Positions 1-64,000 of a DNA stretch of 64,000 nt are shown here, in pieces. The DNA is from Adineta ricciae. Taxonomy: Eukaryota > Rotifera > Eurotatoria > Adinetida > Adinetidae. The stretch lies in the NCBI GenBank assembly GCA_905250025.1, contig CAJNOJ010000432.1, positions 9,082 through 73,081 of the forward strand, written 5' to 3'. Both the position numbers and the translations under genes were made by a program. Positions within the stretch are counted from its first letter, which is position 1, and each line of letters starts with the position of its first letter. The notes beneath the pieces are model-generated. The model searched no databases, was not told the origin of the DNA, and was given only the letters and a program-made list of their open reading frames with translations.

Positions 1-450
1 ATCTTACATTAGAATCCGAACCTTTACTTCCTGAATCTCTCGAGTTTTATGCAGCATTTTTTAATTATTATTCATAATGCTGATCTTAATGGAATCGGTA
101 TGTATTCCATTGCTTGAGATATCGTTCAGATAATAAACAAGATTACGTAATAGACAATACTATTTATCAATTGAAAGTTGATATATTGAGTGTATTCTTT
201 GTTTTCCAATGTTGAAAGATAGTTCAATGCCAATTCAAATCGATAATAAAGTAGTCAAAACTTTTCGTTAGTTTCAGTTTAAACAAGAAAGACCTACACA
301 TTCGTATTTTGTTCCAATTAAAAGAAAAGTCTCTTTTTCTTTTTCGCTTGGTCAAGAGAAATACTTTCATCTGATTGCGTAATGACTACGTGCAATGTGG
401 GTCATTCATGCATCATAATCACTTGTTACTATTGAATGAATGATGAATAC
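1..450. repeat. Diverged copy C of a duplicated non-coding block
   Basis: Positions 1-170 resemble 1235-1400, and 271-450 resemble 1401-1580, with many substitutions and small indels. Shared landmarks are the stretch ending in a GATTACGTA word, the AACAAGAAAGA word, and the run through GTCATTCATGCATCATAATCACTTG. This copy stops before the tRNA-His present in the other two copies. No coding sequence is visible. Confidence 0.7.
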
Positions 451-565
451 AGAACACTCTCGGTTTTTAGAATGGAACAAAAATTAAAGATAAAAGTTCT
501 TGTTTATTAATGAATTGAACACGTAAAAAAAGAAATTACGCGAAAGAATCTAACTCGACTTCGTT

Positions 566-898
566 TCAAATGTAGAATTGATTGTTAGCATTCCTTCGGT
601 AAGGTTGATTGAAGGTGTCATTCGGTTCGTTTGGTTGACGGAGAGCATACCAGTACGGATTGCCAGGTTGACGTTCCTCATCATTGCGATAACGAACGAT
701 TTGATTCTGCAAAGGTTCAAGATATTGATCAAGATCGTTTTCGCCAATGTTTTGGATCTCTCTGGGCCATACTTCATTTGGTGGTCGGTTTTCCTGAAGT
801 CTAATGATCAAATGTCCACGAGTATATGGCTGCTGATCTTCCGTAAGAATCTGGAGTACTCTCCTTTGAACAGCATCAGCTAACAATTGTTGAGCCAT
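566..898 (-). CDS. Small predicted protein, possibly winged-helix-like
   Basis: An open frame of 110 residues on the minus strand. The first ATG is at 898; a longer reading would need a TTG start. The protein is acidic and rich in Gln, Asn and Arg, with an amphipathic first half (around LLADAVQRRVLQIL) followed by a GHLIIRL segment and an aromatic PYWYAL stretch. This loosely recalls a helix-helix-strand winged-helix fold, but I recognise no family. No signal peptide, membrane segment or intron is visible. The opposite strand is also open but has a hydrophobic, gene-unlike composition, so the minus strand is preferred. It lies between copies C and A of the duplicated block. Confidence 0.5.
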   Translation of the reverse strand: MAQQLLADAVQRRVLQILTEDQQPYTRGHLIIRLQENRPPNEVWPREIQNIGENDLDQYLEPLQNQIVRYRNDEERQPGNPYWYALRQPNEPNDTFNQPYRRNANNQFYI

Positions 899-1232
899 AT
901 TCAATCAAGGATATATTTAGTTTTGTATTTTACCCCTTGTATTTTTACAGGAAGCGATTTGATATGAAATAGAGTACAAAAAACTCTATCCTTTTATACA
1001 GTTGTTCTGATGGCCATAGTTTCCCAGGAGTTATAATCGTATTTTGTGAGAAAAGACCCTGTATGGAACACTGATGAGAACACCTCCGAGACTTTTTATT
1101 TGAATGGGAAAGAATCGATAAATAAAATGATTTCCATCATCATAAGCTTTTTAATCACATGGGTAACAGTCGCTTACGGGCAGATAGCTGCATGAACACA
1201 ACTACCAGCATTAAAATATTGTAAAATTAGGT
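899..1232. other. Intergenic, nothing recognised
   Basis: Upstream flank of the small minus-strand gene. It is AT-rich with no open frame of interest, RNA gene or repeat that I can support. Confidence 0.5.
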
Positions 1233-1593
1233 TTGCAGTTAATGTTTCATCAGGATCCAAACCTCTATCTTCTGATCTCTCGCGAGTTCTATTCAATATT
1301 TTTTATTATTATTCACAATACTGATCTTGTTGAAATTGATATGTATTCAATTGTTCAAGATATCGTTCAGATAGGAAACAAGATTACGTATTTTCTTTTC
1401 AGTCTAACAAGAAAGATCTACGTCATCATATTGTCTTCAAATTAAACGAAAAATTCTTCTTTTCATTTCCTCGTTGTCAAAAGAAATACTCTGATCTGAT
1501 CTTGCGCAATGACTGCGTGCAAAGTGAGTCATTCATGCATCATAATCACTTGTTACTATCTAATGAATGATGAAATTAGTAAAAAGAGTATTT

Positions 1594-1664
1594 TGCCACT
1601 GCAAGGAATCGAACCTTGGTAGATGGTGCCACAAACCGTCGCATTGCCATTATGCTACAGCAGC
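1594..1664 (-). tRNA. tRNA-His (GTG), copy with a damaged anticodon stem
   Basis: A 71-nt cloverleaf on the minus strand. The acceptor stem pairs 7/7 with two wobbles. The A box (TAGCATAATGG) and B box (GGTTCGATTCC) are good and the T arm is perfect. The loop TTGTGGC gives anticodon GTG. Against the copy at 4069-4139, base 1624 creates a C-A mismatch at the second pair of the anticodon stem. This copy may therefore be decaying or folded less well. Confidence 0.75.
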
Positions 1665-1877
1665 TTGTACATACCCAGCCTTCATGTTCAGCAATCTTTG
1701 TCCTAAATGGTGTATGGTTGTTCTTTTATGACGATGTTTTTATCTTCAATTTTACTGGGTACAAACGTGTATACCATGTTGATAAACAGATTTAACGTTT
1801 TTTCTTTCTCATTATTCTTGGTCGGCACCTAAGTCTGACAGGTAGATATTTCTTAAAATTACATTTCCGATTCGTTT

Positions 1878-2260
1878 TTGATCGCGATATTCAAGAATTA
1901 CGTTGTCGATGTTTGTCAATCAATTCAGATCGTTAGCCAAATTCGTCAACGTGGCGAACTTTCAATGAATCTATCGATGGACGATGGACGATTGATTATA
2001 GTTCAACCGTCCGCTTCGCCATATGGTGCAGTGAACAAATTGAAGCAATGCTACAACTACAGAACATGTGCGAGCAATAGTACGTTTCGCTGCTGAGTAA
2101 TCTTCGGTTAACAGAAAAACAGTACAGGTCAGGATTACTTAGGTCGATCAACGGCCGCTGATTCTTTATTTCTCTGGCTTGATCATATGGAAAGTAGAGA
2201 TTTCATTCTACAGTACACATTGTGTACTGGTGAGCAAGTATCAAATACTACTCGAATGAG
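1878..2260 (+). pseudogene. FAD-linked (berberine-bridge-like) oxidase remnant, copy A
   Basis: Reading frames carry scraps of an FAD_binding_4/BBE-like oxidase N-terminal domain. A stretch around GRLIIVQPSAS is followed, after a frame change, by a GRSTAADSL segment and a CTGEQV segment. These match the fuller pseudogene at 4338-5915. The middle of the domain is deleted and stops interrupt the frame, so no product is expected. The family is common in plants, fungi and bacteria; its presence here suggests old horizontal acquisition, which is inference. Confidence 0.6.
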
Positions 2261-2476
2261 AGTGAAGTTGTTATATCATCGCATACAAATAATCATCTGC
2301 TCACATTTACAAATAAAACGTTTTAGCATCAATCATAATCAGCAGATCTCGCTGTGTAATTAAAAAATTCTTTTTCAACGTTCATTGGATAAATTTAAAA
2401 AAAACAAAGATAAAATACAGATGAGTAAATAAAACCATCAAGATTGGAAGTTTCATCGCCGTAGTTTTCCTGCATA

Positions 2477-2902
2477 TTAAATTATATTCGAGAGATTGTG
2501 AAAAATAATTAATGTTGGAATTACATCGAGTATTCTAGATGAAGTAGCACCGTTTGTTTGATTATTACATAAGTCTGTATAACAGCATAACTTGCTTCTC
2601 TCAAAATATGCTATAGCTGTCATCTGCGCGCAGATATCTTTGGTCGTAACAGTGTAAATCCATTTAGTGGTACGTTTTTGATTTCCAATAGCTGTGCATA
2701 CAGTGCTATAACTCGCACATTCCATTTTACCACTACCACATGCACACGGTACAGTACTATTACATATATTTGCCATATTGCTGTTATCCACAGGAATTTG
2801 GACATTTATACCATTTGCATCAGGAGCTAATATATAACATTTAAGTGTATAAACACTGTGAAGACCAATGATATAGATAGCAAGTTGGTAGATTGAAACC
2901 AT
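2477..2902 (-). CDS. Secreted Ly6/uPAR-type three-finger domain protein
   Basis: A 141-residue protein with an ATG at 2902. Residues 1-20 form a hydrophobic signal peptide (YQLAIYIIGLHSVYTL), followed at once by a KCY motif typical of the first cysteine of Ly6/LU domains. About ten cysteines follow, ending in a CCYTDLCNN motif that matches the family's closing CC-x-x-D-x-CN signature. The last 20 residues are hydrophobic, as in a GPI-anchor signal. The expected product is a small disulfide-rich protein at the cell surface. A second member of the same fold lies at 6372-6893. Ligand and function are unknown. The gene appears to be one exon. Confidence 0.7.
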   Translation of the reverse strand: MVSIYQLAIYIIGLHSVYTLKCYILAPDANGINVQIPVDNSNMANICNSTVPCACGSGKMECASYSTVCTAIGNQKRTTKWIYTVTTKDICAQMTAIAYFERSKLCCYTDLCNNQTNGATSSRILDVIPTLIIFHNLSNII

Positions 2903-3867
2903 ATTTGATATTTTCGAAATGAAAATGAAATATCACTCATATTGATTGATGTATTTATAGTTGAATTGTTTTTCGCTTCAATAGTCTTAAAGAAAATGAA
3001 CGATGCAAATTATCGAGAACGTAGTCTTTTGCCGAAAATGCTTTTGCACCAATAGATGTGTCATTAATATAGAATTTAAGATTAGTCATAAACGGAAAAT
3101 AACATTTGCTGACTCACTATCTGTGACGATCTAGGTTGCACGCGTTGTGCGCATGCTCTTTGTTCCTAGCTCGGTACATTTCCGATTACCTTTTCTTTTC
3201 ATGCGTTCTGTAGATGAGTATATGTGAAAATCATTTTAATAGCGACGTGACATCGTATACTTTCAATATGTATATATCTGGATAAGGAATTCATCTCGAG
3301 CTGATTTTTTTACACCACATGTATCCTAAGTTATCTTATATATCTTGCAAAAATTCCGTACTGGAAAACCTTGCTAGTAGAAACTGCTCCTAAAAATTTG
3401 TCGTTAGCGACGTGACTCAAAAAAAGGACATGAAGTTCCACTATGAGCATTTTAATTTCAAAACTCTGCGAACTTAGACACTATTTTCAAAAATCTAATG
3501 GTATCTTTTGTAGATGGTTTTCGAAGCTACAAAATAGCTGTTCAAGTTTTTTCCTGACTATATTTAAATTTTCCAAAAAATCGTGTGCATTAGTGTTAGC
3601 GACGTGACAGTAAAAATAGGTGATCTTCAAATTAAATTATTTTGAAACAAACAAATTTGTTCTTTTTCCATTCGTGACTAATCAGAAACAGCATAAAACC
3701 AACTCTCGATTCATGCAGAAAAAAGTTAATCTATACTTCCGGTTAATACACAATTATTACATTTTCTCACAAGAGAAATATCTTGATTCTCACGATATCA
3801 GGGTGCTTATAACTATGCGTTTTTTTGTACCATCTGAAATGACTCAGATGAAAAAAACTTTTTTTAA
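2903..3867. other. Intergenic with a thrice-repeated GCGACGTGAC motif
   Basis: No gene is recognised. The 11-mer AGCGACGTGAC occurs at 3241-3251, 3406-3416 and 3598-3608, the last two preceded by GTT. The rest is AT-rich. An open frame at 3620-4045 has gene-unlike composition and runs into the tRNA block, so I do not call it. Confidence 0.5.
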
Positions 3868-4860
3868 ATTTTCTTTTCAGTCTAACAAGAAAGACCTACA
3901 TCGCCATATCGTCTTCAAATTAAACGAAAAATTCCTTTCTCGATTTCTCGTTGTCAAAAGAAATACTCTGATCCGATCTTGCGCAATGACTATGCAAAGT
4001 GAGTCATTCATGCATCATAATCACTTGTTACTATCTAATGAATGATGAAATTAGTAAAAAGAGTATTTTGCCACTGCAAGGAATCGAACCTTGGTAGACG
4101 GTGCCACAAACCGTCGCATTGCCATTATGCTACAGCAGCTTGTACATATCCAACCTTCATGTTCAGCAATCTTTGTCCTAAATGGTGTATGGCTGTTCTT
4201 TTATCACGATGTTTTTTATCATCAGTTTTCACTGGGTAAAACCGTGTATACCATGTTGATAAACAGATTTAACGTTTTTCCTTTCTCGTTATTCTTGGTC
4301 GGCACCTAAGTCTGACAGGTAGTTCTTTTTTGAACTGATGTTTGCATCTTTTCATCACGATTTTCAAGAAATATGTTGTCGATGTTTGTCAATCAATTCG
4401 AATTGTTGGCCAAATACTTCAACATGGCGAACTTTCAATGAGTCTATCGATGGACGATTGATTATAGTTCAACCATCCGCTTCACGATGTGATAAAAATT
4501 CTCCGAATACGACCCTTTGTACTATGGCTCAATGAGCAAGTGCTATGTGGTATAGTGATCAAATTGGAGCTATTCGACATTACAATTGGGAAAATGTTTC
4601 ATGCTCGTTAGACTCGTCAAACAACATCATGCGTATTCAAGGAGATTTTCCTCGATTAGGAGTCAATGCTACAACTACAGAACATGTGCAGGCAACAATA
4701 CATTTCATTGCTGAACACAATTTTCGGCTAGTAGTGAAAAATACTGGCCATTGCTGTTTGGGTCGATTAACGGTTGCAGGTTCTCTACTTCTCTGACTTC
4801 ATCATATGAAAAGTAGAGATCTAATTCCAGAGTTTATGTCGTGTACTGGTGAACAAGTTC
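3868..4860. repeat. Copy B of the duplicated tRNA-His/oxidase block
   Basis: Direct repeat of 1396-2275, with the same order of leader, minus-strand tRNA-His and plus-strand oxidase start. Identity is high around the tRNA and the preceding 200 bases. Copy B retains more of the oxidase and continues into its middle and C-terminal parts, so it is probably closer to the source copy. Confidence 0.75.
4069..4139 (-). tRNA. tRNA-His (GTG)
   Basis: A 71-nt cloverleaf on the minus strand with intact A and B boxes. The acceptor, D and T stems pair, and the anticodon stem ACGGT/ACCGT is fully paired around loop TTGTGGC, giving anticodon GTG. No intron. The genomic base after the 3' end is not CCA, as expected in eukaryotes. 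This is the better of the two tRNA-His copies. Confidence 0.85.
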
Positions 4861-5915
4861 AGAATGCTATTTGACTGAGCACTGGTGTACAATGGGGTGA
4901 GGTCTATGCTTGGTTGGCAACTCATAATCTGACAGCAATCAGTGTGTATTTGCAAGACGATGGGCATGCGTCATTGTCACGTTGAAAGGATGTGGATGCA
5001 GATGAAATTCTTTCATTTGATGTTGTGACTACTGATGGACAACGGCAGACAATCAATGCTTGTAAAAATAAAGATTTTTTGGGTATTGCGTCGTGGAAGT
5101 TATGCTGTTGTACTCTCAGCAGTCTTACGCACGTTTTTATCGCCACCAGTGATTAGCATTTACTACGTTATTTCTATGCAGAATGAAACACGCTATGGGA
5201 GTTTCATTCGAGACCTTATTTGCTTTCTACCTACACTAGCCGATGCTGACTGTGCTGGTTATTTTTATGTGATAGACACAAATATTACCATTGGATTTCT
5301 TGTAACGAATTGAGATTAAACTACGATTACTCAACTATTTGATCAGCTAATTCAGAACGATACAGATTTACCATTTGCAACCAGTAACATTCAATCATTT
5401 CCATCCTTCTATGATTAATTCATCCAGCGAAAACCTTCAGTCAACTTCTTCGGTAGCAATGCCATCGAAAGTTCTCGTCTCATTCAAGAGGCAATCGTGC
5501 GCAATCAGTCGGATCAAATTGCTGATGCACTCGTACGAATCCGAGGTCGAAGTAAAAATCAAACAACAGTATTAGTCCAGCATGAGGCACAGCTCTTATG
5601 AATGTATTTTATACACACAGTTGGTCTGAAGAGACATCAGATGCAGATCGACAATACTACCCTCTTCACGTCTTCGAGAACAAATCAATATTCTTGAATC
5701 GGTTGCTACAGGCGAACATTCGAATTGTTATGTCAACGAAGCAGATCCGAATGAACCAAACTGAGAAGAGAAGTTTTTCGGTAATCGGAAGATCCACAGT
5801 CGATTAAAATCAATCAAAAATTCAGTTGATCCATGTCATCTATTTATTTGCAAAACTTGTGTTGGTAGTGACGATTGGTCCAGTGACTTGACATGTCCAA
5901 CAAGATCCACTGCTA
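4338..5915 (+). pseudogene. FAD-linked (berberine-bridge-like) oxidase, decayed
   Basis: Frame-shifted pieces run in the expected order for a BBE-like oxidase. The N-terminal CRCL...CWP...GRLI...P region is at about 4370-4490. The FAD-binding stretch with LVVKNTGH and AGSLLL is at 4720-4796. Then come the DGQRQTINACKNKD region (about 5035-5090) and a C-terminal portion with NEADPNEPN and LKSIKNSVDP (about 5735-5840) followed by a VGSDDW segment. Multiple stops and frame changes separate the pieces. The family oxidises small organic substrates with covalently bound FAD. It is typical of fungi, plants and bacteria, so a horizontally acquired and now dead gene is likely. Confidence 0.7.
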
Positions 5916-6371
5916 ATCGAATTCATCTTACCGTACTCTCTCTTGCCCTTATCAAACTATTTCAAGTATTCTTTTGATAACATTAGAAAGTGAATATAAT
6001 CTTTACACTTTTTACATTCATGTTTCTCCAGAGAATATTATCTAGAGAGTCTATCGTTTGTGCCGATAGTATCAGAAACCATCTGACTGATATATTCCTA
6101 ACAAAGTTTTCCAACCATATGCGTTGTACGAAACATAATCTAAACTATTCTCTTTGTATATGTAATTATTCATGTAGTTCATTATTCTTTCAAATATCAG
6201 TGACATGTCTAAACTCAAGCTTAAATAAATCTAAATATTTGCAATGCTGTTTAATATTTTGAAATTAGATATATCAGATAACAAAGCTAACATTCAACAC
6301 CTACCAGTATGAGAAACAAATTTTTAACAAGTGTTCATTTCTCAACCCTGTTCGGTACGATAAGCACTCAC
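5916..6371. other. Intergenic, nothing recognised
   Basis: AT-rich spacer between the oxidase pseudogene and the Ly6-like gene. Its short open frames are hydrophobic or Phe-rich and look random. Confidence 0.4.
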
Positions 6372-6893
6372 ATGAAAAGAATCGTTTTTCTTCTTTTTCT
6401 TCTCGGTAAGTCTTCTTGCATCAGATTAAAACTACAACACTGCAGCTTTTTCTTTTTTTCCTATAAAAGGATCCTTTCCATTCCCAACACCAGGCCTACA
6501 ATGTTACTCATGTTCCGATGAGAAAGATCATAAATGCGGTGATACATTTAGTTCCACCGCAACCGGTGTTACAAGAGTGAATTCAACTAGTGGATATTGT
6601 TGGGTAAGAGAAGAAAGCATTCTTAGTGCTCTTGCTCACATACAGTTGCTCTTTAGAAAATAAAAGCGGAGATGGGCGATCATCATGGTATAATACGTGG
6701 TGGAGATCTAATTTCTAATCAACATCCACAACTAGCCTGTCCGACTATGAACACATGCCTGACAGGTGATAACCGTGGTGCAAAAGGTACAATATGTTGT
6801 TGTCAGGATAAAGACTTCTGCAATACGGCTGGACCTATTCCAGCCGCGCTTCGTGTTTTACTCCTGTGCATGTTTGCTTCGGTTTTTGCATGA
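6372..6893 (+). CDS. Ly6/uPAR-type GPI-anchored surface protein, three exons
   Basis: I read exons 6372-6405, 6494-6603 and 6657-6893 (GT-AG introns of 88 and 53 nt), giving 126 residues. Exon 1 is a signal peptide (MKRIVFLLFLLG). The mature protein begins with QCYSC, the usual LU-domain start, and ends with ICCCQDKDFCN, the family's closing signature. The final segment (LRVLLLCMFASVFA) is a typical GPI-anchor signal. Splice phases agree (phase 1, then phase 0). It resembles other invertebrate LU-domain proteins, but I cannot assign a ligand. It lies 4 kb from another LU gene on the opposite strand and is not an obvious recent duplicate of it. Confidence 0.75.
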
Positions 6894-7110
6894 ATACATA
6901 GAAAAGCATGATCCAATCTTTTTCCTATCTTACTTTTGTGTGCGATATTTCATTTATTGGTAAATAAACTCGAATACAAGCTTTTTTCTCTATTATTATT
7001 CGTTCCCACGCATTAATCTGATCGTTGACACACTAACTGATGCAACAAAGATTTGAGTTCACTAGTCTGCATCGTTGATAACGCGTCACTAACGGAATCT
7101 TTCTATTTTC

Positions 7111-8010
7111 ATGTTCTCTATCGATTTTAACAGTAATGGCTTGACACTAATCTCCCCGAAATACGTCATACAGAAAAAAATATGCCCAATTATAAATAAT
7201 CTTCAGGACTGTCAAGAATATATCGAAGGAACAACAGAAAACGATCATCTAATCATCATTGTCAACGGTCCATTCGGGAAAAAACTAGTTTCATCGATGC
7301 ATAAACTTCGACAAGTAATCTCCATTTATGTTTATTGTGGAAATAAGCAAATCTACGAAATTGTATCAAAACTATGTAATCCAAAAGAGGGTCGGAGAAC
7401 TCTTAGCCATCTGTACTTTTACTACAATATCAGGCCGATCAACAATCAGACTGAGTGGTCAGTTCGTTTTCATACAAATCTTGATTGATTATTGGCTAAA
7501 AGTCAGATCTAATAGATCTGATCGGATTGTTGAGCATCAAGGAATTCTGAGATACATTCATCAACGAACGCATTGTATTCGCACACGGAAGAGACATTTT
7601 TTCACAAAACACAAAATTCTGTCTTACGCAATGAAAAAATTCATCTGTCGTACAAGTTTCGCTCGTTTATCTACGATATCTACAAACAATTCGATAATTA
7701 TAATTAATCAAAAGCTGCCTCGAAAGTATATCGGAGTCAAATGATGACTAAAGACGAATTATATGCTTTGAATAAGTGTCTCAATCAATTCGAAATCACT
7801 GATCATCCATATATGATAACCATGAAGTCATTTTCAAATATCGTGAATCACCATGGGAAGGATCTCTCCATTATTCTAATGACGTTTCGCAATGTTGATG
7901 AATATAACTTGAGACATGATCTCTCATATATGACGCAGCAGATTGGCGATGAAGAGACAAATCTTCGGGGTTTAGAGGAACTTCATCCCACATGGGACGA
8001 TTCGCTCTAG
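7111..8010 (+). pseudogene. Bdelloid-type ADP-ribosyltransferase N-terminal region, decayed
   Basis: The first piece (7111-7488) carries a beta-strand/helix pattern with DHLIIIVNGPFGKKLV and SIYVYCGNK. This matches the N-terminal domain that in bdelloids precedes arginine ADP-ribosyltransferase-TPR proteins. Shifted frames continue with a YRSQMMTKDEL segment, which resembles the transferase YRGQ region with the catalytic Arg followed by Ser-Gln in place of Gly-Gln, and reach 8010. Frame breaks near 7488 and 7740 and loss of the downstream R-S-E triad region indicate a pseudogene. Intact or partial relatives are at 52036-53811 and 60223-61490. Confidence 0.5.
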
Positions 8011-8199
8011 TGGAAAAGCATCTCGGTAGATTTCTCAATACAATATCGCAATCCATGATTCTTGATATCCAAGTTTATACGAAGATCTGGGAGAAATCGC
8101 ATCACGATTGAATTGAAAAACAAATCGTCAATCAGTATGTGGATTTGTTCATAGGATATATGCGTAGTTAACTTCGCAATCCGTTCTAGAGAAAATGAA

Positions 8200-8700
8200 G
8201 AACAAAAGCCAAAAATGGGATTGTGGTTGTCAGTGGAAATAGTTCGAACAAAAATTTTAGTGAATTAACCAATCTTGGAGGAATTTTGATTACTAAAAAT
8301 AAAAACGTTCTCGTTGCTGGTAGCGAAAACAATGTGTTGATTATTTGCGATTCAGAAAATCGTCTAAGAAATTGAACGAAAGGAGGAAATTCTCGTTTCG
8401 AACATCGACTGTTGGGATATTGAATCAATTTCATACTTCGATTTTTATTTTCATCGATGAAAATGAGTTACTTTATGCTACAGATAGAGATAATCATCGA
8501 ATGGTCAAATGGATGACAGATGCAACAGAGTAAAATGGCGAGTCGTTGGCGAATATAGACAAGGAGAACAAACAGATCAGTTGAATTGTCCAAATGACTT
8601 AGCATTTGATAACAAACACAATCTCTATGTTTCTGATGCAAATAATAGTCGAATATTAAATAGGAAATCCGTACTTCGTTTGCTCTTTGACACAATATAG
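8200..8700 (+). pseudogene. NHL-repeat protein fragment
   Basis: Three frames together show NHL (beta-propeller) repeats: a VLVAGSENN stretch near 8305-8340, then ENELLYATDRDNHRMVKW (8459-8512), and, after a shift at about 8520, a segment with LNCPNDLAFDNKHNLYVSDA (8581-8640). Each repeat has the expected D-x-x-x-x-LYV-x-D-x-x-N-x-R pattern. Stops and frame changes lie between repeats. NHL proteins form a large bdelloid family, and this copy is broken. Confidence 0.6.
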
Positions 8701-8837
8701 AGAAATTCGGTCTTTGCTGTTTATGATACGGATAAGAAATACTGTGCGCTTGATATTTCATATCATTTATCTTATAGAATCGAAAAGAGGAGCCTGAGTG
8801 AAAATGAGATAAGAATTTATCGTGTTTATGGTATCCG

Positions 8838-10040
8838 ATGGATTCAATTGTTGATCTATTTTCTGGCAACATTGGCCAATACATTCATAATATGACCTTT
8901 GTTCTAATCATAACAATGACAGCAACGTTTTTTCATATATCATCGACAGCTGTCAATAGTTTAACCGTGGTCTTCTTCCTGTTTATTCAGGGAAGTGCTC
9001 TGTCGATATGGACACATCGACGATCTCCATGTATACTGGCATAATCATTAGTTCGATATTGAGTTTAGTTGTTTGAATTCGTTTATGTGACCTGATTTCA
9101 CCAAGCCATGGCTATTCATTTCTTTTTCTCGGTCAAACCTTTGCAGCGATTGGCGCACATTGGTATTTGAATACCATTACGTTGTTTTCTGCACGTTGGA
9201 TTTCTCCAAATTAACGTGGTATCGCTATTGCAATTGGTTGTGTTCTTCTGTCTGTAATTGTCACAGCTGGTGTAACAACTCGTTCATTGTTTATTCTTTT
9301 AACTAGTAAAGCGGCATTTACAACACTGAGCGTACATTTAATTCTTATCTTCTTTCGAGCTGAATCACCATCTCCATCCGAAGAACATCATCAGCCGATT
9401 AGTATCAAGCAAAATTTGTATAATCTGTTCACGAACAGGCATTGTTTTACATTATTATTCGGCTTTTCACTTGAAATGGCAACGATCAATTCTATGATAA
9501 CAATTTTAGATCCATTTATTTAACCGGGTGGAAATTAAAATGAAAATGCCGGCATATTTGGAGCTTTACTTCTTATAGCTGGTCTACTAAGTGCCGCCAT
9601 ACTCAGCTTCATCTTGTATCGTACACATGCGTATTAATTGTTACTCAAAAATTCTGCTACTCGGTGCTTGTGCATTATGGTGGTGCTCTTTGCGTTGATA
9701 CTTCGACTAAATATGCTTTATCCATCGGGATTTTCCATTCGTCTATTTAGGATTTTTCTTGCTTCTACTATTATCAATTTCATTTAAATGTGCTGGTGAA
9801 TGGTCAACTGGTTTACTTTTATGTTTCGATAATGTCATTGCTGCTGGTTTTACCTTTCTTCTAGAATAGTTAATCAAATTGGCACCTGTTTAGCAATTAA
9901 GTGTTATTTTTACGCCTGCATCTATTTTTGTACTTTCTATGCTTGCTATTAGTGCGTTAGCATTATTTATTTACAAAGGACCTTATTCGAAACTTGAAGC
10001 GGAACATACTCCTCTTGCTCAATCTACTGTGAATAGTTAA
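8838..10040 (+). pseudogene. MFS transporter (FLVCR/SLC49-like), decayed
   Basis: Serial hydrophobic segments are interrupted by stops and shifts. Recognisable pieces are a GQTFAAIGAHW...NTITLFSARW stretch near 9140-9210, GIAIAIGCVLLSV at about 9218-9256, and an open frame at 9287-9523 with a cytoplasmic loop (AESPSPSEEHHQ) followed by a further membrane span. More membrane-like segments run to about 10040. The order and the ARW-x-x-x-x-x-RG-x-A-x-AIG pattern fit the FLVCR-like branch of the major facilitator superfamily. Substrate cannot be inferred. At least five lesions are visible. Confidence 0.55.
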
Positions 10041-11543
10041 TTGCGTAATAGAAAAACGTAGAGTATGATTGAGACACTATTTATATTCTTCGTCATCAAC
10101 AGACTTCAATTGGATGATTCGATCTAGAGAGTGAGAGTGAGGGTGTTTCATACAAAGGTCAAAGACGAAACAAACTAGTTGACCGATTTTCCGGCTCTGA
10201 ATTCTATTCGACCACATTTTTTAAAAATAAAACAAGAACATTGCATTCCAACTTATATACGAAGCCACATCCTTGTTCACTTTTGTTATCCTTAATTTCT
10301 AGTTCAACGTTGTTTTGAAGTTCTATTTTCATTTAGTTCATAATCATTGATAAGATAGATGAAAGATGATTTCGTTTTATAAACTTTCATTCGTGTCACC
10401 CGTACCTTATCCTCAGCTTTTCAGCGTGTGAACTGTTTCTAAGGATGTCTTTTTGACCTTTGACCCTGATACAAACATACATATACACGAACATTTTTTG
10501 TTTTCATATGACCCTCCTTTCACTCGAGAGAACAATGTGCAAGAGACATACATAGAAAAGAAGTGAGACCATATGATATAGTATTTCATTTACAAACAAC
10601 AGCTACTCAGCAACCCATAGTAAGTTGTTATATATAGGTAAAGGTTGATCTGTCGCCTCGAAATTACTTAATTAAATATTTATGAAACATATAGATTATT
10701 TCTGCTATCTATTCAGCACTGGAACAACTAGGTGACCAAATTGTTTCTCGGTTGATGAAATGAAAATAACATCAAGGGTATTTTTCCCTTGAGATGATAA
10801 GCTCTTTGACCAGTACAAGGTCGATACAGTGGATTTGTCTGACATGTAAGAACAAAGCCTTCTGCGGCCATGAGTCAGATCATCAAAATGAATATTTTGA
10901 TTCACACCCAAAAAACATTTAAGAAAAGTCAAAACCAGATACAAATACGTGCTTAGAAATGTGTTGTCAGTTTTTGTTTGAGAATACTGGAAAAAAATTT
11001 GAAAAGTATTACAATTTAATTTGGACGGTATGTAGACAATTTTCATGTGTATTTTTATCAGAAGCTGAAGGAGAAACGTAGGCGCTATTCTCGATATGCA
11101 ATGCTATTCCTATACCGCAGCACACATTTTTATAATATAGAAGATGCATACAGTCAAAGGAAAGAGAGAGAGATGCAGTGCCCGAGCAGCTATTATCGGT
11201 CAACCGGTCAATCGGTCATCAGACACATACTTTGATCGATCGTCTTGTTCATCTTATCGGTACGCTATTTTTTCTATAGAAACAGTAGCTTCTATTCAAA
11301 AGTCGATTCATCATAAATCACGGTATAGAAAAAAAGTGTGTGAGTCAAAAAATGAGCAAATATTTTGTATCAAAACTTTCGATCCACCCGTTATATCAAT
11401 CGCAAAGAGTATGAAAATATTCACTTTGATGAGATCTATCAGTCTGTATAGATTTGCAATCCCTTTGTTGTTTTGAATCGATATTTATTTCATTGGACTT
11501 TCTTATATAGAATATAGCACATTGCATCTGGTAGATTTGTACT
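10041..11543. other. Long intergenic stretch, nothing firmly recognised
   Basis: Contains A/T-rich DNA and short overlapping open frames on both strands. A 113-codon minus-strand frame (10705-11046) has unremarkable composition and no motif, splice partner or family that I know, so I leave it out as a gene. I see no tRNA, inverted repeat or tandem repeat here. Confidence 0.4.
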
Positions 11544-12017
11544 ATGATGAGTTACACAATGGTTTACATTATTATCCTGCAATGGTTTATGTTTTACTTT
11601 GGCTTAGTGGCTGTTGTACCGATCTTTACCGCATCAGGCGAAGAAATTCACATATTTCGCTGGACGACCATGGAAGATTTGCAGAACACATCATGCGCGG
11701 TTGGCGAGGATTTGAAAAAGCTTTATGGTTATGTCACTTTGGATAATCAATTAGAACATTATAAAGGTATGAATAAAATAGCCCTTGTGCTTTTCCTTAA
11801 GAAAACACTGTTGTATTCTCTAGTTGGGGTGATGCTCCCTGGATTTTCAACACCTGAAATTCGAAAAGAGGAATGTCTAAGTGCCGCTTCAATATTTATG
11901 CTAATTGGAAATCCTGGTATTGTGTGGCATGTAGAAACTGGTCAATGTGTCAAAACCACAGTTCAAACGGAAAAAGTTGACATTGTGGACGATAAACGTG
12001 AGAATCTTTGTTGTTGA
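11544..12017 (+). CDS. Secreted or membrane protein of unknown family, two exons
   Basis: The ATG at 11544 opens a frame beginning with a hydrophobic segment (MVYIIILQWFMFYFGLVAVV) that looks like a signal peptide or anchor. A 57-nt stretch at 11767-11823 has good GT...AG borders. Because its length is divisible by three, the frame reads through it, but splicing removes a Lys/Leu-rich insert. The spliced protein is about 138 residues and ends in a CC pair. I recognise no family. A related-looking downstream exon lies at 12304-12566, so the real gene may be longer, or this may be a broken gene. Confidence 0.4.
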   Translation: MMSYTMVYIIILQWFMFYFGLVAVVPIFTASGEEIHIFRWTTMEDLQNTSCAVGEDLKKLYGYVTLDNQLEHYKGMNKIALVLFLKKTLLYSLVGVMLPGFSTPEIRKEECLSAASIFMLIGNPGIVWHVETGQCVKTTVQTEKVDIVDDKRENLCC

Positions 12018-12303
12018 GCCGATGGAAGTCACGATTTCTGAGAGCCGTTAGGATCCGTAAAAGGTTTCTGTTGTCGCACAGATGATCTTCTTTAGATTCG
12101 GCAGGACTACAGTGATATGTCACGAGAGAAAGCTATATAAATGAACATGAATTATATCGTGTTCGTTGGGAGAAAAGAGTCATTCTAATACTCAGAAAGA
12201 AACTGGAGTATAGGTGGTGCATCAGTAGAATATTAACGCATTGATTAGAATACTACAGTAGTTTCCTCTTTCGCATATCATTTACTTTTTGCATGTATTC
12301 TAG

Positions 12304-12566
12304 CTGTTTTTGCAACGTTCAAATTTTTGACGACAGGCCACGAATGCAATCTTACTGATCCTACTGTGGCCAGATTCAAGTTTGACAAAAAACGACCACA
12401 AAGACTCTCATATATTGAAAATGGAGGTTCAACAACTAAGAAACAAGAAGAATGGTGCATTCGTGAATGGATGGGAAGTCAAATTGAAGTGGTAGCTGAT
12501 TGTGATGGAAATAATCCGTTTTTGCCTGCAAAAATGTTTGAAGTTTACTTTCTTGAAGTCGTTTAA
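12304..12566 (+). CDS. Possible downstream exon or fragment, unknown
   Basis: An open stretch following a pyrimidine-rich acceptor (TTCTAG just before 12304) and ending at a TAA at 12564-12566. The encoded 86-residue segment is hydrophilic with three cysteines and a DCDGNNPF motif. It could be the terminal exon of the gene starting at 11544, but I cannot find a splice donor that joins them in frame. No family recognised. Confidence 0.3.
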
Positions 12567-12734
12567 TAATGTACTTCCAGTTCTCTTAGACAAAAATCTA
12601 TTTCACTTAGCTTGTAGTATAAAAGTAGTGACTATGTCTTTTCCTCTAAAAAAAACTATCTTTATGTAAGTGAGGTAGAGCGCAACTTTTCTTTACTTAT
12701 ATTGGACTTTATTGTACTTACGTTACCGCTCACC

Positions 12735-13318
12735 AAGGGGGAAAAAGCAGACTTCTTTACTTCGTTGTACTTCACGGTACTTCTTCGTACTTCTTTGTAC
12801 TTCCTTGGACTTCTCCGTACTTCCTTGGACTTCTCTGGACTTCTTCGTACTTCTTTGTACTTCTCTGCATCTCATGATAACTAAATTGGTATATATTATA
12901 TAGGCTTATATCAAAAATTTCATCCCACAAACGAAACAAAATGATCTGATGTTATAGGTGATAAGAATTCTATCCCCAATAACAAGACACTTTTGTTCTA
13001 TATTGCTAGCGTTTGTATGAATCATACAAAGTTAAACTAGAGATTAAGTTGGTCCTTCTAATCTAAATGGCTTATGACATCTGCCCGGATAGCAGAAGTT
13101 GTGGGTTTGAGTCCCACGAAGGTTACTTTTTCTTCGTTCTTCTCTCTCTTCGCTCTCTTTCGCTGATGTCACCTTCTTTGCTCGAGTATGAAGCTAAAAT
13201 ATATTGGTGATAAAATGAAGAAGTACAAAACGTACTTCTTTGGACTTCTGTGGACTTCTTTGGACTTCTGTGGACTTCTTTGGACTTCTGAAGTCCGAAG
13301 TCCTGCTTTTTCCCCCTT
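12735..13318. mobile_element. 584-bp inverted-repeat element with GTACTTC/GGACTTC arrays
   Basis: The ends are inverted repeats of about 21 bp (AAGGGGGAAAAAGCAG followed by GACTTC; one base indel between the two). GCTCACC occurs immediately left (12728-12734) and 3 bp beyond the right end (13322-13328), resembling a target duplication. Inside each end are arrays of 9-11-bp units containing GTACTTC or GGACTTC (about 12755-12865 and 13225-13300). No transposase frame is present, so it would be non-autonomous. It encloses a tRNA-like segment. A short element with the same termini is at 35831-35916. Confidence 0.65.
13052..13125 (+). tRNA. tRNA-Arg-like sequence, probably degenerate
   Basis: The T arm is perfect (GTGGG TTTGAGT CCCAC) and the acceptor stem pairs 5 of 7 plus a wobble. 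The anticodon stem TCTGC/GCAGA is perfect, and a run of T follows the 3' end, as for a Pol III terminator. However, the D stem pairs poorly, loop position 33 is C instead of T, and the loop CCGGATA would give GGA if read literally. Overall similarity is to tRNA-Arg(NCG). It may be a tRNA pseudogene or the tRNA-derived head of a short interspersed element. Confidence 0.4.
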
Positions 13319-13693
13319 GCAGCTCACCCTCGCCCTTTGTGCTGATTCATAATCATTGTCCAACAACAAATGGCGGATCAACGATGAGTGTGAGCACTTA
13401 TGTCATTAATCTTGTTTATTGTACTATTTTATCTTTAAAAGTCTTTTTCACTTTATATCATTTGTTTGCACTAAATCTCATTCGGTCAAGTTATTCATTT
13501 TAAGCTCTAATTCATGTGTACATTCTTTAGGGAGCACAGCGAATTTGAATAAGTGCTTGTGAACGATTATTTATTGAACTTGAAATTTCATCGCGTTTTT
13601 TATCTTATTATTGCATTGCACGTATACAGAAGCCAAGAAGAGGATAGAAGAGACCTTAGTCACATTGAATTCAGTACGTGTTAAGTATAATAG
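13319..13693. other. Spacer, nothing recognised
   Basis: Between the inverted-repeat element and the 3' end of the receptor gene. Poly-A signal-like AATAAA words are absent on the minus strand close to the stop. Nothing else is recognised. Confidence 0.4.
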
Positions 13694-16600
13694 TTATTGT
13701 GTTCGACGAAAACGCTGTTGAATCTGGTTTCGGTATTGTGTTATACTCTTTCGACATTCTGTTCTATAAAATTTTGACGGTAAAACAAAGATGAGAAATG
13801 TGATCACCGTAGGAATAAACGAGATGAAATATCCAATAAGAAATATCCACGAATCTTTAGACGAATTCATACATTTCGATACATATGAAAGTATCAAACG
13901 TGGCAAAGCGAGAAGACATAGAACAACAGGTGCAATTAGTAAATGTTGATGTTCACGAACTTGTTCGTGTAACACACGTTTATAAGTTTGATCTTCTCGA
14001 AAACGAAGTTTTTGTCGAGACTTTGTTATTATCAAAACAATCGATGAAGTGAAATTGATGAGAAATGGAGCGAAGAAATGAAACGTGTTCACAATTCGAT
14101 TATAAGTTTGTAAACTTGAAGAGTATTTGACAACGCACCAGATTCGTTTTGTGTCATCATCACTGTCGTTCTCTTCTTGCAGCAAACTTCGATGAAGTGG
14201 ATCATGAATGGATGTTAACACCATTAAAATCAACAGAAGAATCAGATGTTTTTTCGCTAAATCCTTACTTTTCTTCTTTACAAATCGAGCGCCTTGAATA
14301 GTCATCGTTGCTCTTTCCATTGAAACACATGCATTCAGCCATTGATCCATGTTAAGACAAAGTCGAAGGAGAAAGTCTATCGAATGACATTGAATTTGTA
14401 AAAAGATTCGATTGGAAGACGTGGAGATTTGTGTCGAAAGATAAACAAAATATTTCATTGCAAACAAAACTATCGTCAAGATTGTCGTTATCGACGAACC
14501 TAATAAATACACACCACAACCAACTTTCAGAACAGTCTTATTCTTAAATGTGATAAAAGAACCCACGGCATTGATTAACCCAACGAGTATAAAAAGAACT
14601 GTGAGTGAAAAGCTGATGTTCACAATTAATGTTTGTTGAAAAATATTCACGCCGGGGATGATATGATAAGCTAAAATCGCATCGAGTGATAGGCCGAATT
14701 CCTTTGTGCTAAACTGGCACAGACTTCCGTAGTAACACGATCGACAAACGCAAATCGACTGTTTTGGGCAATCGGGCGAATCCTGAAAACATTGCCCATC
14801 GTTCTCACAATGGTTTCGTCCGAAACAGTCGAATTTCATCTGATGATCAAAATTGAAACAATTCGCTAAGCGTTTGTTCTGATGATCATAGCAGAGACAA
14901 AGGTGAATATCATCGTGAAAACATTCGAGATTAGGTGATGCCTGACAAATCAAATGGTACGATTTCATTCGCTGAAGTACATGAAGACGAGCAAATGTTT
15001 CATTGGCTAATTCGTTAATTGATGGACAACGATCAGACGAACGAACTTGACGCGTAATTCCGATTGAACGATTGTAAATCGGTTGAATAACACTTAAATA
15101 ATATGTTCTATGTAATGTTTCGATAAAAGTTAAATGAAATGGGCCTGACCAGTAGAGTCGAAGGGAATTGCTTGCTTGAGTTATCGTTTGTAATTTGGTT
15201 GATCGTTGTGGTGAAGATTTTGGAATGTTCTTTTGGAATTCATCAAATGGAGTAATTCGCACAAAATGAATGAAAACTGAATGAGACAAATCAATATTTT
15301 TTTCAAAGATCAGTTTAATCCGAGTATCGATTAATCGACACTGACGTCCGCTAAAGCCTTTGGCACAAATACAAAAATACTTCTGATTGGTCAGTGTGAG
15401 ATCACTATGGGTTACACATATACCATTGTTTTCGCATGGAGATTCGTCACAGATTCGATTTCGAAGATAACATTCAGAACCAAAATAATTCTCTTGACAG
15501 ACACAAATCGATCGATTATAACTCGATACACCAACGCATAATGAATTCGACGAGCAAGTGCAATTATACGGAATATCACAAGACGCTCCCATCCATCCTC
15601 GGTGACATTGACAAAAACTGTGTTGTGTGTTAGCATACTTCATACATTTTCCATGGAGGCATTCCTTGTCCGAGCAAGTCTCACGTGAAGATTCGTCGGA
15701 TGGAATTTTCACAATGAATGCCAAGCGATGAACTGGTAAGAAGGAGAATTTGACAGGATAGATGAAACTCGTTCGATATGTAAGAGAGAACCTTTCATAG
15801 ACATCAATATGAACTGAATAACTCCGATTTGAACGTTTAGGTCGAGTTGAATAAAGTAAGTAAAAATTAAATTTAATCTTGCAATCTCGAATGGATAAAT
15901 AGGTAAATTGTTCATAGGAATGAACAGTCCGTTGACTTGAATCATCGATAAGCATAACTAGAATCGCGAATAGAGTTCGTCGCGACTGCGCTGGAACATG
16001 AAATCTCATTACTACACTGACACGTTGATTTTGGTATTGACATTGCTTTCCATAGTAAGTAGGAGGACAAAAACATGTCCTTGTGTAGAAGTTAGATGAT
16101 TGGTTCAACCAAACGCGTACATCAAGACCACGATGACAACGAGGAACACTCAAGAGTGGAAGTGGCTTCTTGTTGTTTAAAGTGATTTGATTAATAGGCT
16201 TCTTCTTTTCATTGATTTCATGATCAGATGATCGAGAAAATCCGGTTATTCGAAAATGTTTTATTTTTGCCTTTTGTCTACCTTTAATCGTATCACATAA
16301 GAACTTTTCAACATCAGTTCTCAATGGTTTGTACTTGTCATTGCAAATCCCAGTGTTCAACGGAAATGATCGATTTTTGTTGCAAAATCGTTCATCTTCT
16401 TTATCTGCACATAACTTCTTGCCATCACATAAAGCATAAGATTGGATACATGGTGGACGCTTTTTATGAATCACACAGTAAAATTCTGCATCTCTATACG
16501 AATAGGGAGATCGACATAACATTCGTTCATCAGTACCACCAAGGCAATCAATTTGACCATCATTGATTTGACGAAGTGGCAAACATATCAGCTGATATGT

Positions 16601-18448
16601 GTCTAACGTGACACACATTCGAGAATCCGAAGAGCAATTGAGTAATGGTGGTGTATTGTCACAATTCATTTCGTCTTTTCCGTCTAAACAATTCCATATT
16701 TGATCACATCGAGTGTACATATTATCACATTCCCATGGCTCGCATTGAGTTTCATCCGTTTGATTTTGACCGTCGATGGTAATTGGATATAACTCTTGGA
16801 AACCATCACACATCGTCTGAAAAGATATGGTTCGGCGAGTAAAGTTATCGAATAGATTTTCATCTTCGCATGACTGATTAACAAATCCACAATCGCATTT
16901 TCCATTCAATATTGCGGATCGAGTGATATATTTGTTGGTCATATGACATCTGTAATATTTATTTTGGAATTGCGTCAGTAGATGAGGATCGATATGCTCA
17001 ATTATATTTTCATCGTCCTTGTAAGGACAATCAAATACAGCGTCGAGTAAACGATGAAATGGGATGTATTTTGATGAATTTGAACATTGATAGACGTTAG
17101 ATTGATTATATTGATCGATTGGAAAGTTAACTATCGGTTGAAATAGTTTAACTTGTTGAAAGGTCATTTCCATAAAAGTACTAAATCGGAAAACAGGAGA
17201 TAAATCATCAAGCAGGACTATTTGCGTCCACCTAGCAGCTTTAAAGCACGTTGTATCGTTCAATAAAGAATCTAGTGCAAAACTATGAGAAAAATATTTG
17301 TTCGAACATAAATATGGCACTGATGGAACTAAAGAAGTAGTCAACTCATTTTTCTTAAAAGCCGTATAAACATGACCAAAAAAAATGGGAATATTGGGAA
17401 CATATAATGTAGCTGGGCACTCTTTTCTGATGATAGGTATACATTCTTCATTGATAATCGTGATAGTGATCTTGGGATACCGTGGAGTTGAAAAAGCAAA
17501 ATAGCATTTAAAAGCTGTCCAACATTCGTCTGACACTGAACGGTCCTTGCCTGAAAACATCGATTCCATGGTTAAGCGTTCATATTTTGAAATACAAGAG
17601 CTGCTAATAAACTTATCGTAACACACGATATCATCAATTCCAAAAGCTGGCTCGACTACCTTTGGCAGCCGAGAATCAATAGTTCTTTTAAAATTTTCAT
17701 CGGATGTGTCAATACAATCAAGATACAGATTACCGTCGCGAACAAATTCACGCGGTATACATAGTCCATTCACACATTGGTACTCATCCTGTTCACATTC
17801 GTTCAATTCAAGTTGCCAACAATGGTCTTCATCATAATTTCCGTCAATACAATCAACTTTACCATCACAAATCTCAGTCCAATCTAAACATGCTGGCGAA
17901 TAACCACGACGGCATGTCAGATGAATGTAACAAGTCTTTGTAATTGATTGATGATAATAGGATTTATAATAATTATGAACAATTTCGTATAAAGAGGAAT
18001 AATTATCATGGTAGTAGTACAATTCATATTGACACATTGGTCCAAATCTTGGTAACGTGCAATTGTAGAAGCTTTGTTTTTCTAAGGAGGAATCGTTCGT
18101 TTCTAAATACATTTGGTATTGTTCAACAATGTCTAGTGGTGCTGACCAAATATATAAATTTTCACTTGTGATGTTCTTTTTTGCAAGATCAGCAAATGAG
18201 AGTGACGGTATATCATGTTCAATGTGAAACTGTCTTGATGATTCGCTCATGCAATACGATGAGATCTGTCGAGTTATACTTGCATCTTGTAAATTCGAAG
18301 GAAGTCGCAGACAGTTGTATCTTATTCCTATATCATCATTATATTCACTTTCACTTACTTCATCCGTTGTAAAATAGAGATTTATCTGCGGCGCTGCAAT
18401 GATGTAGTGAACGAAAATCAGATAGAAAAAAGATTTCTTATCAAACAT
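13694..18448 (-). CDS. LDLa/EGF/7TM chimeric receptor, copy 1 (full length)
   Basis: One uninterrupted frame of 1584 residues from the ATG at 18448; a TTG nine codons upstream is also in frame. Order: signal peptide (residues 4-19); LDL-receptor class A modules, recognisable by CDG-x-x-x-C-x-D-x-x-DE, at about 190-260, 560-620 and 640-720; an EGF module near 785; a beta-rich linker; EGF modules at about 950-1060 with CVCQENYFGSEC and CICAKGFSGRQC; another near 1230; then seven hydrophobic spans from about 1270 to 1560 resembling a rhodopsin-class receptor. MERA after span 3 stands where DRY is usual. It is expected at the cell surface as an adhesion-like receptor; the ligand is unknown. A second version, truncated by a gap, is at 25444-28171. 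Confidence 0.85.
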   Translation of the reverse strand: MFDKKSFFYLIFVHYIIAAPQINLYFTTDEVSESEYNDDIGIRYNCLRLPSNLQDASITRQISSYCMSESSRQFHIEHDIPSLSFADLAKKNITSENLYIWSAPLDIVEQYQMYLETNDSSLEKQSFYNCTLPRFGPMCQYELYYYHDNYSSLYEIVHNYYKSYYHQSITKTCYIHLTCRRGYSPACLDWTEICDGKVDCIDGNYDEDHCWQLELNECEQDEYQCVNGLCIPREFVRDGNLYLDCIDTSDENFKRTIDSRLPKVVEPAFGIDDIVCYDKFISSSCISKYERLTMESMFSGKDRSVSDECWTAFKCYFAFSTPRYPKITITIINEECIPIIRKECPATLYVPNIPIFFGHVYTAFKKNELTTSLVPSVPYLCSNKYFSHSFALDSLLNDTTCFKAARWTQIVLLDDLSPVFRFSTFMEMTFQQVKLFQPIVNFPIDQYNQSNVYQCSNSSKYIPFHRLLDAVFDCPYKDDENIIEHIDPHLLTQFQNKYYRCHMTNKYITRSAILNGKCDCGFVNQSCEDENLFDNFTRRTISFQTMCDGFQELYPITIDGQNQTDETQCEPWECDNMYTRCDQIWNCLDGKDEMNCDNTPPLLNCSSDSRMCVTLDTYQLICLPLRQINDGQIDCLGGTDERMLCRSPYSYRDAEFYCVIHKKRPPCIQSYALCDGKKLCADKEDERFCNKNRSFPLNTGICNDKYKPLRTDVEKFLCDTIKGRQKAKIKHFRITGFSRSSDHEINEKKKPINQITLNNKKPLPLLSVPRCHRGLDVRVWLNQSSNFYTRTCFCPPTYYGKQCQYQNQRVSVVMRFHVPAQSRRTLFAILVMLIDDSSQRTVHSYEQFTYLSIRDCKIKFNFYLLYSTRPKRSNRSYSVHIDVYERFSLTYRTSFIYPVKFSFLPVHRLAFIVKIPSDESSRETCSDKECLHGKCMKYANTQHSFCQCHRGWMGASCDIPYNCTCSSNSLCVGVSSYNRSICVCQENYFGSECYLRNRICDESPCENNGICVTHSDLTLTNQKYFCICAKGFSGRQCRLIDTRIKLIFEKNIDLSHSVFIHFVRITPFDEFQKNIPKSSPQRSTKLQTITQASNSLRLYWSGPFHLTFIETLHRTYYLSVIQPIYNRSIGITRQVRSSDRCPSINELANETFARLHVLQRMKSYHLICQASPNLECFHDDIHLCLCYDHQNKRLANCFNFDHQMKFDCFGRNHCENDGQCFQDSPDCPKQSICVCRSCYYGSLCQFSTKEFGLSLDAILAYHIIPGVNIFQQTLIVNISFSLTVLFILVGLINAVGSFITFKNKTVLKVGCGVYLLGSSITTILTIVLFAMKYFVYLSTQISTSSNRIFLQIQCHSIDFLLRLCLNMDQWLNACVSMERATMTIQGARFVKKKSKDLAKKHLILLLILMVLTSIHDPLHRSLLQEENDSDDDTKRIWCVVKYSSSLQTYNRIVNTFHFFAPFLINFTSSIVLIITKSRQKLRFREDQTYKRVLHEQVREHQHLLIAPVVLCLLALPRLILSYVSKCMNSSKDSWIFLIGYFISFIPTVITFLIFVLPSKFYRTECRKSITQYRNQIQQRFRRTQ

Positions 18449-19100
18449 GCTCTTCGCGCAAACTGTAATGAACAAAGTGTATTGATAATAACAGCTTTGA
18501 GAACTTTAGTTGACGTCAACCAGATAAAAAGAATTTGTTCCGTTTTGAACGAAGAAGTAAAATCGGACGATTGAAATTAAAGTGAATGCTTTTTTACCAT
18601 TAAGTTGTAAGCGCAGTTCAAAGCAAGAAACATCTGCCATACCAAATGTCTCCTAGTTTTACTCTTGAAAAATAATGCATCCTGTCAGTGTTGTTTTGAG
18701 CACAGTTTTTCGTCCCTGCATCTATATTCGAACAGAAATCGAATGATAGATGCGACGGACTCCGACTAACGATGGACAAAATGAGAATAAAGCCTGCTAT
18801 TTTAGGTCGTTCTTTTCTGACTCACCGAATGGTATTACAAGCCATTTGAGATTTCAATCCTTATAATTTAAAAACGGTATTTTCTGGCTTACGAGAAAAA
18901 TAAATACGACATCTGCGATTTGTATTGATGATTACAAATACTGCAGTCATTTGACTTCATCTGTTTTCTTTCTCACGTAAGACCACGTGTAAAAAAGCGT
19001 TAGAAAGAAAGAATATATATATAAAATATACGCACGTTAGTAAGTATTGCGAAAAAAAAAATCGAGTGGTGAAAAGTATCGTGTTTTTTCCTCGCAGATA
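18449..19100. promoter_or_regulatory. Divergent intergenic region of receptor and P-loop genes, copy 1
   Basis: About 650 bp between head-to-head genes, so both promoters must lie here. A CCACGTG E-box-like word is near 18983 and a TATATATATA-like run near 19012-19025. A pyrimidine-rich acceptor (CCTCGCAG) sits 3 bp before the ATG at 19101, suggesting an intron in the 5' leader. The corresponding region in the second copy, 28172-28880, has an extra segment of about 58 bp near 28322-28380. Confidence 0.45.
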
Positions 19101-20522
19101 ATGAGTCAAAATACAGACGTGACAGTTTTCAATGGAAATGCCAGTGAAATTTGTAAATTAATTCTGATTGGATTAGAAGGAGTCGGCAAGACAACATTAC
19201 TTAATGAAAGTTGTGGGGTGCATTTTGATACAAGTGATGGACGTGCTGGTTGTCTAATCAAAGACAATCAAAAGGGTTCATTCTTCGTCGATGAATTTTC
19301 TCGTCATTATGAATTAAATGATATGTTAGGAATTAACTACAAAAATCCCGGTGAATGGCAGAGAGCACTTCACGGACGGTCAGAAGTACATGGTGTGATT
19401 TTTCTGATCAGTGCGAGTAATCCTCGTGATAGTGCACTCGGTGAACTACCTCGAATTTATGAATATTGCACAAATTTGACAATTCCCGTACTTTTTGTTT
19501 ATCGCGATGGAATTCTTCGCTTTGCTCCGCATGTTCGAATCTATGCCGAAACGAGAGAAATTATGATCGACGACGAGGAAACCGGTAGTAAGATAATCAA
19601 AAATGAATTTGTTCGTTATCGAAATTTGGATGAAGTGAAAAAGACGATCGCAGCAACTTTTGAAAATGCTCGTGTGTTACATCAATTACTCGATCCAATC
19701 ACCATTTGTGGACAAGTTAAAGTTCTACGCGATAAGAACGAAGAACTAGAAATGAAAATCAATGAACTGAACCAAGTGCACGAAGTGGAATTAAACAAAA
19801 AACAAGAAATCATTCAACAACAAAGTAAACGATACGATGAACAAATTGAGAAGCTCAATCGGTCGCTCGAAAACGCTGCATTGAATAACAAAACTTTACA
19901 AGAAAGACTCGATACCATCGTGCAGAAGAATCAGGAATCAATCTTTAAGCTTAGTAACGATATTCAATCAGCGATTAATGAAAATCAACGTCTTCGAATT
20001 TCTCTCGAAGAACTGACGAAAGAAAATCAAAATCTTGAAGAAAAACATTCGAGATTACTCACAGAGAAGAAACAACTCGATTTCGATCTTCACGATATTA
20101 CTCGCGATCGAGAACAGATTCAAAAAGTTAAAGCAAAACTCGAACATGACATCGCCGAAGTCGAACAGAGCCAACAAATTCTACTCAAAGAAAAACGTTC
20201 ATTAGAAGCTCGGAAAGGAGATCTCGAAAATCACATCTTTGCAACGCGTTCGCGTCTCGAGGAGCAACTGAATCTTATTGTCAGTGTTATTCACACAACA
20301 CCAGGTGGAAACAAACGAATCTATCCGAAAAAATACTATACAAATGGAAAGTGGATGTGGCTACCAGGACGAGCATACGACGTTATCGAAAAATTCGACG
20401 AACTTGGTGAAAGTACCAAAGATGTGATCTGTTCGCTCAGGAAAGACTTGCACAAAATCGATGCGAGACACGCTGTCGTCGAAGAACAAGATGACAGTGA
20501 CGACGAAGAAACGCAGTCTTAG
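19101..20522 (+). CDS. P-loop GTPase-like protein with long coiled coil, copy 1
   Basis: 473 residues from the ATG at 19101; the frame extends upstream only through non-ATG codons and a likely leader-intron acceptor. Residues 20-32 hold a Walker A motif (LILIGLEGVGKTT), followed by a TSDGRAGC switch-like region, an LNDMLG where a DxxG motif would be expected, and VIFLISAS then VLFVYRDG, where an NKxD motif is usual but missing. Residues about 215-410 are a heptad-rich coiled coil (many E, K, Q, L), and the tail is acidic. The layout recalls AIG1/GIMAP-type GTPases, but the base-specificity motif is not canonical. The copy at 28881-30302 differs by about a dozen residues. Confidence 0.75.
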   Translation: MSQNTDVTVFNGNASEICKLILIGLEGVGKTTLLNESCGVHFDTSDGRAGCLIKDNQKGSFFVDEFSRHYELNDMLGINYKNPGEWQRALHGRSEVHGVIFLISASNPRDSALGELPRIYEYCTNLTIPVLFVYRDGILRFAPHVRIYAETREIMIDDEETGSKIIKNEFVRYRNLDEVKKTIAATFENARVLHQLLDPITICGQVKVLRDKNEELEMKINELNQVHEVELNKKQEIIQQQSKRYDEQIEKLNRSLENAALNNKTLQERLDTIVQKNQESIFKLSNDIQSAINENQRLRISLEELTKENQNLEEKHSRLLTEKKQLDFDLHDITRDREQIQKVKAKLEHDIAEVEQSQQILLKEKRSLEARKGDLENHIFATRSRLEEQLNLIVSVIHTTPGGNKRIYPKKYYTNGKWMWLPGRAYDVIEKFDELGESTKDVICSLRKDLHKIDARHAVVEEQDDSDDEETQS

Positions 20523-20685
20523 CTTTTCAATATTGTTTGTTAGAAAATCATTTGACTAAATTCAGAATGCAATGAATCATCATATAGTGACGTGTCAGTG
20601 ATATTATATCTCTGATTCATTGTGGTATAAGGAGAAGAAAAGAAAAGAAGGAGATGCACTTTCATTTCATCAAGCATTTGAAAAT

Positions 20686-21895
20686 ATGTCATCATGTTTA
20701 GAGAATCAAGATCGTCTTTCATTATCGGATATTCTTATGGCACATGTTTATATTCGCGCACTGCTTATCTATGATTATCCGATTGTTAATCTGGAAGAAT
20801 CTTTTCATGAGTATCTTCAGTTGTATTGTCCGCAAGCGTTTCAAACAATTGTTTATGAAAAAGATAGTCCATTGGATGGACGTATTGTTAAATGTGAAAA
20901 CGATCAAGAACGAAATGTGTTTTCACGTGAATCAAGAACAACTGAAAGTATTTTTAAATATTCGAGTCCAAATTGTTCGATAGAAGATTTATTTCCATAT
21001 GGTTTGATGCCAACCGATAGTTCACCTCTTATTTTTCTTCATCAAATACATTTTCAAGATGGAACTGCCTTACTCTTTGGTTGCCATCATCATTTATCCG
21101 ATGGTTATGGATTTAGTTTATTAGGGCAACGTTTTGCATCATGGTTTCAAGGAAAACATCCAACTTTTTTTGATCATGATCGATCGAAATTACGATGTTT
21201 CGATCCATTACTTTCTATTCAGTATGATCATCAAGAAATGAGTATCACTCCCCCTGTACATTCTTTACTGAATCCGATTTCAACCAGAACGATTCTTAAA
21301 CGTTACACCAAAGAGGATTTATTTGGTAAACTTGAAATTAAAAATGAAAATCTTTCGATGAATGATGTTCTTGTGGCATGGCTAACAAAGCGAATCAGTC
21401 AAATTCGTTGTATACCTTTGCAAACGATAGTGAATGTTGGTATGGCAATGAATGGACGAAGATTATTGCCGAATATAGATGAAAATTATTTTGGCAACTG
21501 TACTTTTTCTATCTGTTTGCCATTTTCAATGTTTGATTTGAACAAATTATCTGTCAATGACATTAGCTCAACGAATTAATATAGACAAAAGAGAATTCAT
21601 GAAACGGGAATATATTCAATCAGCATTGGCATTTATTGATAAACATCATCGGTCATCTAGGATTCATTTAGGTTGGGAACCAAACGGAGGAATTGATTTA
21701 TCATTCAGTAATTGGTCAAAATTTCCTCTATATCAGTGTGATTTTGGTCAAGGCAAAGCAAAATATTTTCAAATTCCTCAAATTATATTCGATGGACTTA
21801 TTCTAATTTTACCAACATTGAATAAAGATGAAGTTGAAATCCATATGACATTAAATGAGCAACATGCACAATTACTTTCGGTGGAATTGTTCTGA
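20686..21895 (+). pseudogene. BAHD-type acyltransferase, copy 1, frameshifted
   Basis: From the ATG at 20686 the frame holds the BAHD catalytic HxxxD motif (HHHLSDG) but ends at 21579 because of one extra base near 21562. The remainder, including the family's DFGWG-type motif (here DFGQG), continues in another frame to 21895. The sister copy at 30499-31707 lacks this base and reads through. BAHD enzymes move acyl groups from CoA to alcohols or amines and are known mainly from plants and fungi; animal members are unusual. The shift truncates the protein before the second structural motif, so this allele is probably inactive, unless the base is a sequencing error. Confidence 0.75.
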
Positions 21896-22148
21896 AAAAT
21901 CACATAAACTCTACTCATTTTGTGTTCTTATGGTTCTAATTCAATTACACTTTAACTTCTTGCATTCAGATGAATAGAATACTTATAAAAATGTCTTTAT
22001 CATTTATTCTTTTTTCCTCTCGTACCGTAAGTAAGATGCTTTCGCGTTGTCAGTCCTTTGTATTGATGATAAGGCGAAATTGTTCTGGTGTGTTCTCATC
22101 AGTATTTTGTTCCTTTCTTGAGGGTGAGTATACAGCGCTCTTACAAAA

Positions 22149-23069
22149 ATGGATGTCGAATCGCGAAAAGTGATCGTGATCGCCGGTGGTACTGGTGGCA
22201 TTGGTCGACATATTGTCGATGGGATTGTGGCTGCAAAGAAATACACGGTGAAAGTCTTCTCTCGACAAGATCCTTCATCATTAGTTGATATGACAGTCAA
22301 AGGAGTGATAGTGGTTAAAGTCGATTATTCTGATCGTGATTTACTCGTAAAGGAATTACAAGGTGTTCACACAGTCATTGTTACGCTTATCTCATTAGAT
22401 GATTCGTGTGTTCAAGCGCAGATCAATTTGCTCAATGCAGCACTGAAAGCGAAAGTCAAACGAATAGCTCCATCAGAGTGGACTGGTCAACATGATGAAA
22501 ATACAGTGATAGAACTGTATCGACGACTTAAAGTACCTGTCCGAGAGAAAATTAAAGCAGCTGGCATAGAATATACGGTGTTTATGATCGGTCTTTTAAT
22601 GGACTATTTTGCATCACCTCAAACAGCAAGTAAATCGATAGGTTCCCTCGTTATTGGTGTAGACTTTAGCAAATGTGTAGCAAGTATTACCGGCTCAGGT
22701 GATGAACCGTTTTGTCTTACTCGAGCTGATGATGTTGGTAAATTCGTTGCTGCTGCTCTCGAGCTCGACAAATGGAATGAAAATTCAGGCATTGTCGGAA
22801 GTCGGACAACTTGGAATGAAATCATCAAGCTGGGTGAGAAGATCAGAGGAACCAAGTTCCATGTGCAATACACCTGTGCTGACGAAGCAGCCAGATTGAT
22901 CGATACCATGACCGATAACGTTCTTGAAAAATTGATTCAGCAAGTCTATTTAGGCATCGTACGAGGTGAATTTGATTTTGAAGCCACGTTAAACAACATA
23001 TGTCCAGAAATTAAACCAACCACTATCGAACAATTTCTTATGGAATCATGGGCTGATTATAAAGGATAA
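22149..23069 (+). CDS. NmrA/isoflavone-reductase-like NAD(P)-binding protein, copy 1
   Basis: 306 residues from the ATG at 22149. An N-terminal Rossmann motif GGTGGIG (residues 13-19) follows a beta strand (VIVIA), and the FSRQDP segment fits the cofactor-selecting second strand. RIAPSEWTG near residue 110 is typical of the NmrA-like family of atypical short-chain dehydrogenases. Length matches the family (about 300). Members act as reductases on aromatic or lignan-like compounds or as redox sensors; the substrate here is unknown. It is co-directional with and 253 bp downstream of the BAHD gene, and that pair is preserved in the second copy. Similarity to fungal and plant proteins suggests horizontal origin (inference). 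Confidence 0.8.
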   Translation: MDVESRKVIVIAGGTGGIGRHIVDGIVAAKKYTVKVFSRQDPSSLVDMTVKGVIVVKVDYSDRDLLVKELQGVHTVIVTLISLDDSCVQAQINLLNAALKAKVKRIAPSEWTGQHDENTVIELYRRLKVPVREKIKAAGIEYTVFMIGLLMDYFASPQTASKSIGSLVIGVDFSKCVASITGSGDEPFCLTRADDVGKFVAAALELDKWNENSGIVGSRTTWNEIIKLGEKIRGTKFHVQYTCADEAARLIDTMTDNVLEKLIQQVYLGIVRGEFDFEATLNNICPEIKPTTIEQFLMESWADYKG

Positions 23070-24745
23070 ACTATCCGTGTTAACTCTTGAAAAGAATAAA
23101 AACCCTCAATAAATTGAACTGACTCTTCTTCAGCAAAATATCTATCAGCAACATGATGAATAATATATTTTCTAATTTCTCATGTAAATTTGTTAATTCA
23201 ATACAAAGCATGTGCTGAAAACGCAAAAAAGAACGGGACGGAAGAAAAGTTATCGCATAACTTCATCCTATATACCATATTTGACATTAGAAAACAAAGT
23301 ATAGTTTGAGCTTGTTCCCGTTCTTCACTCAATTTTCAACGTTTTAATATGACAGACACGATCGATACGTTATAAACGAGTGAAATACATTAGTCATATT
23401 CATTAAGTGTATACTACACAAATATATAGCTGATTTGACTGTGATGACGAGCAACTTATGGATGTACGTTATATCGTTAATTAATAAAAGTATTTTGTAG
23501 TCAAGATATAGTTGACGACAATGTTTCTACTCAAGCTTTACTAAATTGGATCGGAGATTGGAAAACTGATAAAGTGTGTGACAAATGAACATGTTGCTGC
23601 CTCAATGATCATATAGGCACTTCAAGCGTTCGAAACTGGACTAAATTACGAGTAATAGGACAACCAAAGGGAATTGGTCTGTGCGCAGCTAATGGAGCAA
23701 CTAGAATAGAATCGGAGTTATCGTTGCTTGTCTGTTGAGTTTTGTCGTAATAAAAGACGCTTTTTGTTTTATAGGCTGTCAAGAAAATTCTTCCTGAAAC
23801 AAATTAGTTTTTCACCAAAGGTTAAAATTATCTGAGAGCAAATAACATATCCGTATATGGGCTTAGAGTCAGTAGAGAATCACATAATTCTCCATATAAG
23901 CAATGGAATCCCGGTATCAGTTACTTCTGCTTCGAGACTGTTGCATTTTTTTCTGTCTCATATGTAGTTCAACTCTAGATGGAAGCCATTGAATCTACTC
24001 TTCAACATAAATAATTTAACAGGCTCTATTATTGATTATTTAGACGAGTTTGTAGGGCATCAATAGATTGTTTATCATATACTCAACAAAAAAAACTTTT
24101 TCGTGCCAAATTAAAGCAAGAATTGGTACTGTGGCCTTGCTTTCGACGCCTCTCAGCTTCCCCTAAAGGTGAAGATGTAGCTATTGAGGAGAGAACTCTT
24201 ATCCATGTGCGATGAATTTTTCTCTGAAGACGTTTGTTGTTAAAATGATATTTGGAGAAAGACATATGATTTTTCAATCGTTGGAAGCCTTATTTATTCG
24301 ACAAATTTCATTAATTAATCAATATGCAAAACTTAAAAGTACATCAAGCAAAAAAATCACTTCGATCACAATCGATTCAACTATTGTACAGGCGTGCTTT
24401 ACCGCCATCTACCTCCCTCCCTAATAGAACCGATAAAAATGAGGCAGCCTAATAGTATATACATCGCTTATACTAGAGATCTACGAGCTCGGATAATGGA
24501 AATTCGAACATCTTGAAATTCATTTCATTATTTAAGAGTCATAATTTGGCTCTCTGTCCTCGATCACGGTAGTAGTTCGATTTGTGATTTTACTTTTATC
24601 GCCATTCTCGATATCTTCTAGCGAATAAAACACAATAGAAAAACCATACAAAGCATTCATTTGTTGACGACGTCAGCTAAGACAAAGATCGAATACATAT
24701 ACATACAGAAAAATAGTTTCGTCACATTTGTCATTTCTATTGAGC
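23070..24745. other. Long spacer downstream of the reductase, copy 1
   Basis: About 1.7 kb matched by 32885-34755 in the second copy. A poly-A signal (AATAAA) occurs shortly after the reductase stop (about 23090). Short open snippets such as TQALLNWIGDWKTDK (about 23525-23575) hint at an eroded gene, but I cannot name it. No RNA gene or tandem repeat seen. Confidence 0.4.
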
Positions 24746-25442
24746 ATGAACGATTCGTCCTTTAATATTGTTAATCTCTGTGATGAGATATTACTCACTA
24801 TCTACAATAAACTGGATAACATGGATGTATTATATTCACTTATAGGTGTCAATGGAAAACTCGATAGATTGGCTCGAGATATAACATTTACACAATGTGT
24901 TGATTTATCAAGAATATTTTCAAATGAAAAGAATAATCTCAGAAAAAACTCGATAATCGATCGATTTTGTTTCGATGTGTTACCTCAAATTCACGATCAT
25001 ATTCAATCTCTTACTCTTGATGCACTATTAATAGATCGCATCCTTCATCTTGCTTCTTATCCTAAACTTCATCAACTAACTCTTCTTAATGTTCAATTTG
25101 AAATGGCATCTCGTATTTTTGATGGTACGTCATACCTTGTTTTCTATGTCAGTTAATTCTTATTCAATATTTAGACAAGTCATCGTTTATTACGTTGTTT
25201 GAAAACCAAATTTCACATCTCACTGTAATGTTTTCTGATAAAAGCGGTGGTGAACGTATAAAGGAATTATTCACAAATATTTTCGACAATATTTTAATAC
25301 TCTGTCCAAAGTTAATTTATCTCAACTTTCATTCGCAAGATGTTTGTACAGATATATCAAGACCTTTTCTAACTGTTCCATCTACTGCATGTTACTTGTC
25401 AAATATCGTTCATCTGAATATTGGAGTCTGTAGTTTTGACGA
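24746..25442 (+). CDS. F-box/LRR-like protein, 5' part, cut by an assembly gap
   Basis: The ATG at 24746 starts an F-box-like domain (LCDEILLTIYNKLDNMDVLYSL). A 50-nt intron at 25125-25174 (GTACGT...TTTAG) is followed by leucine-rich sequence up to the N at 25443. The missing remainder is found at 35406-36837: the last 293 bases here are identical to 35381-35673. Across the two pieces the three exons would be 379, 365 and 840 nt, in consistent phase, for about 527 residues. F-box proteins of this bdelloid family are presumed substrate receptors of SCF ubiquitin ligases. Confidence 0.75.
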
Positions 25443-25443
25443 N
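25443..25443. other. Single N: scaffold join inside two genes
   Basis: Left of the N is the middle of an F-box exon; right of it is the middle of the receptor gene, at the point homologous to 15718. No natural sequence links them, so this is an assembly join. Confidence 0.9.
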
Positions 25444-28171
25444 ATGCCAAGCGATGAACTGGTAAGAAGGAGAATTTGACAGGATAGATGAAACTCGTTC
25501 GATATGTAAGAGAGAACCTTTCATAGACATCAATATGAACTGAATAACTCCGATTTGAACGTTTGGGTCGAGTTGAATAAAGTAAGTAAAAATTAAATTT
25601 AATCTTGCAATCTCGAATGGATAAATAAGTAAATTGTTCATAGGAATGAACTGTCCGTTGACTTGAATCATCGATAAGCATAACTAGAATGGCAAATAGA
25701 GTTCGTCGCGACTGCGCTGGAACATGAAATCTCATGACTACACTGACGCGTTGATTTTGGTATTGACATTGTTTTCCATAGTAAGTAGGAGGACAAAAAC
25801 ATGTCCTTGTGTAGAAGTTAGATGATTGGTTCAACCAAACGCGTACATCGAGACCACGATGACAACGAGGAAGATCCAAGAGTGAAAGTGACTTCTTGTT
25901 ATCTAAAGTGATTTGATTGGTAGGCTTCTGTTCATTAATTTCATGATCAGATGATTGAGAAAATCCGGTTATTCGGAAATATTTTATTTTTGCCTTTTGT
26001 CTACCTTTAACCGTATCAAATAAGAACTTTTCAACATCAGTTCTCAATGGTTCGTACTTCTCATTGCAAATACCAGTGTCCAGCGGAAATGATTGACTTT
26101 TGTTGCAAAATCGTTCATCTTCTCCATCTGCACATAACTCCTTGCCATCACATAAAACACCAGATTGGATACATGGTGGGCGGTTATGATGAATTACACA
26201 ATAAAATTTTGCATCACTACGTGAATAGGGAGGTCGACATAACATTCGTTCATCAGTACCGCCAAGGCAATGAATTTGACCATCATTGATTTGACGAAGT
26301 GGCAAACATATCAGCTGATATGTGTCTAACGTGACACACATTCGAGAATCCGAAGAACAATTGAGTAATGGTGGTGAATTGTCACAATTCATTTCGTCTT
26401 TTCCGTCTAAACAATTCCATATTTGATCACATCGAGTGTACATATTATCACACTCCCATGGCTCGCATTGAGTTTCATCCGTTTGATTTTGACCATCGAT
26501 TGTAATTGGATATAACTCTTGGAAACCATCACACATCGTCTGAAAAGATATGGTTCGGCGAGTAAAGTTATGAAATAGATCTTCATCTTCGCATGCCTCA
26601 TCAACATACTCACAATCGCATTTTCCATTCGATATTGCGGATTGAGTGATATATTTGTTGGTCATGTGACATTTGTAATATTTATTTTGGAATTGCGTCG
26701 GTAGATGAGGATCGATATGCTCAATTATATTTTCATCATCCTTGTATGGACAATCAAATACAGCGTCGAGGAAACGATGAAATGGGATGTATTTTGATGA
26801 ATTTGAACATTGATAGACGTTAGATTGATTATATTGGTCGATTGGAAAGTTAACTATCGGCTGAAATAGTTTAATTTGTTGAAAGGTCATTTCCATAAAA
26901 GTACTAAATCGGAAAACAGGAGATAAATCATCAAACAGGACTATTTGCGTCCACTTAGCAGCTTTAAAGCACGTTGTATCGTTCAATGAAGAATCTAGTA
27001 CAAAATTATGAGAAAAATATTTGTTCGAACACAAATACGGCACTGATGGAACAAACGAATTAGTCAACTCATTTTTCTTAAAAGCCGTATAAACATGGCC
27101 AAAGAAAATGGGAATACTGGGAATATATAATATAGCTGGGCAGTCTTTTCTAATGATAGGTATACATTCTTCATTAATAATCGTGATATTGATCTTGGGA
27201 AATCGTGGAGTTGAAAAAGCAAAATAGCATTTAAAAGCTGTCCAACATTCGTCTGACACTAAACGGTCTTTGACTGAAAACATCGATTCTAGTGTTAAGA
27301 GTTCATATTTTGAAATACAAGAGCTGCTAATAAACTTATCGTGACACACGATATCATCAATTCCAAAAGCTGGTTCGACTACCAATGGCAGCCAAGAATC
27401 AATAGTTCTTTTAAACTTTTCGTCGGATGTGTCAATACAATCAAGATACAGATTATCGTCGCGAACAAATTCACGCGGTATACATAGACCATTCGCACAT
27501 TGGTACTCATCCTGTTCACATTCGTTCAATTCAAGTTGCCAACAATGGTCTTCATCATAATCTCCATCAATACAATCAACTTTACCATCACAAATCTCAG
27601 TCCAATCTAAACATGCTGGCGAATAACCACGACGGCATGTCAGATGAGTGTAACAAGTCTTTGTAATTGTTTGATGATAATAGGATTTATAATAATTATG
27701 AACAATTTCGTATAAAGAGGAATAATTCTCATGATAGTAGTATAATTCATATTGACACATTGGCCCAAATCTTGGTAACGTGCAATTGTAGAAGCTTTGT
27801 TTTTCTAAGGAGGAATCGTTTGTTTCTAAATACATTTGGTATTGTTCAACAATGTCAAGTGGTGCTGACCAGATAAATAAATTTTCACTTGTGACCTTTT
27901 TTTTTGCAAGATCAACAAATGAGAATGATGGTATATCATGTTCAATGTGAAACTGTCTTGATGATTCACTCATACAATACGATGAGATCTGTTGAGTTAT
28001 ACTTGCATCTTTTAAATTCGAAGGAAGTCGAAGACAATTGTATTGTATGCCTATTCTATCATTGTATTCATTTTCACTTACTTCATCTATTGTAAAATAG
28101 AGATTTATCTGCGGCACTGCAATGATGCAGTGAACAAAAATCAAATAAAGAAAAGATTTTTTATCAAACAT
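25444..28171 (-). CDS. LDLa/EGF/7TM chimeric receptor, copy 2 (3' part missing)
   Basis: Homologous to residues 1 to about 910 of the receptor at 13694-18448. The start ATG is at 28171 and the frame is open to the N at 25443. It holds the signal peptide, the LDLa modules and the first EGF module, but not the later EGF modules or the membrane spans. Differences from copy 1 are scattered, mostly silent or conservative, with small indels (for example a shorter Lys-rich linker near 25920). Loss of the 3' part is due to the gap, not to biology. Probable allele of copy 1. Confidence 0.8.
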
Positions 28172-28880
28172 GCTCTTCGCGCAAACTGTGATGAACAAAG
28201 TGTATTGATAATGACAGCTTTGAGAATTTCATTTGACGTCAGCCAGATAAAAAGAATTTGTTCCGTTTCGAGCGAGGAAGTCAAATCGGATGATTGAAGT
28301 CAAAGTAAATGCTTTTTTGGGCCATTAATTTTAGAAAAAATGTCACTAATGGTTAACATCTCTAGCCAACGCCTTTCTCTTTGGTAAGCGCATTTCAAAG
28401 CAGGAAACACCTAGCATACCAAATGTCTCCTAGTTTTACTCTTGAAAAATAATGCATCCTGCCAGTGTTGGTTTGAGCATAGTTTTGCCTTCCTCTATCT
28501 ATATTCGAACAAAACTCGAATGATAGATGCGACGGACACCAACTAACAATGGAAAAAATGAGAATAAAGCCCTGATATTTTAGTTCGTTCTTTTTCTAAC
28601 TCACCGAATGGTATTACAAGTCATTTGAGATTTCAATCCTTATAATTTAAAAACGGTATTTCTTTGCTTACGAGAAAAATAAATACGACATCTGCGATTT
28701 GTATTGATGATGATAAATACTGCAGTCATTTGACTTCATCTGTTTTCTTTCTCACGTAAAACCACGTGTAAAAAAAGCGTCAGAAAGAAAGAATGTATAT
28801 ATATACAAAACATATACACGTTAGTGAGTATTGCGAAAAAATTGAATGGTGAAAAGTATCGTGTTTTTTTCTCGCAGATA
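28172..28880. promoter_or_regulatory. Divergent intergenic region, copy 2
   Basis: Counterpart of 18449-19100. Compared with it, this version has an additional segment around 28322-28380 and several small indels. It retains the CCACGTG word, an alternating TATA run and the leader-intron acceptor (CTCGCAG) 3 bp before the ATG at 28881. Confidence 0.45.
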
Positions 28881-30302
28881 ATGAGTCAAAATACAGACGT
28901 GACAATTTTCAATGGAAATGCCAGTGAAATTTGTAAACTAATTCTGATTGGATTGGAAGGAGTCGGCAAGACAACATTACTTAATGAAAGTTGTGGGGTA
29001 CATTTTGATACAAGTGATGGACGTGCTGGTTGTCTGATCAAAGAAAACCAAAAAGGTTCATTCTTCGTCGACGGATTCTCTCGTCATTATGAATTAAACG
29101 ATATGTTAGGAATCAATTACAAAAATCCCGGCGAATGGCAGAGAGCACTTCACGGACGGTCAGAAGTGCATGGTGTGATTTTTCTGATCAGTGCGAGTAA
29201 TCCTCGTGATAGTGCACTTGGTGAACTACCTCGAATTTATGAATATTGCACAAATTTGACAATTCCCGTGCTTTTTATTTATCGCGATGGAATTCTTCGT
29301 TTTGCTCCGCATGTCCGAATCTATGCCGAAACGAGAGAAATTACGATCGACGATGAGGAAACCGGTAGTAAAATAATCAAGAATGAATTTGTTCGTTATC
29401 GAAATTTGGATGAAGTGAAAAAGACGATCGCGACAACTTTTGAAAATGCTCGTGTGTTACATCAATTACTCGATCCAATTACCATTTGCGGACAAGTTAA
29501 AGTTCTACGAGATAAGAACGAAGAACTAGAAATGAAAATCAATGAACTGAACCAAATGCATGAGGTGGAATTAAACAAAAAACAAGAAATCATTCAACAA
29601 CAAAGTAAACGATACGATGAACAAATTGAAAAACTCAATCGGTCGCTCGAAAACGCTGCATTGAATAACAAAACTTTACAAGAAAGACTTGATACCATCG
29701 TGCAGAAGAATCAGGAATCAATCTTTAAGCTTAGTAACGATATTCAATCAGCAATTAATGAAAATCAACGTCTTCGAATTTCTCTCGAAGAACTAACGAA
29801 AGAAAATCAAAATCTTGAAGAAAAACATTCGAGATTACTCACAGAGAAGAAACAACTCGATTTCGATCTTCACGATGTTACTCGTGATCGAGAACAGATT
29901 CAAAAAGTTAAAGCAAAACTCGAACATGACATCGCCGAAGTCGAACAGAGCCAACAAATTCTACTCAAAGAAAAACGTTCATTAGAAGCTCGAAAAGGAG
30001 ATCTCGAAAATCATATCTCTGCAACGCGTTCGCGTCTCGAAGAGCAACTGAATTTGATTGTCAGTGTTATTCACACAACACCAGGTGGAAACAAACGAAT
30101 TTATCCGAAAAAATACTATACAAATGGAAAATGGATGTGGCTGCCAGGACGAGCCTACGACGTTATCGAAAAATTCGACGAACTTGGTGAAAGTACCAAA
30201 GATGTGATCTGTTCGCTTAGGAAAGACTTGCATAAAATCGATGCAAGACACGCTGTCGTCGAAGAACAAGATGACAGTGACGACGAAGAAACGCAATCTT
30301 AG
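28881..30302 (+). CDS. P-loop GTPase-like protein with long coiled coil, copy 2
   Basis: 473 residues, colinear with 19101-20522 without indels. The Walker A motif and coiled coil are unchanged; substitutions are mostly conservative (for example V to I at residue 9, K to E in the GCLIKEN segment, I to V late in the coiled coil). The preserved frame despite many silent changes suggests purifying selection on both copies. Confidence 0.75.
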   Translation: MSQNTDVTIFNGNASEICKLILIGLEGVGKTTLLNESCGVHFDTSDGRAGCLIKENQKGSFFVDGFSRHYELNDMLGINYKNPGEWQRALHGRSEVHGVIFLISASNPRDSALGELPRIYEYCTNLTIPVLFIYRDGILRFAPHVRIYAETREITIDDEETGSKIIKNEFVRYRNLDEVKKTIATTFENARVLHQLLDPITICGQVKVLRDKNEELEMKINELNQMHEVELNKKQEIIQQQSKRYDEQIEKLNRSLENAALNNKTLQERLDTIVQKNQESIFKLSNDIQSAINENQRLRISLEELTKENQNLEEKHSRLLTEKKQLDFDLHDVTRDREQIQKVKAKLEHDIAEVEQSQQILLKEKRSLEARKGDLENHISATRSRLEEQLNLIVSVIHTTPGGNKRIYPKKYYTNGKWMWLPGRAYDVIEKFDELGESTKDVICSLRKDLHKIDARHAVVEEQDDSDDEETQS

Positions 30303-30498
30303 TTTTTCAATATTGCTTGTTAGAAAATTATTTTTGTTTAATTGATTGAAAGAGAAAATCATTTGACTAAATTCAGAATGGAATGATTCATCATATAGTG
30401 ACGTGTCAGTGATATTATATCTCTGATTCATTGTGGTATAAAGAGAAGAAAAGAAAAAAAGAGATGCACTTTCATTTATTCATCAAGCATTTGAAAAT

Positions 30499-31707
30499 AT
30501 GTCATCATGTTTAGAGAATCAAGATCGTCTTTCATTGTCGGATATTCTTATGGCACATGTTTATATTCGCGCACTGCTTATCTATGATTATCCGATTGTT
30601 AATCTGGAGGAGTCTTTTCATGAGTATCTTCAGTTGTATTGTCCGCAAGCGTTTCAAACAATTGTTTATGAAAAAGATAGTCCATTAGATGGACGAATTG
30701 TTAAATGTGAAAACGATCAAGAACGAAACGTGTTTTTATGTGAATCAAGAACAACTGAAAGTATTTTCAAATATTCGAGTCCAAATTGTTCGATTGAAGA
30801 TTTACTTCCATATGGTTTGATGCCAACCGATACTTCGCCTCTTATTTTTCTTCATCAAATACATTTTCAAGATGGAACTGCTCTAGTCTTTGGTTGTCAT
30901 CATCATTTATCCGATGGTTATGGATTTAGTTTATTAGGACAACGTTTTGCATCATGGTTTCAAGGAAAACATCCAACTTTTTTCGATCATGATCGATCGA
31001 AATTACGATGTTTCGATCCATTACTTTCTATTCAGTATGATCATCAAGAAATGAGTATCACTCCCCCTGTACATTCTTTACTGAATCCGATTTCAACCAG
31101 AACGATTCTTAAACGTTACACAAAAGAGGATTTATTTGCTAAACTTGAAATTGAAAATGAAAATCTTTCGATGAATGATGTTCTTGTGGCATGGCTAACA
31201 AAGCAAATCAGTCAAATTCGTTGTATATCTTTGCAAACAATAGTGAATGTTGGTATGGCCATGAATGGACGAAGATTATTACCGAATATAGATGAAAATT
31301 ATTTTGGCAACTGTACTTTTTCTATCTGTTTGTCATTTTCGATGTTTGATCTGAACAAATTATCTGTTAATGACTTAGCTCAACGAATTAATCTACACAA
31401 AAGAGAATTCATGAAACGGGAATATATTCAATCAGCATTGGCATTTATTGATAAACATCATCGGTCATCTAGAATTCATTTAGGATGGGAAGCAAACGGA
31501 GGAATTGATTTATCATTCAGTAATTGGTCGAAATTTCCTTTATATCAATGTGATTTTGGTCAAGGCAAAGCAAAATCTTTTCAAATTCCTCAAATTATAT
31601 TCGATGGACTTATTCTAATTTTACCAACATTGAATAAAGATGAAGTTGAAATCCATATGACATTAAACGAGCAACATGCACAATTACTTTCGATGGCATT
31701 GTTTTGA
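30499..31707 (+). CDS. BAHD-type acyltransferase, copy 2 (intact)
   Basis: 402 residues from the ATG at 30499. The catalytic HxxxD is H135-D139 within HHHLSDG. The structural motif that is DFGWG in most members reads DFGQG at about 352-356. Length is slightly under the usual 430-460, so a short upstream exon is possible. Family chemistry is CoA-dependent acylation of hydroxyl or amine groups in the cytosol. The NmrA-like reductase follows 256 bp downstream on the same strand, and the two may serve one small-molecule pathway (inference from position only). BAHD genes are rare in animals, so transfer from plants or fungi is plausible. The allele at 20686 is frameshifted. Confidence 0.8.
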   Translation: MSSCLENQDRLSLSDILMAHVYIRALLIYDYPIVNLEESFHEYLQLYCPQAFQTIVYEKDSPLDGRIVKCENDQERNVFLCESRTTESIFKYSSPNCSIEDLLPYGLMPTDTSPLIFLHQIHFQDGTALVFGCHHHLSDGYGFSLLGQRFASWFQGKHPTFFDHDRSKLRCFDPLLSIQYDHQEMSITPPVHSLLNPISTRTILKRYTKEDLFAKLEIENENLSMNDVLVAWLTKQISQIRCISLQTIVNVGMAMNGRRLLPNIDENYFGNCTFSICLSFSMFDLNKLSVNDLAQRINLHKREFMKREYIQSALAFIDKHHRSSRIHLGWEANGGIDLSFSNWSKFPLYQCDFGQGKAKSFQIPQIIFDGLILILPTLNKDEVEIHMTLNEQHAQLLSMALF

Positions 31708-31963
31708 AAAATCAGATAAACTCTACTCATTTTGTGTTCTTATGGTTCTAATTCAATTACACTTTGACTTCTTACATTCAGATGAATAGAATACTTATAA
31801 AAAAAGTCTTTATCATTTATTCTTTTTTTCCTCTCGTATACCGTAAGTAAGATGCTTTCGCGTTGTCAGTTCTTTGTATTGATGATAAGGCGAAATTATG
31901 CTGGTGTGTTCTCATCAGTATTTTTTCCTTTCTTGAGGGTGAGTATACAGCGCTCTTACAAAT

Positions 31964-32884
31964 ATGGATGTCGAATCACGAAAAGTGATCGTGATCGCCG
32001 GTGGTACTGGTGGCATTGGTCGACATATTGTCGATGGGATTGTGGCTGCAAAGAAATACACGGTGAAAGTCTTCTCTCGACAAGATCCTTCATCATTAGT
32101 TGATATGACAGTCAAAGGAGTGATAGTGGTTAAAGTCGATTATGCTGATCGTGATTTACTCGTAAAGGAGTTACAAGGTGTTCACACAGTCATTGTTACG
32201 CTTATTTCATTAGATGATTCGTGTGTTCAAGCGCAGATCAATTTGCTCAATGCAGCACTGGAAGCGAAAGTCAAACGAATAGCCCCGTCAGAGTGGACTG
32301 GTCACCATGATGAAAATACAGTGATAGAACTGTATCGACGACTTAAAGTACCTGTTCGAGAGAAAATTAAAGCAGCTGGCATAGAATACACTGTGTTTAT
32401 GATCGGTCTTTTGATGGACTATTTTGCATCACCTCAAACAGCAAGTAAATCGATAGGTTCCCTCGTTATTGGTGTAGACTTTAACAAATGTGTAGCAAGT
32501 ATTACCAGCTCAGGTGATGAACCGTTTTGCCTTACTCGAGCTGATGATGTTGGTAAATTCGTTGCTGCTGCTCTCGAGCTCGACAAATGGAATGAAAACT
32601 CAGGCATTGTCGGAAGTCGAACAACTTGGAATGAAATCATCAAGCTGGGTGAGAAGATCAGAGGAACCAAGTTCCATGTGCAATACACCTCCGCTGACGA
32701 AGCAGCCAGATTGATCGATACCATGACCGATAACGTTCTTGAAAAACTGATTCATCAAGTCTATTTAGGAATCGTACGAGGCGAATTTGATTTTGAAGCC
32801 ACGTTAAACAACATATGTCCAGAAATCAAACCAACCACTATCGAACAATTTCTTATGGAATCATGGACTGATTATCAAGGATAA
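31964..32884 (+). CDS. NmrA/isoflavone-reductase-like NAD(P)-binding protein, copy 2
   Basis: 306 residues, colinear with 22149-23069. The GGTGGIG cofactor motif is unchanged, and about ten conservative substitutions are seen (for example S to A in the DY-A-DRD segment, Q to H in WTGHHDEN). Both copies look functional. A poly-A signal (AATAAA) occurs about 45 bp after the stop, as in copy 1. Confidence 0.8.
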   Translation: MDVESRKVIVIAGGTGGIGRHIVDGIVAAKKYTVKVFSRQDPSSLVDMTVKGVIVVKVDYADRDLLVKELQGVHTVIVTLISLDDSCVQAQINLLNAALEAKVKRIAPSEWTGHHDENTVIELYRRLKVPVREKIKAAGIEYTVFMIGLLMDYFASPQTASKSIGSLVIGVDFNKCVASITSSGDEPFCLTRADDVGKFVAAALELDKWNENSGIVGSRTTWNEIIKLGEKIRGTKFHVQYTSADEAARLIDTMTDNVLEKLIHQVYLGIVRGEFDFEATLNNICPEIKPTTIEQFLMESWTDYQG

Positions 32885-34755
32885 ACTATCCGTGTTAACT
32901 CTTGAAAAGAATAAAAACCCTCAATAAATTGAATTGACTCTTCTTCAGCAAAATATCTATCCGCAGCAACATGATGAATAACATATTTTCTAATTTCTCA
33001 TGTAAATTTGTTAATTTAATACAAAGCATGTGCTGAAAACGCAAAAAAAGAACGGGGTAGAAGAAAAATTATCGCATAACTTCATCCTATATACCACATT
33101 CGACATTAGAAAACAAAGTAGTTTGAGTTTGTTCTCGTTCTTCGCTCAATTTTGAATGTTTTAATATGACAGACACAATCGATACGTTATAAACGAGTGA
33201 AATACATTAGTCATATTCATCAAGTGTATACTACACAAATATATAGCTGATTTGTCTGTGATAATGAGCAACTTATGGATGTACGTTATATCCTTAATTA
33301 ATAAAAGTATTTTGTAGTCAAGATATAGTTGACGACAATGTTTCTAGTCAAGCTTTACTAAATTGGATCAGAGATTGAAAAACTGATAAAGAGTGTGACA
33401 AATGAACGTGTTGCTGCCTCGTTGATTATATAGGCACTTCAATCGTTCGAAACGGGACCAAATTACGAGTAATAGGACAACCAAAAGGAATTGGTCTGTG
33501 CGCAGCTAATGGAGCAACTAGAATAGAAGCGGACATATCGTTGCTTTTCTGTTGAGTTTTGTCGTAATAAAAGACGCTTTTTGTTTTACAGGCTTTCAAG
33601 AAAATTCTTCCTGAAACAAATTAGTTTTTCGCTAAAGGTTAAAATTATCTGAGAGTAAATAATATATCCGTATATGGGCTTAGAGTCAGTATAGAATCAC
33701 ATAATTCTCCATATAATCAATGGAAACCCGGTATCAGTTACTTCTGCTTCGAGACTGTTGCATTTTTTTTCTGTCTCATATGTAGTTCAATGGAAACCAG
33801 AAATTGATGAAGTTCAGCTCTAGATGAAAGCCATTGAATCTACTCTTCAACATAAATAATTCAACAGGCTCTATTATTGATTTAGACGAGTTTGTAGGGC
33901 AGCAATAGATTGTTTATCATATAATAAAAAAAAAACTGTTTCGTGCCAAATTAAAGCAAAAATTGGTACTGTGGCCTTGCTTTCGACGCCTCTCAGTTTT
34001 CCCTAAAGGTGAAGATGTAGCTATTGAGGAGAGAACTCTTATCTATGTGCGACGAATTTTTCTCCGAAGATTTTTGTTGTTAAAATGATATTTGGAGAAA
34101 GATATGTGATATTTCAATCGTTGGAAGCCTTATTTATTTGACAAACTTCATTAATTAATCAATATGCAAAAGTTAAAAGTACATCAAACAAAAAGAATCA
34201 CTTCGTTCACAATCAATTTAACTATTGCAGTAACTTCAGCCGTCAAAATTAGAATAAATGAGTCTTCAAAAATCACTAGCAGTGTCTAGCATTAAATCTC
34301 TAAATTTTCTTGACGAAAGACTATTTCATTCCATAGTTTATTAGTTAGATAGTATATTATTACATAAAATATATTGAAATGTGTAACCCTTGTATTACGC
34401 AGACGTGCTTTACCGCCATCTGTCTATACCCCCTTAATAGAACCGATAAAAATGAGGCAGCCTAATAGTATATACGTCGCGTATAGAGATCTACAAGCTC
34501 GAATAATGGAAATTCGAACATCTTGAAATTCATCTCATTATTTAAGAGTCATAATTTGGGTCTCTGTCCTCGATCACGGTAGTAGGTCGATTTGTGATTT
34601 TACTTTTGTGACCACTCTCGATATCTTCTCGCGAATAAAACACAATAGAAAAACCATACAAAGCATTCATTTGTTGACGACGTCAGCTAAGACAAAGATC
34701 GAATACATATACATATAGAAAAATAGTTTCGTCACATTTGTCATTTCTATTGAGC
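32885..34755. other. Long spacer downstream of the reductase, copy 2, with an extra segment
   Basis: Matches 23070-24745 except for an insertion of roughly 170 bp at about 34227-34400, which has no counterpart near 24383 in copy 1. The inserted DNA is AT-rich and non-coding. Nothing else recognised. Confidence 0.5.
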
Positions 34756-35379
34756 ATGAACGATTCGTCCTTTAATTTTGTTAATCTCTGTGATGAGATA
34801 TTACTCGCTATTTACAATAAACTGGATAACATGGATGTATTATATTCACTTATAGGCGTCAATGGGAAACTCGATAGATTAGCTCGAGATATAGCATTTA
34901 CACAATGTGTTGATTTGTCAAGAATATTATCAAATGAAAAGAATAATCTCAGAAAAAACTCGATAATTGATCGATTTTGTTTCCATGTGTTACCTCAAAT
35001 TCACGACCATATTCAATCTCTTACTCTTGATGCACTATTAATAGATCGCATCCTTCATCTTACTTCTTATCCTAAACTTCATCAACTAACTCTTCTTAAT
35101 GTTCAATTTGAAATGGCATCTCGTATTTTTGATGGTATGTCATACCTTGTTTTCTATGTCAGTTAATTCTTATTCAATATTTAGACAAGTCATCGTTTAT
35201 TACGTTGTTTGAAAACCAAATTTCACATCTGACTGTAATGTTTTCTGATAAAAGCGGTGGTGAACGTATAAAGGAATTATTCACAAATATTTTCGACAAT
35301 ATTTTAATACTCTGTCCAAAGTTAATTTATCTCAACTTTCATTCGCAAGATGTTTGTACAGATATATCAAGACCTTTTC
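34756..35379 (+). CDS. F-box/LRR-like protein, copy 2, cut by an assembly gap
   Basis: Exons 34756-35134 and 35185-35379, separated by a 50-nt intron (GTATGT...TTTAG). Colinear with 24746-25369 with several substitutions (for example I to F in the first line and D to H in the FHVLPQ segment). Ends at the N at 35380. The sequence right of the N matches the other haplotype, not this one, at the one informative site (CTGACTG here, CTCACTG at 25219 and in the right-hand contig). Confidence 0.75.
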
Positions 35380-35380
35380 N
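35380..35380. other. Single N: scaffold join with an unmerged overlap
   Basis: The 220 bases after the N repeat the 220 bases before it (35160-35379) almost exactly. This is what is left when overlapping contigs are abutted instead of merged. Confidence 0.9.
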
Positions 35381-36837
35381 CAGTTAATTCTTATTCAATA
35401 TTTAGACAAGTCATCGTTTATTACGTTGTTTGAAAACCAAATTTCACATCTCACTGTAATGTTTTCTGATAAAAGCGGTGGTGAACGTATAAAGGAATTA
35501 TTCACAAATATTTTCGACAATATTTTAATACTCTGTCCAAAGTTAATTTATCTCAACTTTCATTCGCAAGATGTTTGTACAGATATATCAAGACCTTTTC
35601 TAACTGTTCCATCTACTGCATGTTACTTGTCAAATATCGTTCATCTGAATATTGGAGTCTGTAGTTTTGACGACTGTCTTTGTTTACTTAATGGATACTT
35701 TACTCAATTGCAAACATTGATTGTCAAGATTGGTCACATTATTGATACATCAAAGATCATAAGAAATTCGGTAAAATCTCTTAAATTGTAGTCAAATATC
35801 TCCGTGTTCGTTCTTGATTGAGTTACTTACAAGGGGGAAAATGCGAGACTTCAGACTTCATCCGTACTTCAGGTATTATATCTTAAGTGAACGCAAGTTT
35901 TGCCTTTTCGCCCTTTGTTACTTACGATTGGTACGAAGGGATACAGACAACAGATTCAGCCATTTCAACTTGATATGATTAAAGGTTTCTTTTTTAGAAG
36001 ACAGTATCTGATCTCAAATGTTTCTCGTTGACTTCCTTCCATCGAACAGATGAATATGATACTCAAGTTTTACCATTATTACATCGTATGTTACAATTAG
36101 AAGAATTAACATTATCTCTTGTTGTCGATGGTCGAACTTCATTGATTGACGGTACGCATTTGGTTGATAATATTCTCAATAAACTATCGTATTTACAAGT
36201 ATTTATCTTCAATATTATCACAGAATACGTTAGAATAGATGAAGAACTTTTACCAACACTCGATGAGATAAAACGTCCATTGGTTGAAATGGGATTTGAT
36301 GTTAATTGTTATATTGACTATAATGAATTTTATAAGTGTCAATGCCATATTTATTCGCTTCCAGTTACTATAGATGCTATGCATATACATTCTGGTAAAT
36401 TTCAGGGTGGTTTATTTATGACTGTTCGTGAGTTATATCTAAAAGATCTTGTTCGTTCATTTGAACATGTGTTTTTTGCTCAAATTGCTCAAGCTTTTCC
36501 ATTACTAAAGAAATTAACGATATTCAATAGAAACAAATTAATACAGCAACAAGCTAAATGTGAATCAACAGCGTCAACTATTGAATTTTCTCATCTTGTG
36601 ATACTCAATGTCGCTATGTCACATATTGATTATGCGAAACAATTTCTTTTCGACTTTAATACATGTCTACCTTCTCTCAATAGACTTCATATTAAATATG
36701 AAGATTTAGTGATTGTAACAGAGAATTTTACAAACAAAAATGCTTACAGCAATTGTTCAAAATTGCAACATATTATTTTGAACTCAATACCAACTGTATA
36801 TCCACACAATTTTTACCTTTATTTTCCGTTGTTGTGA
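35381..36837 (+). CDS. F-box/LRR-like protein, exons 2 and 3
   Basis: Begins inside the intron. Exon 2 is 35406-35770, ending at a phase-0 donor (GTAAAA); exon 3 is 35998-36837, after a TTTTTTAG acceptor. Exon 3 starts with a DLKCFSL motif and continues with leucine-rich repeats (LPLLHRMLQLEELTLSL and similar) to the TGA at 36835-36837. It completes the gene whose first exon is at 24746-25124. The 227-nt second intron is unusually long for this genome because it contains a short inverted-repeat element at 35831-35916. No lesion is seen, so the complete gene is probably functional. Confidence 0.75.
35831..35916. mobile_element. 86-bp MITE-like element with a 9-bp target duplication
   Basis: Flanked by perfect 9-bp direct repeats GTTACTTAC (35822-35830 and 35917-35925). 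The ends are imperfect inverted repeats (AAGGGGGAAAATGCG against AAAGGGCGAAAAGGC read inward from the right). It shares the AAGGGGGAAAA terminus and the GACTTC/GTACTTC words with the 584-bp element at 12735-13318. A 9-bp duplication is typical of Mutator-like elements. It lies wholly within an F-box gene intron. Confidence 0.7.
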
Positions 36838-37649
36838 ATAAAAGAAGTTATTTGTTCATTGCTAATATTTTGTGCATGTATGAATAAAACAAGATATATT
36901 TTCATTGAAAATCTCTACCTGTATTCATGAGAGATGTATTCTTTTCAATGATTACATAGAGGATGTGAATGTGAGTTAAGAAAGAAACAGGTGATTGTAC
37001 GATTCTGAAACTTCCAGAGTCTGGTAGATCCTTGTACGCAAAATACCATGTATTCTTCTAGACAAAATTGCACGTTTTGAACTTGATTGTTATATCTCTT
37101 GATTCTGATGACTCCAAGTGCTCCAGGCGACTATAAGAGCTTTCAGAGATACTTCGGAATGAGCCATTTTCCTTTGAAATGAGTTGTAAGACTCGAATCC
37201 ACACCCTCACCCTCAAGGAATTGATGTGTGCTCTTTCGAACTAGTTCTACATCTAATCGTCGATATATCAGACAACTTTCTCACTAGCACTTCGTCTGCT
37301 CAACTATCGTGTTATATAATTTATCATTGAGCCAAGTTGGTGAAGTAAAAGAAACGTTTTCTGAATATATAACATATCTATCGATGTTTTTCAGTCAAAG
37401 ACAATATCGTTATGATGGAAAAAATCATTTCCTCACGCACAATATAAAGTGTTTCGTCAGCTTGTGAAAGAAGACTTAAAGTTTCACGGTTGATTACATT
37501 CATCCCTCCTTATTTCTTATCTTTTTTCAAAAAAAAATAGAGACCTCTGTCGAGATGATAACGATTAGCAGATACTCGCATACCAATGATTTATCTTCTT
37601 ACTCATAGTAGATATAAATATAATTTCACTATTTCAATACCCGAAGTCC
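36838..37649. other. Intergenic, nothing recognised
   Basis: AATAAA words occur at 36838 and 36883 just after the F-box stop and are likely poly-A signals. A minus-strand stretch near 37180-37250 has a TTCGAGTC word and tRNA-like features but does not fold into a cloverleaf. No gene seen. Confidence 0.4.
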
Positions 37650-38818
37650 ATGTTACTCGCTGACTCTCTCATTCGATTTTTACAGAGATTAAGTTTAATT
37701 CTTTTGTTAACAACTATCAGTATTCCTCTATGGTATGGCTCAACTAATTCTCAATATATTTTCATACGTGTTGTACATTCCCTACTGACAGTAAAACATT
37801 CTTTCATATCTGATGCAACTCGACCAACATTGAGTACGGAATTTCGTGCGTTTGAAAATTTAATTCGTATTCGGCCAATTCCGAAATATGATCCATTAGC
37901 CGATGCTCTTACTTTACTGAAAGATATGCGTACGAAATCTGTGATATCTGATCTCATTCCCAAGCCATCGCAATGTCGAATTGCCGAGGAAATCTTTGAA
38001 CACAATGGACATTCTGTCGAAACTTACTGGATTGACAATTCGATTCGAAAGTCTCGAAAACATTCCGATAAATTATTTCTTTTCTTACACGGCGGCGGAT
38101 ATTTAATCGGAAATATTCATAGTAAATTCCGTTTTTATTGAAAATATGTAACTCACTTGACATTTATTTAGGCTACAGTGGTTTCGAATGCGAATTATCC
38201 CGAATATTCAATGGGACAATTCTCCATGTGGAATATCGTCTTAGTCCTGAACACCTTGTTCCTGCTGCTGTCAAGGATACAGTATCAGTTTATCAAAGTT
38301 TGCTTCGTCAGAATATTTTACCATCGCAGATTATTTTGATTGGTGATTCTGCTGGTGGTGGTCTCGCACTTCTCACCGTTCAGACTCTAATTGCACAAAA
38401 TGAGCAATTACCATGTGGTGTCATCGTTTTATCACCATGGACAGATTTGTCTGCGTCCGGTGACAGTTTTCATCGTAATCGTGAAGCTGATTTGTTATTT
38501 ACTCATGATGATGTTCGCTGGGTTACCGCGCAAGTCTTGAATCTCAATCAATCTGCGAATGATCCTCACTACAGTCCGTTGTTTGGTTCGTTCAAAGGAT
38601 TTCCACCGATGTATATCAATGTAGGTACAAGTGAATTGCTGTATGATGATTCAAAGCGAGTTTTTCTCAAGGCAAAGGAAGCATATGTGAATGTAACATT
38701 TGAAGAAGGTTTGCATATGATGCATATCTATCCAATATTTTTTTCATTTTTTCCCGAAGCACAAATAACATTGAACAATATTAATCGTTGGATACAAAGA
38801 CTTTCTCAAGGAAATTAA
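37650..38818 (+). CDS. Alpha/beta hydrolase, HSL/bacterial-esterase type
   Basis: Exons 37650-38121 and 38172-38818 (50-nt phase-1 intron, GTAAAT...TTTAG), 372 residues. A hydrophobic N-terminal segment (LIRFLQRLSLILLLTTI) suggests a membrane anchor. The oxyanion-hole motif HGGGY is near residue 148. The nucleophile elbow GDSAGGG is near 215, with Ser as nucleophile. DPHYSPL and the strand LLYDDS supply the acidic region, and GLHMMHIYP supplies the His. This is the hormone-sensitive-lipase-like (GDXG) branch, which cleaves short or medium acyl esters. No partner in the neighbourhood reveals the substrate. It is closer in motifs to bacterial and fungal members than to vertebrate HSL (impression only). 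Confidence 0.8.
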
Positions 38819-39316
38819 AGTTTTAGAAGTGTTTTTTTTCCTTGTTTGATGTATTGATATTCTTTTAGGCGAATAAAAGAAAACTTTCTTTGAAGAAAGA
38901 TTGTTGTAAGATATTTTCCTGTTCTTCCGTTCATTCTCAACTAAACAGAAGTTCGTATGATTGTCATTATAAGTGTGATATTGAATATAGATAAACATTT
39001 GCATAAAACCCACTATGAAAAAGCACTGAAGATATAAATGGTCGATAAGATACTCGTAAAGTGCGCTTTGTTTCCCAGAAAGACTACCGCGTCGTGCAAC
39101 AGATTGAAGAGAGAGAACTGGGAAAAAACCCAAGGAAAAAGAGATGACGCCGTATATTTATTTCTTTGAATTTTCTTTTTGTGTCATTCTGCAGAGAAAA
39201 AAGTCGTTTCCGTTTTGCTCGACTGACTAAAAATAGTCTTTTAAACAACTAGTCACATAAAAATAGTCTTTTCTCGAAACTGTTCTTATATTCAATTCAC
39301 AATATCCGCGATTAAA
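38819..39316. promoter_or_regulatory. Upstream region of the giant helicase gene
   Basis: A direct repeat TAAAAATAGTCTTTT is found at 39228-39242 and 39258-39272, 30 bp apart and 45-90 bp before the ATG at 39317. It could be a tandem regulatory site or part of the 5' leader. Otherwise the stretch is non-coding. Confidence 0.35.
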
Positions 39317-42300
39317 ATGGCATCAAATACTCCATCGATTCAGTTGAGTGTTCGACTTGCTCCTCTTCCTGCATCGATTAATTCTGTAAAACTCGCTCAG
39401 GAACTTCATTTACCACGCCCATTACATATTAGTATTCAGAAAGATGGTTCTTGTGCATGGATCAATGGTTTTGTCTATCAAGAAGATGCAGATGAATTCG
39501 TCCGCCAATGGTCAGGTGCTACAATTCAAGGACAAATAATCGAATGTACTGTCTCGTCACGCCGAAATGAGCACACCGGTCCTTCTCAGACAGTTCGTAA
39601 ACCATTGGAGGCAGACGACGGATCGTTACCCAATCAACAGCACGGTTTTGAACGTTCCACACAGCCTAAACCTCGTTTTCCTGCTGAAAAAGATCAAGTT
39701 TCGAACATTGGAACTAATGTCGAAGCGAAAAATTCTCCTGATAGAAATCCATATATATTCAGAACCCAACGACCAAAGACAACAACAGGTAACTTGATTT
39801 ATTCTACCATAACCATCGCTTTGAAATCGGATATTTTGTTTTAGCCATACCCTCCACAACAAAATTATTGAAGGAGAAAGATGATGAACAAGATAGACGA
39901 CCCTTATGCCATTGGGCAAACAAAGGTGAATGTCGATATAATAGTGACACATGTAAATATCGTCATGAGCAATGTACGAATTATAAATCATGCGAAAACC
40001 GGGTATGCAAGTTAGGCCACTCAAAAGAACGAACTGCAAGAGTCGTGCAAAGCTCACATGAAAGAAATTTACTGCGTGATAGAAGAGATTCGTGTTCATC
40101 AACAAGCTCGAACACATCAATACAATCTACGAATACAAGAACAAATATGTGTCGTTATGAAATGAAATGCTTTAACATTGATTGCCGCTTTGAGCATCCC
40201 GATGGCTGGAATCCGTGTGTCGATGGAGAAAACTGTGAAGATTACGACTGTACGGCGAGTCATTCTTTCAAACGAAAAACAAAATGTCTTAGTGGTGGCA
40301 ATTGCAAGAATGCAGATTGTAAATTCTTACATCCAAAAGCTCGCGCGGAGCTGTGTCGTTTTCGTGCAAAATGCAAATTGTGGACTTGTCAGAAATTACA
40401 TCCAAATACTCGAGCTCGACGATGTGCCAATAAAGAAAAATGTACAAATCTCGGTTGTCTATGTTTACATCCGTTGGAGCGTAGTAAACTTCTTTGTTTA
40501 CTAGGAGCCGAATGTCGCGAAATTTCGTGCAAACTGACTCACCCGAATGAACGATCATCGATATGTGATCAACCCGATGCATGTCCAAACTTCAACTGTA
40601 CTCGCCTTCATCAACCAGAATGGAATCCGTGCGAAGACGGTAATGATTGTAAGGATTCACAATGTTTGAAAATTCATCCATCGGAACGTAAATTAAATCC
40701 GCAACAGACAAAAAGCAGAAATTTAAAAACTTTGGAACAAAGATTTAATGATCGTAAGAAGGCTTCGTTAACAATATTCTCTCATCGAGAGACATTTTGT
40801 AAACGTCTCGAACAGGAACATGTTTTGATTGTTACTGCAGAAACTGGTAGCGGTAAAAGTACACAATTACCTCAGTATGCTGTTGAACATTTCGGTTCAC
40901 TTGTTGTTTGCACTCAACCGCGTGCTGTTGCTGCTCTTTCATTGGCTCGTCGTGTTGCTGAAGAATTTGATGGACAATCAGTTGGTGAATCGGTTGGATA
41001 CCAAATCGGTCATGGCAATCGAGTGGCTGGATCAAAAATTATGTTCATGACAGATGCAGCATTGATTCGAGAAAGTCAACGTGATCCTGATTTGAAGCAT
41101 ATTCGCGTCTTAATCATAGACGAAGCGCATGAACGTTCGTTAAATACCGATATTGTTATTGGCATCTCGAAACTCCTGCTAGCAAAACGTCCCGATGATT
41201 TTTATGTTGTGATTGCGTCAGCAACGATTGATCCAAGTCGTTTTCTACAATTTTTCGGTCGTTCTACGAATACACCTCTGAAAGTCGAGGGCCGAGTATT
41301 TAAAGTAACCGATGCTGAAAAACCACCACCATCCGATTGCTCCGATCAGAAGTTCATCGTGTCGCATGTCGTTCCGTCTGTTCTTGAACTCTATCCACAA
41401 CACGAAGGACATACACTCGTTTTCCTCCCTGGCCAAAGTGAAATCGAACGAGCAATGAAAATCTTTAAATCTAAACTTCCCGACGATTGTGTTACACTTC
41501 CACTGTACGGTTCACAATCGCCAGAAGACCAAGAAAAAGTGATCAAATTTAACGAACTAGATAAACGAATGGTGGTTTTCTGTACGAATGTTGCTGAAAC
41601 TTCATTGACCATTGCAAATGTTCGATTGGTTATCGACTCTGGATTAGCAAAAGAAGCGCGTTACGATGCTAAACGTCGTTTGACTGTGATTGAAACTGTA
41701 CGTATTTCACGATCATCTGCTGATCAACGCAAAGGTCGAGCTGGACGAACTGCGCCAGGTCATTGCGTTCGTCTGTATGGAAATTCGGAATTAACACGAG
41801 CAAATATCGAACCAGAAATTCTCCGATCATCACTCGACCTTGTTCTTCTACAATTAGTACGCTTAAATCTTGATCCGAAAACTTTCCCATTCATGGATGC
41901 ACCACCCTTGGATGTCTTAAACAATTCTCTTGCTCTTCTTGCACAACTTCAATGCATGGACGATCAGCAAACGATCACGAAGAGAGGCGAATTGTTTACT
42001 GAGCTTTCCCTTGATCCTCGCCTAAGTTCGTTTATCGTCGATGTCTATTCCCAGTATAAAAGTCTATTGGGTGTCGTCGTCGCGATCGTGGCAATTCTAT
42101 CAGCACCGGGTACGATTTTTTTCATGGGCGGAGACAAAGAAGCAGCCAAAGCACGAGTGGCACTTCAAGCACAAAATCAGAAAAGCGATCTGATTCATTT
42201 ATATTCAGTTTACAATGATTGGGAAAATGCCGGCGGTAGACCAAACAAAGGAAAATGCTCAAAATGTGATAAAATAAGCCGATATTGTATATGTCGAATC

Positions 42301-45300
42301 AAGTATTGTAATGAAAACGGTTTAAATAATAAAATTTTACAACATATTTCAACATCATGCGGCTCGATTATCAAACAGCTGAAAAACGTGCGCTGGCTTC
42401 AACCACGTGACGAAATGTGCACAGATATGGTTAAAACTCTCGGTTATCATCTCGCAAAGCTTTTCCCCGAACAGTGTGGGTATCTGCTCGTTCCGCAATT
42501 GCCGAGCGAAGGCGTTCGATTAATCTCCACTGATATTCGTGCGAAGATCACAAATACGAGTGTGTTTATGCAAAAACTTAACAAAGATTCCGATCGAGAA
42601 GTTTACCAGCATTTTGTAGCAATGACAATTACGCAATTACCATCCGGAAACCATATCATCGAACGACTTCATCCGATATCTCGATCGGATGTTGTTGTAC
42701 AATCAACAATACAGGATTTATGCACAATTGAAAATTGTGGACCAGAGTTTGAAAAGCTTTTTCGTCAGAAATTGAACTCGTTCCAATCAGAATCATGGGC
42801 AAAATGGCTTGTCTACCAATATGATCGATCGCAATGTCGGTTTACGATTTCAGGTACTGAAACAATCAAATCAGAATTCATACCGATGGTTCGACATTGT
42901 CAAAATGAAGTTCAAAAGAAACTTTACGACCATTATGATCTATTGCCTTGCGGTCCAATCAGAGCAAATTTTCAAAGCGGCTTACTTTGCACACACATTA
43001 ATAAAACCACCGAGGCCTTGAAAATGAACCTTCAAAACGTTTCAAGTCAAACGCCCAATGAATTGAAAGACTGGCTGATGAAGATGGCTGGAATCGAATG
43101 GAATGAAGTTAAAGAGTATAAATTTTATACAACAAAAGGTGAAACAGAAAGCAAACAAATTTCTCTCGTTTTCAAAAACGAAGATGTATATCGACGTGCG
43201 ATGAATAAAATTCCTCGTTATCACTTAACAGAACAAGAAAATCAATTTCGCGATAATGAAAAAGAAACGTGGGGTAGAGAACTGACTATTCAAGTTCCAT
43301 CAAATATCACAACGGAAGATATTATTCAACAATATGGCGCTGAACATATTATGAAATGCATTTCATTAAATGAGAAAAAGAGAAAAGAGTCATCGCTGAA
43401 ATTAGATAATTTACCTCCAACAGCCGATGAAAATTCTCTCCGTCAGTGTCTTCAAACATCTAACGGACCAAGTCCTAAGGATATCTACGTTGCACGTACA
43501 AAAAATGATGCAAGTGCATGGGCCAAGCTAACGTTCCATGATGCAGAACAATGTAATCGAGCTGCGACGATTTATACACTACAGTTATGTCAAACAATGT
43601 TTCCGATTACTGTTACGAGCAACAACAGTCCAAAACAAAAATACATTCAAACTAAAGTAACAAAAGCGGATGACTCTGATGCAACGGAGAATCAGAAACA
43701 TTTCTATCGTGTTGTTACGGTGAGCCGTGAAGTAGCGTTGAAAATATACTCTTCGCCACCAACAGATTGGAATGTCGATGGATCAGCAACGATAACTATT
43801 CTTCGCACGGATCTACATCCAAATTTCCAACAAACACTCAACGCCATTTGTGACAAATTCAATGTTCAAGTTAAATGTAGAGATATTCCAAAAACGTTTG
43901 GTCAACGTTGTATTTTCAATCACGGAAGTCCTCAAAAGACAAGTTTAGCAGCATCTATGCTAGCCCAAAGCTTTGCACCGATTAATATCAAAGTAAAAAC
44001 CGAACGACAAAGACAACTCTTTCGTGAATTAGAAGAAATTGGTCAAATACAACAGTGGGCGGTGGAATTAAAATTACAGATAAATCCAAACAAATATCTT
44101 ACAAATATTGAAATTCGAGGTCCACAAACGTCTCAAGGACAATTGATGCGGCGTATTGCTGATTATTCCGATAGCTTTGACAAACGTTTTCATGAGCACG
44201 AACTTAGTCCGGTAGTCGCAACTTTTTTCGGTCAACAAAAAGCAGCATCAGTTCGATTGCGACAAATAGCTTCAAAATGGGCATCGAATTCTTGTCTAGT
44301 TTCATTTAATCCTAGAACTACGACAATAACAATTGTTGGTAAAACAGATGTTTCTTTAATAGATTTGAATACATGTGAAAATGAAGTTCTTCAACTCTTG
44401 GATGAGATTATTGCTAGTACAGATAATGTAGAAAGTGAAGAAGACGAAGATGAAGACGAGGAAGAGAATGATAACAGGAATACTTTGGGAAAAGAACGTC
44501 GATGTGTATTTTGTAAACAACAATCGTCAACTTCAACGAGTTTATTTCGAATTTGCGGACATGCTTACTGTCGATGTGCTGCGCAATATCTGGCCGCGAC
44601 TCATCAATTTCCTCTTAAGTGTAGAGATTGTCAAACCAACATTCACATTTACGATATCAAAAATATCTTTGATAACAACTCACAATTATTAACATATCTA
44701 TTAAAATGTTCAATTCAAGAGTATTTAACAAACAATGCTCAACAAGATGATCGCGTGTTCTGTCCGACCGTTGAATGTGAAGGTTTGATTAAACTGAGCA
44801 ATGGTTATCAAACTTGTTTAACATGCGGACAAAACATTTGTCCGAAATGTCAAGTTATTGATGATGAACTGCATATGGGCCGCACATGTGCTCAACTTGT
44901 TGAAGAAAAGAAACGGCAAGAATTCTTACCACAACTCTTTCTTGCGGCAAGAAAATTTGTTCTAGATAACTGGCCACTTGATAACACAGTACAGCCCATT
45001 GGTCGTATTGATGAAAATCCTTATTTAGAAAAGCAATACAAATCATTAATACGATTTTACAAAGCAAATCAAACTTTGGGTCATTCGTTTCCACCGGATT
45101 TAGCAAAAGGCTTTTTCGCTTATCATGGTTGTCCATTTCAATCGATTAATGCAATTTGTCAAACGGGCTTTGATCCTCGCCGTCGTTCAGGTCAAGCTTA
45201 TGGTCGTGGTGAATACTTTGGAGTTACGGCTCTTATCTCTCACAGTTATTCGCAGAAAGGTGGAAGTCAAGGTGGATTCAGTCAAATGATCATTGCATTC

Positions 45301-45972
45301 ATTCTTCAATGTACTCAGGTAACAAAATCAGAAGGCTTCTGCTATGTCGTTGACAATCCAGTTGATTGGACATATGCATTTAACATTCCCGTTTTGGTGG
45401 TTACTTATGGGTCCAATGCTGCGAGTCAGTTATCACCCTTTCCTCGTGATATTTCACAATATGTTGATAACGAGCCTTGTTGGAATGCACCTTTTCGATG
45501 GTATTGGCATCAAGATAACGGGAATTTCGAACCATATAATGACACGATCAATGAAATACTCGAGAATTTCTATGAAGCGTGGAAGTTCAATCGTGGTTTA
45601 TCGGAAGTTGATACACCACCAGTGACTCGTTATGTTGATGACGCTCCTCAAGAGTATAAAATTGATTTTAAGAAAAATCGACAAGTGAACATGAAAACAA
45701 CATATACGCGACTTATCGACCGGCGGCCTTTGGAAAAGCCAGCAGCGAATTTAAATTGGTTTTACTGTAACGAGCATGGAGCTTGGACACGTTATGAAAT
45801 GCTCGTTCAAAATCAAATCGAACAAGCATTTCAATCGTATCGAGCTGGTCGAGGACCATCAACTGTTAATGTTCAACCTCCTGGTCGTCCAGAAACATAC
45901 CAAATTAACTTTTTGAAAGGTCAACAAATAAACACACAAAGTAACACTTTTAAAAACATCAAACGAGAATAA
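39317..45972 (+). CDS. CCCH-finger / DEAH helicase / RING-IBR / PARP / WWE fusion protein
   Basis: Exons 39317-39788 and 39845-45972 (56-nt phase-1 intron), 2199 residues. Order: RRM-like region (about 8-85); ten CCCH fingers (about 175-450), nine of them with CX5CX4CX3H spacing as in Nab2/ZC3H14; a DEAH helicase with motif I GSGKST (about 490), DEAH (about 583), SAT (about 616), TNVAETSLTI and QRKGRAGRT (about 786), then HA2-like domains; RNA-binding-like linkers; an acidic run; RING1 (CVFC, about 1711, with one ligand spaced C-x-C); a complete IBR (about 1797-1840); a PARP-type domain with AYHGC (about 1916) and GRGEYFG (about 1945); and two WWE domains (about 2037 and 2126). RING2 with its catalytic Cys is absent. 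The PARP lacks the Glu of H-Y-E enzymes, so mono-ADP-ribosylation is expected. It probably acts on RNA or in antiviral defence (inference). Confidence 0.85.
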
Positions 45973-46112
45973 AAAAAAACAGTCGATTTTTTTGTAATAC
46001 CATCATAAACGAGAAGAAAATAAACTTTTCAAAGTGATCGATGAAAGTTGTGATAAAAAACAAATTGCATCATCAGATGATGTAACGATACGACACCGAC
46101 AGAAAAAGTAAA
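45973..46112. terminator. 3' flank with poly-A signal
   Basis: An AATAAA occurs at 46019-46024, about 50 bp after the helicase-gene stop, and is the likely polyadenylation signal. Confidence 0.4.
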
Positions 46113-46184
46113 TGCATCTGCTGGGAGTCGAACCCAAATCTCTTGACTGGCAATCAAGTGCTCTGACCATTGAACTACAGATAC
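46113..46184 (-). tRNA. tRNA-Gly (GCC)
   Basis: A 72-nt cloverleaf on the minus strand. The acceptor GTATCTG/CAGATGC pairs with one G-T wobble. Anticodon stem CTTGA/TCAAG surrounds loop TTGCCAG, giving anticodon GCC. The T arm TGGG TTCGACT CCCA is good and the A and B boxes are present. No intron. Confidence 0.85.
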
Positions 46185-46815
46185 TTATTGTACCTTTCTC
46201 TTGTTAATAATGAGTTTCATAATGAATCCAAATATGTGGATATACTTTAGTACAAAAAACACAACGATTTCCTTTCTAGCGCGATGGAAATAATACAGTT
46301 TTTGAATTTGAGAGAATCTTTCTGACATACCGGAAAAATCAAGGTTATAAGTTTTCTTAGATTATTCTTTCGTCACTACATTTCCCATGAGTTTAATCGT
46401 ATCTCACTGTGCTACTGTATTCATCCATGAATCATCATAGTGCAGAAAGAACGAACGCGGTAATATAAATCTGCTATTCATTGAACTTACATGCAGCAGT
46501 AGATATGCGGAAGATTTCACAGAATAGGATGAAACATTGTCTTTGGTCTGGGATGGATTTTGCTGCGAATCATTCTTTTTAACTACTTGCGTTCTTTGAA
46601 AACAGATTTATGAAACAAAAAAGTGATTTATACCACTTTTGCGTGCACAATGATCTATCAGAAAAATGAAATCGTGATTACCGTATAAGTCTTCTCATGA
46701 ATTGGTTTGAGAAATTTTGAAGCCACTTTGCCTTTCTCCGCAGGTTTCAACTGTGACACATTGTTATGCTTTAGATAGCGCTTCCTTTCTACAATGTCAA
46801 TGCTGTGGAAAAACT
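46185..46815. other. Intergenic, nothing recognised
   Basis: Spacer between tRNA-Gly and the end of the glycosyltransferase gene. A short open minus-strand frame (46658-46966) overlaps the 3' end of that gene in another frame and lacks support as a separate gene. Confidence 0.4.
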
Positions 46816-48780
46816 CTACTCGAGTGTTATATGGCCCTTTGTCATGAGATGTACATCGGTGATCGTTTCGTTGTCTAATATCATGACTTTGTTTATTTGA
46901 GAGATCGATGCTAATTGCTTTTCTAAATCCATCGATTGTAATAAACAAGCGTCCAAAATATACCATCGACGCATATAGTATGACATTTTCTTCGCAGGGC
47001 CAATGACAAATTGATTACTGACTTTCGAGTGATGAATGTCAAGAGAAAGGATAATTGTCTTGTTTGCATCAAAAGGAGATTTTCTTTCGTACGATGTTGG
47101 CATTTTCACAAAGATCGAATTATATTTGACATGAACAATCAAGTCATATTTAACATTGTTTTGTTTCTGATATGATACCACTAAATTATAACACTCCGCT
47201 TGTGCCCAAACATCATAGAGATAATTTTCCAGGACATCGTCAGATGAAGATAAATTTCGTTGACATGATACATTTGAATGTCGATAATCTAAATATCGTC
47301 GAGCATTCAATATTTCTACTGTTGCGTTTCGAGCGAATGTTTCATTGTCAAGCTCAGATGACTTTATTGGCATGGATGATGATAAATAATAGAATGTGTC
47401 TATTTCACCACGGAATCTGATTCTTAATTGATTTTCAACTTTTATCCATGTATCTCTCCGTAAAGATAGTTTTCCTGTTACACATACGGCAGCACGTCGG
47501 TGCCTCTTCGGTTTTCGGTTATCTTTTGGTGATAGTCTGAATGGTGGAGGTTGATAACCAACACGAAGCAAATCTTGAAGCCAAATATCGATATAATTTA
47601 CTTCACTCATTTGCCAAAATCCTTGTTGCGCAATGTCATTTGCTAGAGCTCGAATTTTTTCAAATACTGATGTTGAAGAAGATTTCCAAGAAGCAAGAAA
47701 ATGAACAAATGCCGCAGCTTCATAATACATTTGTTGTTCGTCTTTCATATCTTTCAGATAACTATGTACGTTTCGCTTTTGCTCCACAGTCGGCCCTGCA
47801 AAAACGAGTCTTCCTCCAATATCCCAAAGAAGCCTCTGTACCCAAAATCCTCGCCATATGTCACATACACGAGATGTTGTCGTGATCGGCAGGATTAAAC
47901 CCCAAAAGGCTTCATAATGAGTAATCGTATTCTGAGTATTGTATGGTGAAAAGGTGAATGCATCTAGCGCAATAGGAGTCTGTTGAGGATCGAATTGGAT
48001 GTGGCCCAGACGAAATGAGTTTGTCAAACGATAAATTGCATCAACATCAGGATCGAGATCGGCTAAAAACTGTTGAATATATGCAGAAATCGGCTCGTCA
48101 TTACGTCGTAACGAACTCCAACCATCTTCAGTTACATTTTTGAATTGTTGAAGAGGAAAACCTCGTGGCCAAATATTCGGTTCACCAAATGATCCATAGA
48201 TATTCACGAAAGAAGACCGTTTTCCATGAAAAGCTGCTTTCGATATATCGATTGGAGAACTCAATTTTGGTAGAACTTTGATAAACAAATCCTTAAGAAC
48301 GTTATCGTCATCGGTTTCAAAAATCACTTTCGCTCCACATTGTATTGCTACCAGATATCCAATCGTTTTTCGAGCATAAGAATTTTCAGGAATATACTGA
48401 ACAATACTATAATCTAATCGTTTCTGGTCAGACAGACTTAAATAAATGAGTTTTTGACGTTGTTTAAAAGGAACATGAGAAATCCAATCCAACGGAGTTT
48501 TTCGATCAGCAATAATAACTAGCATCCAATCATCAAGTAATAACAAACGTTTCACAGCGAATGTTGGATAGAATATTGTAGTTAGCACAATCCAATTGCT
48601 GCTTGTATTTGTACAGATTGATTGGTTTGATTTTCGGGTGAGAGTTGACCTCTCAAATATTGCACCATGTTTTACGTAAAAATATTTATAAAAACTATTA
48701 AGAATTAATGTAGTTAGAATAGTTGATAAAAAAATTAGAATATAATTTATTTTAATAAACAATGATCGACGAAATATCAT
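46816..48780 (-). CDS. STELLO-like (DUF288) glycosyltransferase, type II membrane protein
   Basis: 654 residues, single exon, ATG at 48780. Residues 10-31 form one transmembrane helix near the N-terminus (YILIFLSTILTTLIL), as in Golgi type II enzymes. The luminal part has WIVLTTIF, then YARKTIGYLVAIQCGAKVI and FETDDDN (about 145-175), the pattern of the DUF288/STELLO family, where the DDDN stretch probably plays the DxD metal/nucleotide-sugar role. In plants STELLO proteins support cellulose synthase assembly; animal members (for example in nematodes) are poorly characterised. A second half (about 430-600) has VCVTGKLSLRRDTW and may be a second domain. The C-terminus is uncertain: another frame continues beyond the stop. 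Confidence 0.7.
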   Translation of the reverse strand: MIFRRSLFIKINYILIFLSTILTTLILNSFYKYFYVKHGAIFERSTLTRKSNQSICTNTSSNWIVLTTIFYPTFAVKRLLLLDDWMLVIIADRKTPLDWISHVPFKQRQKLIYLSLSDQKRLDYSIVQYIPENSYARKTIGYLVAIQCGAKVIFETDDDNVLKDLFIKVLPKLSSPIDISKAAFHGKRSSFVNIYGSFGEPNIWPRGFPLQQFKNVTEDGWSSLRRNDEPISAYIQQFLADLDPDVDAIYRLTNSFRLGHIQFDPQQTPIALDAFTFSPYNTQNTITHYEAFWGLILPITTTSRVCDIWRGFWVQRLLWDIGGRLVFAGPTVEQKRNVHSYLKDMKDEQQMYYEAAAFVHFLASWKSSSTSVFEKIRALANDIAQQGFWQMSEVNYIDIWLQDLLRVGYQPPPFRLSPKDNRKPKRHRRAAVCVTGKLSLRRDTWIKVENQLRIRFRGEIDTFYYLSSSMPIKSSELDNETFARNATVEILNARRYLDYRHSNVSCQRNLSSSDDVLENYLYDVWAQAECYNLVVSYQKQNNVKYDLIVHVKYNSIFVKMPTSYERKSPFDANKTIILSLDIHHSKVSNQFVIGPAKKMSYYMRRWYILDACLLQSMDLEKQLASISQINKVMILDNETITDVHLMTKGHITLE

Positions 48781-50693
48781 CAGCGAGTTAATTTATACAC
48801 AAATACAAAATCTAGAAGACACAGGAGAAAATAACAGTCGAAAATTTGATATACACAGACCAGATTCAATTCCTTTTGTCCTTTAGGAGAAAAATACGCG
48901 ACAGCAGTTATAGATCATAATGCGTCTCATATATTCACCAATCTATTCATTATAGTATAGGACAATTGAATTTCCAAATATTTCAGCAGAACTTTCATTT
49001 ATATTCATGTTATTGCTTACCTAGATACAAACTGAATTCATTGTAATAAAAGAGTTTGGTGTGTACATGTAGTAACACGTGCTTTTACTTATAATTTAAT
49101 GCATCGCAATGCAAGCATGCAGTCTATTCTCTTTTTGTAAACGTTTAGTGGTGAAAATGCATTGCGCACGTTGTTGAAGAAAAGTGTTTTTTGAAACGAG
49201 CATTCCTTCTCACTGGATTTTTCTTCTCGTAAACAATACATAGAATATACTTCCAAAAGCACAGTCATTCTTTCGTTAATTAATTCAAAATCGTAGCTCC
49301 GACGAACTCATCCATGCAAGATAAAAGATACCCTGACTCCTTAATGCTGAAGTTCCTTGGTGAATTTCACTAGACGTTTACTGATGTCTGTCTCGCCCTA
49401 AAACGAAAATAAAACTTAATCGAGTTCTGCTTGTCAGACAGAGGATTCGTCTAAAGATGTTCCAATGAATTGAAGAGCTTTCTTACAATTCAAATGAAAA
49501 TAACTACTATTAATAATCGTACGTCTTCAAGTCGTTCTGCGAATTGAATACGGGGTTCAATTGCTTCGATATTACGATTCTCTTCCTTGAATTATCTTTG
49601 TCGAATTTTTTCACTGAAAATTCTCAGGACGTAAGTATCACGCGATGCTGAGGCCGATTCTTCAACGTTCAGTTCGTAATGACGTAACTTCTCGCATAGT
49701 TCTTCCTTCCATTCGACGAATGTTTGGTTTGTTTTCTGATGAGAGGAGTATAAGTCGTTAGTTGCCGACATGATAATTTTCTCGGCATCGTAATGAGTAT
49801 TGAAGGCCGCAATAAAATCATGTATAAGTACCCGTATCGTCGGCGAATATTTTTGGCGAAGTTAGTGATGATAAGTAGTATTTGTTTCAGATCACAATTA
49901 CAAAGACTTCTTTTTTTATTAGCAAGCCGTGGACCCTCGGACCATATAGACTCTAAAGGGACAATTTGATCACGATAAGGTTTTCATGTTGTGGCTATAG
50001 GATCAACAGTCTGTAGCGCAGGAATCGTTGAATGAGCCGATGTTGTCTTCATAGCTACTGTCGAAAGGCTAGAATCTTGTCAAAGGTTTGTGAATACAAC
50101 GAAACGAGAAAACAAACGAAAAGCACAAAGAAAGAAGAAAAGAGTAGTGTTGTGAAACAAACGATTACACAAGAGGAAACAACGAAAGGGAAAGAGAGAG
50201 AGAGAGAGAGAGAACTGGAAACATACTCACATCCACACTCACCCCTACTCTGATATGAACATACGGATACAGGCCACGCAAGTGAGACTAGAGATAATTC
50301 ACTCGTGTGTATCAACGGTCAACTTAATGAATTTGATGTGAATAATACTTGTTTTGAGAAAAATTCATATAATCCCATTCATAGTTATTCGTGACTCTTA
50401 TCATCGTTTCCTGTTATGAACCCACAGAGCACAAAAGAATGATATGACATACGTCAAATATCGCTCATTGTTGTAGAAATGATTTTTTCCCTTATATTTA
50501 TTGTGCTAATCAAATTGGTTTTATCAGCTCCTTCATAATCGTGAGCCACGGGGGCCGAACCAAAATAGGAAGGCAGACAGAATAATTAGAACTCTTTAGT
50601 TACGTATTTTTTTATTTATTAGGTAAGCTGTGAAGAATACATATTACATACAAACTACAAAAAACTGCTAAAATCAAACAATGGTATAAGAGT
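48781..50693. other. Intergenic with an eroded minus-strand coding remnant
   Basis: Around 49530-49840 the minus strand reads as convincing helical protein (a run with NTHYDAEKIIMSATNDLY and FVEWKEELCEKLRHYEL). It is interrupted by a stop near 49600 and has no clear start. I cannot name the family; it looks like the helical tail of a dead gene. A (GA)n run is at 50193-50213. No other gene seen. Confidence 0.35.
50193..50213. repeat. (GA)n microsatellite
   Basis: About 21 bases of perfect GA dinucleotide repeat within non-coding DNA. Confidence 0.9.
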
Positions 50694-51512
50694 TCAATTT
50701 CGGTAAAACTCTAGCTGACTCGAGACGTGCTCATTATGTCTGATTTTCGTTGGTTTTGACCGTTCCCGACGAGTTTCTGTAGGTTTTACAGCTTCACTTC
50801 GACCCTTAACCTCATATGCCGTCTGTCCATGATTAACAAGAACTCGACGAATCCGTTCATGAGTCAAATCATCCATCGAAACATTTCGGAACAGACTCAA
50901 GAATTCCGCATGTAGTTGTTTGTCGTGATCTTTGTAGACCAGAATCTCTTTTCTATCTCGACCCATAACTTTGGCAATTTTGTCTTTGTCTAACAATCTC
51001 TGAATGCTTCTGTCTGCATTTCGCGTCGAATCGTGCACATCTTCGACTGTGATTGGCTTGGCACACGTTTGATGGCAAGTTTTGAACAGGCTGAGAAGTG
51101 ACCGTACTTGTCGTTCTCCATGATCAAGGTGCAACGGGGGTTTATACCGAAATTTCACAGAATTACCAACAACATGCGTATGAATGCGTGGATTATCTGG
51201 AAGTTCATGAGAGGCGAGCCAGTACTTTGAAGAGGAATCTAATGAGAGCTCTTCACATTGTTTTTCAAGTTCATCAAGACTTAGATAAGGAGAGTCGGGA
51301 TTAGCTAAATAGATCGATCGAAGACATTGGACAACCTTAACCAGTTGCGCAATTCTGTTCGATTGACAATGGTTTGTATGACTAGTCGACGTCGTGAGTA
51401 AGCGTTTTAAAGGTTTGTCCTTTTTTTTCTGTTCTAGTAACGATTGCATGTTTCTTTTCGGTTGTATTAGTTGATGGTTGTCTCGAATATATAAACTTAT
51501 GTTGTTACACAT
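50694..51512 (-). CDS. GTF2E2: Transcription initiation factor TFIIE, beta subunit
   Basis: 272 residues from the ATG at 51512 (an alternative ATG at codon 22 opens MQSLLEQKKK). Human TFIIE-beta has about 290. The central FRYKPP motif starts the winged-helix core domain, followed by a second winged helix (DVHDSTRNADRSIQRLL...), ILVYKDHD, and a segment with FRNVSMDDLTHERI, which matches the conserved W/FRSVPVD-x-x-D-x-x-I region. The C-terminal tail is basic. It pairs with TFIIE-alpha to recruit TFIIH to RNA polymerase II promoters in the nucleus. A housekeeping gene and a useful anchor for synteny in this accessory-looking region. Confidence 0.85.
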   Translation of the reverse strand: MCNNISLYIRDNHQLIQPKRNMQSLLEQKKKDKPLKRLLTTSTSHTNHCQSNRIAQLVKVVQCLRSIYLANPDSPYLSLDELEKQCEELSLDSSSKYWLASHELPDNPRIHTHVVGNSVKFRYKPPLHLDHGERQVRSLLSLFKTCHQTCAKPITVEDVHDSTRNADRSIQRLLDKDKIAKVMGRDRKEILVYKDHDKQLHAEFLSLFRNVSMDDLTHERIRRVLVNHGQTAYEVKGRSEAVKPTETRRERSKPTKIRHNEHVSSQLEFYRN

Positions 51513-52035
51513 TCTGTGCAGGAAAGGAAAAAATCCGATGCGTCATGAATGTAAATTTCCATTGGATTTTTTGTCGTACTGAAAGCATAGGTTTGGGTAT
51601 TTCCCTCTGAGTCATAATGTGGTGCATTACCAGTGTTACACAGATTGTCATTTTAACGTAGAAAAGAATAAAAAAAACTCAATTTGATGTATTATACTGG
51701 AAATTTTAAGATCTTCATACGATGTTATAAAAGGAAGGATATAGTAATCAGGAGCGAAGAAAGCAACCGCATAGTCGTCGTTATAAACTGAAGTTCTCTT
51801 GTATTTCTTCATAGACCCATTCGAAGAACTGAACATTTTGAAAAATTCTGTTTTTCGATGATGAAAAATCTGTAGGAATGATACTGTCTCACCGTCAGTA
51901 ACTTTCGATTTATAAACAGTTAGATAATTATCTATCAAAAGTTGCCTTTTACATTGAGAAGAGATAAAAAGCAAAGGATATGAAAAGACTTGTAAATGAA
52001 TTAGAATAAGTGCCAATGATTGTATAAGAATCTAT
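51513..52035. other. Spacer, doubtful short frame
   Basis: A minus-strand frame of about 120 codons (51648-52016) lacks an ATG near its start. It has a hydrophobic head and aromatic-rich tail and matches no family I know. I see no other feature. Confidence 0.35.
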
Positions 52036-53811
52036 TTAAGCATTGGTTTGTTTTCTTTGTTGGATAATTTCTAATAATTCATCAGCATCTTGAATTCGTT
52101 TTTGATACTTATTGCTGGCACTATCTGGATTGGAATGCTTTATTTCTGGCAAGTATATCAATCGTAATTCATTTGCTTTTTTCATACACTCCAAAGCTTC
52201 TTCAAATTGATCAAGTTTATAGTATGAGACGCATAAATCGTTGTATGTTGTGATAAAATCAGGATGGTCCTGAGGAAGAGAATGTTTTTGAATTTCCAAG
52301 GCTTTTTGAAGATATTCATTGGCTTGTTTATAGTCTTCTTGTCGCGCATAAAATGTTGACATATATTGGTACGTTTTAGAAAATGACGGATGATTATGTG
52401 GCAAAGTGTTCAACTGAATTTCCAAAGCTCGTCGACACATTTCCATAGCTTCTAAATCACGCTTTTGCTCCTGATAAACAGCAGCAATATTGCGATAATC
52501 ACTATCAGCATTACAACATTCAGCCTGTTCTGGATGTTGTAGACTGATATCTAACAGTTTATTATAGTAGAAGAGAGTCTGTTCTAAATCACCATGTCTT
52601 TTATGTAATGTGGCTTGTATACTGTAAATAACGAGTACCGCTGGATGATGATCAGAAAGGTGTTTGAGATCTATTTCGACTGCTTTTCGATAATATTCTT
52701 CAGATGTCTCCGTATCGTTCATAGAAGCATAAATATCTCCTAGTTCATTATAAATATAAACACGTGTAATCGGATCCTCCATTAACTGCGCATCTTGCAT
52801 GGCTTTCTTCAGATAAGTAATTGCTTTAGTATATTGTGCTAATTCGTACAATAATCTCGCTAAATGAATTTCTGGTGTAAATTTATCCAAACCAGTCTTC
52901 ATGTAATCGATTAGAGCTTTTAGTTCCTCATCTTCTTCACCGGTTAATTTTATATGAATGTACCACATATTCGTTCCCGTAGATTCGATCGAAAGTATAC
53001 GGAAAACTGCACCCATGGTAAATAGAAGTTCACCTTCAGTGTCGCCGAACGCACTTTCTGATGAAATATTTGCATAGGGAAACTTATTTATCGCCGATTC
53101 AATATCAATTTGAAAGAGAATACTTTGCATATGCATTTCAGTACCATTGCCAGCGAACATCGTCGCTAATGGTTTTGATACTGTTGTAGAAAGAAAATTA
53201 GCGACAGAAAGAAATCCATTGAGATTATTTCGTAACTTTTGGTCAAATTCTTGAGTGTTTATCAACTGTCCACGGTAAACAGTGATGATACTTTTACTTT
53301 CTTCCGGTGTTTGTGTTGACACTTGTCTAGAATGAAGATCCGTCAATTGTTCGTGGAGATCTTTGATAAAATATCGTAGTGAATACAATATATCAATGTC
53401 TTGTTCTCGTAAAGCTTTGTTTAATAGACGATAAAGAAATGTATTACGTGTGTACCAATAGAGCGCTTTATTCGGACGATAGTTTTCTTCGAATTCCTGA
53501 ATATAACGTAGCTGTGCTTCATCATCAATGTATTGCTGACGGCAAAACTTAATCATTTCAGCTTGGCTTGAATCCATGGCCAGTAGAATATCTCTTGCGA
53601 TTTGTGAATACATAAAATCTGTTTCCTGCCTCTTCGAATCAGCATTGTTGTTTATCAGCATTAATGATGATTGACGCGTTGCAGTCGTGACAATTGGCAA
53701 TGGTGTGCTTGTAGATATACGAAAATCATCACAAGCGAAGCGTCTGTAACGAAATTCTTGTTCCATATTCATCGCACACAAGAGTTGATTAACTAAAGAT
53801 TGATAATCAGT
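52036..53811 (-). CDS. Arginine ADP-ribosyltransferase with TPR repeats, 5' end cut by gap
   Basis: About 590 residues, open up to the N at 53812. The transferase domain has the R-S-E triad of arginine-specific ARTs: VYRGQ (Arg), FLSTTVS (Ser), and GDTEGELLF, giving an ExE (Glu-Gly-Glu). It is followed by GAVFRI and an HIKLTG segment. The C-terminal half has about six tetratricopeptide repeats of kinesin-light-chain type (for example Y-x-x-x-A-x-EI-x-x-x-LP-x-x-HP-x-x-x-x-x-Y). This is the bdelloid ART-TPR family; substrate and location are unknown, and no signal peptide is visible in the part present. The true start may lie in the gap or at one of two ATGs just inside it. Broken relatives are at 7111, 53813 and 60223. 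Confidence 0.8.
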   Translation of the reverse strand, partial: TDYQSLVNQLLCAMNMEQEFRYRRFACDDFRISTSTPLPIVTTATRQSSLMLINNNADSKRQETDFMYSQIARDILLAMDSSQAEMIKFCRQQYIDDEAQLRYIQEFEENYRPNKALYWYTRNTFLYRLLNKALREQDIDILYSLRYFIKDLHEQLTDLHSRQVSTQTPEESKSIITVYRGQLINTQEFDQKLRNNLNGFLSVANFLSTTVSKPLATMFAGNGTEMHMQSILFQIDIESAINKFPYANISSESAFGDTEGELLFTMGAVFRILSIESTGTNMWYIHIKLTGEEDEELKALIDYMKTGLDKFTPEIHLARLLYELAQYTKAITYLKKAMQDAQLMEDPITRVYIYNELGDIYASMNDTETSEEYYRKAVEIDLKHLSDHHPAVLVIYSIQATLHKRHGDLEQTLFYYNKLLDISLQHPEQAECCNADSDYRNIAAVYQEQKRDLEAMEMCRRALEIQLNTLPHNHPSFSKTYQYMSTFYARQEDYKQANEYLQKALEIQKHSLPQDHPDFITTYNDLCVSYYKLDQFEEALECMKKANELRLIYLPEIKHSNPDSASNKYQKRIQDADELLEIIQQRKQTNA

Positions 53812-53812
53812 N
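53812..53812. other. Single N: scaffold join between two ART paralogues
   Basis: Left of the N is the 5' part of an ART-TPR gene; immediately right is the TPR portion of a different, degenerate ART gene on the same strand. As at the other two N bases, this is probably an assembly join placing paralogues side by side. Confidence 0.85.
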
Positions 53813-54092
53813 ATCATGTTTTTGCTCTAGATAGATCGCAGCAATACTTCGATAATCATCATCTCACCCACCCTCATGGACACATCAATATCGATTTGAA
53901 AGAAAATACATTGCATCTGCATTTCGGTATATCATTCCCAGCGAATATCGCCGCTAATTGTTTTGAGACTGTTGTAGAAAGAAAATTAGTGACTGAAAGA
54001 AATACATTGAAATTTCGTAACTTCTGCTCAAATTCTTGAGTGTTTATTAATTGTCCATGATAAACAGTGATGATATTTTTATTTTCTTCCAT
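53813..54092 (-). pseudogene. ART-TPR paralogue fragment, catalytic Arg lost
   Basis: Minus-strand frame 53874-54092 aligns with residues around the catalytic region of the neighbouring gene but reads VYHGQ, so the essential Arg is His; the Ser motif FLSTTVS is kept. After a stop and frame change, a segment DDYRSIAAIYLEQKHD, belonging to the TPR region, follows directly at about 53815-53862. Roughly 200 residues between the two parts are therefore missing, including the Glu motif. The fragment is cut by the gap. It is clearly non-functional as a transferase. Confidence 0.75.
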
Positions 54093-54394
54093 TGCTTAAT
54101 TGACTGATCGAAGTCTCGATAGTTTTGAGTCCAGACAGATCTCCTGGTCATTTCACAGTGTCTACAAAAGATTTAACTCTATCGTCAATACATATCTTTC
54201 TTTCATACACCGTAAGCGTTTTAATGAATTATTAGTTTGAAGAAGACAAACGGTTCCTATAGAAATATTTCACAACTAGTGGTGATTGATCGTCCGCATT
54301 TTCTTTTGACTGTCATGTTCTGCAATAAGCTCAATCTATCTTGAGAAAAATCTGCTACTGAACACATTCACATTTATTATTCTTCTATAAACGT

Positions 54395-55165
54395 AAACAA
54401 TCGACACGTTAAAACTCGGATTCAATGGAATCAAAGATGCTCGCGCACAACATCTTGCTGCTTTCTTACAGACTGATACAATTATTCTCATTTCACATTT
54501 TATCTCTTATCTCTCTTTTCGTACATATGGCGCACTAACACAGTCGTTTTGATCTTGTTCTTCTTTCTCAATAATACCTTTCCCTACATACACATAGGCA
54601 CTCACCGAACTCAATCATCATAGAAATGCTATTGATGTTATCGACACACAGCACTTTGCTGCAGCTTTATAAACGAATTTGGTGATTCAGACCATTATTA
54701 TTGTCGCCCCTCTATTGTAATTTCCTATACAATAAATACTCGCAACATTACATCTTCAATTTAATGAAGCCAGAAATGCAGTAATTCGTTTTTGACGATT
54801 CCATGTCTTCTGCCTTTTTATTCTGCTTCATTTGTCGACACTGAAAACATTGATACTTGGAAGTAATCAAATCGAAGATGTTGGTGCTCAGTTGTTTGCC
54901 TATGGATTGCTAAACAACGCAGTAGTTCGAATTTTCTTTTCATCTCTCTCATTTTTTCTTTTTGTTGTTACACAATAGACACTCATCATATTAGATCTTG
55001 ATTACTGTGGAAGCGGATCTACTGACCTAGTATATCTTGTTGATGCATTACAAAAGAATACAGTACTTCCCATTGTTTCTGTGAGCACCACATCGCTTTT
55101 CGCTATGTAAATACTCATCAAGTTGAACCTTTCTCGAAATCCTATTTTAAATGAATATGCAAAGC
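54395..55165 (+). pseudogene. LRR_RI (NLRC3-like) gene, one repeat per exon, eroded
   Basis: Leucine-rich repeats of ribonuclease-inhibitor type recur about every 130-170 bp. Examples are LKLGFNGIKDARAQHLAAFL (about 54410), LTELNHHRNAI (about 54600), LKTLILGSNQIEDVGAQLF (about 54840), LIILDLDYCGSGS (about 54980) and LIKLNLSRNPI (about 55112). Each is preceded by an acceptor-like ACAATAG or CATAG and separated by about 60-80 nt of T/C-rich intron-like DNA. Several repeats contain stops and most donor sites look lost. The start is not visible. It is probably a dying multi-exon NLRC3-like gene. Confidence 0.55.
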
Positions 55166-55514
55166 TAGTGGAACCGCAGAGTAGTATAGGAGAAAATCTT
55201 GATTCTGTACAGACTGCTTTGGTTTATGTGAAATTGTATTTATTTTCAAACTTGAAGTGCTTTGAGACTTGTTTTACGTTTGATGAATTCAAATCTACAC
55301 AGGAGAAGTGAAACAAAAGTGTTTTATGTTTCGTTTGTAATGAAAAACAAATTCAGAACGGACGAAACACTTCAACATTCATTCTTTTTTTGTTTCGTAC
55401 CGCAAACACAGCGTAACTTACACTTATCGATTTTCATTCTGATAAGACGGTCTGTGGTATGATAATATAACATCGGCGAAATTTTCTCATGAGTCTCATT
55501 TCAGAATATTCAAA
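55166..55514. other. Spacer before the dynamin-like gene
   Basis: Short frames here are not supported. Nothing recognised beyond promoter-sized space for the next gene. Confidence 0.4.
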
Positions 55515-56342
55515 ATGACGAATTACAATCCAATCGATGTGATCAACAAAGAAATCGGATCTGAAGAATGTCGACGATTGCTCGCGAAAGTCGACAAAAT
55601 GCGAGAAATCCTGCGACAGGAGAAATTTTCTCTGCCGCAAATCGTCGTCGTTGGTGAACAATCAGTAGATTTATTTCATTAAGCTTTTCAACAATCGAGT
55701 ACTTCGATTTTCTTCTTAGGTAGGAAAATCTTCGATACTCGAGGCGATTAGCGGTATTGAGTTGCCTCGAGCACAAGGTATGTGTACACGTTGTCCATTG
55801 GAACTGCGTCTGAAGCGAACTCCGTCGAACAGAAATGATTATGCTACAATTCAATGCAAAGATGTCGCCGAATCGATCTTAACAGATCTTTCACAAATTT
55901 CTGCTGCAGTAATTGAATGCACGAATCGATTGACTGGGGATTTAAGCAGTGTTTCTTCATCGCCCATTTTTCTTACAGTTTATAAACAAGACATTCAAGA
56001 TGATTTAACACTAATTGATTTACCAGGTTCGTGAATTCTATCGATCCGTATTGAAGCTGAGATCGATTTCGTTCGTTGGTTTTAGGAATTGTTCGAGCAC
56101 AAGAACACGGTCAAGCATCGACAACGACTTATCAAGATATTATCAAATTGATTCATCAGTGTGTTGCATCTCCAATGACGATTGTTTTACACGTCATCCC
56201 ATCATGTATCGATTTTACAACATCGGAATCCATTCGAATCTGTCAACAATATGATCCACGATGTTCGATGGAATATTTCTCCTCACAGAAACAACAAGTA
56301 TTTCGAAACAAGAAATACTCGACAATTTTTTCCCTTTGGTAA
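55515..56342 (+). pseudogene. Dynamin-family GTPase, truncated after the G3 region
   Basis: Exons 55515-55664, 55720-56026 and 56086-56342 join in phase (introns of 55 and 59 nt). The first intron splits the P-loop exactly: exon 1 ends in VVVGEQS and exon 2 begins VGKSS. Exon 2 has RAQGMCTRCPLELRL (switch I of dynamins) and ends in LIDLPG (G3). Exon 3 continues with SPMTIVLHVIPSCIDF and a SIRICQQYDP segment. It then departs from the family, losing the TKxD (G4) motif and the whole stalk, and stops. Scraps at 56270-56390 in another frame look like later dynamin sequence. The family remodels membranes (and includes Mx antiviral proteins); this copy cannot bind GTP normally. Confidence 0.65.
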
Positions 56343-56912
56343 CACAACAGGTAATCTCTTCGATTCACCACGATTGAAATCGTGATAGGTTTAATGATTA
56401 GTCATGGTTTTCGAAACGGATTCTTCGTCGACACAGTTTAATCTTTTGTTAAATATCGGTAACAAGCAATATGTTATTCTCAGTAAACCACGTTTTGATA
56501 GTCTATGACACCCATACGATCATGAAACCAGTATTACAATCGATAAACGACGATCTAATGGATGATCTAGCTGTGTTATATTGTGATAGAGCGATAATCA
56601 TCTTTCTGTCAACTGAATACGAATGTCTCGATCTAAATTATTTCTCGTTTGAGACCAATCTTGATAGGAATAATACTGTGTCCAAAACCATTGAAAAGCG
56701 TCGATTGCTGTGAGCGTTGTTCTAGATTCTGTTTGCGACAATTAGATACTGCTTTGCTTTTCATACTTGAAAAAGCTCCACTTCTTCAGACATATTTTCA
56801 CCTACACTCACCCTATTGCAATGAAATATTCAGACAAACTGATTTTTATTAAGTTCAATACTTTCGCGAAAATACAAAAAGTGTCATGGAAATACCATTC
56901 ACACAACTATCA
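56343..56912. other. Decayed flank of the dynamin pseudogene
   Basis: Short plus-strand frames (for example 56471-56713) carry no motif I recognise. They may be remnants of the missing dynamin stalk. Confidence 0.35.
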
Positions 56913-58610
56913 TTATACCCAAATATTCAAACCAACAATTTTTGTTCTTCTCCTATGAGGATAAGACATTATCACTTCATAGGATAATGATTCTCCAACC
57001 AAGCCGCTTTGATCTAATGTTTTCATATACCTATCCAAGTCCATCTGATATATGATCCCTAAAGTCATACATACTAACTTCGGAAACAAATTGCGCATAG
57101 TAACAATAAACTCCAGCAAAGTTTCGGGAAACTTCTTTCGATATTCATCATTACAGATAAAACTCAAAGTTTTCAGAGACGGATACAATTCAGCTAGTTC
57201 CTTGAAGAAAGTCGAATGATAAGTACATGAATACTTAGCAATGTCTTCTGCATGAAAATGAATAATTCTCGATGAAGTTTGTGATGACGTGAGTTTTCGT
57301 AATTCTTGTATAATATCTTTTGTACAGTCGGTACAAACACTCAGTGTATTCAATTTCGGTGATATTCTTAACACCCATCGTAAGAAAGAATATTCATCGG
57401 TATCTACTAATGGATATAAATAATGGTCTTTGCCTTGCCATCGAAACATGCAGTTGAGCGACAATTTAGTCAAGTTTTCCAATATAGTCAAGTCTTTTAC
57501 GATTTTAAATAAATGAGTTAGACGAAACCGTAACGAATCATAATCGATTTCCAATGATTTGCAAGTACGAAAGTCGTTTATGTCCCTGAGCTGAGTAAAT
57601 TGAAGATAAGCCGATAAATGTCGATTTTTCCGAACATAATCAAATGGCTGTGATTTGGGTTCAGTGAAGAATGCGTATCTATTGTATTTACCCTCAACGT
57701 GTTCCACATGAGGCAAAAATCTTGTATCTGGTTCATCCGATTTTTCTATATAATAATGGAAACTTTCGAGATACGGAAAATGACGTACTAGAGCGGTTAG
57801 TTTATCAAAATCTCCGAAATCTCTAGTCGCATCGAATAGAATTAAAGTGAATTTAACTAGTGGAGCTTGAATAAAATTGCTAAGAAATTCCTGAAGTTCA
57901 TCGTAATCTGTTGGAAAAAAATTCCGTTTTTCAATGTGTAACTTTTTTAGGTGAATTGCAGAAAAGGAACTGTTAAAGCGAAATTGTTTTATTGCCAAGT
58001 TTGCCTCGGTCAAATTTGGTATTAATGTAAAGAGCATGGGTAGATTTCTATTGCAGTAATCACGCAGACTAACGAAGAGACGTTTGACATGAATTAATTT
58101 CCTACAACTATCAGCAATTTGAAATTCGGGTAGATCTACGAAGTGAAGTGTCGTTAAATTTGACGTTGCTTGGGTGACGATCGTTTTTAGCATATCATCA
58201 TTTTTTATTGTTAGTTTCAAATGAGAAAGCGATGGTATCGATAGTAATATTTTGAGAAACTCGTCAGAATCATTGTTTTCATAAGATTTAATTAGCTCCA
58301 CTGATTCCAAATTGATAAACTGTGTGATTCGACGGTGCAACAACTTTGACTGAAGTTCACTACCAAGTTTCAGTAAACAAATCTTACGTCCATGTTGACT
58401 GAAAACATAATCAATAAATCGCAAGTATGGCTTGTACGGATAACAGAGGGTTGGATTCTGACTCGTGAAGTTCATTTCATAGAAACATGGTGTAATTAAT
58501 TGTTCAAAACGTGAATTGAGCTTTGAGAAAGCATAGAGTAAATCCATTTTATGTAAGTAACGAAAAATAATCAAAAATATTTCGTCAGGTAGAGTTTCCA
58601 GAGTGGTCAT
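56913..58610 (-). CDS. F-box protein with leucine-rich repeats
   Basis: 565 residues, single exon, ATG at 58610. The N-terminal F-box is clear (LPDEIFLIIFRYLHKMDLLYAFSKL, residues 7-31). The rest has irregular leucine-rich repeats such as LKLTIKNDD, LTTLHFVDLP, VKRLFVSL and LKTLSFIC. Such proteins are substrate receptors of SCF ubiquitin ligases, binding SKP1 through the F-box. It belongs to the same large bdelloid group as the F-box gene at 24746/35406 but is not a close copy, and it lacks the introns of that gene. No lesion seen. Confidence 0.8.
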   Translation of the reverse strand: MTTLETLPDEIFLIIFRYLHKMDLLYAFSKLNSRFEQLITPCFYEMNFTSQNPTLCYPYKPYLRFIDYVFSQHGRKICLLKLGSELQSKLLHRRITQFINLESVELIKSYENNDSDEFLKILLSIPSLSHLKLTIKNDDMLKTIVTQATSNLTTLHFVDLPEFQIADSCRKLIHVKRLFVSLRDYCNRNLPMLFTLIPNLTEANLAIKQFRFNSSFSAIHLKKLHIEKRNFFPTDYDELQEFLSNFIQAPLVKFTLILFDATRDFGDFDKLTALVRHFPYLESFHYYIEKSDEPDTRFLPHVEHVEGKYNRYAFFTEPKSQPFDYVRKNRHLSAYLQFTQLRDINDFRTCKSLEIDYDSLRFRLTHLFKIVKDLTILENLTKLSLNCMFRWQGKDHYLYPLVDTDEYSFLRWVLRISPKLNTLSVCTDCTKDIIQELRKLTSSQTSSRIIHFHAEDIAKYSCTYHSTFFKELAELYPSLKTLSFICNDEYRKKFPETLLEFIVTMRNLFPKLVCMTLGIIYQMDLDRYMKTLDQSGLVGESLSYEVIMSYPHRRRTKIVGLNIWV

Positions 58611-60222
58611 CTTGGAAGTTTTAAAATTTTGACGTAAAAACGACAGTCAAACAAAATATATACGATTTATCGATTGAAATATTTCAAATCGTTACGAGAG
58701 TCACATCGAAGAATATAATAAAACTGATGAAATATTCGAAGAAATTCTTCATTACTTTCTACCGTCGATGTGTCATGAAATTTCTTTCATGCATAAATGT
58801 GAAAATGCCATGTACTATTGTGCAATACTGTACACTTTTACTTTTCGCTCTTTTAACGCGCAGATAGTTTCGTTCGTCGTTCTCTACTCCCCTTTTATTC
58901 CATTCTGTATTTTTTCATCCTCTTGCCCGAATTGCAAACTTGTCCAATACGATCTAGAAGTTTTTTACATTGATCGTATATCTATATTTTGTTCTTGATT
59001 CACATTCCTTAGTCATCTGAATATGGCCAGTAGCCTCTTTCGCTTTTTCATCACCCTGAAATACATAAAGCATGATTATAAATATAACCAACATCGTCGT
59101 AGTTAATTACTTGATATTTCAGATAAAATTGAAAACAAGAAGATATGGATTGACTTGAAAAGTTGAAACAAATGTTTTAAAAAAAAGATCTACCGTAAGA
59201 AAGTTTTAAGAGAAGAACGTTGGTTAATCGAATATCAAACAAAAGTTTTCATTTATTTGAAATGCGAACTAATTTGTCAATACCATAGATCACGTAAAGA
59301 TTCAAGTAAATTTCTACAACTTAGTAGATCATTTTTTTCTTATAGTTCATTCAATGAACATTCAACTATGTTTTCCATAATATATTTAGTTTTGCTAATG
59401 AAAATCCAAAGATTATTTTTCATAAAATATAGATCAGTGAATAACAATAGTCGTGATGTAAAATGAGTTTTATCATTAAATAAAAGATTCTCAATAAAAC
59501 ACGATTTCATTTAGTTTTGTTAATAGATTTTCTTTTTGAAAAAAGAAAGAAAATAAATTGATCTTCTGTTTGTTTATAAACGCATTCTTAATAAATTCAT
59601 TTGATATGAAAATATTTGAATTAATTAATTCTTAATATATAATTGTATCTAATATTAAAATTACAAATTAAATAAAAATAAGAAGAATTTTGTTTTCAAT
59701 AGATTTATTCAATATTTTAATGTGTAAGATATAGAAATATCAATAAAAAATTGAATTCTTCAAATATTTTTAAATATTTTATTTGAAAAAAAACAGGAAA
59801 GGATTTTTCTTTCCAACATATTCTATATCTAATCATTATTGTCTTTAATCGTTCATAATTAAAAACTTTCTTTTTCTTTAGTATGGAGACTCTAATAAAA
59901 CATTTTCCAAATGACTTTTTTTTATAAAGAAATTCTTGAAGAATAAAAAGAAAATATAAATGTCAATAATTGATCAATACATTCTAATTGAAAGATTTAA
60001 TAATGAAGAAAGATTATTTTCAATATTACAAAAAGATAATTATAAAACTTAACACGTGTTCTTTTTCTCTTTTCATTACGATAAATATTTGATAAATAAG
60101 CAAAGAAAATGAAAAGCTATTCGTTCTATAAATACATAAAACATGTTAGTGAGGTAAAAAGCATAAAGATAAATCATTCAACCATTACAATAAATATATT
60201 TTCTTTTTTATCAACTTAATTA
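58611..60222. other. Intergenic, strongly AT-rich from about 59500
   Basis: No gene is recognised. From about 59500 to 61700 the DNA becomes markedly richer in A and T than the rest of the window, including intron and coding parts of the next gene. A Ser/Phe-rich frame at 59257-59466 looks like chance. Confidence 0.5.
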
Positions 60223-61490
60223 ATGATACAAGAAGAATCTCTTCCTCAACGTTTTCTTGATGCTGATCAAGAATCTCAACAAATTTTAATACCAATTAGT
60301 GGATATGAAAAATATCCACTTGTATCTTTAAAAGAATCTATTCAACCAATTAAGTCTTTATTATATAATTGTGATACAATGATTGAAGTGGCATTAAGAA
60401 ATTCTCGTCAACCAAAAGATGGTTTAACACAAGATGAATGAGCATCAATTCATCTCTATACAATGCAATGGCCTCCATCATATCCAAGTTTATTTCAATT
60501 AACTTAATGAAAGACTTCGTTCAGAAGATCGAACTTCTCTTATACCATGGTTTTCTTATTTAAAATTATTTCTTACAGCCTTATATAAACTTCCATCATA
60601 TAAAGGAACAGTGTGGCGTGGTGTTAAAGGTAATTTATCTGATCAATATAATGAAGAACATTTCTGGTGGGGATTTAGTTCTTGTACTGAAACAATATCA
60701 AGAATTGAAACATTTATAGGAAATAATCAGACAAAAACTATTTTTAATATTGAATGTTCATATGGAAAATTCATTCAATCACATTCATATTATCGTCGAG
60801 AAAATGAAATTCTTCTTCTTCCTGGTACTTATTTTCAAATCGTTGATAAAATGAAAGTATCAAATGATTTATTTATAATACATTTACGTGAAAAGATGCC
60901 ACCATTTCAAACCATTACATCACCATTTCATGATTCTTCATCAGAAATTGCATCAATAACCAGTTCGGTAACTGTTAATAATGCAACAAATAATTTGGCA
61001 GGTAATTTCATTAAATATTTTATTGAAATCTTTATTTGAGCGATAATTCACCAATAATGATTTAATATTCTACAAAATATTATATATTAGAATATACTGT
61101 CATATCAATTTCAATTCTATGAAAAGAAAAAGAAATAAAAATGATCCTCTGAAAAACATAAATGAACACAAAATAATTCAGACAAGATTTGAATTTTACT
61201 TTTTATCCTTTATAATTATTCGAAGGGTTTTTCAAATCTTGTAAATTAAACAAAGTATTAATCAAAATAATACAGACGAAGTTTTTATTTAATCTTTCAT
61301 ATTCATTTTATGAACCGATAATTGAAAAATCTCAATATTTTCATTTTAATCATTTTCATATATAACAAATTCTTTTTCTTTTCTCTAAGTTGTTTTCTTA
61401 ATAGATCAAACTGATCTTGTTATTTCACATAATTCTTCTAAACATGAAGAATTTAACAACAATAATCTAAATCAAACAATTTCAATATCA
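60223..61490 (+). pseudogene. Arginine ADP-ribosyltransferase (ecto-ART type), nonsense and frameshift
   Basis: Starts at the ATG at 60223. After LTQDE there is a TGA at 60439-60441 where relatives usually carry Ser or Ala, then ASIHLYTMQWPP. A further shift near 60500 moves to the frame that holds the catalytic core: VWRGV (Arg, about 60617), WGFSSCT (Ser, about 60667) and ENEILLLPG (ExE, about 60800). The protein continues to a donor at about 61002, and a probable next exon follows the acceptor at 61403-61404 (DQTDLVISHN... to a GTAAGT at about 61490). The R-S-E triad is intact, so decay is recent, or the two lesions are errors. No TPRs seen. Confidence 0.65.
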
Positions 61491-62478
61491 GTAAGTCATT
61501 TAACAAAACAAAAACTTCTTTCGAAAAAAAATCTTTTTATTATTTTAGAAATCAAATGCAAATAATTTTATGCAAATGAAAACAAATAATTCATCAAATA
61601 TTTTCAAGAAATTCTTTTTTTCTCATAATCTGGTTTCATGAATTAAGTTTTAAGGTTCAGCTAATGCAAAATTACAGTAAATTTTTTTAAAATTTTTTCA
61701 ATACATATTCTGATTCGTCTGATCACGCTGATCACGAATATCACGTTCCCGACGCTCAAAACTCCATCTTTCATGGAGAAAATCTCAAAATACTGAGAGA
61801 GCCTAAAAAAACGAGAAAATCGACATATGCCATAAAACTAATTTCTTTGAAGTTCTCTCACGAGATAGATGATTCAAACTAAGTTTTTCTGAATCAGCAA
61901 TAAAAACTGATTTAGAAAACGATTTTTAGTTCATTTTGGAAATGAGGACTTGACCGTCGCTAGGCGACCGAGCCGATGGATATTCAGACTGAGTGGTTCA
62001 TTTTGTAAACCTATCTAGTTTTTTTTAGAAAGAGCTATACCATTGATTCACACGTCATTAGAACCGCCAGAACACAAGCTTCAAAAGTATGAAGAGCTTT
62101 TTTCAAAATGTTTTTCTATTGTCGAGAAAATTGACTTTTACTGGGAAACTGAGAAAATAGGGGGGTATTGATTTTGATCGAGTTTTTCATTTTCAATTCA
62201 AATACGATTAAAATAACCTCAGATAGGTTTAAAATGATGCAGAATTCAATGGAAACATTTTCACAGTCGTAATGAGATGTCCAGAACCAGAGACCCTCCC
62301 TCTCCATCGCTTCCATTCAATAGTTTCTAAAGAACTCTTGAAGAAAACCATTTTTTCGTAAGTGTAGAAGAGTATATTCCTGATTGATAACACATGCAGT
62401 AGCGCTTGAATAGGACAAAATGAGCTGAAAGATCAGCCGCTCTGAAAAAAAGAAACCCCACCGAAAAATCATTAGTGG
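61491..62478. other. Spacer downstream of the transposase
   Basis: AT-rich DNA to about 61700, then more balanced sequence. The left terminus of the transposon may lie here, but without the right end no inverted repeat can be recognised. No gene seen. Confidence 0.4.
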
Positions 62479-64000
62479 TTAATTGTCTGCCAAACCAGTA
62501 TTGCTAATTCGAGTGTGTTGTTTTATAGTTCCACTAGCCATGTTACTGAGAAAAAGTTGTAAGACCTGTTGGTACGTCTGTCCACCTTTGTACGCTGAGA
62601 GACAACGCCAAAAACGACGAAAGAGTTTCATCTGTAGTTGCTTTTCCTTGAAATAAAGACGCGACTCCGCAATCAGACGACACATTGTTTCATAAGTTTG
62701 ATCCGTACGAGATCTAACAAACTGTTTTTGACTACACCACAAGCCCTCTATCGCATTCAATTCTGAATGAAACTTCGGACAAAACATTACTTTAATATTA
62801 TACTGGTCACCCAACTGTTCGAGACGTGAAGTCTAGGGAAAATAATGCAAAGAGTTTTCTAAGTTTAACGGTCAGAGATTATATCAGCGGACGCAACTTA
62901 CAGTACTGAAAACAGGATGATCACCTAATAACTTTTGTAGTTCATTGAGTTTCAAGTTTGATGCTGTAGTCATCTTCAATTCTTTGGCAATTTCAAACAG
63001 CCCTTTAGACAGCCCTTGATTCGGCCCACTACGAAAATAACAATCAAGCGTTTGTTTTCTTCCTTGTGAGTCAACATAGTTAATGGTTTCGATTGGGCAC
63101 CGAGTGCCAATCGATTTCCCAAAATCATTAACGGAATGTGATTTTGCTGTGTGTGTGCGAGCATTGTCTACAATAAATTCAATGGCATGATCTTTGAAGT
63201 CTCCTTTGTACTTCAACATTTTAAATATTCTCTCAAACTGTTCGAGAATCGTAGGGTTATCAAAATATGCATCATAGCCAACTAGAATTGAAGCAGTTGC
63301 TGTTCGTTGGATGTAATTAATATCTGACGGCGCTTCTAATTCGGGATACTTCTCCAAAGCTCGCTTGTATTCGTTTTCATCCAATTGAAAAAAAGGCCCA
63401 GCTGGATGCTGTATTATGAAATCACTAACCATGTTTGATCTCCCACGTCCTTTACTATGAAAAGGTGCTTGATTACCAAAGAACCAACGTTTTGCAGAAA
63501 CTTCTCCAGATTTAAAGGTAGATTCATCATGAACTAGACGCATAAAAATCGAAGGATTCCGAATAGGAAAGTCTACTCCCAAAAAGTTCACTCACAGATA
63601 AGAACAGTAGCAGGAGTTTTGCTCGGTATTATCCATTTCGGAATGTCTCCATCTGTAATCGTATAGTAATGATCTTTTCTTTCGAGAAAGTAGCTAATAA
63701 ATTTATCACGATGTAAAATGACGTCGGCTCTTTCATGACCCTCGAAATAAGGTCGGTTTCCATTTTGTTCAAAACGCGCACCCCATCGACGAAGATCTAT
63801 GCGACAAGAAGCTGTTGAGCGAACAAGAGGAGAACCAGCCTCCTTCACCGTTTGTGTGACCAGATAATATTGTTCATCAATAAATAGAGCGAGATCGTTG
63901 GCTGTAAAATCAGCTGCTTTTCTTGAGCATCGTTCCATAGTAAAGGTTTTCGCTGATACTTCAATCTCAGGAAAGCAGTCGAAAAACTCATTACCCCGTT
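62479..64000 (-). mobile_element. DDE-type transposase gene, three exons, running off the window
   Basis: Exon pieces on the minus strand are 63596-64000 (open to the edge), 62902-63533 and 62479-62832, with introns of 62 nt (GTGAGT...TCTAG) and 69 nt (GTAAGT...CCTAG) in consistent phase. The acidic triad is clear: HDEST (first Asp, formed across intron 1), FIVDNARTH (second Asp) and FHSELNAIEGLW (Glu). SNMVSDFI, VGYDAYFDN and the CPKFH segment match a eukaryotic DDE superfamily endonuclease type common in fungi and oomycetes. The frame is undamaged in the visible part, so the copy may be young or active. The N-terminal, probably DNA-binding, part lies beyond the window. Confidence 0.8.

Follow-up and report, generated by a model that had tools for sequence, protein, structure and literature searches.

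The stretch analysed here (the window: 64,000 nucleotides of Adineta ricciae, positions 9082-73081 of contig C432, in an assembly of 130.5 Mb and 1033 contigs) encodes what is, judged from its sequence, a real, conserved and unusual protein. Within one chain of 2199 residues, a predicted RRM-type fold and an array of CCCH zinc fingers are followed by a DEAH helicase, a RING1-like and an IBR zinc module, a PARP-type ADP-ribosyltransferase domain and two WWE domains. This looks to be a new combination of known domain families, and its surprising feature is the PARP domain, which lies where the second RING (RING2) of a RING-IBR-RING (RBR) ubiquitin ligase is expected, as if an ADP-ribosylating part had taken over the site of a ubiquitin-transfer part. 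The features of the gene, in window coordinates, are as follows.

39317..39788, + strand: exon 1, encoding residues 1-157 plus base 1 of a split codon; opens with ATG at 39317; N-terminus homologous to that of the paralogue C147a
39317..39574, + strand: predicted N-terminal RRM-type fold, residues 1-86 (single-sequence model and PDB fold matches)
39789..39844, + strand: predicted 56-nt GT-AG intron, GTAACT...TTTTAG
39845..45972, + strand: exon 2, through the stop codon (sequence reading)
39907..40677, + strand: ten CCCH zinc fingers, residues 179-435 (Pfam zf-CCCH_tandem 4.2e-7 and pattern count)
40762..42219, + strand: DEAH helicase core and ratchet region, Prp43/DHX15/HrpA-like (Pfam, structure matches, motifs)
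42256..42297, + strand: small cysteine cluster CSKCDKISRYCICR, zinc-ribbon-like, of uncertain identity, present in relatives
43405..43563, + strand: second, weak RRM (Pfam RRM_1 0.065; PDB profile 0.0054)
44503..44631, + strand: RING1-like zinc module, C1711-C1753 (eight invariant ligands, weak RING matches)
44716..44889, + strand: IBR zinc module (Pfam IBR 1.7e-6; RING finger protein 31 0.0017)
45025..45417, + strand: PARP-type ADP-ribosyltransferase domain, limits estimated (Pfam PARP 4.2e-6; PARP12 1.9e-8)
45124-45126, + strand: His1918, invariant in the alignment
45214-45216, + strand: Tyr1948, invariant in the alignment
45496..45723, + strand: first WWE domain (Pfam)
45757..45966, + strand: second WWE domain (Pfam; the tandem matches DTX1 at 3.4e-5)

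Gene structure, helicase and RNA-binding regions

Joining positions 39317-39788 to 39845-45972 on the forward strand yields a reading of 2199 codons that ends in a single stop, with none internal. Read unspliced, the frame of exon 1 meets a stop at 39844, and exon 2 is contained in an open frame of 2059 codons (39793 to 45972). The predicted splice is supported by the paralogue C147a, in which the N-terminal domain and the remainder of the protein share a single intronless frame. The window contains Ns only at 25443, 35380 and 53812, all outside the gene, which is thus uninterrupted by assembly joins. That adjacent genes have been read as one is scarcely credible: the intron is inferred from the letters alone, but the 2059-codon frame is uninterrupted by any N and the link from helicase to PARP is found again in gap-free stretches of contigs C147 and C159, and on these grounds we reject a gene-model fusion. 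An architecture created by single-N assembly joins is also rejected, as neither the window gene nor the C159 stretch examined contains one. The observation of the earlier note, a single 2199-residue reading with one predicted 56-nt intron and this series of domains, is confirmed as a whole, and for the RNA-binding and helicase parts (an RRM-like start, ten CCCH fingers, all DEAH helicase motifs) each of its claims holds on the evidence given in this section.

The helicase retains intact motifs GSGKS (492), DEAH (583), SATI (616), TNVAETSLT (738) and QRKGRAGR (785), which we take to be motifs I, II, III, V and VI of DEAH RNA helicases, all of them present. Pfam scans of pieces of the gene match DEAD (6.1e-10), Helicase_C (1.1e-13) and HA2_C (0.012, or 0.0081 in an overlapping piece), and the closest known helicases are Prp43/DHX15, DHX8 and HrpA.

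In front of the helicase lie two putative RNA-binding parts. Residues 1-86 have no Pfam match and no convincing PDB sequence match; a single-sequence model (mean pLDDT 66.7) predicts the order beta-alpha-beta-beta-alpha-beta, and an RRM or RNA-binding domain is named in 36 of the 50 PDB fold matches listed, the best of which are RRMs (best E 4.3e-4; query TM 0.53-0.67 over the 50 listed). The model thus suggests an RRM, and 43 of 84 residues of this domain are identical in C147a. The CCCH fingers are recognized by Pfam as tandem CCCH in six stretches of the gene pieces, and a pattern count finds 10 non-overlapping fingers within residues 171-450, compared with 0.22 on average in 200 shuffled versions, by which chance patterns are rejected.

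The stretch of about 750 residues from helicase to RING1 is mostly without a named domain. Besides the weak RRM, which is also found in C147b (RRM_1 0.031) and is not listed in three other relatives, the middle region (residues 941-1690) has no convincing Pfam match in four relatives and no convincing PDB profile match. The small cysteine cluster that follows the helicase has weak matches to zinc families only in C159 and C427.

The RING1–IBR, PARP and WWE region

Of the two zinc modules named in the earlier note, the IBR holds up by its Pfam match, and a putative RING1 is suggested by its eight invariant Cys/His ligands and by a weak resemblance of the profile to RING structures (E 0.03-0.1), with no Pfam RING match in the segments at E<=10. 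The eight plus eight metal ligands of RING1 and IBR are invariant in five aligned sequences and present in the other two as well; by Pfam, the IBR of C159 reaches only 0.012.

RBR ligases are defined by the series RING-IBR-RING (PMC2904391, in excerpt) and pass ubiquitin on via a cysteine of RING2 (PMC5758712, in excerpt). In all seven family sequences that can be read from the IBR into the PARP domain, the alignment contains no RING2 with a catalytic cysteine: the last IBR ligand, C1839, leads into a linker without conserved cysteine and then into PARP, with no Cys/His-rich segment in between. Pfam finds no RING2 in the segments of the window gene either. Because RING2 is absent, the ubiquitin-ligase half of the earlier reading is doubtful, and the proposal of ubiquitin signalling by an RBR-ligase activity is not borne out. 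That note was silent on the absence of RING2 and on the placing of the WWE domains after PARP.

The Pfam IBR model also matches RING2 in ordinary RBR genes, which provides a control. At 57 places in the genome a match reaches model position 64 or 65, 51 of them outside the family (membership assigned by contig name; C159 is not among the 57), and at each we sought a second, shorter IBR match on the same strand, no more than 700 bases downstream. Such a match occurs near 26 of the 51 non-family places and near none of the 6 family places; as the remaining 25 non-family places, where RING2 may be split by an intron or fall below threshold, also have no second match, the control is only suggestive, and the alignment is the stronger evidence for the absence of RING2.

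The PARP-type domain described in the earlier note is recovered by Pfam on its segment, where it scores 26.8 bits (cut-off 26.7). A scan of the entire exon 2 leaves PARP at 1e-4, which does not reach the cut-off, and lists no IBR and no tandem CCCH at E<=1; we give more weight to the segment scans. Among solved structures, the domain is nearest to PARP12, followed by PARP10, PARP15, ZAP (1e-4) and PARP14. Its catalytic His and Tyr are invariant in six aligned sequences and are found in a seventh. The PDB alignments end before the third catalytic position, which is probably Val2010, with Val or Ile in those relatives that reach it. In the clade-3E PARPs surveyed in PMC2964712, as excerpted, the catalytic Glu is replaced by Ile, or by Val in ZAP, and for this reason a mono- rather than a poly-ADP-ribosyltransferase would be expected. 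The domain could also be inert, since a Val or Ile at this position is found in weak or inactive members of the family.

Inert folds are the substance of one alternative, in which PARP and RING–IBR serve as adaptors on a ZAP-like scaffold that binds and unwinds RNA and recruits decay factors. It would fit the missing RING2, the probable Val shared with clade 3E, and the composition of ZAP itself, which has CCCH fingers, WWE and a PARP fold. ZAP has lost its catalytic His, whereas the window protein keeps it, and both His and Tyr are invariant here; in addition, dN of the PARP region is far below dS between the window gene and the C147 copies. We regard the scaffold as fairly unlikely.

Both WWE domains of the earlier note are evident (Pfam 5.5e-24, two stretches) and both follow PARP, the tandem being closest to that of Deltex DTX1. 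A single-sequence model of the 501 residues from RING1 through PARP to WWE has a pLDDT of 34.8 and is not usable. The likeness to DTX1, together with the intact ligands of RING1, would suit a reading in which RING1 is an ordinary RING ligase and cooperates with PARP and WWE in producing a hybrid ADP-ribose–ubiquitin mark, elsewhere the work of separate Deltex ligases and PARPs. Deltex RING ligases ubiquitylate ADP-ribose on proteins, yielding such hybrid marks without a covalent E3 intermediate (PMC7615817, in excerpt). We consider this reading decidedly improbable for the window protein: no Deltex C-terminal domain is matched by Pfam in the segments (which cover the gene except for 44437-44466 and the split codon, with most matches at E>0.1 filtered), and the RING1s of RBR ligases reportedly favour an open E2~Ub, in contrast to canonical RINGs (PMC5462532, in excerpt).

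A multi-copy family in one genome

The genome's size, its compact genes and its arrays of TGTGGG, the telomere repeat of bdelloids, suggest a bdelloid rotifer; the arrays give 38 exact 24-base matches on 10 contigs, a count for which the reversed control is uninformative, being this repeat in a different phase. Protein searches of the genome identify relatives on C147 (two tandem pieces, C147a and C147b), C427, C159 and C312, as well as a truncated one on C55; by this sequence evidence the window gene belongs to a small family within a single genome and does not stand alone. The fraction of residues shared with the window protein is 364/485 in the helicase of C147a and about half in the PARP and RING–IBR regions of C159 and C312. 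Several copies are broken by single-N assembly joins, and the copy number is uncertain. Helicase, RING–IBR and PARP follow one another without gaps in C432, in C147 (14556-20272, up to part of PARP) and in C159 (66764-71617), and only parts of the chain are supported in C427 and C312. The C55 copy, in a gap-free locus, resembles residues 260-1134 only and ends in the middle region, and C427 has an in-frame TAG within the stretch that covers RING–IBR and PARP.

The copies vary in their finger arrays and C-termini. The same CCCH pattern counts 10 fingers in C432, 7 each in C147a and C427a, 5 each in C312 and C55 and 3 in C159. Family proteins end in WWE, with matches in C432, C147 and two C312 copies, and C159 ends in PARP. 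No WWE match is present in C159 or C427, so the domain is dispensable within the family.

Comparison of C432 with the two C147 copies gives a dN of 0.17-0.39 and a dS exceeding 1.2 (saturated) in every region compared, with WWE compared to C147b only and the N-terminal RRM left out. In four regions, the recent pair C147a/b has a dN/dS of 0.14-0.21. These values indicate purifying selection; the recent pairs C427a/b (dN/dS 0.16 and 0.41) and C312a/b (0.21 to 0.68, highest in WWE) look less constrained.

Such constraint, along with a helicase closest to Prp43/DHX15/HrpA, would be in keeping with a role in cell maintenance instead of defence, be it in the turnover of mRNA, in the quality control of ribosomes or RNA, or in recovery from desiccation or radiation; in Adineta vaga, some PARP genes go up or down with radiation or spaceflight (PMC12220480, in excerpt). 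The tandem duplication, the differing numbers of fingers and the loss of WWE or of the C-terminus from some copies fit defence genes better than a housekeeping enzyme, and we judge a maintenance role unlikely. Defence against viruses or transposons is plausible. Profiles of the PARP and RING–IBR regions gave 68 and 34 pattern stretches, respectively, in viral contigs, and the PARP profile gave 70 in contigs of prokaryotic genomes; none was confirmed.

Known systems and a proposed mechanism

The earlier note read the protein as a merger of ZAP-like and DEAH12-like architectures. The domains it named do occur in one protein, but a simple merger does not account for WWE domains that follow PARP or for a WWE tandem nearest DTX1. 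DEAH11 and DEAH12 are plant members of the Helicase (Plant I) RBR subfamily. As excerpted in PMC2904391, this subfamily shares with the window protein a DEAD/DEAH helicase, an IBR and great length, and has a RING1 where the window protein has a RING1-like module, and occurs in unikonts and bikonts with frequent loss in animals; the window protein differs in having no RING2, in its PARP and tandem WWE domains, and in a CCCH array that the excerpts do not mention for the subfamily. The name 'DEAH12' is also in use for a clam gene (PMC8765752, in excerpt).

With PARP12 and ZAP (PARP13) of clade 3E, the protein has in common CCCH fingers in front of PARP, WWE, a PARP domain nearest PARP12 and the probable Val/Ile at the third position. 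Its WWE domains come after PARP, whereas theirs come before, and it adds a DEAH helicase, an RRM and RING–IBR. With Deltex ligases (DTX1 and kin), it shares a tandem WWE and the joining of a RING-like zinc module and WWE in one chain; as opposed to these, it has no match to the Deltex C-terminal domain and carries its own ADP-ribosyltransferase domain and a helicase. The fungal UBCc-PARP proteins (PARP clade 6A) likewise unite a ubiquitin-pathway domain with PARP, by means of an E2-like domain where the window protein has RING1–IBR, and with no helicase mentioned in the excerpts of PMC2964712.

The combination as such is undescribed among the matches listed in the open-licence literature, judged by titles and the beginnings of abstracts (most subscription journals lie outside this set), in agreement with the earlier note, which knew of no described protein with all of these domains; unannotated rotifer members may already be in public protein databases. 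In their excerpted text, the PARP surveys PMC2964712 and PMC4245714 contain neither 'helicase' nor 'IBR', and the latter names Adineta vaga once, for PARG; the excerpts of a study of ZAP origins (PMC8102003) contain no IBR and no rotifer, and name helicases once, as ZAP cofactors.

Our tentative preference, at somewhat below an even chance, is for a large multidomain RNA-binding mono-ADP-ribosyltransferase with a helicase, a leftover E2/ubiquitin docking module and a WWE reader. From the architecture we infer its activities, their order, its descent from a helicase-type RBR ligase and a use against foreign or aberrant RNA. RNA would be captured by the RRM and CCCH fingers, and the DEAH motor would move along it or remodel it. 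RING1–IBR, presumably the remnant of a helicase-type RBR ligase after loss of the catalytic RING2, would dock E2~ubiquitin or ubiquitin without accepting ubiquitin, that is, without thioester transfer. PARP, at the place of RING2, would add a single ADP-ribose to nearby proteins, to RNA, or to the docked ubiquitin or E2, and the tandem WWE would read ADP-ribose, keeping the protein on its modified targets. Deltex may offer a helpful analogy for a mechanism that joins ubiquitin and ADP-ribose.

Somewhat unlikely, in our estimate, is a single-chain antiviral or anti-transposon effector in which an ADP-ribosyltransferase has replaced the RING2 of a helicase-RBR protein, RNA sensing and unwinding present docked E2~ubiquitin or a RING1-bound substrate, PARP modifies ubiquitin, E2 or RNA, and WWE reads the product. 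RNA sensing, ubiquitin and ADP-ribose come together in defence against viruses. In mammals these functions are divided among different proteins, as with ZAP and TRIM25 (PMC8102003) and with PARP9 and DTX3L; predicted domains for all three are here in one chain.

Also present in this genome are another, distinct helicase-PARP family and numerous matches to the PARP domain, and the lineage may therefore be rich in ADP-ribose-based RNA biology.

A second helicase–PARP family and genome-wide ADP-ribosylation domain matches

The A. ricciae genome also holds a second helicase–PARP family, distinct from that of the window gene, which encodes predicted RRM, CCCH, DEAH helicase, RING1-like, IBR, PARP and WWE parts. 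Its members lie on four other contigs, and further helicase and PARP matches occur on C132 and C608.

C700, L055:751-4353: second-family member
C36, L054: second-family member
C455, L056: second-family member
C209, L057: second-family member

The chain in this family starts with a helicase of DEAH-like type, with DEVH in place of DEAH, that shares about 28% identity with the window gene's helicase. A nucleotidyltransferase-like GGF(I/V)RDW...SDLD motif follows, and then PARP, with no RING-IBR similarity of note in the family. On C700, a single 1201-codon frame spans the helicase, the motif and the PARP start (22.0 bits, below the cut-off), with more PARP pieces immediately downstream. Across the whole assembly, domain matches number at least 125 for PARP, 57 for WWE and 88 for IBR, counted as exon pieces rather than genes, which suggests a large ADP-ribosylation repertoire.

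Neighbours of the window gene

37650-38818, forward: alpha/beta hydrolase gene (Abhydrolase_3, 7.7e-39)
46113-46184, reverse: tRNA-Gly (GCC)
52036-53826, reverse: arginine-type ADP-ribosyltransferase (ART) frame (Pfam ART, 2.7e-5)

The hydrolase gene lies directly upstream, and a break in its frame suggests, as judged by eye, a short GT-AG intron near 38122-38171 resembling that of the window gene. The tRNA-Gly sits about 140 bases past the window gene's stop codon. About 6 kb from the window gene, the frame at 52036-53826 encodes an ART domain and then TPR repeats, and its span includes one N, at 53812.

Other frames and a candidate duplication

19044-20522 and 28734-30302, forward: GTPase/coiled-coil-like frames
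22128-23069 and 31943-32884, forward: equal-length frames, 313 aa each
13694-18505, reverse: 1603-codon frame, LDL-receptor class A and EGF repeats
1594 and 4069: tRNA-His, two copies

The first two frames are similar, with weak GTPase/coiled-coil Pfam matches below the cut-offs; of the 313-aa frames, the one scanned against Pfam, 22128-23069, is NmrA-like. Together, the two pairs suggest a candidate duplicated block. The 1603-codon frame also carries a rhodopsin-type seven-helix match, slightly below the cut-off.
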